IMG/VR virus record: IMGVR_UViG_3300033153_008207
Span: 1-47,340 of that record
Source: a virus
Strand: one strand, 5' to 3'
DNA: 47,340 bases
Shown: positions 1 to 47,340 of the stretch, piece after piece
How the letters are laid out: the number at the start of each line of letters is the position of its first letter
How positions within the stretch are numbered: position 1 is the stretch's first letter
Notes under the pieces: model-generated
The model's input: the letters and a program-made list of their open reading frames with translations, nothing else
Told to the model about the DNA's origin: nothing
Databases searched by the model: none
Position numbers and translations under genes: made by a program

Positions 1-114
1 AAAAAAAAAAAAAAAAAGAGAACCCCAGTTTTCAAAAATTCCTCAGTTTTTAAACTTTCCTTAGTATTCCTTCAAAACCCGCCTACCAGGGGGTGTAGGT
101 AAACGTATATCTTT
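1..114. repeat. Terminal direct repeat, left copy
   Basis: These 114 bases, beginning with a run of 17 A, are identical to the last 114 bases of the window. Either the assembly is of a circular or circularly permuted molecule with an overlap left in, or the virion DNA has a short direct terminal repeat. The unique length is 47226. The repeat begins exactly at the A17 tract, so assembly breakage at a homopolymer is a plausible cause. Confidence 0.95.
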
Positions 115-158
115 GTAAACTTTAAAAACAAACCCAGTTAAAAAGCTCTTTTATTGGC

Positions 159-173
159 GTTCAATAATTGAAC
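159..173 (+). repeat. Dispersed palindrome copy 1 (GTTCAA-TAA-TTGAAC)
   Basis: A 15-bp palindrome with the extension GGACTAAGG on its right. It is one of seven copies of the same motif in the genome. It lies just beyond the hairpin that follows the leftward gene ending at 212. Confidence 0.8.
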
Positions 174-180
174 GGACTAA

Positions 181-202
181 GGAAGGGCGGTTAAACCCTT
201 CC
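181..202 (-). terminator. Hairpin after leftward small-gene operon
   Basis: GGAAGGG (181-187) pairs with CCCTTCC (196-202) around an 8-base loop. It lies 10 bases past the stop of the 148-residue gene. There is no long T-run on the leftward transcript, so it may be a weak terminator or a transcript-end stabiliser. Confidence 0.5.
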
Positions 203-211
203 TGAGAGGTT

Positions 212-658
212 TTATTTCTGTGCTTGTGCGATTACTGCTGCAACTTGCTCTGGTGTTAATCCTGCGAGCAAGTTAGATGCTTTCTTCATTCTCTCCTCTG
301 GTGTTTTTCCGCCTGTTCCTGGTCTGGTTGCAGGCTTACTTCTAAAATCATCTGCTCTTTTTTGGGCGTTCTCAATATCTTCTATAAGCGACACTTTTAT
401 TTTTTCGCCCTTCAATTTACCTGGTATATCTTTTGGTCTGACAACTGCACAAAAGTCAATCTTCCATTTTGCTAATGCTGCATGAAAAGTATTCAAGAGG
501 ATCTTGTGTTTTCTTGCCCATTCAAGCAATTTTTCTTCATCTTCAAGAATCGTTCCTGCTTCACACATCCATGCTGGTAAGTCAAACATTGCATCCGCTC
601 CATCGTGCGTCACTTCCATTGTTCCGCTTTCGATTGTGTCAAATAATGATTTTGCCAT
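212..658 (-). CDS. Early protein of 148 residues with the shared LTPEQ-type C-terminal tail
   Basis: I do not recognise a family. It begins with ATG behind a clear AAGGAG spaced 8 bases away; the same leader, AAGGAGTATTTATCATG, precedes the next gene upstream. Residues 40-110 look alpha/beta and mixed-charge, a Gly/Pro/Thr-rich linker follows (about 108-118), and the end is a helical segment containing LLAGLTPEQVAAVIAQ. A very similar end occurs on the proteins at 42336-42731, 44968-45303 and 35300-35578. It is the last gene of a three-gene leftward group whose first gene lies downstream of a sigma-54-like promoter. By its layout (globular part, linker, conserved tail) it could be a DNA-binding or helper protein of replication, but that is inference. 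Confidence 0.8.
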   Translation of the reverse strand: MAKSLFDTIESGTMEVTHDGADAMFDLPAWMCEAGTILEDEEKLLEWARKHKILLNTFHAALAKWKIDFCAVVRPKDIPGKLKGEKIKVSLIEDIENAQKRADDFRSKPATRPGTGGKTPEERMKKASNLLAGLTPEQVAAVIAQAQK

Positions 659-671
659 GATAAATACTCCT

Positions 672-852
672 TCATTTTATTTGTTGTTGTTTTTGATAAT
701 CATCTTCTAATCCTTGCAAAAAAGCTATCCATTCTTGTTCATTTGGATGACCTTTAATAGAAATACAGACCATGTTTACAAAATCGTCAATATTCTGTTT
801 TTGCAACGATTAATTTTTCTATTGCCTTAATTACTTCATCTGTTGTGCCCAT
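672..852 (-). pseudogene. Small early gene broken by a single-base frameshift
   Basis: ATG at 852 follows AAGGAG and opens a 21-codon frame ending in TGA at 787-789. The +1 frame then stays open to TGA at 672-674, just before the ribosome site of the next gene. Joined at the A5 run near 800, the two give about 58 residues, beginning MGTTDEVIKAIEKL and continuing NIDDFVNMVCISIKGHPNEQ. The total length is one base more than a multiple of three, as expected for one extra A. It may be a sequencing or assembly error, a true pseudogene, or a programmed +1 shift; no classic slippery heptamer is in the right register. The function is unknown. Confidence 0.55.
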
Positions 853-894
853 GATAAATACTCCTTATTCTTATATTTTAGCAATACTTATGTA

Positions 895-945
895 TCACCA
901 TACTGACTGAAGTCGGTTTCATCCTTATGGAATCGTTAGTGGTGA
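895..945. other. Possible three-way-junction RNA fold
   Basis: TCACCA (895-900) can pair with TGGTGA (940-945). Inside are GAC-TGAA-GTC (905-914) and a 7-bp wobble-containing stem CGGTTTC/GGAATCG (914-920 with 929-935) with an 8-base loop. The wobble pairs favour the + strand, whereas the flanking genes are read leftward, so its role is unclear. It shows no known ribozyme core that I could recognise. Confidence 0.25.
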
Positions 946-949
946 GAAT

Positions 950-1120
950 TTATAGTTTTATTGTTAGTTTTGAGTTATAAATTTCAAATTGTGTAAAAAT
1001 CTCTTTTAATCCTTTATACTCTTTTTTTGTAATTAGCCCATGTTCATACATTGTTTTATTTGCTTTAAATAAACGATAAATTTCTTTTAAACTCAATTTT
1101 TCTTCTGGTATTAATTCCAT
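950..1120 (-). CDS. Small early protein, 56 residues
   Basis: It begins MELIPEEKLSLKEIYRLF at an ATG with AAGGAG seven bases upstream, and ends in TAA. It is largely helical, with Lys/Glu-rich amphipathic stretches; no Cys pairs or membrane segment are seen. It is the first gene of the leftward small-gene group and starts about 48 bases after the start point predicted for the sigma-54-like promoter at 1179-1194. I do not recognise a family. Confidence 0.7.
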   Translation of the reverse strand: MELIPEEKLSLKEIYRLFKANKTMYEHGLITKKEYKGLKEIFTQFEIYNSKLTIKL

Positions 1121-1178
1121 TTTGTTTCTCCTTTTTTAAAGTTTAAAAACAACTTGTGTTGCTTCTGGTTTCTTCTGT

Positions 1179-1194
1179 TGCATACCCTGTGCCA
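1179..1194 (-). promoter_or_regulatory. Sigma-54-like promoter, leftward
   Basis: Read leftward, TGGCACAGGGTATGCA matches the -24/-12 consensus TGGCACG-N4-TTGCW, with the GG and GC pairs exactly in register. The deviations are A for G at position 7 and A for the first T of TTGC. The predicted start near 1168 gives a leader of about 48 bases to the ATG at 1120. Its pairing with a matching rightward promoter and with intervening activator-type sites raises confidence. Confidence 0.55.
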
Positions 1195-1281
1195 TAAGTT
1201 TAAAGTATTTGTTAACTGCTTGGAATGATTAGATAATTCTTTTATCACCTTTTCTTTCTTTGTTTTCCTTTGTTCAATTTG

Positions 1282-1316
1282 TGACAATTCCTGTCATATC
1301 ATGACAATTATTGTAA
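1282..1316. promoter_or_regulatory. TGACA/TGTCA array with 10-bp phasing
   Basis: TGACA (1282), TGTCA (1292), TGACA (1302) and TGTAA (about 1312) alternate every 10 bases. They form the perfect inverted repeat TGTCATATCATGACA (1292-1306) and a second one, ACAATTATTGT (1304-1314). Sites on one face of the helix suggest cooperative binding of a dimeric regulator. The array lies 90-120 bases upstream of the leftward sigma-54-like promoter. Confidence 0.55.
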
Positions 1317-1352
1317 CATACCTTTACTTCTTATCTTTCTCTCTCTTGTATC

Positions 1353-1443
1353 GTCAACTATTTGACACCATATCGTCAACACTTTGACAGTCGCTCTGAT
1401 TATCCAACAATATCAGATACTTATCTACCGTCAATACTTTGAC
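1353..1443. promoter_or_regulatory. Three GTCAA-N4-TTGAC palindromes (FleQ-box-like enhancer sites)
   Basis: Identical half-sites surround different centres: CTAT at 1353-1366, CACT at 1375-1388 and TACT at 1430-1443. Centres are 22 and 55 bases apart, close to whole helical turns. This arrangement of half-sites is that described for the FleQ/FlrA family of sigma-54 activators (GTCA-N6-TGAC with AA/TT inside). The sites stand 160-250 bases upstream of the leftward promoter and about 400 bases upstream of the rightward one, typical distances for a looping enhancer. No gene for such an activator was recognised in the window, so a host protein is the likely ligand. Confidence 0.65.
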
Positions 1444-1833
1444 AGCTATATCATAGGCTCATTACCTTTGTCTTGTTCTCTTGTTGATTCTTTTTAATCC
1501 TACCCAATTTTTATTCTCTACTTCTCTGTCAGAATCCGATGGGGAAACTTTAAATTCTACGCCTACTACCCTTCGGACCACATTTATTTTAAATTTTATT
1601 ATTATAAGTCGGCTTTGTACGATTTCAAAGTTTTTTAAAAGAAATCAGAGAAAAAGAACATTCAGCAAAGTGAAAGCAAAACAGTTCCTTTCAGAAATAT
1701 GGGCGTTCAAAGTTTGAACGAAATGAGGAAAGAAGAAAGGGAGTAGAAAGGAGGGAGAGAGGAAGGTTTTTTTCTATTAGATTTTTTTAATTCTCAAATA
1801 CACCTTTTACCGTACAAAATAATTCTTGCTTTC
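1444..1833. other. Non-coding leader between regulatory sites and rightward promoter
   Basis: I find no convincing gene. It holds one dispersed palindrome (1705-1719) and a purine-only tract with one interruption (1725-1766) ending in seven T. The rest is AT-rich with no clear structure. A 78-codon open frame inside it has no ribosome site. Confidence 0.6.
1705..1719 (+). repeat. Dispersed palindrome copy 2 (GTTCAA-AGT-TTGAAC)
   Basis: Preceded by GGGC and followed by GAAATGAGG, a weaker version of the usual GGACTNAGG arm. It lies 115 bases upstream of the rightward sigma-54-like promoter. Confidence 0.75.
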
Positions 1834-1849
1834 TGGCTCGGTTTTTGCT
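1834..1849 (+). promoter_or_regulatory. Sigma-54-like promoter for the rightward (structural) block
   Basis: TGGCTCGGTTTTTGCT fits TGGCACG-N4-TTGCW with one mismatch (T for A at position 5). GG and GC are in register and a pyrimidine precedes them. The predicted start is near 1860, about 50 bases before the first rightward reading frame. The same TTCTGGC-CGGTTTTTG core recurs at 37176-37191. Confidence 0.65.
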
Positions 1850-1910
1850 ATCCTTATTATATAGATTATGAAACGTGACCGTATGGTTTATTTATTTAGG
1901 AGTTCAGCTT

Positions 1911-2102
1911 GTGCAGAGGAAAAAATTAAAACTTGTATCAACCATCCCTATACCAGCACTTCCATTTAGATTACCGGAAGATGATGCTTTTCTTTATACT
2001 ACAAATTATTCTTCTTGGATTGAAGTGTTTCTCACAAAATCAGATAAAAAAGAAAATCTATCTTCTCTCTTAAATATAAAAAGAGGATTTTATTATGCTT
2101 AA
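1911..2102 (+). CDS. Small protein at the head of the rightward operon
   Basis: A GTG start is chosen because AGGAG lies eight bases upstream; an in-frame GTG at 1875 has no such site. The 63-residue product is basic at its N-terminus (VQRKKLKLV), then has aromatic and Thr/Ser-rich stretches. It overlaps the next gene by eight bases, suggesting coupled translation. I do not recognise a family. Confidence 0.55.
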   Translation: MQRKKLKLVSTIPIPALPFRLPEDDAFLYTTNYSSWIEVFLTKSDKKENLSSLLNIKRGFYYA

Positions 2103-2517
2103 ACAACTCAAATCTCATCATAAGGAAATTGCCAGATTAAAAGTCCTCGGCTATACTCCGGCTGAAATTGCAGAAAAAACAGGAAGTAAGCTTCACACAA
2201 TCTATGCTAATCTCCGAGATCCAATTTGCCAGAGTTTCATGAATGGATTAAGCGACAAGCTTGATAAGGAAGTTATTTCAGTAAGGAAACGGCTTATAGA
2301 TCTGAACCAATCCTCTCTTTCTGTCATTGCAGATATTCTTGACAAGGATTCTAAAGCTCCTTTCTCAGTTCAACTCGCAGCAGCCAGAGATAACCTTGAC
2401 CGTACTGGATATAAAGTTCCTGAAGAAATTAAAGTCGAGCATAGTTTTCTTACTGCAAAAGACATCGAAGAACTCAACGAGAACTCTAAAGATGTTAATA
2501 CTGATTATTTAGAATAA
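2095..2517 (+). CDS. Probable terminase small subunit
   Basis: A protein of 140 residues. Residues 10-40 form a helix-turn-helix of the kind seen in small terminases (EIARLKVLGYTPAEIAEKTG). A helical middle follows, with the stretch FSVQLAAARDNLDRTGYK that is common in small terminase and packaging proteins. Such subunits bind the packaging site and regulate the large terminase ATPase. AGAGGA precedes the ATG. It lies six kilobases from the large terminase, separated by fibre genes, which is unusual, so another DNA-binding role is possible. Confidence 0.65.
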   Translation: MLKQLKSHHKEIARLKVLGYTPAEIAEKTGSKLHTIYANLRDPICQSFMNGLSDKLDKEVISVRKRLIDLNQSSLSVIADILDKDSKAPFSVQLAAARDNLDRTGYKVPEEIKVEHSFLTAKDIEELNENSKDVNTDYLE

Positions 2518-2526
2518 GGTATTTTT

Positions 2527-2901
2527 ATGAAACACCTTGAAGCACTTGTTCAAACCTGGATATTTAAACTTGTAGCCCCTGGATTAGGAACAATAGTTTG
2601 CACATTGATGCTTTTTCTCTTATATCAAAATGCAGATACTGACAGAGCACAAGCACAAGATATAAAAGAAAATCGAGCTTATACAGTTAAAAAAATAGAA
2701 GAACATTGTGATAAAGCAGAAAAAGTCTGGAGCACGAAAGTCAATGATATAGACTTTAATCGAATGTTTAATTTCATTATAAAACAACAAGATGAAGCTA
2801 CTGTTGAGCGAAAAGAAGATAGGAAGCTCCGACAAGAGCAAGTTAAAACTATGCAGAAAATGCAAATAAAACTCGAGGTTATTGAAGAGAAGATTAAATA
2901 A
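2527..2901 (+). CDS. Single-pass membrane protein with coiled coil (spanin- or holin-like)
   Basis: One hydrophobic segment spans about residues 12-34 (GLGTIVCTLMLFLLYQ). After it come some 85 highly charged residues with heptad character, ending in MQIKLEVIEEKIK. An N-terminal anchor followed by a long coiled coil is the layout of inner-membrane spanins (Rz-like). Alternatively it is a holin accessory or a virion-associated membrane protein. The peptidase-like and DUF1353 genes are at the far end of the operon, not adjacent. The function is inferred from topology only. Confidence 0.55.
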   Translation: MKHLEALVQTWIFKLVAPGLGTIVCTLMLFLLYQNADTDRAQAQDIKENRAYTVKKIEEHCDKAEKVWSTKVNDIDFNRMFNFIIKQQDEATVERKEDRKLRQEQVKTMQKMQIKLEVIEEKIK

Positions 2902-2913
2902 AAAGGATATATC

Positions 2914-3156
2914 ATATTTAACAGAGTCCACATTTGTCTTTATATAGCAAGTTTATTTAAAGCCCTGGCTCAATGGCAACCTAAAGACCAGAAGATAATT
3001 TGCGATGTTTTAAGTTTACCTGGATGGTTTATTTTACATAATAATTTAATACATCAAACAGTGCTTTTGGATAAAGGTTTAAAAAACGGGTTTCAGTGGG
3101 ATTCATATCCAATGCCTGAGGCTTGGTGTGATATGATTAAATCAAAGAGGCAATAA
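2914..3156 (+). CDS. Open frame of 80 residues with no normal start codon (ATA)
   Basis: The frame is open from 2902 to a TAA at 3154 and contains Trp- and hydrophobic-rich sequence (CDVLSLPGWFILHNNLIHQ) that looks coding. A good AAAGGA stands exactly six bases before the in-frame ATA at 2914; no ATG, GTG or usable TTG exists upstream of the conserved-looking part. Either a start codon mutated from ATG to ATA, an assembly error, or rare non-canonical initiation. It fills an otherwise empty 300-base gap between rightward genes. The family is unknown. Confidence 0.45.
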   Translation: MFNRVHICLYIASLFKALAQWQPKDQKIICDVLSLPGWFILHNNLIHQTVLLDKGLKNGFQWDSYPMPEAWCDMIKSKRQ

Positions 3157-3207
3157 AAGAATGGTTCTATTGTACTTTATTTTGATTAAAGTTTATGAGG
3201 GAATAAC

Positions 3208-4449
3208 TTGACTGATTTTATACAAATAACAGATAAACCAACTCTTTATAAAGCTGTTGATGATAAGCGGTTAAAAGTGGAGATAGGCGGTTCAACAGAC
3301 TATTTTGCGCCATCTGTTAATTTTTCTTACAAGCTTGAGTCTGATTCTGAAAAATATTTCTTAAATATCTGTGATGATGAATCTCAAATGGTTACGGATA
3401 AAGTCACCGAGACAGTTGATAAAGATTTAATATCTGTCAGGGTTGGTGATGTGGAAAGTACGTTTAAAAATGATCCTGATAGATTAAAAATAGAGCGTGT
3501 ATTTTATAAAAAGCCTACCGAAGCACCTAAATATAAATTGTTGTTTTCAGAAGGTGTTTCTTTTTATTATCAACCCGAATTAACAGTCGAAGAAATTGCA
3601 GAAGGGTGTATTAGACCTGATAATGTAGTCGGTTCTTATGCTGTCTATTGTGATAATGTAAATCATTATAAGGATAAGCAAGGTAATACTATTGCTAACT
3701 ATGGTTGTGGTAAAATTGGGCATTTATATGCGCCATATTGGACTGATTCACTCAGTAAGAAAATTAAAGGCACTCAAGAAATTAAAGATGGTGTTTTGGT
3801 TTTTGCCTTACCTGACCAAAAATGGCTTGACACTGCTATTTTACCAATAAAACTTGACCCTGATATTGGGTACACTACTGCTGGTGCATCGTTATCTGTA
3901 CTCGCCTCTGGAAATAGATATGGTGTTAAATACACAACCACATCAGAGCAAGAGGGTGAAGTTGAATCTATGTCTTTGGCGTGGAAAAATTTAAGTGATA
4001 CATATATAAGAATTGCTGAATTAGGATTGTATGAAGGCACTACCCCTGGAGCTTCACCAGATGCAGGAGAAATAATATCTTCTGATAAGCCTGTTGGCTA
4101 CGACACCAAAAATGATGAAATAAACGATTTTATGGAGTTAGATTTTTCAGGGGAAAGTTTTTCGATATTAGCATCAACAGATTATTGGTTAAGTATCCAA
4201 TTTGTTAATTCACAAGGTGCAGCTGCTAACGTAGATGCTGAATATTATTATGATTCTACCCTTGTAAAATCATGGAGATATGAAACTTTTTCACGTCCTT
4301 GGGAGGGGTTAGGTTCAAATTCAACCAAAGTCCACAATGCATCAATATATTTAACATACACAGAATCAGGTGGCGAAACTTTATTGCCTAAAAAGTTGAA
4401 TGCAGGATTAGTAAATAACAGTTTAACAAGACAGAGATTAGTAGCATGA
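3208..4449 (+). CDS. Phage tail or fibre structural protein
   Basis: A protein of 413 residues, started at TTG because GAGGG lies a normal distance upstream and no ATG is available. It is beta-rich, with many Asp, Ser, Thr and Tyr. The second half (about 215-395) resembles a jelly-roll or carbohydrate-binding-like fold by its alternating strand pattern and the exposed AELGLYEG and TYTESG stretches. The last 20 residues are basic (PKKLNAGLVNNSLTRQRLVA) and could be the attachment or folding tail. It precedes the very large fibre gene, so both probably form the host-binding apparatus. Confidence 0.6.
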   Translation: MTDFIQITDKPTLYKAVDDKRLKVEIGGSTDYFAPSVNFSYKLESDSEKYFLNICDDESQMVTDKVTETVDKDLISVRVGDVESTFKNDPDRLKIERVFYKKPTEAPKYKLLFSEGVSFYYQPELTVEEIAEGCIRPDNVVGSYAVYCDNVNHYKDKQGNTIANYGCGKIGHLYAPYWTDSLSKKIKGTQEIKDGVLVFALPDQKWLDTAILPIKLDPDIGYTTAGASLSVLASGNRYGVKYTTTSEQEGEVESMSLAWKNLSDTYIRIAELGLYEGTTPGASPDAGEIISSDKPVGYDTKNDEINDFMELDFSGESFSILASTDYWLSIQFVNSQGAAANVDAEYYYDSTLVKSWRYETFSRPWEGLGSNSTKVHNASIYLTYTESGGETLLPKKLNAGLVNNSLTRQRLVA

Positions 4450-4474
4450 TAAAAATTAAAATAAGGTTATTCTT

Positions 4475-7400
4475 ATGAATTATTTAGGAGATTTCTCAGA
4501 AGATTCTACATTATACACTTTTTATAGCACTAATGATGGAGATGGCGGACGTGTTGGATTCTCTGGTGCTTTAGAAGCTGCTGACTTTGAAGTTATAAAA
4601 GATGGTAATGCCACAGGGTCTGTTGCAGGTATAACTTTAGACGAGGATTTTGACAGCAGGACTGGTATTCATAAAATAACAATTGATTTATCAGCAGATG
4701 CTTTTTACGCTACTGGTTCTGATTATTCTCTTTTATTATATCCAGATGAAACTGTTGATAGTCAAAGTATTGCAGCGGTAATAGCTGAATGGAGTATTGA
4801 GAATAGATTTATGCGTGGTACAGATTCAGCTAATACGACCGTGCCAGATGCAGCAGGAACGGCAGCAACACCAGCCGAAGTTGCAACAGCATTAACCGAT
4901 ATTAAACTCGACCATTTAGTTGCAGTAGCTGATTCCGATGACCCTGTAAATAATTCAATAATAGCAAAATTGGCAGCCAGTGACGGTGATTGGTCTGGTT
5001 TTAGTGCTGCCACAGATGCTCTTGAAGCAATCAGAGACAGGGGTGATGCAGAATGGGTAACAGGTGCAGGTGGTTCATCCCCAACGGTAGGCGAAATCCG
5101 AACAGAAATGGAAACCAATGGCGGTAAATTAGACCATCTTTGGGAAACCACAGAAGATGACAGTGGTGTAAGAAGATTCACTGAAAATGCACTTGAGGAA
5201 GCACCAAGCGGAACAGGTGGAGATGCGACAGAAGCTAAGCAGGACACTATTATTGCAAGGCTCCCAACATCTTTGGTGTCTGGTAGGATGAGTTCCGATG
5301 CAGTTGCAATATCGGGTGATTCAACAGCAGCAGATAATCTTGAAGCACAATTTGATGGTACAGGATATACAGACGATACTGCACCATCAAGCAGATCCCA
5401 ATTAGCAGCATTAAAAACTGGAGCCGCTGGAGTAAGTACAACAGCTTCAGATTATAATTTAACTACAGGTACACAATCAAGCGGAACATTAAGTGACACT
5501 ACTTCTATAAATGGTGTAAGCCATCAACATACCGATGATGGTGGCACAATGGATTTATACTATGAATTTGCCATTGGTTCTGGCTCTCCGTCTGAGATTC
5601 TTGTTGATGAAGCTTTAACAGGAAATAATGATGACTTAGATGTTTTTGGTTACGATTGGAATATTTCTGACTGGGTACAAGTAGGAGAACTCGCGGGGAC
5701 TGTTGCTGCAATAATAACAGAGCATACATATCCTTTAACAGTTGCTATGGTTGGAACAGCAGCAAATTTAGGTAAAGTCAGGTTACGTTATTATGCTACA
5801 GCCCTTTCTACAGCAACGCTACATGTTGATAGAATATGGTTAGCTTTTAATCAGGGTGTCGGTGGTTATGCTGATGGAATTGAAGTGGACACTAATGCTA
5901 GCAATACAAATACAGTTCCAGGAGTTGATGGGGTTAAAGGTAATCCTGTCTCTACTTGGGCAGCAGCATTAACATTATCAGCTGCTACAAATATAAAAGA
6001 ATTTAGAATTCATAATGGATCAGCTATAGAATTGTCTGCAAACTCAGATGCTTATTCTATCTGCGGTCAAAACTGGAGCTTAGATTTAAATGGTCAATCA
6101 ATTGAGGGTCTTTATGTAGAAGGGCCAAGCGTGTTGGTCACTGGAATTGGAACAGCGACAGTAACACCACCAGCATTTAAAAATGTCAAATTTGGAGCAG
6201 TAACATTACCTCCATGTGGTATGCTTGATTGTGGCTTTGGTGCAGCAGCAGGAGAATTTACAGCAGGTAGTGCTGGTCTCTTTTTTATGAAAAATGGTGA
6301 TTCGCTTGTAGCTGGTTCGGGTTCTCCTGTATTCAATTTTGCTGGTAATGGGGCATCTTCCTACATTAACAATAGAGGCTATCATGGTGGGGCAACTTAT
6401 GTTCTCGATTCTGATTGTATTATGAGTCACGAAGTTGACGGAGGTGGTGGAACGACAGTTACAACAGGTGGCGCAGATATTGAGATAAGAGGCATCACAA
6501 GGTCATTGGATATTACAATGTCAGCAGCAGAGACAGTGCAGTTTATAGGTACAACAGGTCCTATAGATTTATCAGGAACGACTACAGCAACAGTAAATCT
6601 TTATGGAGTATCAAGTACAGTTACGGATACCACAAGCGATGCAACAGTAACAGATAGAACAACATCTACAGATAATACATGGGATGAAGTTTTAACAGCA
6701 AGCTCACATCATATAGCCACAAGTACTGGCAGACGAATGTATGAATTATCTTCCGATATACTTTTAACTGGAACAAGTGACGGCAGCAACACTTCAATAT
6801 ATATAAATCTTGATTCAGATGCAAGTGATGTTGATGGGGCTTATGACCCTGCTGTTATATCTATTGTGGGTGGAACAGGAGTAGGTCAAAGCAGACAGAT
6901 ATTTGAATACAATGGCACGCTTGAAAGAGCCTATGTTAACAGAGATTGGAAAGTAATCCCAGACGCTACAAGTGAATATATTATAACATCAGATGCAGGG
7001 AATACTCACGTTAATGAAGGGCTTGCTCAAGGTGGCGGGGCTTCTACTATTACATTGAATACTTTAGCTTCAGGTGACGATGATGCTTATAACAATCAAG
7101 TTGTATTTTTATCTGCTGGAGTAGGCGCTGATCAAGCTAAAGTAATTATAGATTATGACCAAGCAACCAAAATCGCAACGGTGGATTCCTTGTGGACAAC
7201 ACAACCGACATCTGGAACAATTTATGTGGTACTGCCGACCCAAAGTCCAGCTCCGAGTGTAGCTAATGATATCCTTGAAGATACTGGTACAACTATACCA
7301 GGATTAATAAATGGATTGACAGATGTGACCGCTGCGGAAGTAAGAACAGCAATTGAGGCTGATAACACTGACCTCGATTATCTTATCACTGATTTAATTA

Positions 7401-7540
7401 ATAAAAAAGAAATTACTATTGCAAATGGAAATACTTTACAATACGATGATGCAGGAGATTTAATAGGAACTATTACTGCTGCTTACACTGATGACACTGT
7501 CACAGTAAGTCGTAAAGCTATGAGACAAGTAAAAGCATAA
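4475..7540 (+). CDS. Large fibre or tailspike-like protein
   Basis: A protein of 1021 residues, extremely poor in Cys and Lys and rich in Gly, Ala, Thr, Ser and Asp, typical of trimeric fibres. An N-terminal beta domain (about 1-115) contains RTGIHKITIDLS and ends with AEWSIENRFMRGTDSANTT. A Thr/Ser-rich repeat-like shaft follows; a jelly-roll-like part at about 370-460 has LHVDRIWLAF. A long stretch from 470 on has short strand turns with Gly like a beta-helix. The C-terminus has TLQYDDAGDLIGTI. It is probably the receptor-binding fibre or baseplate-type upper protein; no enzymatic residues were identified. Confidence 0.7.
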   Translation: MNYLGDFSEDSTLYTFYSTNDGDGGRVGFSGALEAADFEVIKDGNATGSVAGITLDEDFDSRTGIHKITIDLSADAFYATGSDYSLLLYPDETVDSQSIAAVIAEWSIENRFMRGTDSANTTVPDAAGTAATPAEVATALTDIKLDHLVAVADSDDPVNNSIIAKLAASDGDWSGFSAATDALEAIRDRGDAEWVTGAGGSSPTVGEIRTEMETNGGKLDHLWETTEDDSGVRRFTENALEEAPSGTGGDATEAKQDTIIARLPTSLVSGRMSSDAVAISGDSTAADNLEAQFDGTGYTDDTAPSSRSQLAALKTGAAGVSTTASDYNLTTGTQSSGTLSDTTSINGVSHQHTDDGGTMDLYYEFAIGSGSPSEILVDEALTGNNDDLDVFGYDWNISDWVQVGELAGTVAAIITEHTYPLTVAMVGTAANLGKVRLRYYATALSTATLHVDRIWLAFNQGVGGYADGIEVDTNASNTNTVPGVDGVKGNPVSTWAAALTLSAATNIKEFRIHNGSAIELSANSDAYSICGQNWSLDLNGQSIEGLYVEGPSVLVTGIGTATVTPPAFKNVKFGAVTLPPCGMLDCGFGAAAGEFTAGSAGLFFMKNGDSLVAGSGSPVFNFAGNGASSYINNRGYHGGATYVLDSDCIMSHEVDGGGGTTVTTGGADIEIRGITRSLDITMSAAETVQFIGTTGPIDLSGTTTATVNLYGVSSTVTDTTSDATVTDRTTSTDNTWDEVLTASSHHIATSTGRRMYELSSDILLTGTSDGSNTSIYINLDSDASDVDGAYDPAVISIVGGTGVGQSRQIFEYNGTLERAYVNRDWKVIPDATSEYIITSDAGNTHVNEGLAQGGGASTITLNTLASGDDDAYNNQVVFLSAGVGADQAKVIIDYDQATKIATVDSLWTTQPTSGTIYVVLPTQSPAPSVANDILEDTGTTIPGLINGLTDVTAAEVRTAIEADNTDLDYLITDLINKKEITIANGNTLQYDDAGDLIGTITAAYTDDTVTVSRKAMRQVKA

Positions 7541-7551
7541 AGGAATAAATT

Positions 7552-8025
7552 ATGTTAATTGATGCAAAGAAACTTTGGATAGAAGGTGGTTATTCTCTTA
7601 ATAATCCTTATGAGATTATGATTGCAGGAATTAGAAATTATGCTCAAAAGAAAAAAGTAAGTCAAGATAATTTGGATTTGATTTTAGTTGATTTTTTTAT
7701 TCAGCTGCGGAAAGATCCTTTTGCGTTTAAAACAGAAGGAAATGTTTGCAAGCAATGTTCTTGTGATATTACTAATTCTGGAACTAACGCAATTCATTAC
7801 TTGTTTAAACAAATTGATAATAAACAAACTGAGCTTATTATATCAGAACAAGAAAGATTTACGACTGAACTAAACCAGAAAATTATTACTTATATGGAAG
7901 AAGATAATGCAAAATATATGGAAGAATTTGGTCCAGGAGAATCAGTCTTATATCTTCCACAGATTATTACTCTTGTTCTTTTTATCATAGGTTCTTTTGT
8001 TTTAAGGTATTATTATGGCCTTTGA
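7552..8025 (+). CDS. Protein with C-terminal membrane anchor
   Basis: A protein of 157 residues. The N-terminal two thirds are soluble, with a CKQCSC cluster near residue 66 that may bind metal. Residues 133-153 are hydrophobic (LPQIITLVLFIIGSFVL) followed by RYYYGL, so it is tail-anchored. It overlaps the next gene by 11 bases. The position after the fibre gene and before the terminase fits a host-membrane or lysis function, but no family is recognised. Confidence 0.55.
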   Translation: MLIDAKKLWIEGGYSLNNPYEIMIAGIRNYAQKKKVSQDNLDLILVDFFIQLRKDPFAFKTEGNVCKQCSCDITNSGTNAIHYLFKQIDNKQTELIISEQERFTTELNQKIITYMEEDNAKYMEEFGPGESVLYLPQIITLVLFIIGSFVLRYYYGL

Positions 8026-8218
8026 TATTACAGATTGCTATGAAATACTTTCAGACGGCTTGTTTTCTGGAACTATTTATGAGGCAAGTATTACTGATGA
8101 AGAAAGATTTTCACGAGTCCTGTCTCATGGATTGCTTGAAGATGCTCCAGCACCAGTAGTTATAGATGGAGCTCAATCTGGCGGACTTAATGATGTAGGA
8201 ACATCAATTAGATTATAG
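8015..8218 (+). CDS. Small unknown protein, 67 residues
   Basis: The ATG lies inside the end of the preceding gene, with AAGG nearby on that gene. The product is acidic, with a central helix (ITDEERFSRVLSHGLLEDAP) and a Gly-rich end. Its tight packing between structural genes suggests a minor virion or assembly protein. It is not recognised. Confidence 0.55.
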   Translation: MAFDITDCYEILSDGLFSGTIYEASITDEERFSRVLSHGLLEDAPAPVVIDGAQSGGLNDVGTSIRL

Positions 8219-8228
8219 GAGAAATAAA

Positions 8229-8546
8229 ATGGCAAATACAGTTACAAAAGGCAAGTTTGGATTGAATATTTTATTTGATGGAGCTACTCCTTGGGATTCT
8301 GCAACAGATTTCCCTGCGGGTATGTGTATTGAAAGTTTAGAAATGAAACCTACAGCTACAGATGATGGTATTATTGTACGCGAAACTGATGCTAGTGGTT
8401 ATCCATATTTCAACGAACTTGCTGCCACAGAGTTTGATAATAAGATCAAATACTTCAATACAGAAAAATCTGAGAAACCATTCTTTCCTTATATTGTAGG
8501 TAATGAAGTTGATGCTGGAGTACAATTAATTATTTTATTAAAATAA
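8229..8546 (+). CDS. Small probable structural protein, 105 residues
   Basis: AGGAG precedes the ATG. The sequence is beta-rich and starts MANTVTKGKFGLNILFDG. No membrane segment or metal motif is seen. It ends five bases before the large terminase gene. Its composition resembles small decoration or fibre-associated proteins; the role is inferred from context. Confidence 0.5.
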   Translation: MANTVTKGKFGLNILFDGATPWDSATDFPAGMCIESLEMKPTATDDGIIVRETDASGYPYFNELAATEFDNKIKYFNTEKSEKPFFPYIVGNEVDAGVQLIILLK

Positions 8547-8550
8547 TATT

Positions 8551-10212
8551 ATGATAAACAATTTTGATAAATATGATCCCAAGCTACAAGAACTTTTGCT
8601 CCGCTGTCAACGCAGCACTAAAGTCTTTGCAAAGACATTCTTTCCTGATGAAGTAACAAGTGAATTCTCTATCCTTCATGATAAGATGTTTGCAGTTATG
8701 GACCATCCGACGAAACTTAAAAAAGCTCTTGCTGCTCCCCGTGGCTTGGGTAAAACGACGCTTGCTAAAATACGTTGTATAAAAGCAATCGTTTTCCGTG
8801 AGCGTCGTTTTATTACCTATGTAAGTAATTCTTCTGGAAGTGCGATTGAATCAACAGAGCATATTAAGAGGTTACTTATAGAAAATGAATATCTTAATCA
8901 AATATTCGGTAAGGTGAGTTTTTCTCAAAAAGGATTTAAAGAAGGATTTAGTAAAGAATCTTGGGTAGCTTATGGTGATGTTTACGTACTTCCTCGTGGA
9001 GCTAGACAGCAGGTAAGAGGTAAGAACTGGATGGGACATAGACCAGGTTTATTCATCATAGATGATTTGGAAAATACAGATAATATTCGTTCTGATGATC
9101 AAAGAGAATTTTTATCTAATTGGTTTTTTTCTGATTTGATGAAATCTGAATCACCTTATGGAGAACGAGATGGAAAAAATAAAGGGATGCCAGCAGAGTT
9201 CTTATATATCGATACTATTAAACATCGTGATGCTTTGCTTCAGCTTCTTATTGATTCCTCTGATTGGCTTACTGTAGCAGATTTTCCTAAACTTCTTCCT
9301 GACACTCCTGATGGAGTACTTAGTGTTTGTGATGCGGATTTTAATACTTATGACTCTAATTACATGATGACTAAGGAAATTAAACAAGAATATGCAGATC
9401 ATGTAGAAAAAGGAAAATCAGATCTTTTCTATATGGAGCGTATGAATATTCCAATAGATATAAAAAATGCTGTATTTAAACCTGAATCATTCAAACACTA
9501 CGAAGAAGCTGGAGATCATTTAATCGTCCACAATCACCCTATCGTTGTTCAAAGGTTGAACAAACTGGGGGTTGAAATTAAACTGACAGAAAAGATTCTT
9601 GTTAGAGAACTTATTACCTTGATTATAGTTGATCCTGCAAGGACTATTAATCCTCTTAGTGCTGAGTCTGCAGTAATGGTAGTCTCTATACACCGCAAAT
9701 CTCGGAAGATATTTGTCCGTGACTCTTGGGGAAAGAAAGTAAAGCCAAGTGTGCTTTATGACCAAATGTTTAATCAATGCTTGCTTTACAATGCTCGGTA
9801 CCTGGCAGTTGAAGTAACCGGCTTACATGAGTTCATCTCACAACCAATACGAAATGAAATTAGAATACGAGGAATTTCTTCTGAGTATGTAGAACTCAAT
9901 GCTCGAGGTGACAAGGACTTGAGAATTTCAAATGCATTATCTAACTACTATGCTCAAGGGCAGATTTATCATAATGCAAGTAATTGCACTGCATTAGAAA
10001 ATCAACTCAAATGGCATCCTAAATCTAAACGCAAGGATTTAATTGACGCTTTGGCTTATATAACTGCTTTAATCAACATGTTTTTTCTTTTCTTTGAAGC
10101 AGAAGAAGATGACTTTGATGAAGATGAATATGCAGATATTGATGCAGAAGATGATTTGGAAGATGATTATGATACAGAAGAACTTTTACTTGGTGACGGG
10201 AGTATAATATGA
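8551..10212 (+). CDS. terL: Terminase large subunit (packaging ATPase and nuclease)
   Basis: A protein of 553 residues that drives DNA into the prohead and cuts it. Walker A is APRGLGKTT (62-70) and Walker B is FIIDDLE (168-174), with the catalytic acidic residue after the DD. The RNase H-like nuclease half shows IIVDPA (D361), AVEVTG (E421) and DLIDALAY (D499), the usual acidic trio. A strongly acidic tail (about 516-545) extends the C-terminus. The linker between the halves (about 332-340) is encoded by one copy of the dispersed GTTCAA palindrome. The gene overlaps the portal gene by four bases. Confidence 0.93.
   Translation: MINNFDKYDPKLQELLLRCQRSTKVFAKTFFPDEVTSEFSILHDKMFAVMDHPTKLKKALAAPRGLGKTTLAKIRCIKAIVFRERRFITYVSNSSGSAIESTEHIKRLLIENEYLNQIFGKVSFSQKGFKEGFSKESWVAYGDVYVLPRGARQQVRGKNWMGHRPGLFIIDDLENTDNIRSDDQREFLSNWFFSDLMKSESPYGERDGKNKGMPAEFLYIDTIKHRDALLQLLIDSSDWLTVADFPKLLPDTPDGVLSVCDADFNTYDSNYMMTKEIKQEYADHVEKGKSDLFYMERMNIPIDIKNAVFKPESFKHYEEAGDHLIVHNHPIVVQRLNKLGVEIKLTEKILVRELITLIIVDPARTINPLSAESAVMVVSIHRKSRKIFVRDSWGKKVKPSVLYDQMFNQCLLYNARYLAVEVTGLHEFISQPIRNEIRIRGISSEYVELNARGDKDLRISNALSNYYAQGQIYHNASNCTALENQLKWHPKSKRKDLIDALAYITALINMFFLFFEAEEDDFDEDEYADIDAEDDLEDDYDTEELLLGDGSII
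9547..9561 (+). repeat. Dispersed palindrome copy 3, inside the large terminase gene
   Basis: GTTCAA-AGG-TTGAAC followed by AAACTGGGG. It encodes VQRLNKL in the segment joining the ATPase and nuclease halves, a place that can tolerate extra residues. Confidence 0.65.
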
Positions 10213-12083
10213 CAGGTATAATATATGGTGCAGTACAAGCTCGAAGAGATGTGAAAAGACTTAATGAAAAGGATATAGAGTACAATTATCCTAAGGATTT
10301 AAACTTCAAGCCTGGCTCAGAATTACATAATAATATTTTGAATCTCGTGCTTGAGTATGCAACGAACTCATCTCAACACATGAATTCTCGTTTTTCTTCT
10401 TGGCAGGAATCAGACAAAACTCTGACCGCGTATAAGCGAGTTGATAATGAAGAAAAGAATGTGCTTTATAATGATGACAGAAAGCCTGTATCTATTGTCT
10501 ATCCACATTCTTATGCTATTTTAGAAACTCTGCTTTCCTACATGATGAGTGCATTTTTTCAAGATCCAATTTTCCAGTACTCAGGCTTCGGGCCAAGAGA
10601 TGTTATAGGGGCGATTCTGCTGGAAAAGGTTGTATCACTTCACTCGAATAAATTTAAACATATACTTAATCTTCACACCATGTTCCGAGATGCCTTTGTC
10701 TACGGTGCTGGTTATGTTGTTCCTATTTGGAAAAAGACTCCTACATTTGAAGGCAATGCAATTTTAAATCTCGATCCTTATCGAATTCTACCTGATCCGC
10801 ACGTCTCGGCAGATAAGTTACAAGATGGTGAGTTCTTTGGTTGGGTAAGTGATCATAACTATGTAAGTTTGTTAGAAGAAGAGTTAAACGACCCTAAGCA
10901 TTTATTCAATGCCAGATATTTAGAAGGCCTTGATCAGACCGGAACAAGTATATATCAAATAGATAACTCAGGAAGATATTTTAAATCTGGAAGTTCCAAA
11001 TACAATTATGTTGGTCGGACACCTTATACAATTATTGAAAAATACATCAAACTCATTCCATCTGATTATAACCTGAGTGACTCGGATAAACCTGAGATTT
11101 GGTATTTTAAGATCGCTTCTGATGCTGTAGTCTTGGCTGCTAGAAAAGCTAACTTTGACCACAAACTTATTCCTGTTTCTAATATTGTTCCTGATTATGA
11201 TGGATATAGCAACTCTCCGGTTAGTAAGATTGAAATGCTCTCTGGTATGCAAGGACTACTTGATTGGTTATTAAACTCTCATGTGGCAAATGTAAGAAAA
11301 GCTATCAACGATACGCTTATTTACGATCCGAGTCTTATTTCCTCTAAAGATCTTCGCAATCCTAAGCCAGGGAAACTTGTTCGTATGAGACGTTCTGCCT
11401 ATGGTAGAGGTAAAATAGGTGATGCAATTCAACAGCTCAAGGTAACGGATATTACTCGAGGAAATGTAGCAGATTCTAGTTGGTTGCTTTCTGGAATGCA
11501 AATGCTTTCAGGAACTGATGATTCTTCTATGGGTATGCAAAGACAAGGCGGCCCAGAGCGAGTCACTAAGGCAGAATTTCAAGGAACTGCAGCAGGGAAA
11601 ATATCTCGTTTAGAACGAAATGCAAGAATTATAGGAGTCCAAGGAATTCAAGACATTGGAGAATTCTTCGCCTATCATACAAAACAAGTTATGACTAAGG
11701 AACAATATATAAATGTTGCTGGTGATTGGCAAGATGTATTGCTGCAAGAGTACGGCCAGTCTATTGACCGAGGAAGAATGGCTGTCTCTCCAAAGGATAT
11801 AGATATTAATCATGATGTTATTGTCCGTGATGGTTCGTTGCCTAATGGAAATTACTCTGAAGTCTGGTTGAGAATGTTTGAGGCTATTGGAAATAATGAA
11901 GAGCTTTCGCAGGAATTTGATGTAGTGAGAATATTCAAACACATTGCTCGTAATGCCGGAGCTAAGAATGTAAATGATTTTGTTAAGCGTGGAGGTAACA
12001 TACAGACAAATGTTCAGTCTAACCAACAAGTACAGAATCAGGTTCAAGCTGGGAACTTGATTCCTTTTGATCAGGCGGTGTAA
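10209..12083 (+). CDS. Portal protein
   Basis: A protein of 624 residues, immediately after the large terminase and before the scaffold, the standard place for the portal. Features match podovirus-type portals. There is a helical N-terminal part with ILETLLSYMMSAFFQ (about 95-110) and a basic and aromatic channel-type region (FVYGAGYVVPIWKK). The wing sequence includes LDPYRILPDPHV, and the long C-terminal part is Gln/Asn-rich (NVQSNQQVQNQVQ). It forms the dodecameric ring at the capsid vertex through which DNA passes and binds the adaptor. Confidence 0.85.
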   Translation: MTGIIYGAVQARRDVKRLNEKDIEYNYPKDLNFKPGSELHNNILNLVLEYATNSSQHMNSRFSSWQESDKTLTAYKRVDNEEKNVLYNDDRKPVSIVYPHSYAILETLLSYMMSAFFQDPIFQYSGFGPRDVIGAILLEKVVSLHSNKFKHILNLHTMFRDAFVYGAGYVVPIWKKTPTFEGNAILNLDPYRILPDPHVSADKLQDGEFFGWVSDHNYVSLLEEELNDPKHLFNARYLEGLDQTGTSIYQIDNSGRYFKSGSSKYNYVGRTPYTIIEKYIKLIPSDYNLSDSDKPEIWYFKIASDAVVLAARKANFDHKLIPVSNIVPDYDGYSNSPVSKIEMLSGMQGLLDWLLNSHVANVRKAINDTLIYDPSLISSKDLRNPKPGKLVRMRRSAYGRGKIGDAIQQLKVTDITRGNVADSSWLLSGMQMLSGTDDSSMGMQRQGGPERVTKAEFQGTAAGKISRLERNARIIGVQGIQDIGEFFAYHTKQVMTKEQYINVAGDWQDVLLQEYGQSIDRGRMAVSPKDIDINHDVIVRDGSLPNGNYSEVWLRMFEAIGNNEELSQEFDVVRIFKHIARNAGAKNVNDFVKRGGNIQTNVQSNQQVQNQVQAGNLIPFDQAV

Positions 12084-12085
12084 GA

Positions 12086-12373
12086 ATGAATAAATTAGAT
12101 AACAATTGGATGCCTATTTCAGATGATAATATGTTGCTTATAAATTCAGATGTTGCTGCTATTGAAACTTTTATGAAAAGTCCGCTTTATCAGGATTACT
12201 TACGTGAAATAGACATTCAAACAAAGTTGCTTGACAACGCTTTATTCGACCCGGATTTAGAGTACACTGGTCGGCACTATGATTTATTTAGGGGAGCTAA
12301 GAGGAAAGCTCTAGATTTAAAAGATGTTTTTATTAATCTATTAGACGCTTTGAAAGAAGACGAAGGAGAGTAA
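12086..12373 (+). CDS. Small acidic protein between portal and scaffold
   Basis: A protein of 95 residues, mostly helical and acidic (YRDYLREID-like segments, LLDALKEDEGE end), with no recognised motif. It starts three bases after the portal stop and ends four before the scaffold start, so it is surely co-translated. It could be a head assembly chaperone; that is context only. Confidence 0.6.
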   Translation: MNKLDNNWMPISDDNMLLINSDVAAIETFMKSPLYQDYLREIDIQTKLLDNALFDPDLEYTGRHYDLFRGAKRKALDLKDVFINLLDALKEDEGE

Positions 12374-12376
12374 GAA

Positions 12377-13204
12377 ATGTTAATTTTTGACCCAAGCAAA
12401 CTGAAATTTTTTAAAAAAGATGGTGAAGGGGAGTCAGAGGAAAAAGATGGAGATGTAAAAACCTTTTTTGATACTTTGAATTTAAAAGGTGGTGGAGGAG
12501 GGAAGTCAGAAGAAGAGGAAGAAGAACAAGAAGAAAATGAGGAAGAGGAAGAAGAAAAAGAAGAAGAAGATTCTCCTTCTCCTGAACTCATTGCCATGCA
12601 AGAGCAACTTAAGAATTCTCAAGACCAAACAGCTAAACTCCTGGCTATTATTGAAAAGAAAGAAAAGCCTGAAGAAGACGAGCAGTTAGAAAATCCTTTT
12701 GAAAATGATTCTTTCGAAAATCTTTCTAAAGCCATGGACTGGGATGACGATGAACGTAAGGCAATGAAATCTTTTATGCAAAATGCTCTTGACTTCCAGA
12801 GCCAAGCTACTTTGACTTCTGCAACTGCAAGTGTAACAGACATTGTAAATTCATCCATGAATCAAGCGGATAAGAAAAAAGCTGTTCAGAAGCAATTTTT
12901 CACAGAGAATCCAAAACTCAAGCCAGTTAAAGATTATGTATCCACTGTGGCATCAGGTGTTTTAAAAGAATATAAATCTCTGGGTAAGCAACTTAACCCG
13001 GCTGATATTCTTAGAGAAGCTGCGTCACGTGCGTATAAAGTTTTAGGTATCGATCCTAAGGCAAAAGAAGAAAAAGAGGATAAAGAGTCCGAGAGTGATC
13101 ATAATCCTGCATTTCCTTCTTCTCGTCAGAGCTCAAAAAAACGAAATCAGAAAGTTAACAAAACAACAACCCAAAAGATGATCACAAGTATGATTGACTT
13201 ATAA
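12377..13204 (+). CDS. Capsid scaffolding protein (probable)
   Basis: A protein of 275 residues located between portal and capsid genes. After a short N-terminus it has a Gly-rich turn and a run of about 30 nearly pure Glu residues (50-82). A helical middle follows (LIAMQEQLKNSQDQTAKLLA), then a longer helical part (110-225), and a Lys/Ser-rich basic C-terminus. A charged, helical rod with a basic end that contacts the capsid protein is the pattern of phage scaffolds. The Glu run makes this stretch of DNA low-complexity GAA/GAG. Confidence 0.7.
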   Translation: MLIFDPSKLKFFKKDGEGESEEKDGDVKTFFDTLNLKGGGGGKSEEEEEEQEENEEEEEEKEEEDSPSPELIAMQEQLKNSQDQTAKLLAIIEKKEKPEEDEQLENPFENDSFENLSKAMDWDDDERKAMKSFMQNALDFQSQATLTSATASVTDIVNSSMNQADKKKAVQKQFFTENPKLKPVKDYVSTVASGVLKEYKSLGKQLNPADILREAASRAYKVLGIDPKAKEEKEDKESESDHNPAFPSSRQSSKKRNQKVNKTTTQKMITSMIDL

Positions 13205-13219
13205 TTAGGAGGAAGACTT

Positions 13220-14026
13220 ATGTCAGAAGAAGGAAGATTTTTTACAACTCTTGGCGCAGACGTGCCAACTTACATTCCAGGTGGAGCTGAGGTTAATGGA
13301 CCAGTTAAATCAATTCAAGGTAATTATTTGCATTTGAATATGGATTCATTGCCCATTTTGAAAGGCAAGGTTCTTGCCAATGGAACAACACTTGCCAGAG
13401 GAGCACCAACTGGAGCAGCTGGAGATGAGAACATTCTTATGTTTCCAGAAGGTACATTAGAATGGCATGTTATTGGAACGCAAACATTACTTGGTCCTCG
13501 TCTTGTAGCAACTGGTCTTGATATCTCTCAGGACAAAGTTAATAACGATGGAGGTGAATATACTGGTGGTATCTTGGCCAGTAACAAACTTACTTTTGTA
13601 GTAGGTGAGAGTCCAGCATTTTTTGCTAAGATGCGCTTCACTATGGCTGATGTATCTGGAAATGATTCGTGTGCTTTTGGATTTAGAAAGGCAGAAGCTT
13701 ATCAAGATACTCTTGACGGATATGATGCCTTGGCCTGCTTGAATAATATCTCTGGTGATATTAACATGGAAACCATTACTGATGGTGCTTCTAATGTCAC
13801 TACTGATACTACAGATGACTGGGGTGATGGAGAAGAACATGAGCTTGAAGTTCGAGTTTCTGCTGCTGGTGTTGTTACATATAAAATTGATGGTGTAGCT
13901 CCTACGGTAGTTGCTGAATTTACATTTACTGACGCTGAAGTACTCACTCCAATGTTTTATTTCCGTTATGATGCCACTTCTCCTGGAGATATTATCTGGC
14001 TTGAATTTGAATGCGGTCTTCAATAA
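13220..14026 (+). CDS. Probable head decoration or head-fibre protein (lectin-like fold)
   Basis: A protein of 268 residues behind GGAGGA. The first 80 residues are an unknown beta region with Gly turns; residues about 85-268 have the strand pattern and motifs of a concanavalin/LamG-like sandwich (FFAKMRFTMADVSG, EHELEVRVSAAGVVTYKIDG). It sits directly before the small decoration-like gene and the major capsid gene, so display on the capsid surface is likely. The carbohydrate-binding ability is inference. Confidence 0.6.
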   Translation: MSEEGRFFTTLGADVPTYIPGGAEVNGPVKSIQGNYLHLNMDSLPILKGKVLANGTTLARGAPTGAAGDENILMFPEGTLEWHVIGTQTLLGPRLVATGLDISQDKVNNDGGEYTGGILASNKLTFVVGESPAFFAKMRFTMADVSGNDSCAFGFRKAEAYQDTLDGYDALACLNNISGDINMETITDGASNVTTDTTDDWGDGEEHELEVRVSAAGVVTYKIDGVAPTVVAEFTFTDAEVLTPMFYFRYDATSPGDIIWLEFECGLQ

Positions 14027-14037
14027 GGAGGTAATTT

Positions 14038-14313
14038 ATGAGAAGTTTAATTGCTCGACAATTAACTCTTGCTGGAGAGGATTTTGGTAATGAAGCTGCT
14101 GGAACAACAGGGGATATTTTGGTTTATATCCGTGATGAAGGAGGAAATATTCTTTGGGCTTCTGGTCCAGATGTTCCTGCAGATGCTTCAACAGGTTATG
14201 CTCAAGGTTGTATGTTTATTGATAATAATATTGCCGCTGGTACAGGTAGTCTTTATATTAATAAAGGCACTCCGGCGACAGCAGAGTTTAGCTTGGTAAC
14301 TCAGGCAGCATAG
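14038..14313 (+). CDS. Small head decoration-like protein
   Basis: A protein of 91 residues behind GGAGG, beta-rich, with Gly/Ala turns (AAGTTGDILVYIRDEGG, GTGSLYINKGTPA). It lies one gene upstream of the major capsid protein, the usual place for decoration or stabilisation proteins. No catalytic motif. Confidence 0.55.
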   Translation: MRSLIARQLTLAGEDFGNEAAGTTGDILVYIRDEGGNILWASGPDVPADASTGYAQGCMFIDNNIAAGTGSLYINKGTPATAEFSLVTQAA

Positions 14314-14359
14314 TTTTAATTATTTAATTATTTAATTTTATATATTTGGAGGTTTTATT

Positions 14360-15700
14360 ATGGGAAATATTTTTCCACCTACTTTTTTTGGTTTACGAGG
14401 TACAGGTGATTGGGTTGAGAATCAAATGCCTGAAGATTGGAACGAAACAATTCTTTATTTGTTTCCAAATGGCGATGCTCCACTGACAGCAATGATGTCA
14501 AAAATGAGTACTGAGCCTACGGATTCAGTAAAAATTCACTGGTGGACACAGGGTCTACCTATTCAAGCGGCTACACTTACTAACATTTATACTACTTCTG
14601 CTTTGTCTGTTGCTTATGTCTCTGGTGGTGTTGCAGGAGATTTTGTATATGTTAAACTTCCTACTGAAACTGATGTAGATCATTTCCGTGAAGGTCATCA
14701 AATCACCGTTCGTGTTGCGGCTGATATTGCTGGTGATGTTGTAACCAAGTGTGTTGAGCGAGTTAAGAACGGTGCTTCTTCTTATCTTAAGCTTAAGCTT
14801 CTTGAAGCAGATGATAATGGAACTGGTAACACTATGGCCGATGCAACTCGTGTCCTTGTCTCTGGTAACATGAATGCTGAGGGTGCTGGTATGCCTGATG
14901 CAATTGCTTATGATCCTACTGAGTGGTATAACAACACTCAGATTTTCCGTACTCCAATGGAAATTACTGGAACTGCAATGGCCACAAAACTTCGGACTAA
15001 TCCTCAAGCATATCCTAAGATGCAGAAAGAGGCATTGAAAACTCATTCAATGGAAAGAGAAAAAGCTTTCTGGTTTGGTGTTCCCACTAGCGTCATGGGA
15101 GAGAATAATAAACCTGAGCGTACTCTTATGGGTATCATTCCTGCAATTCGTGGTTCTTATGATGGTCATGGTGGTCCAGCTGGAACAGTTGGTAATTATG
15201 TAACTGATTCTAACTATGCTGGAAAATCCTGGCTTGCCGGTGGGGAAGATTGGTTGAATACTCAGCTTGAAACTATTTTTCTTTATGGCAATGTTAATAA
15301 AATGGCCTGGGTTGGTAATGGTGCTTTAATGGCCATTCAGAAACTTGTTCAGAATAATGGTGATTTCATGTGGGGTCCTGATACTACTATCTACGGTATC
15401 AAAGTCCGTGAGTGGATTACTCCTCTCGGCTCTATTGCTCTCATGACACATCCTTTATTCAACTATGAAGTTACAATGAGAAAAGTAATGGTCATTGTTG
15501 AACCTGAGAATATCAGACGTAAGCCACTTAGAACTCGTGATACAGAGTACATTTCTGAGGAAATTGGCAAAACTAATTCTGGTTATACTCGTAGAGATGG
15601 TATTAAAGAAGAGTATCTGACAGAAGAGACTTTGAAACTTATCCATCCTATTGGTTGGGCATTTCTTGAGGGTTTTGGCGAAGATAATACCGCAAGTTAA
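14360..15700 (+). CDS. Major capsid protein (SU10-like, HK97 fold)
   Basis: A protein of 446 residues with a strong GGAGG site. The segment TNPQAYPKMQKEALKTHSM followed by EREKAFWFGVPT is typical of SU10-like major head proteins (DUF5309 type). An aromatic N-terminus (FPPTFFGLRGTGDW) forms the arm, and the C-terminal half carries the axial domain. A hairpin terminator and a dispersed palindrome follow directly, which would limit read-through and let this gene be the most expressed. It forms the capsid lattice. Confidence 0.88.
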   Translation: MGNIFPPTFFGLRGTGDWVENQMPEDWNETILYLFPNGDAPLTAMMSKMSTEPTDSVKIHWWTQGLPIQAATLTNIYTTSALSVAYVSGGVAGDFVYVKLPTETDVDHFREGHQITVRVAADIAGDVVTKCVERVKNGASSYLKLKLLEADDNGTGNTMADATRVLVSGNMNAEGAGMPDAIAYDPTEWYNNTQIFRTPMEITGTAMATKLRTNPQAYPKMQKEALKTHSMEREKAFWFGVPTSVMGENNKPERTLMGIIPAIRGSYDGHGGPAGTVGNYVTDSNYAGKSWLAGGEDWLNTQLETIFLYGNVNKMAWVGNGALMAIQKLVQNNGDFMWGPDTTIYGIKVREWITPLGSIALMTHPLFNYEVTMRKVMVIVEPENIRRKPLRTRDTEYISEEIGKTNSGYTRRDGIKEEYLTEETLKLIHPIGWAFLEGFGEDNTAS

Positions 15701-15709
15701 ATACTCGGT

Positions 15710-15724
15710 GTTCAAAGTTTGAAC
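15710..15724 (+). repeat. Dispersed palindrome copy 4 (GTTCAA-AGT-TTGAAC)
   Basis: Located ten bases after the capsid stop and followed by GAACTACG. It stands next to the terminator hairpin and shares its N3 centre with copy 2. Confidence 0.75.
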
Positions 15725-15731
15725 GAACTAC

Positions 15732-15758
15732 GCAGCGGGGATTAACAGTCTCCGCTGC
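15732..15758 (+). terminator. Terminator after the major capsid gene
   Basis: GCAGCGGGGA pairs with TCTCCGCTGC (ten pairs, one of them G-T) around a seven-base loop, followed by TTTATAG. The T-run is short, so partial termination or transcript-end protection is likely rather than a full stop. Confidence 0.7.
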
Positions 15759-15776
15759 TTTATAGAGGTTTTTATT

Positions 15777-16505
15777 ATGACATTACTTGATATAAGAACA
15801 CAGGTTGTAAAAATTTCTGGTAGATATGATCTTGTAGTTGATGCTAGTAATGATGATTACAGTGATAATGGTGCTGATTTTTACATTAATGCAGGACAGA
15901 AATTTTTAGACAAACTTGTAACAATTCCAGACAGTCAAGCAAATATTTTCTTTTCTCCTGTTGCAGGAGAGTATACCATTACAATTGATAAATCATGTCG
16001 AGCGATTTATGAAGTATGGGCCAATGATGATGAGTCTCGATGGCCATTAAATAAATTAGAACTTTCAGATTTTAAATATAAATATAACGAACCTGTCTCA
16101 GTAATTACTGCTTCATCACCTTGTGATTATACTTTCATGGATATGAGGTCTATTTCTCCTGATGAGCAATCTTCTTTGGCTGAGTTTCTTTCAAAGACAG
16201 CAGTAGAAGGTTCTGGTTTTGGTTATCGTGGGATTGTCTTTGGGCCTCAATTTGATGCTACTTACACTATTGAAGTAATCGGTTTGTTTGGTCAGATTAT
16301 CTTATCTTCAGATCTTGATAGTAATTTCTGGTCTTTTAACTACCCACATCTTTTAATTAGTGCTGCACTCTTATCACTTGAATCTTTTTCAAGAGGAACA
16401 GAAAATGCTAAGAATTGGCTTAGTGCGCTTAGAAATGAAGTCGCTTTACTTGATTTTGACGTTGCAGAAGAAGAAAGTCATAATGTTAGTCAGATGAGAG
16501 GATAA
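15777..16505 (+). CDS. Head-tail adaptor protein (SU10 adaptor-like)
   Basis: A protein of 242 residues. The N-terminal part has LLDIRTQVVKISGRYDLV and then DNGADFYINAGQKFLDKL, which I recognise as typical of adaptors that cap the portal in SU10-like short-tailed phages. A long C-terminal helix pair (LLISAALLSLESFSRGTE) would dock on the portal. It follows the capsid gene, as in those phages. Confidence 0.75.
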   Translation: MTLLDIRTQVVKISGRYDLVVDASNDDYSDNGADFYINAGQKFLDKLVTIPDSQANIFFSPVAGEYTITIDKSCRAIYEVWANDDESRWPLNKLELSDFKYKYNEPVSVITASSPCDYTFMDMRSISPDEQSSLAEFLSKTAVEGSGFGYRGIVFGPQFDATYTIEVIGLFGQIILSSDLDSNFWSFNYPHLLISAALLSLESFSRGTENAKNWLSALRNEVALLDFDVAEEESHNVSQMRG

Positions 16506-16510
16506 TAAAT

Positions 16511-16855
16511 ATGGAATTTACACAAACAGAAAGAGATGCTATTGTATTTGACGTTACAGAAAAAGTGTTGCTTAGGCTCCCAGAAGTTATGGGAAATCTT
16601 ATGAAAAACCATGCTGAGACAAATGCGCTTACTAAAAAGTTTCATAACGACTACCCAGAATTCAAAAATGATCCAGGAAGTGTACAGAGTGTAGTGGGTC
16701 AACTGGAACGAGATAATGCTGGGATGCTTTATGAGGATATACTTCGTAAGGCCGCTCCAATGATTAAAGAAAGAATGAAGACTATAGAGTCTCTTGATAT
16801 AGATAGTATTAGTGAAAGAAGTAAACTTAACATGAGTGTTAACGGAGAGTTGTGA
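16511..16855 (+). CDS. Unknown protein between adaptor and tail proteins
   Basis: A protein of 114 residues, helical and mixed-charge, with HNDYPEFKNDP in the middle and a Ser/Asn end. The stop TGA overlaps the next ATG (TGATG). Genes in this position often encode tail-completion or assembly factors; no motif supports more. Confidence 0.6.
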   Translation: MEFTQTERDAIVFDVTEKVLLRLPEVMGNLMKNHAETNALTKKFHNDYPEFKNDPGSVQSVVGQLERDNAGMLYEDILRKAAPMIKERMKTIESLDIDSISERSKLNMSVNGEL

Positions 16856-17334
16856 TGGAAGTCTTACGGAATGGAAAATTCAGTCTTACACTTAGTGGGA
16901 AGTCATTGGCACGTGGGCTTAAGAAGAATGAAAACATTGTTCGAGACAAACATGCAATGGTTGCTATGACAGGGTTGATTAGCAAAGACGATGTGTTGCA
17001 GGCAATGAAACAACTTAGCAGGATTGACACGGATGTCATTGGTGATGCTTTTCCTTATCCACAACTGTTTGTCTTATCAAATCATATAATCATTTGTTCT
17101 GCGACAAAAATATATGATTATACATCTGGTGCTTTAGTACTTAAGTTAACTGTCAGTGCTAATAATACATGGAAGTTAGTTGATTTTATTGAATATATTT
17201 ATATGTCAAACGGGGATACTAATGTTATTCGCACAGCAAGCACAGGGGAGTTTACAGTGACCACTGATCTCCCTACTGCAAGTGCAATGTGTAATTATAA
17301 TGGACAAGTTTTAATTGGAAGTCCAGGAGTTTAA
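16855..17334 (+). CDS. Probable virion protein with one-propeller-blade-like sequence
   Basis: A protein of 159 residues. The ATG at 16855 is preferred over an upstream GTG because GGAG lies seven bases before it. The N-terminal part is basic (SGKSLARGLKKNENIVRDKHAM). The C-terminal half is beta-rich (FVLSNHIIICSATKIYDY, CNYNGQVLIGSPGV) and resembles blades of propeller-type tail proteins. It is followed at once by the Asp-box protein. Confidence 0.6.
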   Translation: MEVLRNGKFSLTLSGKSLARGLKKNENIVRDKHAMVAMTGLISKDDVLQAMKQLSRIDTDVIGDAFPYPQLFVLSNHIIICSATKIYDYTSGALVLKLTVSANNTWKLVDFIEYIYMSNGDTNVIRTASTGEFTVTTDLPTASAMCNYNGQVLIGSPGV

Positions 17335-17335
17335 T

Positions 17336-18793
17336 ATGGGTGATTGGAAAGATGATAAAGATAGTGGATCTTGGGACTTTACTGAGCAACCTGATAAATG
17401 GGGATATCTTAATAATCCACGTTGGACAGAAGACAGTGAATCTAATCAACATGACCCCTGTGGTCACTGGCACAAAAATAAGTTTTTTGAAAGTACTGGC
17501 ACTTATATAACTTATCAACTTGGTTCTTGGTGGCAGCAGACAGTAGATGTTGGAGATGATGGAAATATTTATTTAGGTGTACCGAATTATGATTATAATC
17601 AATTCTCTGGAATAAAAAGTGATCCTATTGCTGATGTTGATAGTATACAAATCGTATCGGAATATGTTGATGACCCTGTGTATAATGATGGGAATCCTTA
17701 TATAGATGAAACAGAGTTTGATTCTTTAGCTATTGTTCCACCTACGATTGTTAGATGTTCTACATATACAATTTTAGTAGGCCTTGTATGGGGAAAAGAA
17801 GATGGTGATGGAGATTATACAAGTGCTATAGTCTGTGGAGTTAAGAGGGATGATGTAAATCAAGGCTGGAAAGTGGTAGTAAATAAATTTGGTCAAGCAT
17901 TTAAAGATGGTGATATTGGAGATGTAACTATTTCATATTCTCATAGTGCTGTAGCTCTTGATGATGGAGTAATAATAATAAGTTATCAATATCAAAATAG
18001 TTCTGCTGGTACAGATAATTTATGTGTTATAAGGTCAATAGATTACGGAGATACTTGGGGAAGTGAAATAGTAATTGATTCCGATGTTGATGATGATTGT
18101 AAAATAAAAATGGGTGATAATGGGGATATTTATATAAGTTATCTAGATAGTACAACTGCGAATGTTTACATATCAACAGATAAAGGCTTGAACTGGACAG
18201 AAAAAAATACTCCTGTTATTGGTTCTTCTCCTACAAGTGCTTGGGGTGATATAGATCATGATGTAGATGCTAATGGTGTTATTTATGTCTTGATAGGCAG
18301 GAGTTGGACTTTCTCATTATATGTTTCGAGTGATGGTGGAAATAATTGGACTAAGCATGATAATTCTCAAACAGGAAGAACTTGTATTATTTCTGCGAAT
18401 ACAACAGCGATTATTATTCATGGATTTGATTTATCTGATTTTCATGGTATCCTAATAAAAAGTACAGATGGAGGAGTTAATTTTACTGAAAAAGTTGATG
18501 TCTATGCTCTTGGGCACACAAGTATCCCTTACCAAACATTAAAGCATACTGGAACTACATTTATCTGGACATATTGTGCAATGGTAATAAATGCAGGTTC
18601 TGAAATAGCTTGGTTAATCTCTGATGATAATGGAGATACTTGGATAGAGGATTCTATAGTAGATTTAATGAGTTTTGTTTCTGTTGATGATACACAAGAA
18701 ATTCTAGTTGATTCAGTAGAAGAAGAGTTTGAAGAACCTCAGGTATGGGCATTGCCTGGGGAAGAATATGATGCAAGTAAAGAACCAGAATAA
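17336..18793 (+). CDS. Asp-box (BNR) beta-propeller tail protein
   Basis: A protein of 485 residues. ATG 17336 is chosen because AGGAG is six bases away. Five Asp-box motifs of the S-x-D-x-G-x-x-W type are visible: SIDYGDTW, STDKGLNW, SSDGGNNW, STDGGVNF and SDDNGDTW. These cap the blades of sialidase-like propellers. The N-terminus is Trp/Asp-rich (MGDWKDDKDSGSW). Such folds occur in sialidases and in glycan-binding adhesins. I do not see a complete sialidase active site (Arg triad with FRIP motif), so a binding role is more likely. The acidic C-terminus ends EEEFEEPQVW and beyond. Confidence 0.65.
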   Translation: MGDWKDDKDSGSWDFTEQPDKWGYLNNPRWTEDSESNQHDPCGHWHKNKFFESTGTYITYQLGSWWQQTVDVGDDGNIYLGVPNYDYNQFSGIKSDPIADVDSIQIVSEYVDDPVYNDGNPYIDETEFDSLAIVPPTIVRCSTYTILVGLVWGKEDGDGDYTSAIVCGVKRDDVNQGWKVVVNKFGQAFKDGDIGDVTISYSHSAVALDDGVIIISYQYQNSSAGTDNLCVIRSIDYGDTWGSEIVIDSDVDDDCKIKMGDNGDIYISYLDSTTANVYISTDKGLNWTEKNTPVIGSSPTSAWGDIDHDVDANGVIYVLIGRSWTFSLYVSSDGGNNWTKHDNSQTGRTCIISANTTAIIIHGFDLSDFHGILIKSTDGGVNFTEKVDVYALGHTSIPYQTLKHTGTTFIWTYCAMVINAGSEIAWLISDDNGDTWIEDSIVDLMSFVSVDDTQEILVDSVEEEFEEPQVWALPGEEYDASKEPE

Positions 18794-18834
18794 TTGGTAT
18801 TCATAATTAAACACACTAAAGAAGGAGAGAAAGA

Positions 18835-19266
18835 ATGACAAATACAGTGGCAAATAAGGCAAGATACGCATTAGCAACAAAACAGATTGATTTTGCAAAC
18901 GATACATTTAAGGTTATCTTAATGGATACAGGTTTTACTTTCAATGCAGACACACATCACGGTTATGCTGATGTGAGTGCAAGTGAACTTAGTACAGGTA
19001 ATGGTTATACTGCTGGTGGGGCAACTCTTGCAGGTGTAGCGGTAACGGAGAATGATACAACTGACAGGACTGAGATTACTTGGAACAATGTTACTTGGAC
19101 AGCGAGTGGTGGGACAATTGGTCCAAGTCCAGGAGCAATCATATATGATGATACTCCAACAACTCCACAAGCAGATCCATTAATTGGTTATATTGACTTT
19201 GGTAGTGAGCAGACTGAGCCAGATGGTGGAGTTGCTACGATTGCTAATCCTAAAGTAACGGTATAA
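18835..19266 (+). CDS. Small beta-rich virion protein
   Basis: A protein of 143 residues behind GGAGAG. It begins MTNTVANKARYALATKQIDF and contains FKVILMDTGFTFNAD and ASELSTGNGYTAGGATLAG, a pattern I know from many uncharacterised tail-region phage proteins. No catalytic motif. It is probably a tail or fibre component. Confidence 0.6.
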   Translation: MTNTVANKARYALATKQIDFANDTFKVILMDTGFTFNADTHHGYADVSASELSTGNGYTAGGATLAGVAVTENDTTDRTEITWNNVTWTASGGTIGPSPGAIIYDDTPTTPQADPLIGYIDFGSEQTEPDGGVATIANPKVTV

Positions 19267-19270
19267 AACA

Positions 19271-20491
19271 ATGACTATTGATATTAATGCAAGCGTTATA
19301 GACTTTGATTTTGAGGTCTCTGGAAGTATGCCCAATATTAATATTGATGCGGATAGTATTAACTTTGGGACAGCTATTAAAGGAGTTTTTAGTTCTTATC
19401 CTACAGCAGACAGAAATCCTGACCTTGACATTACGTATAACTGTTTAGGCTTTGATAGGTTTGGAAATCGTGACCAGGGTGTATTGAAGTTTGATGCAGA
19501 GATATCTGGTATATGGTTGAATAAAACTATATATACTAATAGCATTGATTTTGATATGGTTATTTCTGCGGACTATATTTCTGGTAGTCTTATTGATGCA
19601 GATGATATTGCTTTTGGAATGAGTATTTCAGGTGACTTTATTCTTGAGATGCCAAAGAATAGTTGGGTAAAATGGAGTGATATAGGAAGTCTGGACTTTA
19701 CCATCGGGCATGATAATGTTGCCGGTGAGAGGCCAATGGAGTGGACTGGGCCGGTTTATGATATTATTAAGTTAAATGCCGGAGTTATAGTTTACGGCAG
19801 TAATGGTATTGCAATGATGACTCCGAAAGATAATATTTATGGTTATACTACGCTTCTTAGTATTGGAACTTTAGGAAGGCATGCTCAGATTGGTACAAAC
19901 ACTATGCATTGGTTTGTTACTAATGAAGGAGAACTTTATGAATTGAGTGATAGCTTAAAGAAGATAGGCTATAGTGAATTTTTAAGTGATATGTCTGGCA
20001 TTGTTCTTACTCATGATGAAGAGAATAATTTACTTTATTTATGTGATGGTACAAGTGGTTATGTCTATAATTATATAACTAAAAGTATGGGTGCTGGGCC
20101 AGTTAATATTACTGGTTTTGGAAGGAAGACTGGTACAAACTACATTACCAGCCCAGAAGCTATTATTATTCCTACTATTGAATTTACTACAAATACCTAT
20201 GACATGGGTACAAGAAAAGAGAAAACTATATTTAATCTTGAGATAAGCACAGAGGTTGCTCAAACAATGTCATGTGCTGTACAGTATAGAGTTAATCATA
20301 CTGCTGCTTGGGTAACAAGTCCTTGGGTAAACTTCACAAGTCGAGGAATTGCCTACCTTCCTTGTTATGGTATTGAGTTTAGATTTAAATTCAAAATGGC
20401 AACTTGGGCGGATTTTAGTATTGACCAGTTAAAAGTTAATGGTATCATTCATGGGTTTAGTTTCCTTGATACTGTTCGTAAGGAGAATTAA
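19271..20491 (+). CDS. Tail nozzle / tube protein (propeller-like)
   Basis: A protein of 406 residues. After an N-terminal strand-rich part it has GPVYDIIKLNAGVIVYGS, GSNGIAMMTPKDN, IGTLGRHAQIGTN and HWFVTNEGELYELS. A continuous stretch of the same type follows (LLYLCDGTSGYVYNYITKSMG), then the hinge-like YDMGTRKEKTIFNLEI. This series is typical of gp10/nozzle-like propeller proteins of short-tailed phages, which complete the tail below the adaptor. Confidence 0.7.
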   Translation: MTIDINASVIDFDFEVSGSMPNINIDADSINFGTAIKGVFSSYPTADRNPDLDITYNCLGFDRFGNRDQGVLKFDAEISGIWLNKTIYTNSIDFDMVISADYISGSLIDADDIAFGMSISGDFILEMPKNSWVKWSDIGSLDFTIGHDNVAGERPMEWTGPVYDIIKLNAGVIVYGSNGIAMMTPKDNIYGYTTLLSIGTLGRHAQIGTNTMHWFVTNEGELYELSDSLKKIGYSEFLSDMSGIVLTHDEENNLLYLCDGTSGYVYNYITKSMGAGPVNITGFGRKTGTNYITSPEAIIIPTIEFTTNTYDMGTRKEKTIFNLEISTEVAQTMSCAVQYRVNHTAAWVTSPWVNFTSRGIAYLPCYGIEFRFKFKMATWADFSIDQLKVNGIIHGFSFLDTVRKEN

Positions 20492-20493
20492 TA

Positions 20494-20922
20494 ATGCTGA
20501 TAAAAATACAAGCTATACAAGTGCCGAAGTTCTGGGAGGTTATTAAATTTTCTGCTGTTAAAACAGATGGGATTGAGGAAGAGTATCAAAGAGTTTATTG
20601 TCTTACACTGTTGCAAGACCTTCTTAGTGGTAAAAAGAATTGTGTTATTGCAATAGATAATGATAAGATTGTTTTTGTTGCACTTTTTTCTCTTAATGTA
20701 CATCCAATGACACAAATTAAATATTTACTTATAGGAAATGTATATGCTTTTGAACATCAAAGCGATGCTAATTGGATAGAAATATTTGATGATTCTATAA
20801 AGATTGCTAAGAGTGTTGATTGTAAAGTCATTGCTGTTAATACAACTAATCCAAGAGTTATTACATTAGCTAAGAGATTTAATTTTAAGTTATTTTCAAG
20901 TAAATACTATTGTTATTTATAA
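20494..20922 (+). CDS. GNAT-like protein of the virion block
   Basis: A protein of 142 residues that starts MLIKIQAIQVPKFWEVIKFS and has an alpha/beta pattern like small GNAT acyltransferases: VIAIDNDKIVFVALFSL as central strands, CKVIAVNTTNPRVITLAKRF as strand-helix-strand. The acetyl-CoA signature R/Q-x-x-G-x-G/A is not obvious, so catalytic activity is doubtful. It sits before the ejection-protein genes. Confidence 0.45.
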   Translation: MLIKIQAIQVPKFWEVIKFSAVKTDGIEEEYQRVYCLTLLQDLLSGKKNCVIAIDNDKIVFVALFSLNVHPMTQIKYLLIGNVYAFEHQSDANWIEIFDDSIKIAKSVDCKVIAVNTTNPRVITLAKRFNFKLFSSKYYCYL

Positions 20923-20931
20923 GGAGGAATG

Positions 20932-21771
20932 ATGGGTAAGGATAGTGGTAGTAGCAGTGGAGAAGGTGTTATTCGTTATGCTCCATATATTGAAGCAAAG
21001 CATGAAACTTTTTTAAATAATTCCCAGACTTTTGGAGTTACTGCAAGAGCAAATAATCCATATACAAGTTATACAGACCTTGATTATGATGATGCTTTCT
21101 TTGGAAGCGGCTATGTTATGTCAAGTTTTCCAAGTCTTTATGATATGTTTGGTAAGTTCATGGCAGGACTAGATATAGAGAGTTTATGGGATCAAGTGCT
21201 TAATGATGTTCAGCATAGTACTACAATACAAGAATCTGTAGTTGCTCACAGAGATTTGATATCTGATGAAGTAGAACAGACTGCTTTGCCGAGATTCCAA
21301 ACTGGTATACGAGATATGAATGCGGTAATGAGTAGTAGCTTTGTTATAGGTAAAAGTATTATAGAACAAGGAGCGGTGAAGAAACTTGCTGAATTTGATG
21401 CAAATTTAAGGTATAAGTTAATTCCAGTTGCCGCAGAAGTATTTGTCAAACATCTTGCTTGGAATCAAGGCATGATTACTACTTATATTAATGTTATGAA
21501 GATGGCGATACTGACAAAGATGGACACAGATACTGCTAACTACAGCTATGCACTTAAAGAAACCATGTGGCCTTTTTCAGTGCTTGAACAGGAACGAGCT
21601 AATCTTGGAGCGCTACAGGGTGCTATGGCTAACAGTGCAGGTGGCGAGTCTGGTGGTGCAGGAATACTTGGTGGTGCTATGAGTGGAGCTGCTATGGGAG
21701 GATCTACTGGAAATCCTTGGGCAGCTTTAGCTGGTGGTGTTATTGGTGGAATTGCTGGAGCTTTTGGATAA
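20932..21771 (+). CDS. Internal virion / ejection protein
   Basis: A protein of 279 residues. Of two tandem ATGs the second is better spaced from AGGAGG. After a Ser/Gly start it is helical and acidic through residue 220; the last 50 residues are Gly/Ala-rich (LGGAMSGAAMGGSTGNPW, GGVIGGIAGAF), like small transmembrane-prone ends of ejected podovirus proteins. It is the first of four consecutive genes of this type. Confidence 0.6.
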   Translation: MGKDSGSSSGEGVIRYAPYIEAKHETFLNNSQTFGVTARANNPYTSYTDLDYDDAFFGSGYVMSSFPSLYDMFGKFMAGLDIESLWDQVLNDVQHSTTIQESVVAHRDLISDEVEQTALPRFQTGIRDMNAVMSSSFVIGKSIIEQGAVKKLAEFDANLRYKLIPVAAEVFVKHLAWNQGMITTYINVMKMAILTKMDTDTANYSYALKETMWPFSVLEQERANLGALQGAMANSAGGESGGAGILGGAMSGAAMGGSTGNPWAALAGGVIGGIAGAFG

Positions 21772-21788
21772 AAAATAAGGAGTAAGTT

Positions 21789-22478
21789 ATGGGAATTTTT
21801 GATTTGAATTTTAATCCTTTTAAAAGTACTGATGGAGGTAATGACTTTTTCTCTGGGCTTTGGACAAGTAGATCTGAGGATGCATACAAAGATTTCTTTT
21901 CTGGCGGATGGAAAGAACCTAAGAATTGGTTAAATCCTGGCGGAGTAATGGCAAATCCTGCGCAGCAACTTGCTGACCCAGGAAACTTCTTTACCTCAGA
22001 AGAACATGAAAATTGGCTTGATGGTAAAGTGAGTGATAGAACCAGTATGTCGGCTTTGATTGCAGGCATGGCTTATGGTGGTGGAGCATTAGCAAGTGGT
22101 ATGGGAGGTGGTGAAGGAGTTGCAGGTACAGGGCTAGAAAGTCTTGCTGGAGGCTCAAGTACTTATACAGGAGGTTTTGCTGACAGTCTTCAAGGATTAG
22201 GTGGTGGCTCAAGTCCAATAAGTGATGGTGGTGGAGGAGGAATGTTTGATTTTTTATCGAGTGAAAATGGCATGGATTATCTTGATTTAATGTCTAATTT
22301 ATTTGGTAATCAATCACAACAGGAGCCACAAACAAATAATTCTTTTCCTTCATATAATTCTAACTATTTAAATCAGGAAAGAGAAAGAATGGAATTAGAA
22401 AGAAAGTATATGGAAGAAGTTGAAAGAAAGCGATTAGAAGAGTTTGAACAAAATCTATATGATATATTTGATCTATAA
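21789..22478 (+). CDS. Probable internal virion protein, Gly-rich
   Basis: A protein of 229 residues. Its N-terminus is DLNFNPFKSTDGG; a Gly/Ser-rich middle of about 100 residues could span a membrane on insertion (MSALIAGMAYGGGALASGMG). The end is a charged coiled coil (RERMELERKYMEEVERKRLE). It may help form the ejection channel together with its neighbours. No family is recognised. Confidence 0.55.
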   Translation: MGIFDLNFNPFKSTDGGNDFFSGLWTSRSEDAYKDFFSGGWKEPKNWLNPGGVMANPAQQLADPGNFFTSEEHENWLDGKVSDRTSMSALIAGMAYGGGALASGMGGGEGVAGTGLESLAGGSSTYTGGFADSLQGLGGGSSPISDGGGGGMFDFLSSENGMDYLDLMSNLFGNQSQQEPQTNNSFPSYNSNYLNQERERMELERKYMEEVERKRLEEFEQNLYDIFDL

Positions 22479-22498
22479 ATACTTAAGGAGATATAAAA

Positions 22499-23791
22499 AT
22501 GGCTTTTGAAGATTTATTTGGTGGTGGGAAACATACAATTAGTCCTGAGGCAAATATAGTGGCTAATCCTAATACAAATGCTATGAATCAAGGATTTGAT
22601 TTTGGAGGACTCTTTTCAGATCCAAATTTTATTCGTGCCCTGGGGGAGACTGGAGCAGCTATCAGTGGCCCAGGTACAATTGGAAATGCTGTAGGCAGAG
22701 GAGCAAGTAATTTGATTAGGAGAAGACAGCTTCAGAAAGGAGCAAGAGAAACAAGAAAAGAAAATCAACCTGTAAATGATCAGTTAATGAAATTTCTTTT
22801 TGACAATAAATTGCTTGGGCCGACAGAAGATAATAATACTCCTGATGCGATTACGATTAAATCAGATGGTGGAATATCAACTAACATGAAAAATGTTCCT
22901 GCAAAAGCAAGTTTTGCCAGCCAGCAGCCTCTGGAATCTGTCAGACGTTCTGGAGGCGATGATTTGCCGGATTTTTCTAATCAACCTAGTAAAGCTGGTT
23001 TTGATTTTGCTGGGTTGGATGTAGAGGATATTGGTATGTTGTTAAGAGCAGAACAACAATTTGGTGAACTTGATCAAAGACAAATGAAAATGTTGCTGGA
23101 TGAAAAAGCTCGACGAGCAAAAGTGTTTAATGATAATAAAATTAGATCAGAGAATTTAAAAGCTCTTGGAGAAGATAGACTTGCTAAGAGTATGAAAGAT
23201 AAAAGAGAATCTGTTGCAAAGATAGAAAAGGAAACTAGAACTTCTGAAGCAAAAGTAGTCGCAGCAGAAAAACTTACTAAAGACAGGATGTTGATTAATA
23301 CAGAAAAAGCTAAACTTGATTCTATTAAGAATAGATTAAATCCAGCAGAGAGTGCCAGAAAAGAAAGAGAAATTAAACTGAAAGAAAATGAACTTAGTTA
23401 TAAAGAAGATAAACTTCAAGCTGATAGAGATAAGCTTGGTAGGACAATTGGTTTAAAGCCTAATGAAATTCTTGCCTTGGATAAGTTCTCAGCTGAACAA
23501 AGAGAAAAGATTGCTGATGTAGAGACAGATATTGATACAGCCCTTGGTCTTGCTGACAGTGAAAATAATCGTCCAGGCGCTGGTGTTGTTTATGTTCACG
23601 AAGAAAATCCTGGTACAGATGAAGGTTGGTTTTGGTTTGATAAACCTTACGAAGAAATTTTATCTTATAGCATTCCTCCAGGTTTGATGTTTAATGACCA
23701 GCCTGCTACAGGGAATGAGATTATCCGTAGAGCCAAGGCTGCAAATATGACTGTACCAGAATTTTTTAATGCTATTCAGCAGAGGAGATAA
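22499..23791 (+). CDS. Internal virion protein, coiled coil
   Basis: A protein of 430 residues. The N-terminal 70 residues are Gly/Asn-rich; residues about 200-320 are almost entirely charged helix (SEAKVVAAEKLTKDRM, NPAESARKEREIKLKENE) and should form a long coiled coil. A compact C-terminal domain has WFWFDKPYEEILSY. The length and place suggest an ejection protein core; it ends three bases before the 1262-residue protein. Confidence 0.6.
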   Translation: MAFEDLFGGGKHTISPEANIVANPNTNAMNQGFDFGGLFSDPNFIRALGETGAAISGPGTIGNAVGRGASNLIRRRQLQKGARETRKENQPVNDQLMKFLFDNKLLGPTEDNNTPDAITIKSDGGISTNMKNVPAKASFASQQPLESVRRSGGDDLPDFSNQPSKAGFDFAGLDVEDIGMLLRAEQQFGELDQRQMKMLLDEKARRAKVFNDNKIRSENLKALGEDRLAKSMKDKRESVAKIEKETRTSEAKVVAAEKLTKDRMLINTEKAKLDSIKNRLNPAESARKEREIKLKENELSYKEDKLQADRDKLGRTIGLKPNEILALDKFSAEQREKIADVETDIDTALGLADSENNRPGAGVVYVHEENPGTDEGWFWFDKPYEEILSYSIPPGLMFNDQPATGNEIIRRAKAANMTVPEFFNAIQQRR

Positions 23792-23793
23792 TT

Positions 23794-26700
23794 ATGAAAG
23801 GAAATGATCCTTTTGCTGGAATTAGTTTTGGAACAAAGAGCAATGAAAAGCAAGATTCTTTTGAGGGAGTTAGTTTTGGATTGGAACAAGAAGAAAAGTC
23901 TCAAGAAGAACTTTCTTTTGGTATTACTATTCCTAACGATACTTTAGCAAGTAGAAATTTTAATCCTGGTAATTTGAGATTTGCTGGTCAACGAGGAGCA
24001 AGTGAAGGAGAAGATGGTTTTGCTAGATTTGAAAATGCTACTTCAGGTTTTGATGCTCTGAAGAGACAAGTTTCTCTTGATGCTGGTAGAGGTCATACGA
24101 TTGATAGTTTTATTAATAAATATGCTCCGCCAATTGAAAATGATACGCAGGGATATATTGATTTTATATCTAAAGAAACTGGTTTTGATTCAAAGAGTAA
24201 AGTGGTAGATGTTGACCAAGATAAACTTGCAAGAATCATGGCGAGGTTTGAAAGTGGGACTACATTTGAGGAAAAAGAAATAGCTAAAGAGGCAGAAACT
24301 AACGACCCTTTTGCAGGAGTTTCTTTTGGCGGACAAGCAATAAAAACGAAACCTGTGCGTTCAATGTTTGAACGGACTGAGGAGGGTTCGGACACAGAAG
24401 ACAAAGATTTTGAGTTTGTTGATCCTTTTATCAAGACTCCCCTTGCTCTTGGTTATGGTATGGCAAGTTGGCCTTTTGCACAAGCAGCAAGATTCGGTGC
24501 TATGTATGGACAGAAGGCTCAGCAGAAACTTGGTTTTGTTCCTGAAATGCGTGATGAGGATATTACTCAAATGGGAGAAGAGGTTGCTAATTGGTTTAGC
24601 ACTCTTGGAGGTAAGCTTGACCCTGAATCTGATATTGGAAAAGCTGCTGTTGGTTATGCTGGCAAGGCTGTAGAACCTCTTGTCATGGCAGCACATTGGA
24701 TTAATTCAGGAATTGATAAAGAAAAATATCCTCATTTAAGTCAACTTGCAGATACTACCACAGAAGGAATGATGTTTGGATTTTTACATAAATTTGGTTC
24801 TGGTGCTATTAATCTTGGTAAGAAGAAGTTGGAATTGAGAAAAGAAGGAATTAAAAACAGAGTTAGAAAAGAAAAGAACTTAGCAAAGAAATCAAAAGAG
24901 TTGTTAAAGAAAATGGAAGAGTCTGCTAAGTCTGGTGAGTTACAAGATATTATTAAAGAAAGACAAGTAAAGAATCAACAATTGATAGATACTGCTGAAG
25001 GTTTCAGTGCTATTGATGTTGGAAAGCAAGAAGGAGTAAAGCCAATTGAAAGAGTTCCAACTAAATCTGAATTAAGTAAAGTACAAGATCAAGTGACTTC
25101 TGCTGTCAGACGGCCAGGGGAGCAACTTGATAGTTTATTGAAGAGAGCTGCTGAGCCGAAATTAGTTGAAGATGTTAAAGTATATTATGCCCCAAAAGTA
25201 AGAAAGATTTCTCAGCTTTTATTTGATCCATTGCGAAATGAATCTGGAAAAATAACTATTCCTCTGACTCGTAAGCAACTCCTAAGTGAAACAACTCCAG
25301 AATTCAGAGATAACGTAAGAAAGTTTGGTAAGCTTGCAGAACAAGCAGGAATTCCTCTGAGAGACTTTCTCAAGAATAATGATTTTTCTAATAAAGAAAT
25401 TAGACAAATTGTCAAAGTTTCCGAAGCAGTTAAACTCGACCGCCCTATGGCATCGGCAAAAGAAATGCCGAGAGTAGGTTCTAAGGACTTTAAAATTACC
25501 GAATTAGAACCAGGTGATACTCAAGTCAACGTAGGTAAAAAAGCAAATTCAAATATAAAGATAGGCTTGAAAGATCTTGAGAAATTTGCTCAGATTCCTA
25601 AATTAAAATCTGGTGGTTTGATTCAAGGATTAACTGTGCCTGAAACTTTTTTCACCAAACACAAGAGTCTTAAGCCTTTGCTTCATATGAAACGAGCCAG
25701 AGATAAAGCTCTTGCAAAAGATACAAAAATATTGACAGACAGATTTAAAGATATTGAAAAAACATATTCAAATAAAAAACTTCGTAAAGAAGCTGGAGCA
25801 TTGCAAATCAGTAAAGGTAAATTTGGTGAGAAAGCTATGGATAAAATGGGAGTGAAAGTAAATCCTGAAGCAAAGTATCAGGGGCTTAATACTGAACTCC
25901 AGCCAATTCTCCAAGATGGTTTGAAAAGAATGAATGAGGTTAGAGAAATGAACGGTCGTAAACCTATTAAAGAAATGGAAAATTTCGTAGCTTGGTTTGC
26001 AGAAGAAAATTTCTGGCGTGATGTTAAGGAATTAGTTGGAGGAGATTTTAATCGTCAAGGGCCTTCGCTAATTCACGATTCTCTGGAGACAATTAAACAT
26101 AGACATACTCAGTCTGCTCTTGATATGGGTAATTTTAATCATGTTACGAGAGAGGGGCTGAGAGATGGAGTTAAACTTGAACTTGACCATTTAGTTATTG
26201 CACAGAGATATATGTCAGAATTGCTTCCTGTGATTCATTATGCAGAACTTAATTCTTTTATCAAAGAAGCTATGACAAAAGATTTGATTTTACCAAATGG
26301 AAAGAAGATTAATTTCAGTGACAAGTATACTGGAGTTAACCAAGGTCTGGCTCAAGAACTTATTAGTTGGAGTAATAGTTTAGTTGGTAAGAGTAATTCT
26401 CCTTTACCTCATTTAGTAGAAAAGCAATTAGGAAGGCTGAGAAGAAGTCTAACTAATGCTACGTTAGTAGGGAATTTAAGAACAACAGCCATTCAGCTTA
26501 CAGCTCTTCAAACATCTTTTGTTGAAAGACCTGGTAGAACTATTCAAGCTGGTTTTGATTTCATGGCTGACTTGGGGAGAAGGAAACCTAAGTTTGACAG
26601 AGAGAAGTATAATTCCTTGCCTGAGAAAGGTGATGGATTAACTGCAATGGACACTTCCTTTAGTGATGCGACTAGTGCTATTGGAGGAACTAAGCTGCAG

Positions 26701-27582
26701 AAAGGAAGCGTAGCTGCCAGAAACACACTTGCTTGGGGAATGAAACAACTTGATTATGTTGCTCGAGAAATCACAGCGAGAGCAAAGGAATCAGAGTTAA
26801 AAAGAGCTGTTAAAGAAGGCAGGCTCTCTGAGAAAGAAATGATAGAGCAAGTTGATTCTACTGTAGTTCGAACACAAAGTAGTGGTGCAAGAGGAGAAGT
26901 TGCCCCAATACAGAGAAGTGAGCTGGGAAAAATAATGACTCTTTGGCAGACATTTACTATTGGTCATGTTAATTGGTTAGCTAAAGAAGTCCTTGGAATT
27001 AAGAATCCAGAATTGACTCCTGGGAAGACAGCTAATAGAGTATTTCGTTATGTTTCTACAATGGCAATTCTCGGTTATGTCTTTGAAGATTTAATAGGTA
27101 TTCAAGCTCCTGGACCTGCTCCAATTCAGTCAGTTAAAAGACAACTTCAAGGAGGGGAAACTGATCCAATTAAAATAGCTCTTGAAACAGGAAAAGAATT
27201 ATCAGAACTACTCCCATTTGGAGGAAGTATTAAATTTGGTAGTGGTGTCTATGGCCCTGTCTTTGATTTCATTAACAAAGACCTTGTCGGTTTGATTAGT
27301 AATACAGATATTTATAATCAAGATGTTTTAGCTAAAGCAAGAAAAGGCGATGTTAAATCTATTATTAAAATACTCGAAGTAACAGGAAAGTTACGTGGTA
27401 TTCCTGGAACTGCTCAAGTAGCTAAAACAGCAAGAGGATTGTTGAGAGATGAAAGTTTAATGCGTGCTATGATTGGCAGGATTTATGATGAGAATGCAAA
27501 GAAAGCTGGGAAGACAAGAAAAAGAACTAAGAGAAAAAGAACTAAGAGAAAGAAAAGAACTTCTAAAAGGAGAACAAGATGA
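23794..27582 (+). CDS. Large ejection protein with lytic domain and basic C-terminus
   Basis: A protein of 1262 residues. Residues 54-155 look like a peptidoglycan-cleaving domain of phage internal proteins: RNFNPGNLRF, FARFENATSGFDAL, HTIDSFINKYAPPIENDTQG. Short repeats DPFAGISFG (5-13), DSFEGVSFG (21-29) and DPFAGVSFG (171-179) flank it. Residues 188-197 are encoded by a dispersed palindrome. A long helical part follows to about 1100, and then the last 30 residues are almost all Lys and Arg. It would drill the wall and guide DNA into the cell. The gene overlaps the peptidase-like gene by four bases. Confidence 0.75.
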   Translation: MKGNDPFAGISFGTKSNEKQDSFEGVSFGLEQEEKSQEELSFGITIPNDTLASRNFNPGNLRFAGQRGASEGEDGFARFENATSGFDALKRQVSLDAGRGHTIDSFINKYAPPIENDTQGYIDFISKETGFDSKSKVVDVDQDKLARIMARFESGTTFEEKEIAKEAETNDPFAGVSFGGQAIKTKPVRSMFERTEEGSDTEDKDFEFVDPFIKTPLALGYGMASWPFAQAARFGAMYGQKAQQKLGFVPEMRDEDITQMGEEVANWFSTLGGKLDPESDIGKAAVGYAGKAVEPLVMAAHWINSGIDKEKYPHLSQLADTTTEGMMFGFLHKFGSGAINLGKKKLELRKEGIKNRVRKEKNLAKKSKELLKKMEESAKSGELQDIIKERQVKNQQLIDTAEGFSAIDVGKQEGVKPIERVPTKSELSKVQDQVTSAVRRPGEQLDSLLKRAAEPKLVEDVKVYYAPKVRKISQLLFDPLRNESGKITIPLTRKQLLSETTPEFRDNVRKFGKLAEQAGIPLRDFLKNNDFSNKEIRQIVKVSEAVKLDRPMASAKEMPRVGSKDFKITELEPGDTQVNVGKKANSNIKIGLKDLEKFAQIPKLKSGGLIQGLTVPETFFTKHKSLKPLLHMKRARDKALAKDTKILTDRFKDIEKTYSNKKLRKEAGALQISKGKFGEKAMDKMGVKVNPEAKYQGLNTELQPILQDGLKRMNEVREMNGRKPIKEMENFVAWFAEENFWRDVKELVGGDFNRQGPSLIHDSLETIKHRHTQSALDMGNFNHVTREGLRDGVKLELDHLVIAQRYMSELLPVIHYAELNSFIKEAMTKDLILPNGKKINFSDKYTGVNQGLAQELISWSNSLVGKSNSPLPHLVEKQLGRLRRSLTNATLVGNLRTTAIQLTALQTSFVERPGRTIQAGFDFMADLGRRKPKFDREKYNSLPEKGDGLTAMDTSFSDATSAIGGTKLQKGSVAARNTLAWGMKQLDYVAREITARAKESELKRAVKEGRLSEKEMIEQVDSTVVRTQSSGARGEVAPIQRSELGKIMTLWQTFTIGHVNWLAKEVLGIKNPELTPGKTANRVFRYVSTMAILGYVFEDLIGIQAPGPAPIQSVKRQLQGGETDPIKIALETGKELSELLPFGGSIKFGSGVYGPVFDFINKDLVGLISNTDIYNQDVLAKARKGDVKSIIKILEVTGKLRGIPGTAQVAKTARGLLRDESLMRAMIGRIYDENAKKAGKTRKRTKRKRTKRKKRTSKRRTR
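24359..24373 (+). repeat. Dispersed palindrome copy 5, inside the ejection-protein gene
   Basis: GTTCAA-TGT-TTGAAC with GGACTGAGG after it. Bases 24353-24378 are identical to 45337-45362 (26 of 26). In frame it encodes RSMFERTEEG in an apparent linker. Confidence 0.85.
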
Positions 27583-27905
27583 AAATAGATTTAATGCAGT
27601 TGGAATTTATTGACTTGAAGTTACGAAACCTTGCAACAGAAGTAGAAGATAGATTTGGAGAGAAAGTAGTCACAAGTTTGTATCGGATAGATGATTCCGG
27701 AGTCCATGGAACACTTCCATTACGAGGAATTGATTTACGATGCAGCACTTCCCGTCATGGAAGAGCAGTGGAAGATTGGGTTAATAGTCGCTGGTTATAT
27801 GATAAGGATAGATTAGAGAAAAACTGCTGCAAGTTTCATTCGAACAGAAGTAATAATGGCTATCATATTCATTTACAAGTACATGAAAATACAAAGGAAA
27901 TATGA
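27579..27905 (+). CDS. M15-type peptidase-like endolysin candidate
   Basis: A protein of 108 residues. The residues SGVHG (H43), RGIDLR (D52) and GYHIHLQ (H96, H98) match the zinc and catalytic pattern of the M15 / D-Ala-D-Ala carboxypeptidase group, with YRI before it taking the place of the usual R. The core is short for M15 and there is no signal peptide or wall-binding domain, so export through a holin would be needed. Together with the next gene it closes the late operon, where lysis genes usually lie. Confidence 0.6.
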   Translation: MKIDLMQLEFIDLKLRNLATEVEDRFGEKVVTSLYRIDDSGVHGTLPLRGIDLRCSTSRHGRAVEDWVNSRWLYDKDRLEKNCCKFHSNRSNNGYHIHLQVHENTKEI

Positions 27906-28219
27906 TGGGAAAGATGAGATACAATTTAAAGAAGACAATTCATTACCACTCTTCTCGTTATAATAAAGATATTACTGTTCCTTATGGAAGACTGTCAGAC
28001 GGAGCTACGGGAGCATTTGATATTAAGAACTCTGACTCTTGGTGGGTACATGATGAGTTATGTAGGAATGGATGTTTTGAAGATGGAACTCCTTGTACGA
28101 CTTGGCAAGCTTCCACTATTTGCTGTGATATTCTGGCTTCTGAAGGAAGATGGTTCAGGAGATATTCTTGGTGGTTACCTACGTACTTGTTTGGTGGAGG
28201 AGAGTGCAGAAAGAATTAA
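27902..28219 (+). CDS. DUF1353-like protein
   Basis: A protein of 105 residues, overlapping the preceding gene by four bases. VPYGRLSDGATG and WWVHDELCRNGCFEDG fit the DUF1353 pattern (P-x-G-x-x-x-D-x-x-S/T, then HD-x-L). The function of this family is unknown; it is often found beside endolysins and holins. The region has six Cys, unusual for this phage. It is the last gene of the rightward block. Confidence 0.65.
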   Translation: MMGKMRYNLKKTIHYHSSRYNKDITVPYGRLSDGATGAFDIKNSDSWWVHDELCRNGCFEDGTPCTTWQASTICCDILASEGRWFRRYSWWLPTYLFGGGECRKN

Positions 28220-28281
28220 ACACTCTGAAAGGAGGTGATCTTTATCTATCTTGGTTTGCCTTAGGACTGAGGTGAAAAAGT

Positions 28282-28319
28282 AAAAGGAGAGTAGAGGGTG
28301 GTGACTTTACTCTCCTTTT
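28282..28319. terminator. Bidirectional terminator between convergent blocks
   Basis: AAAAGGAGAGTA (28282-28293) and TACTCTCCTTTT (28308-28319) form a perfect 12-bp stem with a 14-base loop. The A-run on one side and T-run on the other let it terminate both strands. It stands between the convergent ends of the rightward gene stop at 28219 and the leftward stop at 28332. Confidence 0.92.
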
Positions 28320-28331
28320 ATTATTAAGGAT

Positions 28332-28937
28332 TCATATCTCTATAATTCCTCGTTTAATAAGTTCAAAGAAACATTGCTTGGTTGCTCGAGTATCTGCCAT
28401 TGCATCATGTTCATTTTCAAATTTTTCTTCAAAGAGAAGATGGTATAGCTCAGAGAGTTTCGGTGGCTTGATGTGGCCTTTGACATTTTTCAAATCACAC
28501 CAGGATTTAATTCTCTTATCTTGCATGGTGCAGAATACAGTTGATTCAAGATAATAACGAGACCGACTATAATCAGAAAGTTTTTCCATATTGCGTTGAA
28601 ACATTTGATCAAGGAATTTCTCGTCAAACTTTGCATTGTGACAGACTCGCATTGGTTCAGTTTCAAGAAGCTGAGCATATTCCTCGAGGACTTCAGTTTC
28701 TTCAACACCTTTTTCATCAGCAATTTCATTTGTAATATTATGAATAGCGATGGTATGAGGGTTGATGTATCGTCCGTTTGCTTTGATGATTTTGTTTACT
28801 TCGAATAATTCATTTCCTTTGGAATCACAAAGTAAAGCTCCGAGTTGAACAGCAAAAGCTTGTGTTGGGTCGTTAATAGTTTTCTTACCTGAAATAAAGC
28901 CTGATGTTTCTGTATCGTAGAATAGGTAGTTAATCAT
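28332..28937 (-). CDS. DnaQ-like 3'-5' exonuclease (DEDDh)
   Basis: A protein of 201 residues. Exo I is YDTETSG (D8, E10), Exo II is CHNAKFDEKFL and Exo III is EHDAMADTRAT with H and D, so all four acidic residues and the His are present. It trims 3' ends in proofreading or recombination. The polymerase in this phage has its own exonuclease domain, so this one is a second nuclease. It is the last gene of the leftward block. Confidence 0.85.
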   Translation of the reverse strand: MINYLFYDTETSGFISGKKTINDPTQAFAVQLGALLCDSKGNELFEVNKIIKANGRYINPHTIAIHNITNEIADEKGVEETEVLEEYAQLLETEPMRVCHNAKFDEKFLDQMFQRNMEKLSDYSRSRYYLESTVFCTMQDKRIKSWCDLKNVKGHIKPPKLSELYHLLFEEKFENEHDAMADTRATKQCFFELIKRGIIEI

Positions 28938-28950
28938 AGTGTTTTCTCCT

Positions 28951-29331
28951 TTAATTAACTAAGTCAATATTAGGTAATATTGCTTTTGGTTTAAAAATAA
29001 CTCGGTAATGATAAACATTTGCAGGAGAACTCTTCATCTGCTCTACAAATGGAAATACATTATCAGCTCGCCCAAGATAATGTTTTTTAAATTGATTTGG
29101 ACCAGTCTTCACAGTCACGATAAACTTATCAACATAGAATTCTACTGAACAACGCCCCTCAATAGTTAAAATATATTCGTCTGTTATTCCATTATAGAAG
29201 ACAACACGTCGATTAACCTCAAACATGTCGGCAGCTTTTGAAAGATTATGCGATGCTATATCAGCATCTGTTGCACAACCAATTAAAGTAATAAGAGTAA
29301 ATAACATAAACAAGACAACTAATTTCTTCAT
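28951..29331 (-). CDS. Phage-encoded lipoprotein
   Basis: A protein of 126 residues. The N-terminus is KK, then a hydrophobic stretch, and lipobox LIGC at 16-19, so Cys19 should be lipidated. The mature part (NLSKAADMFEVNRRVVFYN, TIEGRCSVEFYV, VKTGPNQFKKHYLGRADN) matches the beta-sandwich lipoproteins found in many phages. It lies in the early block beside replication genes, which suggests superinfection exclusion or an envelope role; both are inference. Confidence 0.75.
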   Translation of the reverse strand: MKKLVVLFMLFTLITLIGCATDADIASHNLSKAADMFEVNRRVVFYNGITDEYILTIEGRCSVEFYVDKFIVTVKTGPNQFKKHYLGRADNVFPFVEQMKSSPANVYHYRVIFKPKAILPNIDLVN

Positions 29332-29344
29332 TTTTTTCTCCTTT

Positions 29345-30577
29345 TTAAAGCATTAATCTATAAAGTGTTTTTTCCAGATATTCCTGTGTGACTTTCTTTT
29401 TCCTCCTTGTTTTAGGTGTAAACATAACTGTTGTAGCAGAGTCTTCTCGTTTGACAAGACCACTTGCTTCTGCAATTTTCATATATTCTAACAGCTCGTG
29501 AGGCAATGCATCTATTGCAAAATTAGAAATGAGTTCTTCATAAGTAAATCCTTTTGATGATTCAATAAATGATACAAGCTTAGCATATACTTGTGAATGA
29601 TTTCCTAAACCAAAACCCTGAAAAGCATTTGGCATTTCCTGCTCAGTTGCTTCGAGAATTGCTAAAGCCTTTTTAAAATGTCTGGCATGGATTTCCATAT
29701 CATCATTTTCACTTGCAGATATAATCATACAAAGCTTATTAAGATGCAAGGCTCGACGAGCATTGTAACCGAGAAATTTATCATTAGATACTCCTTCGGC
29801 AGAAGAGTAGTTTTCATACCAATCAATGTAAGAAGTTAAAAAATTTCGCTTGAGTTTGAATGGCCCGCCAAGCAAAGCAATTCGTTGAAGCTCTTGAGCA
29901 AGTTTTGCTTGTAAGGCAAGGTCGTCTTTACTAAGAAACTGCAATGCAATCTTTTTTCTTGCCCCATATCCTACTACAAAAATAATCCTTGAAAGTAATC
30001 CTCCACCTACTGCATCTTGAGAAAGTTTGCTTTGCAGAAGGCTTGGAGTTATTGCTCCGATAATTGTTAGCCAGCAGTTAGAAATATCCTCTACTCCACG
30101 TTTCATAGTAGAATATTTCCATGAATCAGCACAGTCGAATAAGTCAGTAAGAGAAGCTATAAGAGTAGGGTCACGTTCAGACAGAAAGACTTGAAATTCT
30201 TCTGACCAGACGGAAAGAGATTTGTGTTTTTTTGTCAGTTTGTTAAAGTCTTGATACTCTGTTTCTGATTCCATGATTTCTTTATACAATGCCTGAGTAG
30301 AGCCAAGTGAGTCACTGCCCATAGGAATCTCAAGAGAATAGACCATGGACTTGGCTATTTTCATAGCCGTTCCTTTTCTTCCTCCAGGTGGGCCAACAAG
30401 AGCTATGTAAAAGTTGGGATAAATGTATCCTCGTAATCCCCAATTGCAAAAGCACTTACGACGGAGAGCAGAGGAGATAGCTGTAATCCCAGACCAGAGA
30501 TTGTAAAGAGTAGGACACTCAGTGTTCTGGGTGAAGAGCATATAATGTTCTAACCAATCAGATAGTTGTCGAGACAT
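29345..30577 (-). CDS. DUF3987-type primase/helicase-like ATPase
   Basis: A protein of 410 residues. Walker A is GPPGGRKGT (62-70); an acidic SEEFQ at 125-129 may serve as Walker B. Sequence around TIIGAITPSLLQSKL and GGGLLSRIIFV matches the DUF3987 family, used by phages and mobile elements as replicative helicase or primase-helicase. It ends seven bases before the polymerase gene, so a replication role is well supported by context. Confidence 0.75.
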   Translation of the reverse strand: MSRQLSDWLEHYMLFTQNTECPTLYNLWSGITAISSALRRKCFCNWGLRGYIYPNFYIALVGPPGGRKGTAMKIAKSMVYSLEIPMGSDSLGSTQALYKEIMESETEYQDFNKLTKKHKSLSVWSEEFQVFLSERDPTLIASLTDLFDCADSWKYSTMKRGVEDISNCWLTIIGAITPSLLQSKLSQDAVGGGLLSRIIFVVGYGARKKIALQFLSKDDLALQAKLAQELQRIALLGGPFKLKRNFLTSYIDWYENYSSAEGVSNDKFLGYNARRALHLNKLCMIISASENDDMEIHARHFKKALAILEATEQEMPNAFQGFGLGNHSQVYAKLVSFIESSKGFTYEELISNFAIDALPHELLEYMKIAEASGLVKREDSATTVMFTPKTRRKKKVTQEYLEKTLYRLML

Positions 30578-30583
30578 AGCGAA

Positions 30584-33121
30584 TTAAATTCCTATTTTAT
30601 CAAATGCTTTGTTAATATTATCTTGAGTAAAACTTTCAATCTCTGCTGTCTTACCTGCCCAGACCAAACCTACTTTTGCATCTAAACCTATTTTAAAACT
30701 TCGACCCAAGTGAGTAAACGTATATGACATATGGTCGTCAATGATTTGAGAAATCTTTAAGAAATTAGGTTTCTGGATGAAAGGAGTTTGAGTGATTACT
30801 GAATCATGTACAGTGGTAAGCATGTCAATATTATAACGTAACGAATTAAGTCTATAATCATTACTCATTTTAATCATACCTTTATTAAGAAGTTCTGCTA
30901 CTGTTGATTGGGGAATGTAAGAATAAGCATTTCTAAATAAAGCTGGGCCAATGAGACCAAGGAAACGTTTAGGTCTGCCGAACATATTATAAAGAATTTT
31001 ATGTTCAGATACTTCTGCATCTATTCTTCTTTGCCACTTTGCAAGAGAAGGAAATCTATCTCCATAAGCATTAAGCATTCGTTTGCATTTTGCTACAGAC
31101 ATGAATATATTATCTTTTGCAAGGTTGTCTGAAAAGGTAAGAGATCCCATTGAATAGTTGCTTGCATGAACAACACGTTTGCCAAGATCACGCATCGTAT
31201 GCTTGCCTGGAATTTTTTCTTCTGATTGAACTTCTTCCATTGAGCAGTCGAAAATTTTACTTGCATTGAAGGAGTGGACATCTACTCCAGATTCAAATGC
31301 CTTAATCATTGCTTCGTCTTGAGCAAGATAAGCTACGACATGGGCTTCTGCTCTTGCAAGATCGTATTCAGTAAGAAAATATCCTGGATCGGGACGAAGA
31401 TATTTCTTAAAGATATAAGGCTGATTTTGTAGATTCGCTCCAGTACCAAAGTAAGTCGCTTCAGAGGAGAGTCTGCCAGAACTAGTTCCTGGAATGTTAT
31501 AAGAGCAGCGGAGCTTGTTATCAGAGTCGAGATTAACACGGAAGTAAGTTGAAAGAAGCTTTCCTTTAGTACGCATTAGCATGATGATTCGAGCAGCTTG
31601 AGAACCTTTTTTTCCTGCCTTGGCAATACGAGAAAGAGCTACTGCATCACAAGATGGATTACCAGTTTTACGATTTATATATGGTTTAATCATACAAGTG
31701 CCGTAGAAATAAGCAATCATTTGAGGAGAAGAGTTTGTGTTCAGTTCCTTGCCGATTACTTGATTGAGTTCTTCTTGATGTTTAATGAGTTCAAGTTCTA
31801 GTTGAGTTCGATACTCTGCAATGCCTTCTGTGTCTGCAAGAATACCATTCCAAAACATTTCAATGAGCGGTTTATGAAGTTCCATTTGATAAGTCATGGC
31901 ATCTTCTGCTTCAAAGTCTTTGAGTTCTTTCTTAAGCTCGTCCATGATTTGGAAAAGATAGCCAGAATCCTTAGCGTTGTATTTCCAATAGCTTCGCCAA
32001 TCTTTCTGGAGTTCGAAATGAACTTTCTTTCCTTCATCTTTGTAGTAAGGTTCGTAGGTATAGACAGAGGTAAGATAGCCTAAGCCTTTCGGCAAGTCGG
32101 TGTAGCAAAGATGTTGAGCGAGCAAGGTATCGAAGTAAAAGTTATCTGTAAAGATTTGATACTTACGAAGCAAGTAGGTGATATCAAACATACCGTTTTG
32201 CATTACTTTTCTTATCTCAGGATTGCCAAGAATACGAGCCAGGCCTTGAATGATTTCGAGTTCTTGTTGAGGTGACCAGAAATTTCCTCTGTTATCCATA
32301 AGTGGAATGCACATGGAAGTTACTCGGTCGGAATCTCGTATAGCTAAAGAAAAGCAAGTCATGAAATCAGGAGGAGCTTCGATGTCAAAGGCACATATGG
32401 ATTTTGTTTCGATTAGCTTGTAGAATTTCATAACTTGGTCAAAACGAGGATCTATTTTTATATCTACTTTGGAAGTTAAAATAGACGTATCTTTTTCTAC
32501 ATTTAGCATACGAGTTAAGTCAGAGACAAGAGTGTAAAATGCCTTAGGGTCTTTGTTCTTTCCTATGCCAGTGTAATCGGGATGATAGGAACATAGGATT
32601 ATTTTTCCCTTAAGAGGTTTAGCGAGATGAGGGAATTGTTCAGCAGGATAGAATGAACCTCTGTACTTGTGAATTGAATTTATTCTCGGGTCGTCAAGCA
32701 GAAGTCTCATGGGAAGTTCACCAAGGAGGACTATTATCTTTCCTTTAAAGAAAGAAAGTTCTTTAATAAGATTTGCTTGTAAGATTCCCCACTCAGGACA
32801 CTTCTTTCCTTTTTCTGTAATGATAGAAAATTCCTTCATCCAATCTGCTTTAACTGCATGGGTTATATAGCACTCGTATTTAGGTATTCTCACTACTGCT
32901 AAGGCCCGATTGAATTGACCTGAACGAGGGCCAGAGAACGGAGCTTTCTTTTTACATTCAATATGAGTAGGGAGATTAGATACAAATGCAAATCGAGCAG
33001 AGTTAATGTTATCTGTAGGCGGACAAGAGACATTTAGTTTAGGTGAATAGGCAAATTGAGCAGAATCTACAGACGGAATTTTAGGTATTGGTTTGTCTGG
33101 GATCTTTGGAATTATGTTCAT
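30584..33121 (-). CDS. Family A DNA polymerase with N-terminal UDG-like domain
   Basis: A protein of 845 residues. Residues about 40-205 resemble family 4 uracil-DNA glycosylases (FSGPRSGQF at 62-70, CYITHAVKADW, IIVLLGELPMRLLL, CSYHPDY near 177-183). This fusion is known in SPO1-like phages. The exonuclease domain has FDIEA (D246, E248), NGMFD (309-313) and YNAKD (381-385). Polymerase motif A is YDLARAEAH (D587), motif B RDLGKRVVHASNYSMG (R644, K648, Y656), motif C TVHDSV (H772, D773); the usual Glu of HDE is Ser here. It replicates the phage DNA. Confidence 0.93.
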   Translation of the reverse strand: MNIIPKIPDKPIPKIPSVDSAQFAYSPKLNVSCPPTDNINSARFAFVSNLPTHIECKKKAPFSGPRSGQFNRALAVVRIPKYECYITHAVKADWMKEFSIITEKGKKCPEWGILQANLIKELSFFKGKIIVLLGELPMRLLLDDPRINSIHKYRGSFYPAEQFPHLAKPLKGKIILCSYHPDYTGIGKNKDPKAFYTLVSDLTRMLNVEKDTSILTSKVDIKIDPRFDQVMKFYKLIETKSICAFDIEAPPDFMTCFSLAIRDSDRVTSMCIPLMDNRGNFWSPQQELEIIQGLARILGNPEIRKVMQNGMFDITYLLRKYQIFTDNFYFDTLLAQHLCYTDLPKGLGYLTSVYTYEPYYKDEGKKVHFELQKDWRSYWKYNAKDSGYLFQIMDELKKELKDFEAEDAMTYQMELHKPLIEMFWNGILADTEGIAEYRTQLELELIKHQEELNQVIGKELNTNSSPQMIAYFYGTCMIKPYINRKTGNPSCDAVALSRIAKAGKKGSQAARIIMLMRTKGKLLSTYFRVNLDSDNKLRCSYNIPGTSSGRLSSEATYFGTGANLQNQPYIFKKYLRPDPGYFLTEYDLARAEAHVVAYLAQDEAMIKAFESGVDVHSFNASKIFDCSMEEVQSEEKIPGKHTMRDLGKRVVHASNYSMGSLTFSDNLAKDNIFMSVAKCKRMLNAYGDRFPSLAKWQRRIDAEVSEHKILYNMFGRPKRFLGLIGPALFRNAYSYIPQSTVAELLNKGMIKMSNDYRLNSLRYNIDMLTTVHDSVITQTPFIQKPNFLKISQIIDDHMSYTFTHLGRSFKIGLDAKVGLVWAGKTAEIESFTQDNINKAFDKIGI

Positions 33122-33138
33122 AGAAGTCCTTTCATAAT

Positions 33139-33483
33139 TTATTTCTTATCTGGTGGGGTTGGTATAATCATTAACTGAGCATGAGATATACATTCATTCA
33201 GATAACAATTTTCACTGTATGGACTAAATTTAAATGTTCCAGTATAGTCTCTGTATGCTTCAACAACTCGACCTTTATAAGTAATCCAACACCAACCCTC
33301 ATTTGGTTCAAGGTCAAATTCTTCAAAAAGAATCCATTTAGCATCAGGCAACTCACACCATTTGGGAATACCATCTCCTGGTGTTATATTTCTATCTGAT
33401 AACCAACAAATATATAATAAATATCCTCTTGGGCAAAAATTAGGACATTGTTGACAGTTTTTTATTTCAAATAATTTTGTCAT
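33139..33483 (-). CDS. Cys-rich small protein
   Basis: A protein of 114 residues. The Cys-rich first third (CQQCPNFCPRG and CELPD) could bind zinc. The middle WCWITYKGRVVEAYRD looks like the core of DUF551-like phage proteins, though the match is partial. It lies between the polymerase and a second probable zinc-binding protein. Confidence 0.5.
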   Translation of the reverse strand: MTKLFEIKNCQQCPNFCPRGYLLYICWLSDRNITPGDGIPKWCELPDAKWILFEEFDLEPNEGWCWITYKGRVVEAYRDYTGTFKFSPYSENCYLNECISHAQLMIIPTPPDKK

Positions 33484-33495
33484 ATCTCACTCCTT

Positions 33496-33816
33496 TTATT
33501 TTTCCTCTGCATAAATACTTGGGGCTTTGATAATTTCCTTACACTCAGGACAGTAGTATTTTCTTACCCTGAACGCAGTAGCAAGAGAAATACCTACATA
33601 AAATTCACACTTCGGTTGCTCGTTGTATCCGTTTGGATGAGTTATTCGGATAAAGGATACTTCTATGGGGACAAGGTTGGAGTGAAGGCAAATAGGTGAT
33701 CTTTTACTGAAATGATGAGTAACATTTTTCATTGCTTTTCCTGCTAAAGTAGTTTCAGAAGTAGTTTTTTCTGCTTTCTTCTTACGTTTTATTGGTGTTG
33801 TTTTTTTAGCTGGCAT
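33496..33816 (-). CDS. Small protein with zinc-ribbon-like pairs
   Basis: A protein of 106 residues, basic at the N-terminus (KKTTPIKRKKKAEK) with CPEC near the C-terminus and single Cys at about 43 and 70, so a metal site is possible. It may bind DNA. No family is recognised. Confidence 0.5.
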   Translation of the reverse strand: MPAKKTTPIKRKKKAEKTTSETTLAGKAMKNVTHHFSKRSPICLHSNLVPIEVSFIRITHPNGYNEQPKCEFYVGISLATAFRVRKYYCPECKEIIKAPSIYAEEK

Positions 33817-33818
33817 AA

Positions 33819-35300
33819 TTATATCTCCATAAAATGTTTTTTGTATTTATAATAAAACTGCGTAGCATCTTTTTCACTTAAGTCACAGCCGATAGGAATC
33901 ATGTCTGCTTTTTTAGCAGAGATAAGACAGTTGCCTGAACCAGCAAAAGAAGAATGAAAAACTGTTTTAGGTCGAGCCAAAGCTTCAAAGAAGATATCGT
34001 AAAGTTTGATTGGCTTTTCCCATTGGTGAGTTTTAGTTGACCCTGGACTGGCAGGACAGGAGACTATGTTTTTAAAAGACGGGATGTTAAAAGTAGCATT
34101 TCCTTTGCGGAGGAGAATGAAACATTCAAATGTACTTACCATAGTTGTACTTGGTCGATTGACCGAACCGCCATTCTTAGCCCAGATTCCAAATGGTTGA
34201 GTTTTGAACTTGGCACGAGAAGCAATTTCATTTGCATCTTCAACCCATTCTTTTCCAAGCCAACATAACATCCAGGAATTAGGCATTAGTTTGGAGTAGT
34301 AAATTGGAAACATAGTTTCATAGAAGTGGATTAGTTCATCTGCTGTCCAATCTTTTTTGTCTTGTACTTGTTCGTTTTTCTGCTGATAATTTTCATCATA
34401 GTTAATTGCGTAAAGAGGATCGAGTTCTATGAAGCCTATTGATTCGTTAGGGAATTTAGGAACGAAGGTAAAGAGGTCTTCGACTACATATGAAACTTCA
34501 TCAGAGAGATCTTTTTCTTCTTCAGCTGTAGATGGCTCTTCCACAGTCCGTTCAACATTTGAACCGACTGAAGAAGTCGGATTCTTAGCTGAATCATGTT
34601 CAATGAGTTCTTCTATGTTATCATTATGTTTTGCACAGATGACCGGAGAGGCTTTCTTCTTAAGAGGTTGTTTTTTAATTGCATTTCCTGACATAAGTGA
34701 TGCCATTTTTAATTTTTCATCGTCAGACATCGAGTCCATTTTTTTAAATGCTGCTGCTTGTTCAGCCATCTTTTTAGATGCTTCTCTTGCCTGGCCCTTG
34801 GAAGTGCAGTTGACCAGGTCAGGAAAAACATTTATCATTGCAGCGAGAGTAAGGTCAGTAGATAACCCTCCTACAGAGCAATCGAATTCTTTAGCTGAGT
34901 CTTTAAAAGACCAGGAAAGAAGAGGAGAGGATTCAGATGCTTTCTTGATCCAGTAGTTGTGGATTTTATACCTGAGCATTAGTTCTTCTGACCAAGTGAA
35001 ATCTTTCCTTGCATCATTTTCCATGTGTTCAATAAGGAGTTTATCGTCAGCAGAGAGATTGGGCATGATACGACAGAGAACTGGAAGCTTGAGTTTTTTG
35101 CATACTAAAGTCCGTCTTTCTCCAGCGATTAATTCATTATCAGATGTTATGAGAATAGGATTAAGTTGTCCTTGAGTAGAGATAGCTTTGGTAAGTTTTT
35201 CTAGCTTACCTTTGTCAATACGGCTACGATTTGTGATGATTATATCTTTTGGTTTTCGTTCTTCAATAGAAAAGAGATTTGTAACTTTCTTTTTTGTCAT
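33819..35300 (-). CDS. ParB-like domain fused to DNA methyltransferase
   Basis: A protein of 493 residues. The N-terminal part has the ParB/Srx signature (LNPILI, LIAGERRT at 57-64) followed by a helical region like the ParB HTH (to about 210). After a linker, a beta-class DNA methyltransferase has IELDPLYAIN (motif IV, DPLY at 294-297 instead of DPPY) and FAGSGN (motif I, 452-457). ParB-methylase fusions are known in phages. The linker contains SNVERTVEEP, encoded by a dispersed palindrome. It might modify phage DNA or act through the ParB part on a palindromic site. Confidence 0.8.
   Translation of the reverse strand: MTKKKVTNLFSIEERKPKDIIITNRSRIDKGKLEKLTKAISTQGQLNPILITSDNELIAGERRTLVCKKLKLPVLCRIMPNLSADDKLLIEHMENDARKDFTWSEELMLRYKIHNYWIKKASESSPLLSWSFKDSAKEFDCSVGGLSTDLTLAAMINVFPDLVNCTSKGQAREASKKMAEQAAAFKKMDSMSDDEKLKMASLMSGNAIKKQPLKKKASPVICAKHNDNIEELIEHDSAKNPTSSVGSNVERTVEEPSTAEEEKDLSDEVSYVVEDLFTFVPKFPNESIGFIELDPLYAINYDENYQQKNEQVQDKKDWTADELIHFYETMFPIYYSKLMPNSWMLCWLGKEWVEDANEIASRAKFKTQPFGIWAKNGGSVNRPSTTMVSTFECFILLRKGNATFNIPSFKNIVSCPASPGSTKTHQWEKPIKLYDIFFEALARPKTVFHSSFAGSGNCLISAKKADMIPIGCDLSEKDATQFYYKYKKHFMEI
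34550..34564 (-). repeat. Dispersed palindrome copy 6, inside the ParB-methylase gene
   Basis: This copy is the most complete: the palindrome extends to CAGTC-N-GTTCAA-N3-TTGAAC-N-GACTG. It encodes SNVERTVEEP in the linker between the two domains. A nearby hairpin-capable CCGACT/AGTCGG follows on the + strand. Confidence 0.85.
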
Positions 35301-35578
35301 TAGGAGAGTTCCTTTTTATTTAATTGTTTTTGAATTAATGCAAATTGTGCAGGAGAAAGCTTGTTCAAGGCTCTTAGGGCTTTTTGTTCAGCAGAGAGAC
35401 CACGAGCCTTAGCTTTTCTCTTTTTACCCTTGGCTTTAGTTTTTCTTTTCTTAGGTTTCTTCGCATTTGCCAGTCCTTCTACTCGCATGGATTGGATAGA
35501 TAGAATAAGTTCCAATTGAGTAGGGATTGGTTTTGATAAGAAATCTGTTGTTTTTATTCTGTTCATAAGGATAGTCAT
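35300..35578 (-). CDS. Basic small protein with LSPAQ-type tail
   Basis: ATG at 35578 is preferred; an upstream TTG frame overlaps the previous gene and lacks a ribosome site. The product (92 residues) has a very basic middle (KKPKKRKTKAKGKKRKAK) and a C-terminal helix ALRALNKLSPAQFALIQKQL, the same tail type as three other early proteins. It may be a DNA-binding accessory factor; that is inference. Confidence 0.6.
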   Translation of the reverse strand: MTILMNRIKTTDFLSKPIPTQLELILSIQSMRVEGLANAKKPKKRKTKAKGKKRKAKARGLSAEQKALRALNKLSPAQFALIQKQLNKKELS

Positions 35579-35582
35579 GAGA

Positions 35583-35768
35583 TTATTCTTGCTCCATTGG
35601 AATACCAAGAGAAGTAAAAGTACTCATAACATTTTGAAAAGTCATTGTAATAATTTCTCGTTGTTGCCATTGGTCTGTACCAATATTTCCATTTATTGGA
35701 TTTGCGAGTATACCTGCTACAATAGCTGCTGTCATAGTTAAAACATCTTTTTTAGTTATTGCTTCCAT
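35583..35768 (-). CDS. Small unknown protein, 61 residues
   Basis: ATG with AAAGGA eight bases upstream. A hydrophobic stretch (LTMTAAIVAGILA) near the N-terminus is too short and mixed to be a confident membrane segment. Acidic C-terminus. Tightly packed between early genes. No family. Confidence 0.5.
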   Translation of the reverse strand: MEAITKKDVLTMTAAIVAGILANPINGNIGTDQWQQREIITMTFQNVMSTFTSLGIPMEQE

Positions 35769-35773
35769 GTCAT

Positions 35774-36013
35774 CTATCCTTTCTCTTTTTTCTTTGTAAC
35801 TCTCGGTAGTGTTAAGTTCCTTTGGCCAGAAATATAAAGAATTATATCATTAATCTTACCTCTTAAAATAAGTATTTGGACTGATTCGAATACATTTCTA
35901 ATTAACTTGGATAACTGTCCATGATAAAAGTTTCCTTTGACAAAAAGATACAGGGATTTTTCAATCTTCACTGTAGCTTTTTTTACTTCAATGTTTTGAT
36001 ACGATTCATTCAT
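35774..36013 (-). CDS. Small unknown protein, 79 residues
   Basis: ATG with AAGGAAGG upstream. Mostly beta and basic, ending VTKKKEKG. Segments such as IEKSLYLFVKGNFYHGQLSK suggest a small DNA-binding fold, but nothing is diagnostic. Confidence 0.5.
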   Translation of the reverse strand: MNESYQNIEVKKATVKIEKSLYLFVKGNFYHGQLSKLIRNVFESVQILILRGKINDIILYISGQRNLTLPRVTKKKEKG

Positions 36014-36034
36014 TTTTGCCTTCCTTGATTAAGT

Positions 36035-36775
36035 TTATATTTTTTCACTTATTTCATCTTCATTAATAGTCAGTGTCCCAAGTTCCTTGGCTTTGCGAGT
36101 TTTAGTTTTCCCTGGTTCGTCACCAACAATCAAAATATCTACATAACGAGAGACTTGATTAGAAAAAGACCAACGATAAGCAGAGAGGTAATCTATCATT
36201 TCAGTTCGAGATACAGAAAGCTTGCCAGTAATACAATACATTATCTTAGGTACTGGAGGAACAGGAAGAAAGGAAAAGTTAGTTAGTTCTTTTTTAGCTT
36301 TCTCATAGATTAAATACCCTTCAGAGAAGTTAGTTTGTGCTGTCTTAGATACTCCTTTAAGTTCTTGATTTTCGAATACATAGTACCATAGCTTGAGAAC
36401 AGATTTATAAGCCAGCTTATCATAACCTAAGGCAGAGATAAAATGAATTGGAGATTTGGATAAATTAGCCAGATTCTCTCTATAAATCTTGTATCTTTTT
36501 TCTCCCCAGATTTTTTTAAGTAATAGAACAAAGTCAAATACCTCTGGTTCAAGTAAAGCATATGGAGTTTGAGCAAGAATATGATAGGCTAATGGGTCTT
36601 CAAATAAATCTCCTATCATAAATTCTCCGATAGATTTCAGTTCCATACCTTTGTCAGAATAGAAATAAGAAAGTTTCTTAATCATCTGAGCAATGCAGCG
36701 GGAAGAAGTGCAAATGAGATGAACACCTTCCCAAGAGAGAGGAGAATTACAAGTCGGACAAATAGTAGGTATCAT
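36035..36775 (-). CDS. NAD+ DNA ligase, C-terminal part (Zn finger, HhH, BRCT)
   Basis: A protein of 246 residues. CPTC (6-9) and C22/C27 form the ligase zinc finger, complete with the SSRCIAQ motif. A helical region (about 30-165) stands for the helix-hairpin-helix domain, and 176-246 is a BRCT domain (ITGKLSVSR, GDEPGKTKTRKAKELG). It lacks adenylation residues and must act with the gene at 37395-38399. Phage T5 also has a bipartite NAD+ ligase. It overlaps the HNH-like gene by four bases. Confidence 0.85.
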   Translation of the reverse strand: MIPTICPTCNSPLSWEGVHLICTSSRCIAQMIKKLSYFYSDKGMELKSIGEFMIGDLFEDPLAYHILAQTPYALLEPEVFDFVLLLKKIWGEKRYKIYRENLANLSKSPIHFISALGYDKLAYKSVLKLWYYVFENQELKGVSKTAQTNFSEGYLIYEKAKKELTNFSFLPVPPVPKIMYCITGKLSVSRTEMIDYLSAYRWSFSNQVSRYVDILIVGDEPGKTKTRKAKELGTLTINEDEISEKI

Positions 36776-37113
36776 GAAATTGGCTCCTCACTATTTCCAT
36801 TGTCATTATAAATTTGTTGGTGATCATATGGATGCATAAGAATACAATTTTCAGGTGTATAATCTTTATGTGCATTTAATCTATACACATTTAGTTCAGG
36901 GTCATAACCTTGCTCTAAGCACCAACCAACAAATGCTTCAGGATTACTTTTCCATAAAGAACAAACTTGTATTCCTTTTCTTCCATGTGTAATATATTCT
37001 GGATGAATATCATGTTCGCATTTAGCTATCATATTACATAAGGTAATTTTAATTATGATTCTTATTTTTTTATACTCTTGATTAAATTTATCTACATCAA
37101 TTTTTTGTTTCAT
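36772..37113 (-). CDS. HNH-type homing-like endonuclease between ligase halves
   Basis: A protein of 113 residues. HGRKGIQVCSLWKSNPEAF and YRLNAHKDYTPENCILMH match the short phage HNH family (G-R-G-I-x-V-C-x-x-W, then D-Y-T-P-E-N-C). The usual R-I-D is changed to RLN, so activity is uncertain. It stands exactly where a ligase gene would be continuous, which suggests that insertion of a mobile endonuclease split the ligase. Confidence 0.7.
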   Translation of the reverse strand: MKQKIDVDKFNQEYKKIRIIIKITLCNMIAKCEHDIHPEYITHGRKGIQVCSLWKSNPEAFVGWCLEQGYDPELNVYRLNAHKDYTPENCILMHPYDHQQIYNDNGNSEEPIS

Positions 37114-37177
37114 TTTTATTCTCCCATCTTATTTGTCAAGGCTTTTTTTTTATTTTATTTTTATTTTCTTGTCCTTC

Positions 37178-37193
37178 TGGCACGGTTTTTGAA
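37178..37193 (+). promoter_or_regulatory. Degenerate sigma-54-like sequence
   Basis: TGGCACGGTTTTTGAA has a perfect -24 half but TTGA instead of TTGC at -12, missing the key C. It shares the TTCTGGC-CGGTTTTTG frame with the rightward promoter at 1834, so it may be a decayed copy. It is followed 30 bases later by the palindrome at 37223. Confidence 0.35.
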
Positions 37194-37222
37194 TCGGTTG
37201 TTTAAGACCATTAAAACTGGAA

Positions 37223-37238
37223 TGTGACCCACGTCACA
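37223..37238. promoter_or_regulatory. CRP/FNR-family-like palindrome
   Basis: TGTGAC-CCAC-GTCACA has the CRP spacing TGTGA-N6-TCACA. It lies in a 281-base gap with no leftward gene, between the HNH gene and the ligase gene. The start of the HNH gene is about 110 bases away. Recognition by a host CRP- or Hcp-like regulator is possible. Confidence 0.45.
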
Positions 37239-37360
37239 AACAAAATGTTCCACGGTGTTTCACGGGTACTCACTGGCTCTGAGAGTGACGACAGAAAGAT
37301 TTTTGTGGTGTTGAATTTTAATATCAACCATACTTTTTTATTTTCTCTTTTTGAATTTAT

Positions 37361-37376
37361 TGGCACGGTTGTTGCA
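37361..37376 (+). promoter_or_regulatory. Perfect sigma-54 (-24/-12) sequence, antisense to early genes
   Basis: TGGCACGGTTGTTGCA matches TGGCACG-N4-TTGCW at every position, with T before it. It points rightward, against all genes in this area, and its start (near 37387) would give an RNA antisense to the ligase gene 3' end. The purpose may be late silencing of the replication genes, or it could be fortuitous. It is the best match to the sigma-54 consensus in the window. Confidence 0.5.
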
Positions 37377-37394
37377 TAGGCCATAACAAATTTT

Positions 37395-38399
37395 TTATCT
37401 TTCCTCTACATCCAGTATCTTGGGAATAATCTCTCCTGCTTTGCCAACGATGATAGTTGAACCTATTTCAATGCCTCTATCTTGAATCCATTTAGCATTG
37501 TTGCCAGTTGCTTTAGAGTTTGTGGTACTGCAAAGTTCTATTGGCTCATAACAAACTGTTGGAATGACTTTTCCACTTCGAGATGTGTTCCAAAGAATTT
37601 CTGTGACGAGAGTTTTCTTAGTTTGCATGGGCGGTTTCCAGGCAATAGACCAGTTGTAATAGGTAGATGTGTTACCAGTTATAAGACGTTTCTCTTCATC
37701 AAAGACTTTTATCATAATACCATCGATAGGATAGAGTTGCGACCATTGATGATAACATGACAGAAGTTTTTCATTAAGGTGATCGAAATTGCCGGAGAAG
37801 AGATAAGAGGAAGATAATGAGCCTGCGTTATGTGATACTATTTGAATGTATTTAGCTAAGTCAGGGTCAAGGTTATCTCTTTGAATCCAGCCAGAGACGA
37901 CGTTACGAGGATTAGCGCCAAAACCTTCATCCCAATCATCCCAAGAGATTATAAGCTCTACTGATTGTGTGTTATGATAGAAGGGAAGATAAATGCCTTC
38001 GGAAATGTTAGCAAGGTGTTTTGATACATCTCGACCTTTGATTCCATCGCCTGAGAGAATAAGCTTGTCGGAGAGAGAATTCTGACCTTTATAGGCTACT
38101 GCTGCACAGCCGTCATATTTAGGTTCTAAGACTAATTTGTCGCTTCCAAAACGAGTGAAAAAAGGTCGCAAGTCTTCTGTGTTAAATGCTTTCTGAGTGC
38201 CGAAAAGCTGGTACTTGTGCATAGATAAGTTAGAATAATTTGGATTATTTGTCGTGTGATAGAGGATTGGGTTTTCTGGGTCGAGAGCAAAGAGTTTTTG
38301 CCAAAACAAATCATATTCTGTGTCTGTGTATATTGGCATATTTTGAATGAAAGCAAGATTTGCAGCTGAAATCTTTTTTTCTAATTGAGTGATGTTCAT
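37395..38399 (-). CDS. NAD+ DNA ligase, adenylation and OB part
   Basis: A protein of 334 residues. Domain Ia (about 1-60) has the YTDTEYDLFW pattern that binds the NMN half of NAD+. The active Lys is K94 in EPKYDG. Motifs SGDGIKGRDVS, DGIMIKV (226-232) and IAWKPP (252-257) follow, and the OB fold (265-330) ends at GEIIPKILDVEER, just where the zinc finger begins in an intact ligase. The second half is encoded separately at 36035-36775. It seals nicks after replication. Confidence 0.88.
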   Translation of the reverse strand: MNITQLEKKISAANLAFIQNMPIYTDTEYDLFWQKLFALDPENPILYHTTNNPNYSNLSMHKYQLFGTQKAFNTEDLRPFFTRFGSDKLVLEPKYDGCAAVAYKGQNSLSDKLILSGDGIKGRDVSKHLANISEGIYLPFYHNTQSVELIISWDDWDEGFGANPRNVVSGWIQRDNLDPDLAKYIQIVSHNAGSLSSSYLFSGNFDHLNEKLLSCYHQWSQLYPIDGIMIKVFDEEKRLITGNTSTYYNWSIAWKPPMQTKKTLVTEILWNTSRSGKVIPTVCYEPIELCSTTNSKATGNNAKWIQDRGIEIGSTIIVGKAGEIIPKILDVEER

Positions 38400-38758
38400 A
38401 AGGCATCCAGGTATATTTTGTCTAAAATAGTTAGTATCTCATCCCACTCTGGAAAAAGAATTGACCCAGATCCTTTTGTGTTAATCATTAAATTATGTTC
38501 ATTTAGACAACCTGCGGATTGTTGCCAATTTGGATGCATTGCGATTAAATCGCATTTTGCAAGCATGAGCATAGTTCCTTCAAGAAACTTATCATCAGAA
38601 AGCAGGCCATCGAAATTCGCAGAATTTGAGTGAGGACAAAGGACTGCGTAGTCTTTGTTCCAATAATACATTGCCATGAGTTTTGCTTCGTGAATGTTTT
38701 GTTGCAGAGAGATGATTGTCTTAGCTCTATATGGTGCTGCTATGTAAAGAAGTTTCAT
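38396..38758 (-). CDS. DUF4406 / nucleoside deoxyribosyltransferase-like protein
   Basis: A protein of 120 residues. YIAAPYRAKT at the N-terminus, NIHEAKLMAMYYW, LCPHSNSANFDG and DLIAMHPNWQQSAGCLNEH fit DUF4406, a relative of nucleoside 2-deoxyribosyltransferases. The Glu of NEH is the likely nucleophile. It could shift bases in the nucleotide pool for phage DNA synthesis. It overlaps the ligase gene by four bases. Confidence 0.65.
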   Translation of the reverse strand: MKLLYIAAPYRAKTIISLQQNIHEAKLMAMYYWNKDYAVLCPHSNSANFDGLLSDDKFLEGTMLMLAKCDLIAMHPNWQQSAGCLNEHNLMINTKGSGSILFPEWDEILTILDKIYLDAL

Positions 38759-38775
38759 GATTAAGATTCCTTTTT

Positions 38776-38835
38776 TTATTTACTAAGTAATATTCCAATA
38801 ATAACACAAATTAAAAAAAGATATAAATACTCCAT
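38776..38835 (-). CDS. 19-residue hydrophobic micropeptide
   Basis: ATG behind AAGGAAAATCTT gives MEYLYLFLICVIIGILLSK then TAA. It would be a single small membrane helix with a C-terminal Lys. The only longer frame here crosses a large hairpin and lacks a ribosome site. Small hydrophobic peptides in this range act in phage as inhibitors or membrane effectors; the role is unknown. Confidence 0.4.
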   Translation of the reverse strand: MEYLYLFLICVIIGILLSK

Positions 38836-38853
38836 AAGATTTTCCTTTTTTAA

Positions 38854-38897
38854 GAACTGTGAAAGGTACTAAACTCGCCCTTTCCCTTTCACAGTTC
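38854..38897. terminator. Large hairpin between early genes
   Basis: GAACTGTGAAAGG pairs with CCTTTCACAGTTC (13 bp) around an 18-base loop. There is no T-run on the leftward transcript, so it may be an RNase site or mRNA-stabilising element rather than a terminator. Its right end GTTC begins a degenerate, wider-spaced relative of the dispersed palindrome (GTTC-N11-GAAC-CGACTAAGG). Confidence 0.55.
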
Positions 38898-38913
38898 GTT
38901 AGGTAAATGAACC

Positions 38914-38928
38914 GACTAAGGATTAGTC
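38914..38928. terminator. Short hairpin at the end of the 147-residue gene
   Basis: GACTAA-GGA-TTAGTC, six pairs with a three-base loop. It overlaps the stop codon of the leftward gene that starts at 39366. It may be a translation-end structure or weak terminator. Confidence 0.45.
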
Positions 38929-39366
38929 TCCTTGAGGTATTACTTTGAGTAATACGTTTTTCTCTGGCCACTGAGGAACAAGATTACCATTGTCATCTTC
39001 AACTTCTCCGGAATCATAGCCAACCAAGCCGACAATTTCTAAATCGATAAAATCCTCTGCTGGATGTTCTTCTTCCGGATCTAGACCTAAAGACTTGATA
39101 AACTCTTTCAGCATTCTCCACATAGTTTCATTTGTGGCTTCATCGTCATCTTGATACTCCCCATGATTACCGAAGTTTACAGAATGGAAGATTGCTTTAG
39201 CATCGTCTTCTCCATCCATTTGAATGATGAAATCTGCCTTGGTTCTGCCAGAGTTACATTTGCCGATAATCATTTTGGTGATGATAAGATCCATTTCTTT
39301 CGGTGAATCGAGCTTAAGAACTACTTGGTCTTTGATGTGTGCGAGGTTTGGAATCATTCCTGTCAT
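38923..39366 (-). CDS. SSB-like or recombination protein (DUF669-like pattern)
   Basis: A protein of 147 residues. After an N-terminal strand (QVVLKLDSPKEMDLIITKMI) it has SGRTKADFIIQMDGEDDA and a helical insertion (ETMWRMLKEFIKSLGLDPEEE). It ends with an acidic strand region (DLEIVGLVGYDSGEVEDD). The strand order and acidic end fit ssDNA-binding or recombination-helper proteins of the DUF669 kind seen beside Sak4 ATPases. The neighbouring ATPase gene supports this. Confidence 0.5.
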   Translation of the reverse strand: MTGMIPNLAHIKDQVVLKLDSPKEMDLIITKMIIGKCNSGRTKADFIIQMDGEDDAKAIFHSVNFGNHGEYQDDDEATNETMWRMLKEFIKSLGLDPEEEHPAEDFIDLEIVGLVGYDSGEVEDDNGNLVPQWPEKNVLLKVIPQGD

Positions 39367-39432
39367 AATAAATTCTCCTAATGAGTGAGTAGGTTTTCTA
39401 CTCGGGTTAAAAAATAAAATTGTAGTTATGAG

Positions 39433-39669
39433 TTATATAGTATTTTTAACATATGATGCTTCAAATACATCAGCTGGACTCCAAGAAAGATAATGACATC
39501 CTTCTTTTAAGCTACCATCAAAATTTCCTTTGGCATCAGAGTAACCAACAAGATAGCCTGATTCATTTGGATTTTCATTTTCAGGAATATCCCATTCCCG
39601 AAACTTGTTATAATCTCCACGAGTCATTACTTTTGCTTTAATTGTTTTAGTTCCAGTGTACTTTTCCAT
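39433..39669 (-). CDS. Small conserved phage protein, 78 residues
   Basis: It starts MEKYTGTKTIKAKVMTRGDY and contains PENENPNESGYLVGYSD and YLSWSPADVFEASY, which I know as a widely seen uncharacterised phage type that interacts with unknown partners. Located just before the Sak4-like ATPase gene. Confidence 0.65.
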   Translation of the reverse strand: MEKYTGTKTIKAKVMTRGDYNKFREWDIPENENPNESGYLVGYSDAKGNFDGSLKEGCHYLSWSPADVFEASYVKNTI

Positions 39670-39697
39670 TGTTCATTTTTCTCCTTTTCTACTCGGG

Positions 39698-40468
39698 TTA
39701 AAAAGTATCTTGTTGAGCTAAGTAAGCTGTAACAAGCTTGTCTAAATTTGGGTTTTTCTTCTTATCCATTGAAAAAGAACGAGATTTTGCTTCGAACTTG
39801 TTTCGTTCTTTGAAATGGATAGTTTGGGTTGATTGTTTGAATTCTAAAAGATAACATTCGTCAAAATCCACAGGGAGAAGTTGTCTCCATTGACCGTTGA
39901 CTGAAGGGTAGCGTGCTACTACTTCTTGGTTTTTGTTCATAAGTACGTGCAAGTGAACTGTTATCGCTACGGCACAGGGTAAGTCTTGGAGAGTTGAAAC
40001 AAATGTCTGCATCCAATTTAAGAGCTGTCCCCAATGAGCCACATTCATTCCTTTTTGATGGTCAATTTTTCTACCGATTCCAGAAGGGAGCTTATTATCT
40101 TTTGTAAGAATTTCTTTGATTCCTTTGGCATTCAAAGCTGTCAAGCTGTCCACACAAAGGATACCATTATTCTTAGCAAGATATTCAAACTTACCTATCT
40201 TTTCATCTTCTTGGAATTTAGACCAGAAATCAGAGAATTTGAATTCATTTCCTGACATAATGTCAATAGAGATGTTCGTTCTCTTGCTCTTCCCCAAGTT
40301 TTTTATTATTGTCTTTTCACCTCCTTTGTCAGCCATGTAAAAATGAACTGGGCCTTTAGTGTATTTGGAAATAAAGTCTGTCTTGCCACTTCCGCTGTTT
40401 CCGACAAGAAGAAATGTTAAGTCGAATACATTGTCTGGTGGTTGGAAAGATGTAAATGGATTTGTCAT
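39698..40468 (-). CDS. Sak4-like RecA-family ATPase
   Basis: A protein of 256 residues. Walker A is GNSGSGKT (23-30), Walker B ILCVDSLTA (103-111), and a RecA-fold pattern continues with VAITVHLHVLMN. In related phages this is an annealing or recombinase partner of an SSB. It lies with the probable SSB-like gene (38923) and the RecB-like nuclease, so a small recombination module is likely. The gene starts right after a strand with the leader CCCGAGTAGAAAA of a neighbour. Confidence 0.75.
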   Translation of the reverse strand: MTNPFTSFQPPDNVFDLTFLLVGNSGSGKTDFISKYTKGPVHFYMADKGGEKTIIKNLGKSKRTNISIDIMSGNEFKFSDFWSKFQEDEKIGKFEYLAKNNGILCVDSLTALNAKGIKEILTKDNKLPSGIGRKIDHQKGMNVAHWGQLLNWMQTFVSTLQDLPCAVAITVHLHVLMNKNQEVVARYPSVNGQWRQLLPVDFDECYLLEFKQSTQTIHFKERNKFEAKSRSFSMDKKKNPNLDKLVTAYLAQQDTF

Positions 40469-40484
40469 AATGAGAGTTCCTTTC

Positions 40485-40721
40485 TTATTCGTTTAACTCT
40501 GTCATGAAATGAGAGTTTAATTCTTGCTCTTGTTTAACTGTTCCTGGATACTGAAATGACCATTTCTGTCCATATCTACGAAACATTTCCGCTCGAGAAG
40601 AATTATGTGTGCCATGTATTCGGACAAATTTGTTTGGATGTGCTTGACCATAGCCAAAAGAAAAGAACCAGTCTTGAGGAACTTCTGTTTGAAATGGTTT
40701 ACATTGATTTGTGTTTGTCAT
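40485..40721 (-). CDS. Small conserved phage protein, 78 residues
   Basis: FFSFGYGQAHPNKFVRIHG and RAEMFRRYGQKWSFQYP are typical of a common uncharacterised phage protein. Aromatic-rich, mixed-charge. Co-directional with the recombination genes. Confidence 0.6.
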   Translation of the reverse strand: MTNTNQCKPFQTEVPQDWFFSFGYGQAHPNKFVRIHGTHNSSRAEMFRRYGQKWSFQYPGTVKQEQELNSHFMTELNE

Positions 40722-40725
40722 AACT

Positions 40726-40947
40726 TTATTCTCGTTTTTTTGGTTTCCAAGCTGTTATTTCAGGGTTGACGTCACATAGGTCTCGTTTTCCATTTTTATA
40801 ATACTCAGTGGTGCTTGAATATTGTTGCTTGTTTTTTACATATTCATTAGTCACCAAAAAAGTGGAAAGAAATAACTCTTCTACTTCTTTCCAGCCTTTG
40901 AGGATACTGTAAACCTCGTCTCCTACTTTTACTTTACTTAAATCCAT
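40726..40947 (-). CDS. Small unknown protein, 73 residues
   Basis: The beginning MDLSKVKVGDEVYSILKGW resembles a small SH3-like barrel; the end EITAWKPKKRE is basic. No diagnostic motif. Spaced four bases from its neighbours. Confidence 0.5.
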   Translation of the reverse strand: MDLSKVKVGDEVYSILKGWKEVEELFLSTFLVTNEYVKNKQQYSSTTEYYKNGKRDLCDVNPEITAWKPKKRE

Positions 40948-40950
40948 TTT

Positions 40951-41922
40951 TTATTCCCTTTCTTTTAACTTTCGTTTCATATCTGCTTCATGTGTATCTG
41001 GATCCCATTCGTTGACAATAAATCCTTTAGGAGGATTGTCTTTCCAAAGCAAGGGATTATTTCTCATAGAGCATATGTGCTTGTATCCGCAGGTAGTAAA
41101 GTAACTTGTGCAAGCGTAACCAGGGTTTCTGCGAAAAGATTTGATAATATCATTTCGTTTAGTCCAGATTTCATAATCTTCTTCAAGAGTAATTAGCTCG
41201 ATTAGTATATTTTGAACATTATAACATATATCCTCGAAATAATGCTCGAGTTCAAGTTTTCGTTTGTTAATAGTATATCGTTGGAATTTAATTGCTGTTT
41301 TTTGGAATAAAGAAATATTATACATCATTTCAGGAATACGGTCGTAATACATGAAACCTGCAATCATATATCCTGCGGTTTGCAGTGACATTTCAAAACC
41401 AGGTAAAGTGCTCATGTTTACTGCTTTGGCTGTTTTATGATCGGTTATGAGTAAGCTATTGAGTCTCTTCTTTAATTGAACTAAGTCAAGTCTGCCGATG
41501 TAATTTGGCAAGCCTGGAGTGTGTTGAGACAAGTCAAGGGCGAATGGGGCTTCGACTGCGAGTATTTGATGTTTTTGATCTTCTTCAAGGTATCTGGTGA
41601 AGAATCTATAATATACATTTGCAGCGTGCCCAGGTGATTTAGGAAAGATAGTATCTTCATTTGGAAATGCTTTAGAACCTTCAATTTGCCAGAGTTTATT
41701 AAAGGATAAAATAGCAAGCTGTGTAGCTTGTTTAACTGTAAACTTTTCTCCTGCCTGGATTTGTTGATAAACTACTTCAAGCCCATAATGCCAGCAAGAA
41801 CCGAAAACAAGATGGATATTCTTCCCTCCACGAAGATGGAAAATGTACTGGAAAAGGAACTTCCTTGGACATTCCATATATGTGGAAAGAGAAGAGTAGT
41901 CTATTTTTTCAGTATAGTTCAT
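40951..41922 (-). CDS. Cas4/RecB-like PD-(D/E)XK nuclease with Fe-S cysteines
   Basis: A protein of 323 residues, started at ATG 41922, which overlaps the previous stop (ATGA). Catalytic-type residues are D145 (RLDLV), D161 and K163 (ITDHKTAK). One Cys near the N-terminus (C18 in ECPRKF) and three near the C-terminus (C271, C278, C284) form the pattern of the 4Fe-4S cluster in AddB/Cas4 nucleases. It would resect DNA ends for recombination with the Sak4-like protein. Confidence 0.8.
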   Translation of the reverse strand: MNYTEKIDYSSLSTYMECPRKFLFQYIFHLRGGKNIHLVFGSCWHYGLEVVYQQIQAGEKFTVKQATQLAILSFNKLWQIEGSKAFPNEDTIFPKSPGHAANVYYRFFTRYLEEDQKHQILAVEAPFALDLSQHTPGLPNYIGRLDLVQLKKRLNSLLITDHKTAKAVNMSTLPGFEMSLQTAGYMIAGFMYYDRIPEMMYNISLFQKTAIKFQRYTINKRKLELEHYFEDICYNVQNILIELITLEEDYEIWTKRNDIIKSFRRNPGYACTSYFTTCGYKHICSMRNNPLLWKDNPPKGFIVNEWDPDTHEADMKRKLKERE

Positions 41923-42224
41923 TTTGTAGAAGGCATAAGACAATTAGCATAAAATTCTTCTTTAACTCTTTCGGAAGGCCAAAGAACAGAATGAGGAAAT
42001 TGTCTGCCTGTGATTTTTTCACAATCAGCAATAACATATTTAATAGTTTGAAGTGTCTCTGCTTCTTTTTTTCTAATTTTAGTCATGATACTCGGTCTGG
42101 TGCGAAGGCCAGACTTATACATTTCTTCAAGAAGCTCATACTTTTCTTCTTCAAGAGAAAAGATTTTGTTCTCTAATGGCTTGATTTTTGATTTGGATTT
42201 TGTTGCTGGAATAGAGTTAGTCAT
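41919..42224 (-). CDS. Small helical protein under a structured leader
   Basis: A protein of 101 residues. Its helical middle (SLEEEKYELLEEMYKSGL) is likely coiled; the end has CEKITGRQFPHSVLWPSERV. It is coupled to the nuclease gene by overlap. The ribosome site GGGGAG can be masked by a hairpin described separately. Family unknown. Confidence 0.6.
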   Translation of the reverse strand: MTNSIPATKSKSKIKPLENKIFSLEEEKYELLEEMYKSGLRTRPSIMTKIRKKEAETLQTIKYVIADCEKITGRQFPHSVLWPSERVKEEFYANCLMPSTK

Positions 42225-42232
42225 GATGTTCT

Positions 42233-42305
42233 CCCCGTAATTAAGGGGAGCAAGAAAAAGTTCCCAAAAGAGATATAATTCTCTTTAATTTCTCACTTGC
42301 TCCCC
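42233..42305 (-). promoter_or_regulatory. Leader with mutually exclusive hairpins masking a ribosome site
   Basis: On the leftward RNA, CTTGCTCCCC (42254-42245) can pair with upstream GGGGAGCAAG (42305-42296). Alternatively its last four C pair with GGGG of the ribosome site (42236-42233) across an eight-base loop. A small AAAGAGA/TCTCTTT hairpin lies in the big loop. This would act as a translation switch or thermometer. Confidence 0.5.
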
Positions 42306-42335
42306 CCCAATGATATTAAACTACTTTAACTTTTG

Positions 42336-42731
42336 TTATTTTGCTTCTTTCTGTCCAGCCGCATATTTTGCCATAACAGCCTGCATTTCTTCAGGAGAAA
42401 GACCTTGCAAGGTATCAAGTGCTTTTTCTTCTGCTGTTTTCTGGACTCTGAGTTCTGGAATCCATTTAACATCCCAGGCTTTAAGAATGTCTTTGTCAGA
42501 ATTAACAAAATCTTCAGTATCGTTACCTTTCTCATCTTTGACTTTCGCTTCAAGTTTGCCACGGATAATGCTACGGAGCATGATAATCATTGCACCTTTT
42601 ACTTTGTTAAGGCAGAAGTCCTCGTTAACCAAAGCTACCAAGTCAGCCAGAGTCTCTGTTTCCATAACTCCAGGTAAGGCAAGAGTAATACTTCGGTTAA
42701 CTTTTTCTGCGTTTGTAATAAAATCTGTCAT
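42336..42731 (-). CDS. Early protein with LSPEE-type tail (SSB-like or helper)
   Basis: ATG at 42731 is chosen over a longer frame because AAGGAG stands before it, and the sigma-70-like promoter at 42826-42854 lies inside the longer frame. The product (131 residues) starts MTDFITNAEKVNRSITLALP. It has a mixed helical core (LADLVALVNEDFCLNKVKGA) and ends ALDTLQGLSPEEMQAVMAKY, nearly the same tail as the 212-658 protein. It may be a replication helper or nucleic-acid-binding factor. Confidence 0.7.
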   Translation of the reverse strand: MTDFITNAEKVNRSITLALPGVMETETLADLVALVNEDFCLNKVKGAMIIMLRSIIRGKLEAKVKDEKGNDTEDFVNSDKDILKAWDVKWIPELRVQKTAEEKALDTLQGLSPEEMQAVMAKYAAGQKEAK

Positions 42732-42825
42732 TTTGTTCTCCTTAATTAAGGTAGGTTTTAAAATGGGGTTGTCCCCGTTGGCTGGTGTACGGAAAATTCC
42801 ACACAGAGCCGTATTCATTGTTACT

Positions 42826-42854
42826 AATATATCACGTAAAAAACGTTTTGTCAA
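42826..42854 (-). promoter_or_regulatory. Sigma-70-like promoter for early genes
   Basis: Read leftward, TTGACA (42854-42849), a 17-base spacer and TATATT (42831-42826) fit the consensus at 11 of 12 positions. The start would be about 90 bases before the ATG at 42731. The spacer holds ACGT-N5-ACGT, a likely operator. It allows constitutive expression of the ssDNA-binding-like, nuclease and downstream genes. Confidence 0.85.
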
Positions 42855-42882
42855 GAGGAGTTTTCGAAAATTTGAAACTTTT

Positions 42883-42972
42883 TTATTTTTTTCTTCTGTC
42901 AAATTTTCGTCTATCTGAGGCATAAAGTGTCTCAGTACGTTGTCTTCTTTCTGCTTTTCTTTTTTCTTTCAT
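42883..42972 (-). CDS. 29-residue very basic peptide
   Basis: ATG at 42972 overlaps the helicase stop (ATGA), so it is coupled to it; AAAGGAG lies ten bases upstream. The product MKEKRKAERRQRTETLYASD continues with RRKFDRRKK and is more than half Lys or Arg. It could bind nucleic acid, or be a leader with no product function. The tail of this frame overlaps the region just upstream of the promoter at 42826. Confidence 0.45.
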   Translation of the reverse strand: MKEKRKAERRQRTETLYASDRRKFDRRKK

Positions 42973-44462
42973 AGTAAGTTTTCTCCTTTATTAGTTTTTA
43001 TGATATCCCAGTAATCTTTTCCGTTTTTAAGAGAAGAAGGGTCTAATGCTGGACAGTCATAGGCCAGGAGCTTTTCTTGTGCCCTGGTAACTGCGACGTA
43101 TAGAATGTTCGTTTCTTCTTGAGAGATTACTTCAGTCATATCTGAGGGATATTTGAAGTCTGAGGATAGTTTTACTATCTTCCATTCCAAGCCTTTAGCT
43201 TTGTGAGTTGTGGTTATGGTAATTGCATCTGGCGAAGGTTTTTCTTGTGTCTGGTAAAGGTAAGATAACAAATCTGTAAAGCTATGTTTTTTGATTATAT
43301 TTAAAACTCCTTTTAATCCTCCGCCTTGCGGTGACTCGGCATACTCGACAAATTCATCATAATTCTTGAATAGTTTTAGTTCAAAGTGATGTGATTTCCT
43401 TCCTCTTTTTAAAGCTTCTATTCCTTCAATCAAGCTTATTAATGGCTGTGGTCCGCCCAGGATGAATACTTTGAACTTATGAGTCAGGCATGTGATTGTT
43501 TCGTTTATTAATCCAGCATTTGTACGGCAAATAATACAATTTGGAATTAATCCTTTTTTCTCTGTAACTATCTCACAAGGTTTATCCAAGCCTTTGATTG
43601 GTTTAATATGGTTTATTGGGTCTGAATAGGAATTGATTATTCGGTTGGCTAAATCTGCTATCTCTTGTCCAAAACGAAATGACTGAGTTATTTCCATTTG
43701 CTGAAATTTCACCCTTGTCATTGCGTTGACTGCTCCACGCCAAGAGTATATTTGTTGAAACCTGTCTCCAGCGAAAATAATCTGGCTGTTCTCTTGTGAT
43801 AAAATCACATCGAGTAAAACTGGATTTGCATCTTGCGATTCATCAAATAAAATAAAGTCCTTGTTTAACTTTGGTTTACTTAGTGCCCAGATTTTCAAAT
43901 ACACATCGTGAGTAATTGGAACTGGATGATGAATGTTTATCATCATTTGCCAGATTTGAGAAGAAAGTTCTGCAAGTTCTTTTTTACTTTCGTCTATTAC
44001 ATACTTGGTTGCAGTAGTTATGGGAGTTGGTACATGCCAGGGTTGGATTGTTTCGTCTGCGGAATAGCAGAAATGTTTTATTGTTTCGATTATTTGGTAT
44101 GCTTTGTTATTCTCAGTGTTATAAATACCTGGAGAGGAACGAGGAAGAAGTTCTCTTAACTTGTTTCCTGTTAGCTTGGTTAGTCTGTTTTTATATTTAT
44201 ACCCTTCTTTACCAAAGGCAAGTGCATGGCCTGTTTTGCAGATGGTTGAGTTTTTGGGAAATTTCTTACTTGCTGCAATGGTGCTATTCTTTGAGAACGT
44301 AATGTTAAATCCTTTTCCATTTGTCTTTCGAGCAAATACGAGCAGAGTTAATGTTTTTCCACTTCCTGCTGGTGCTTGGATAATTAGATTCTTGCCTGAA
44401 AGAGCTGCGTCTACTGCTTTTGACTGGTCTTGATTCAGTTCTATTCCTTTATATTTGTGCAT
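42969..44462 (-). CDS. SF1 (UvrD/Rep-type) DNA helicase
   Basis: A protein of 497 residues. Walker A is APAGSGKT (30-37), motif II DESQD (207-211), and motif III GDRFQQIYSWRGA (232-244). Near the end are TTHKAKGLEW and ILYVAVTRAQEKL, motifs V and VI. It would unwind DNA with the phage polymerase or help in recombination. It is the only superfamily 1 helicase in the window. Confidence 0.9.
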   Translation of the reverse strand: MHKYKGIELNQDQSKAVDAALSGKNLIIQAPAGSGKTLTLLVFARKTNGKGFNITFSKNSTIAASKKFPKNSTICKTGHALAFGKEGYKYKNRLTKLTGNKLRELLPRSSPGIYNTENNKAYQIIETIKHFCYSADETIQPWHVPTPITTATKYVIDESKKELAELSSQIWQMMINIHHPVPITHDVYLKIWALSKPKLNKDFILFDESQDANPVLLDVILSQENSQIIFAGDRFQQIYSWRGAVNAMTRVKFQQMEITQSFRFGQEIADLANRIINSYSDPINHIKPIKGLDKPCEIVTEKKGLIPNCIICRTNAGLINETITCLTHKFKVFILGGPQPLISLIEGIEALKRGRKSHHFELKLFKNYDEFVEYAESPQGGGLKGVLNIIKKHSFTDLLSYLYQTQEKPSPDAITITTTHKAKGLEWKIVKLSSDFKYPSDMTEVISQEETNILYVAVTRAQEKLLAYDCPALDPSSLKNGKDYWDIIKTNKGENLL

Positions 44463-44478
44463 AAGGAAGTCTCCTCTT

Positions 44479-44952
44479 TTAATTAATCATATTACAAACT
44501 TGTTTTGTTTCGGGAATCATTTTACCTGTTTCAATACTTTTGCAAGAATTTCCTTTAAAAGAAACAATAAAATATGAATCTTCGATATTATATATACTTT
44601 GATAAATTTCCATTTCATTTTTGCAATAAACATATTTGTATTCATTATCCCAAGAATCAAATTTAGATGCTATAAAATTCAAATGATAATCATAATATGA
44701 AACAATTTCATCTAATTCGTCAAGTAATGATTCAAAAACATATTCATTTATCGAGCCGTTTATATAAATACAAATTCTTATGTCACCTAGCCAATCGACA
44801 TTTGAGACTGAATCTGATGATTCAAATTCATTTCCTATTTCCCAAAGAATAGCTGACTCTGGCTTTGGATTAGCTAATTTTTCTTTATAATCAGTTATTA
44901 TTTTTTGATAAACAGTTAAAACTTCTTTGTGTTTTTCTGCTCTGAATTTCAT
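44479..44952 (-). CDS. Unknown acidic protein, 157 residues
   Basis: Acidic, Asp/Tyr-rich sequence (SNVDWLGDIRICIYING, EIVSYYDYHLNFIASKFD). It seems a single alpha/beta domain. No metal or nucleotide motif is visible, and no family is recognised. It is flanked by the helicase and a small gene with an LPKE-type tail. Confidence 0.6.
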   Translation of the reverse strand: MKFRAEKHKEVLTVYQKIITDYKEKLANPKPESAILWEIGNEFESSDSVSNVDWLGDIRICIYINGSINEYVFESLLDELDEIVSYYDYHLNFIASKFDSWDNEYKYVYCKNEMEIYQSIYNIEDSYFIVSFKGNSCKSIETGKMIPETKQVCNMIN

Positions 44953-44967
44953 TTTTTCTTCTCCTTT

Positions 44968-45303
44968 TTAAAACAACCCGTCTTGGGCATCGGCAATTAT
45001 CTTGTCTCTTAATTCTTTTGGCAAGGATTCTAATGCCTTTAATGCCTTGGCTGCTGTTTTCTTAGTTGAATCATATGGTTTAGTCTCTTTTGGTTTTCTT
45101 TTTCTCTTTTCATTCTCATGTATTGCGAAAGCATAAGCTCGGTCGGCTTTTTTATATTCTGCCATTTGTCTATCATAGTCCAGGTTTACTTTGCCATACA
45201 ACCGATTAACTACTTTGAATCTTTTGCTTATTTGAGTAGCATTTAATCTTGTCTTTGCTCGGACTTCTTTGAGCCGTTTAAGTTCTGTTTCAGATGTTAT
45301 CAT
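44968..45303 (-). CDS. Small basic protein with LPKE-type tail
   Basis: ATG at 45303 has AAAGGA seven bases upstream; a TTG 45 bases earlier sits inside the dispersed palindrome and has no ribosome site. The product (111 residues) has a basic helical core (RLKEVRAKTRLNATQISKRF) and ends ALKALESLPKELRDKIIAD, the fourth member of the shared-tail set. The palindrome at 45343-45357 lies 40 bases upstream and could be its operator. Confidence 0.65.
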   Translation of the reverse strand: MITSETELKRLKEVRAKTRLNATQISKRFKVVNRLYGKVNLDYDRQMAEYKKADRAYAFAIHENEKRKRKPKETKPYDSTKKTAAKALKALESLPKELRDKIIADAQDGLF

Positions 45304-45342
45304 TTGATTTTTTCCTTTCAATTTAGAAGTGCTATACTGTGC

Positions 45343-45357
45343 GTTCAATGTTTGAAC
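45343..45357 (+). repeat. Dispersed palindrome copy 7, upstream of an early gene
   Basis: GTTCAA-TGT-TTGAAC with GGACT after it; the 26 bases 45337-45362 repeat at 24353-24378. It lies between the end of one leftward gene and the start of the next, 40 bases before its ATG, so it could control that gene. On the leftward strand it partly overlaps a TATAGC that might be a -10. Confidence 0.85.
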
Positions 45358-45376
45358 GGACTTGGAAAGGCTTTTT

Positions 45377-45865
45377 TTACTCGGTTTCTTTTTCCTCTAT
45401 TTCTTGCATTAATTCCTCGCTCATACTGAAGTCAGTTACATTTGTTTTGGTAGATTGTGTTTCTATTTCTGCTTTTGTTTCCTTTTTTTCTGCTTCTTCT
45501 TTCTCCAAGTATGACCTGGCTGGTCTTGACTGATTGATTGGTTGAGAGAGAGTTGGTTTTTCTGATTCTTTTTCTTCTTCTGGGAGTCGCTGCGCTCCTT
45601 GATTGAGTATAAGTTCTTCAAGTCCGTTTCTCTTCTTGCCTTGGCTTGTTAACTCGTGAACTATTCTCTGGCTTTCTTCGCTTGCTTCCCAGGGCAAAGT
45701 TCCAGTCAAGTAATTAATCCCGTGTAATGCTGTTTGTTTAATAATACTTGACAACTTTGTTATATCCGCGCTTTTGTCATAGTGCTTCAACCCGTCTATT
45801 GCTTTTGCAACTACTACGGGCGATAGTCTAAAGCTAATTACTATACTCTTTGGATTTTTGCTCAT
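45377..45865 (-). CDS. Possible ribbon-helix-helix regulator
   Basis: A protein of 162 residues. Its N-terminal 50 residues have a strand (SIVISFRLSP), a helix (VVVAKAIDGLKHY) and a second helix (SSIIKQTALHGINYL), the order of a ribbon-helix-helix. The rest is Glu/Lys-rich and probably unstructured. RHH proteins often bind palindromes like GTTCAA-N3-TTGAAC; the copy at 45343 is adjacent. This pairing is inference. Confidence 0.5.
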   Translation of the reverse strand: MSKNPKSIVISFRLSPVVVAKAIDGLKHYDKSADITKLSSIIKQTALHGINYLTGTLPWEASEESQRIVHELTSQGKKRNGLEELILNQGAQRLPEEEKESEKPTLSQPINQSRPARSYLEKEEAEKKETKAEIETQSTKTNVTDFSMSEELMQEIEEKETE

Positions 45866-46070
45866 TTGTCTTTCTCCTTCTTGTTAGTCTTTTTTTACTT
45901 AGTTTCCATTTTGTTTCTGGTTTTTCGTTTACTATCCTTATTGCTATGTTAGGATAATTTGTCTGGATTATGTTTTGCTCTTGTTTTAGTGACCTTGTCC
46001 ATAATCCGGACAAAAGAACTAATCCTATTAGAACCAGTCCTATTTGTTTTCTCTTCTTTCTCTTTTTCAC
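45834..46070 (-). CDS. Small membrane protein
   Basis: A protein of 78 residues. After KKRKKRK a hydrophobic stretch (QIGLVLIGLVLLSGLW) anchors it with the basic N-terminus inside; the outside part is basic (KKRLTRRRK). It overlaps its downstream gene by 32 bases. The family is unknown. Confidence 0.55.
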   Translation of the reverse strand: MKKRKKRKQIGLVLIGLVLLSGLWTRSLKQEQNIIQTNYPNIAIRIVNEKPETKWKLSKKRLTRRRKTNEQKSKEYSN

Positions 46071-46465
46071 TCTCCTATTCCCTGTGGACAGAGTATATTT
46101 GGTATTTTAACCTGCATATATGCTATATCTCTAATACATAGCACCTTGGGTAGTTCTTCATTTTCTACTACATTCAACCAACCGATTAACTCTCCTGATT
46201 CACTCTCGTGAATTGGATATTCGGTTTCTTTCTTTATTTCTATTTCCATTTCTTTCTCTCTTTTCTCTGCTGCTTTGCAGAAATCTTGCTGAACTTCCTG
46301 TTCTGTTTCTTCTATTTCTTCCGCCATTTCTATTGCTTCAGTTATACTACTGGCGAAACAATCCTGATATGGTTGATAAATGTCATTTAAGAATAGTTTG
46401 ATTTTATAAGTTCCCAGGCTTTTGTTATCAAGAGTTATTAATGTTTTTCTAGTTTTTCTCTTCAT
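46067..46465 (-). CDS. Unknown acidic protein, 132 residues
   Basis: The N-terminus is basic (MKRKTRKTLITL), then helical and Glu-rich (EAIEMAEEIEETEQEVQQD). The C-terminus has IGWLNVVENEELPKVLCIRD. No family is recognised. It overlaps both neighbours by four bases. Confidence 0.6.
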   Translation of the reverse strand: MKRKTRKTLITLDNKSLGTYKIKLFLNDIYQPYQDCFASSITEAIEMAEEIEETEQEVQQDFCKAAEKREKEMEIEIKKETEYPIHESESGELIGWLNVVENEELPKVLCIRDIAYMQVKIPNILCPQGIGE

Positions 46466-46746
46466 CTGTTTCTATCTCCGCTGGTCATAAAGTCCTGAGC
46501 TGTTATGCAATAAAATATCGCCTGATTTCCTCTGTCGTATCTTAGTTTTACCATTTCACCTATCACCCCATCTCTGATAGAACAATATATCTTTGTCCTT
46601 CCTTGATTGAAGTAAAAATCCTTGCCATTTCTAAAATCTTGGATAATTGTTTCTTTTCTCTTATAATCCCTGCCATATGCAGGTGTCAACGTACCTTCTG
46701 AAAGTAATGGATAAATGACTTCTGTTTTCTTCTCTTTTCTTGTCAT
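46462..46746 (-). CDS. Conserved phage small protein, 94 residues
   Basis: LTPAYGRDYKRKETIIQDF is a motif I know from many uncharacterised early phage proteins. The rest is beta-rich (DFYFNQGRTKIYCSIRDG). It overlaps its neighbours by four bases. Perhaps an inhibitor of host functions; inference only. Confidence 0.65.
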   Translation of the reverse strand: MTRKEKKTEVIYPLLSEGTLTPAYGRDYKRKETIIQDFRNGKDFYFNQGRTKIYCSIRDGVIGEMVKLRYDRGNQAIFYCITAQDFMTSGDRNR

Positions 46747-46931
46747 GATTTTTGCTCCTCTTTTTCTGCTTCTGCTTTTTCTGCTTCTTCTGCTCGTTCC
46801 ATTAATGTTTTGATTTTCTTATTATATTGATGTTTGAATATCTGTGCTTTTTCTTGTTTTGCTTGTATTTCCTCTTTTAGCTTTTGCCTGTCATTAGCTT
46901 GGCTTTCTTCTGCTGTTTTAGTGTAATCCAT
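46743..46931 (-). CDS. Small coiled-coil protein, first gene of the early block
   Basis: A protein of 62 residues, almost wholly helical and charged (LKEEIQAKQEKAQIFKHQ, ERAEEAEKAEAEKEE). It is the first gene of the long leftward block and starts behind a doubled ribosome-binding-like repeat. Function unknown. Confidence 0.6.
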   Translation of the reverse strand: MDYTKTAEESQANDRQKLKEEIQAKQEKAQIFKHQYNKKIKTLMERAEEAEKAEAEKEEQKS

Positions 46932-46961
46932 TGTTTGTTCCTTTTCTGTTTGTTCCTTTTC
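46932..46961. repeat. Tandem 15-base repeat holding doubled ribosome sites
   Basis: TGTTTGTTCCTTTTC occurs twice with no spacer. On the leftward RNA each copy gives GAAAAGGAACAAACA, so two AAAAGGAA sites precede the ATG at 46931. The near copy is well spaced; the far one might form a standby site. Confidence 0.6.
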
Positions 46962-47008
46962 TGTTTAAGTGTTTCATTTGTGTTTGTTTTGTTTTGTTCA
47001 TCTTTTAC

Positions 47009-47037
47009 ACTTTAACACTTTTTACGTGTCTTTACAA
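47009..47037 (-). promoter_or_regulatory. Candidate early promoter
   Basis: Read leftward, TTGTAA (47037-47032), a 17-base spacer and TAAAGT (47014-47009) are a moderate sigma-70 match (4 of 6 in each box). The spacer contains ACAC-N7-GTGT. Its CACGTAAAAA also occurs in the spacer of the promoter at 42826, on the opposite strand. Position fits a start of the early block 75-80 bases before its first gene. Confidence 0.4.
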
Positions 47038-47042
47038 CAACA

Positions 47043-47127
47043 GTTTGCTTGTTTTTCAAACTATTTTAAATTGCTTTCTGCTTTCTCCTTCTTTAATTGT
47101 TTGCTTTTGTTTGCTCCGGTTGTTTGC
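47043..47127 (+). repeat. GTTTGC repeats
   Basis: GTTTGC occurs at 47043, 47099, 47109 and 47122, the last three 10 and 13 bases apart within TTGTTTGC contexts. Short direct repeats in non-coding AT-rich DNA next to a long inverted repeat are reminiscent of origin iterons. Confidence 0.45.
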
Positions 47128-47324
47128 AAAGTTTACGTTTCCCTGCAATCCTCTACACCCCCCTGCGGGTGACTTTTCGCCTTCTACTGGAGTTGGGACG
47201 TCTGCTGGGCTAGGCTCTTCTACTGTAAAAAAAAAAAAAAAAAGAGAACCCCAGTTTTCAAAAATTCCTCAGTTTTTAAACTTTCCTTAGTATTCCTTCA
47301 AAACCCGCCTACCAGGGGGTGTAG
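47128..47324. repeat. Long interrupted inverted repeat spanning the junction
   Basis: CTACACCCCCCTG (47153-47165) is complementary, bar one extra C, to CAGGGGGTGTAG (87-98, also 47313-47324). GCGGGT (47165-47170) faces ACCCGC (77-82, also 47303-47308). In the closed circle, AAAGTTTAC (47128-47136) also faces GTAAACTTT (115-123). The loop of about 130 bases contains A17. A cruciform or structured RNA at the origin or packaging end is a good reading. Confidence 0.7.
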
Positions 47325-47340
47325 GTAAACGTATATCTTT
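47227..47340. repeat. Terminal direct repeat, right copy
   Basis: Identical to positions 1-114, including the A17 tract. It marks the point where the sequence closes on itself. Confidence 0.95.

Follow-up and report, generated by a model that had tools for sequence, protein, structure and literature searches.

Does a phage place an operon of its own under the sigma-54 factor and a flagellar activator of its host? The question is raised by a 754-bp gap in a single IMG/VR virus record of 47,340 bases, the whole of which was analysed here and is called the window. About 118 bp at its end duplicate its first bases when the sequence is read, so the window appears to be a complete genome with a circular map. 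The genes between about 1900 and 28,200 run rightward and include terS, terL (8551–10212) and further structural genes, and the remaining genes, among them polymerase, helicase and ligase, run leftward; the DNA polymerase A (30584–33121) bears a uracil-DNA-glycosylase-like domain at its N-terminus. The window yielded no tRNAs and no Rfam matches, and a nucleotide search of cultured phages gave no match of note. The reported promoter elements and boxes lie inside the gap that separates the two gene blocks, and together with the adjoining genes they are as follows.

212–658, minus strand: main gene of the leftward operon, 148 amino acids, with homologues in the phages L004, L005 and L048 (about 33–48% identity).
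950–1120, minus strand: first gene of the leftward operon, 56 amino acids, with a weak SHOCT-like match and a good ribosome site.
1179–1194, minus strand: predicted leftward -24/-12 promoter TGGCACAGGGTATGCA, one mismatch to the consensus TGGCACRNNNNTTGCW.
1282–1296 and 1302–1316, no strand assigned: two palindromes of the TGACAA-N3-TTGTCA type, matching at 11 of 12 positions each, 20 bp apart.
1353–1366, no strand assigned: predicted enhancer box 1, CGTCAACTATTTGACA with flanking bases, with a counterpart in L048.
1375–1388, no strand assigned: predicted enhancer box 2, CGTCAACACTTTGACA, with a counterpart in L048.
1430–1443, no strand assigned: predicted enhancer box 3, CGTCAATACTTTGACA, with a counterpart in L048.
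1826–1854, plus strand: sigma-70-type promoter sequence TTGCTT-N17-TATCCT with extended -10 TGC, overlapping the next element.
1834–1849, plus strand: rightward -24/-12-like element TGGCTCGGTTTTTGCT, before terS and the structural block.
1908–2102, plus strand: small open reading frame of 64 amino acids, placed after the rightward promoter and before terS and lacking in the relatives.
2095–2517, plus strand: terS, the gene for the small terminase subunit (PHROG terminase small subunit, E=2e-4), with which the conserved genes of the structural block begin.

An earlier note on this DNA had described two outward-facing -24/-12 sequences, and both are present with the letters and coordinates that it gave. 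Counting sites with at most one mismatch and with GG and GC kept, at least one -24/-12 match arose in 4 of 3000 shuffles of the 754-bp gap and two matches in none of the 3000, and the whole-genome scan that the note had called for returned two more strong matches, at 37178 (+) and 37361 (+). The leftward site lies about 60 bp upstream of the start of the gene at 950–1120. Four phages carry the 212–658 gene or a homologue (the window, L004, L005 and L048), and in each of them a -24/-12 site is directed into this small-gene operon, the counterparts being TGGCACGAGAGATGCA in L004, TGGTACGGGTATTGCA in L005 and TGGCACGTGCATTGCA, a perfect consensus, in L048. This conservation of a predicted promoter supports the proposal that a small leftward operon is under sigma-54 control. 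Enhancers of sigma-54 promoters usually lie about 80–200 bp upstream; the leftward promoter has the boxes 158, 180 and 235 bp upstream and a palindrome at 112 bp. As to the operon's products, the 148-residue protein has no family match and no convincing relative among cultured phages, and its AlphaFold model (pLDDT 51) was not used; tblastn among the loci found no counterpart of the 56-residue gene. A further small leftward frame at 690–852 (-), beginning MGTTDEVIKAIEKLIVAKTEY, seems to require a frame change, through frameshift, decay or sequence error.

We then examined the three GTCAA-N4-TTGAC palindromes reported between the promoters, and found them exact at 1353, 1375 and 1430. The exact motif occurs three times in 47,340 bases, all within 91 bp and with start-to-start spacings of 22 and 55 bp, compared to a mean of 0.06 per dinucleotide-shuffled genome, among which three was never reached; the stricter form yGTCA-N6-TGACr finds the same three sites only, against 0.11 expected. 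L048 carries a corresponding array (GTCAGTATTTTGAC, GTCAAACTTTTGAC and GTCAATCTTTTGAC at 1204, 1225 and 1280), whose spacing of 21 and 55 bp is nearly that of the window, the kind of conservation that the earlier note had suggested looking for, and GTCA-N6-TGAC is kept by all six boxes of the two phages. The nearest box stands 108 bp from the leftward promoter in L048 and 158 bp in the window. The promoter and box sequences reported here are not products of chance.

Each TTGACA half of such a palindrome can act as a -35, and therefore the three palindromes could be operators of a phage repressor or other regulator acting on sigma-70 promoters, such as TTGACA-N16-AACAAT at 1384 or, as read from the L048 sequence, TTGACA-N17-TATCAT after the last box. 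However, promoter-like matches in the region number 13 versus 12.4 in shuffles, no conserved gene reads from these starts over 400 bp, and the boxes recur beside sigma-54 promoters in unrelated phages and in bacteria; we consider operators of this kind improbable.

The recurrence in bacteria was assessed in 297 genomes from the phylum of a Syntrophobacteraceae genome, the best host candidate, with the composite defined as one exact box followed 88–118 bp later by TGGCAC-N5-TTGC. It was present in 13 of the 297 genomes, compared to none for a reversed-pattern control. Ten of the 13 composites stand directly upstream of fliL-fliM; one further is beside flgE, one is before a pseB-like gene and one has no assignment. 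This placement before fliL-fliM and beside other flagellar genes indicates that the composite is a flagellar sigma-54 control element, and the identity of the activator that reads it we infer. The window's own distance of 158 bp exceeds the 88–118 bp of the search pattern, which counts against the flagellar reading. Bacterial DNA lying within 300 bp of paired boxes had 4 perfect sigma-54 sites in 76 kb, versus 1 in 829 kb elsewhere, and with a control drawn solely from the intergenic parts of the same short loci the excess was modest (7 versus 2.9 expected). Genomes of the hosts' phylum mostly have one exact box and a half-site, and paired boxes across that phylum were found in the seed genome only, suggesting that close-set arrays of exact boxes are rare in the hosts. 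In two sphingomonad loci, L213 and L239, a box triplet and a sigma-54 promoter stand directly before a sigma-54-activator gene that is beside a fliE-like gene.

The phage genome encodes no enhancer-binding protein, and hence the phage would have to use that of its host. For DVU2894 of Desulfovibrio vulgaris, a FleQ/FlrA-like activator, the predicted motif is yGTCA-N6-TGACr (PMC4641369). The window boxes fit this form, so the part of the earlier note that called them FleQ-type boxes stands as a likeness of motif, and the published assignment of that motif is itself a prediction. The DVU2894/FleQ/FlrA flagellar regulon shares with the window its yGTCA-N6-TGACr palindromes and -24/-12 promoters, the composite of the two being the one seen above before bacterial fliL-fliM, and differs in that the window's targets are viral, its boxes lie further away (158–235 bp) and its regulator is not phage-encoded. 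The Pseudomonas aeruginosa FleQ box GTCaNTAAAtTGAC is likewise a 14-bp palindrome with GTCAA and TTGAC ends (quoted in PMC6120874), differing in the middle four bases and in host lineage, and this consensus is disputed genome-wide (PMC6120874). The FleQ domain (PF06490) was found in one of 10 genomes with the array, several of which are incomplete drafts, and a match to this N-terminal domain model is not needed for the activator class.

The boxes might alternatively belong to another host sigma-54 activator, for example an NtrC/FlgR-class response regulator, with the same promoter logic answering a different signal. The sole published assignment tying the palindrome to a FleQ/FlrA-like protein in Desulfobacterota is the prediction cited above (PMC4641369), the box-associated activators of L213 and L239 combine a sigma-54 domain with a Fis-type helix-turn-helix and have no FleQ-domain match, and even the FleQ sites of Pseudomonas are ill-defined (PMC6120874). 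We nevertheless think a different activator unlikely, given that 10 of the 13 bacterial composites precede fliL-fliM and that the window boxes agree with GTCaNTAAAtTGAC at its conserved ends.

The closest cultured phage is Desulfofustis phage LS06-2018-MD01 (38% identity for TerL, 31% for DNA polymerase), and this kinship, together with the Geobacter-like promoter described below and the motif, points to Desulfobacterota. The phage's G+C content of 36% is below that of many Desulfobacterota, which counts against this host. When 395 genomes of the Syntrophobacteraceae phylum were searched for CRISPR spacers against window positions 27500–47340, none was found in a repeat array, the five weak matches (81–91% identity) all lying outside such arrays, and a TerL search of genome contigs found no relative and no prophage.

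We also looked for the composite in other phages. In IMG/VR it occurs at 21 loci, compared to none for a scrambled palindrome, a control that contains TAG/CTA, which phages tend to avoid. A strict subset, with boxes of the form yGTCA-N6-TGACr and promoters ending in TTGCW, represents about six independent phage groups in which the boxes lie about 103–126 bp upstream of the promoter; in one of these phages the composite precedes a GP88-family gene. In viral DNA, the 80 kb lying within 300 bp of paired boxes contained 11 perfect sigma-54 sites, versus 6 in 961 kb elsewhere; a control confined to intergenic positions in these short loci left a weak excess (9 loci versus 7.5 expected), a point against the association. 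L054, a separate and unrelated contig of phage origin that encodes a terminase-like protein, mirrors the window: its three boxes lie between a terS-like gene and the sigma-54 promoter of an AAA ATPase gene. Among other phage contigs, L155 (1151–1270) has five copies of TGGCATGATTCTTGC at 26-bp intervals next to a GTCAA-N4-TTGAC array, resembling tandem sigma-54 promoters, and in L083 (11340–11762) and L086 (4152–4415) GTCAA-N4-TTGAC boxes are interspersed with several perfect sigma-54 sites.

The three repeats of lambda cosB lie beside the lambda terS gene, and the present array has terS as its neighbour in the window and L048 and, in mirrored form, in L054, which is unrelated; it could thus be a cosB-like packaging site, or a replication site, for TerS or another phage protein, with the sigma-54 sites incidental. 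The window's TerS is 76% identical to those of L004 and L048 and 45–49% identical to that of L005, yet the array is absent from L004 despite this 76% identity, and in bacteria the boxes precede fliL-fliM with no terminase near. A packaging or replication role appears very improbable.

That the structural genes share this control, as the earlier note had proposed, is a weaker claim. The Geobacter sulfurreducens RpoN consensus is TTGGCACGGTTTTTGCT (PMC2725144), and the window spacer CTGGCTCGGTTTTTGCT matches 15 of its 17 positions. Such matches are expected 0.003 times per shuffled genome, and not one of 20,000 trials with random spacers produced an equally good -24 region. Sigma-54 control of the structural genes stays in play because this match is far beyond chance. 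Against this part of the proposal, three relatives have sigma-70-type promoters before terS (TTGACA-N17-TATCGT in L004, TTGACA-N17-TACCGT in L048 and TTGACA-N18-TATAAT in L005), and L004, L005 and L048 have no rightward -24/-12 element at the homologous place. The window's TTGCTT-N17-TATCCT, in which the extended -10 is kept, aligns gap-free with L048 by eye, and MAFFT agrees for L004 and L048; judged by comparison with the relatives, it is a sigma-70 promoter. The rightward site is 390–467 bp from the boxes, a range over which their action is possible, albeit far. The rightward promoter may accordingly be an ordinary sigma-70 extended -10 promoter whose -24/-12 likeness is accidental, leaving the leftward operon alone under sigma-54. 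We put this at a little short of an even chance: the homologous promoters of the three relatives, the distance of the boxes and the window's retained TGCTATCCT, in register with those promoters, favour it, whereas the match to the Geobacter consensus, the random-spacer result and a poor -35 in the window (TTGCTT) do not. The rightward site has the look of a gain confined to this lineage, or of a dual promoter; a recent acquisition of sigma-54 control, or a dual promoter, is about as likely as coincidence.

The relatives also bear on the boxes themselves. The earlier note had named the loss of both -24/-12 and box sequences from close relatives as grounds for rejection; L048 retains the leftward -24/-12 site and the boxes, and L004 and L005 lack these boxes though the leftward promoter is present. 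Other perfect palindromes lie upstream of the leftward promoter in these two, TCTGGTATACCAGA at 94 bp in L004 and TGACAATCTTTGTCA at 132 bp in L005. In the window, the pair at 1282–1316, of a kind related to the L005 palindrome, also forms TGTCATGATATGACA (1292–1306), which is the palindrome at 112 bp from the leftward promoter mentioned above. A comparable pair, likewise separated by 20 bp, occurs in L005 at 3459 (10 of 12 positions) and 3479 (12 of 12), in nearly the same place; the window pair is a candidate second enhancer, for which this is suggestive only. The missing boxes in L004 and L005 suggest that the family as a whole does not keep the activator, a point against the flagellar reading, and the retention of the leftward promoter with other palindromes suggests that the promoter stays and the type of enhancer changes, as if the enhancer had been exchanged.

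Another palindrome, GTTCA-N5-TGAAC, is dispersed over the window in seven copies (159, 1705, 9547, 15710, 24359, 34550 and 45343; 0.06 expected) that are mostly followed by GGACT or AnACT, giving roughly CGTTCAA-N3-TTGAACGGACT. Two copies flank the leftward operon and the array, and copies also occur in L004, L005, L038 and L048. One of the seven, CGTTCAAAGTTTGAACG, precedes the rightward site by 130 bp and was considered as the enhancer of that site, but was rejected as a dispersed copy. Elsewhere in the window, at 36035–38399, the NAD-dependent DNA ligase is split into an N-terminal part (37395–38399) and a C-terminal part (36035–36775), with an HNH endonuclease gene (36772–37113) and a 281-bp gap between them; the ligase of L005 is one open frame of 592 residues. 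The gap contains the two further sigma-54-like sites of the genome scan, 37178–37193 (+, TGGCACGGTTTTTGAA) and 37361–37376 (+, TGGCACGGTTGTTGCA, a perfect consensus), which point antisense to the N-terminal part; the second of them is preceded, at 138 bp, by the palindrome TGTGACCCACGTCACA. They are possibly promoters of a non-coding RNA.

Taken together, we conclude that 1179–1443 probably combines a sigma-54 promoter with an array of enhancers of the host-flagellar type, through which the leftward operon would be expressed with the flagellar programme, the structural block possibly following in part; in this reading the host, protein binding, transcription, timing and purpose are what we infer. 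Host RpoN-RNA polymerase would occupy 1179–1194 during infection, and a host FleQ/FlrA-type enhancer-binding protein, placed on the three boxes 158–235 bp upstream, would melt the leftward promoter through DNA looping. The leftward operon (950–1120, then 212–658) would then be made when the host flagellar programme is on. The promoter of terS and the structural genes would have gained its -24/-12 element over an older sigma-70 extended -10, and the structural block might be partly co-controlled.

Searches of the open literature turned up no description of a phage with genes of its own under RpoN or FleQ control. The closest precedent is the CtrA control of pili- and flagellotropic Alphaproteobacteria phages, termed 'lytic deferment' (Mascolo et al. 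2022, PMC9437464). Those phages and, by prediction, the window have in common that a large intergenic region carries a dense array of sites for a host motility and cell-cycle regulator (here all three predicted sites fall within 91 bp of a 47-kb genome), and the CtrA system and the present composite have each arisen independently in several phage lineages. They differ in that CtrA binding and regulation have been shown, in Alphaproteobacteria, whereas the window has a predicted sigma-54 enhancer. A phage element and sigma-54 control also meet in the Gifsy-1 prophage and the RpoN/RtcR-dependent RNA-repair operon of Salmonella (PMC9879122); there, prophage genes affect a host sigma-54 operon, whereas here the phage genes themselves would be read by sigma-54.

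Transcription by sigma-54 requires an ATP-burning activator that answers a host signal, and a phage operon under it would therefore stay silent until the host programme permits. As a tentative and rather doubtful generalization, many unrelated phages of flagellated, RpoN-using bacteria may put chosen operons under host flagellar sigma-54 enhancers, with part of the infection timed by the motile state, and within one family the promoter may stay as the enhancer is swapped (GTCAA boxes, TGACAA-N3-TTGTCA or TCTGGTATACCAGA) to suit host activators. If the proposed control is true, the idea of lytic deferment would extend to another sigma factor, another regulator and other bacterial phyla, and a searchable signature (a box, 88–118 bp, then a -24/-12 site) would be at hand for finding more such phages and would also help in guessing which phages enter through flagella.
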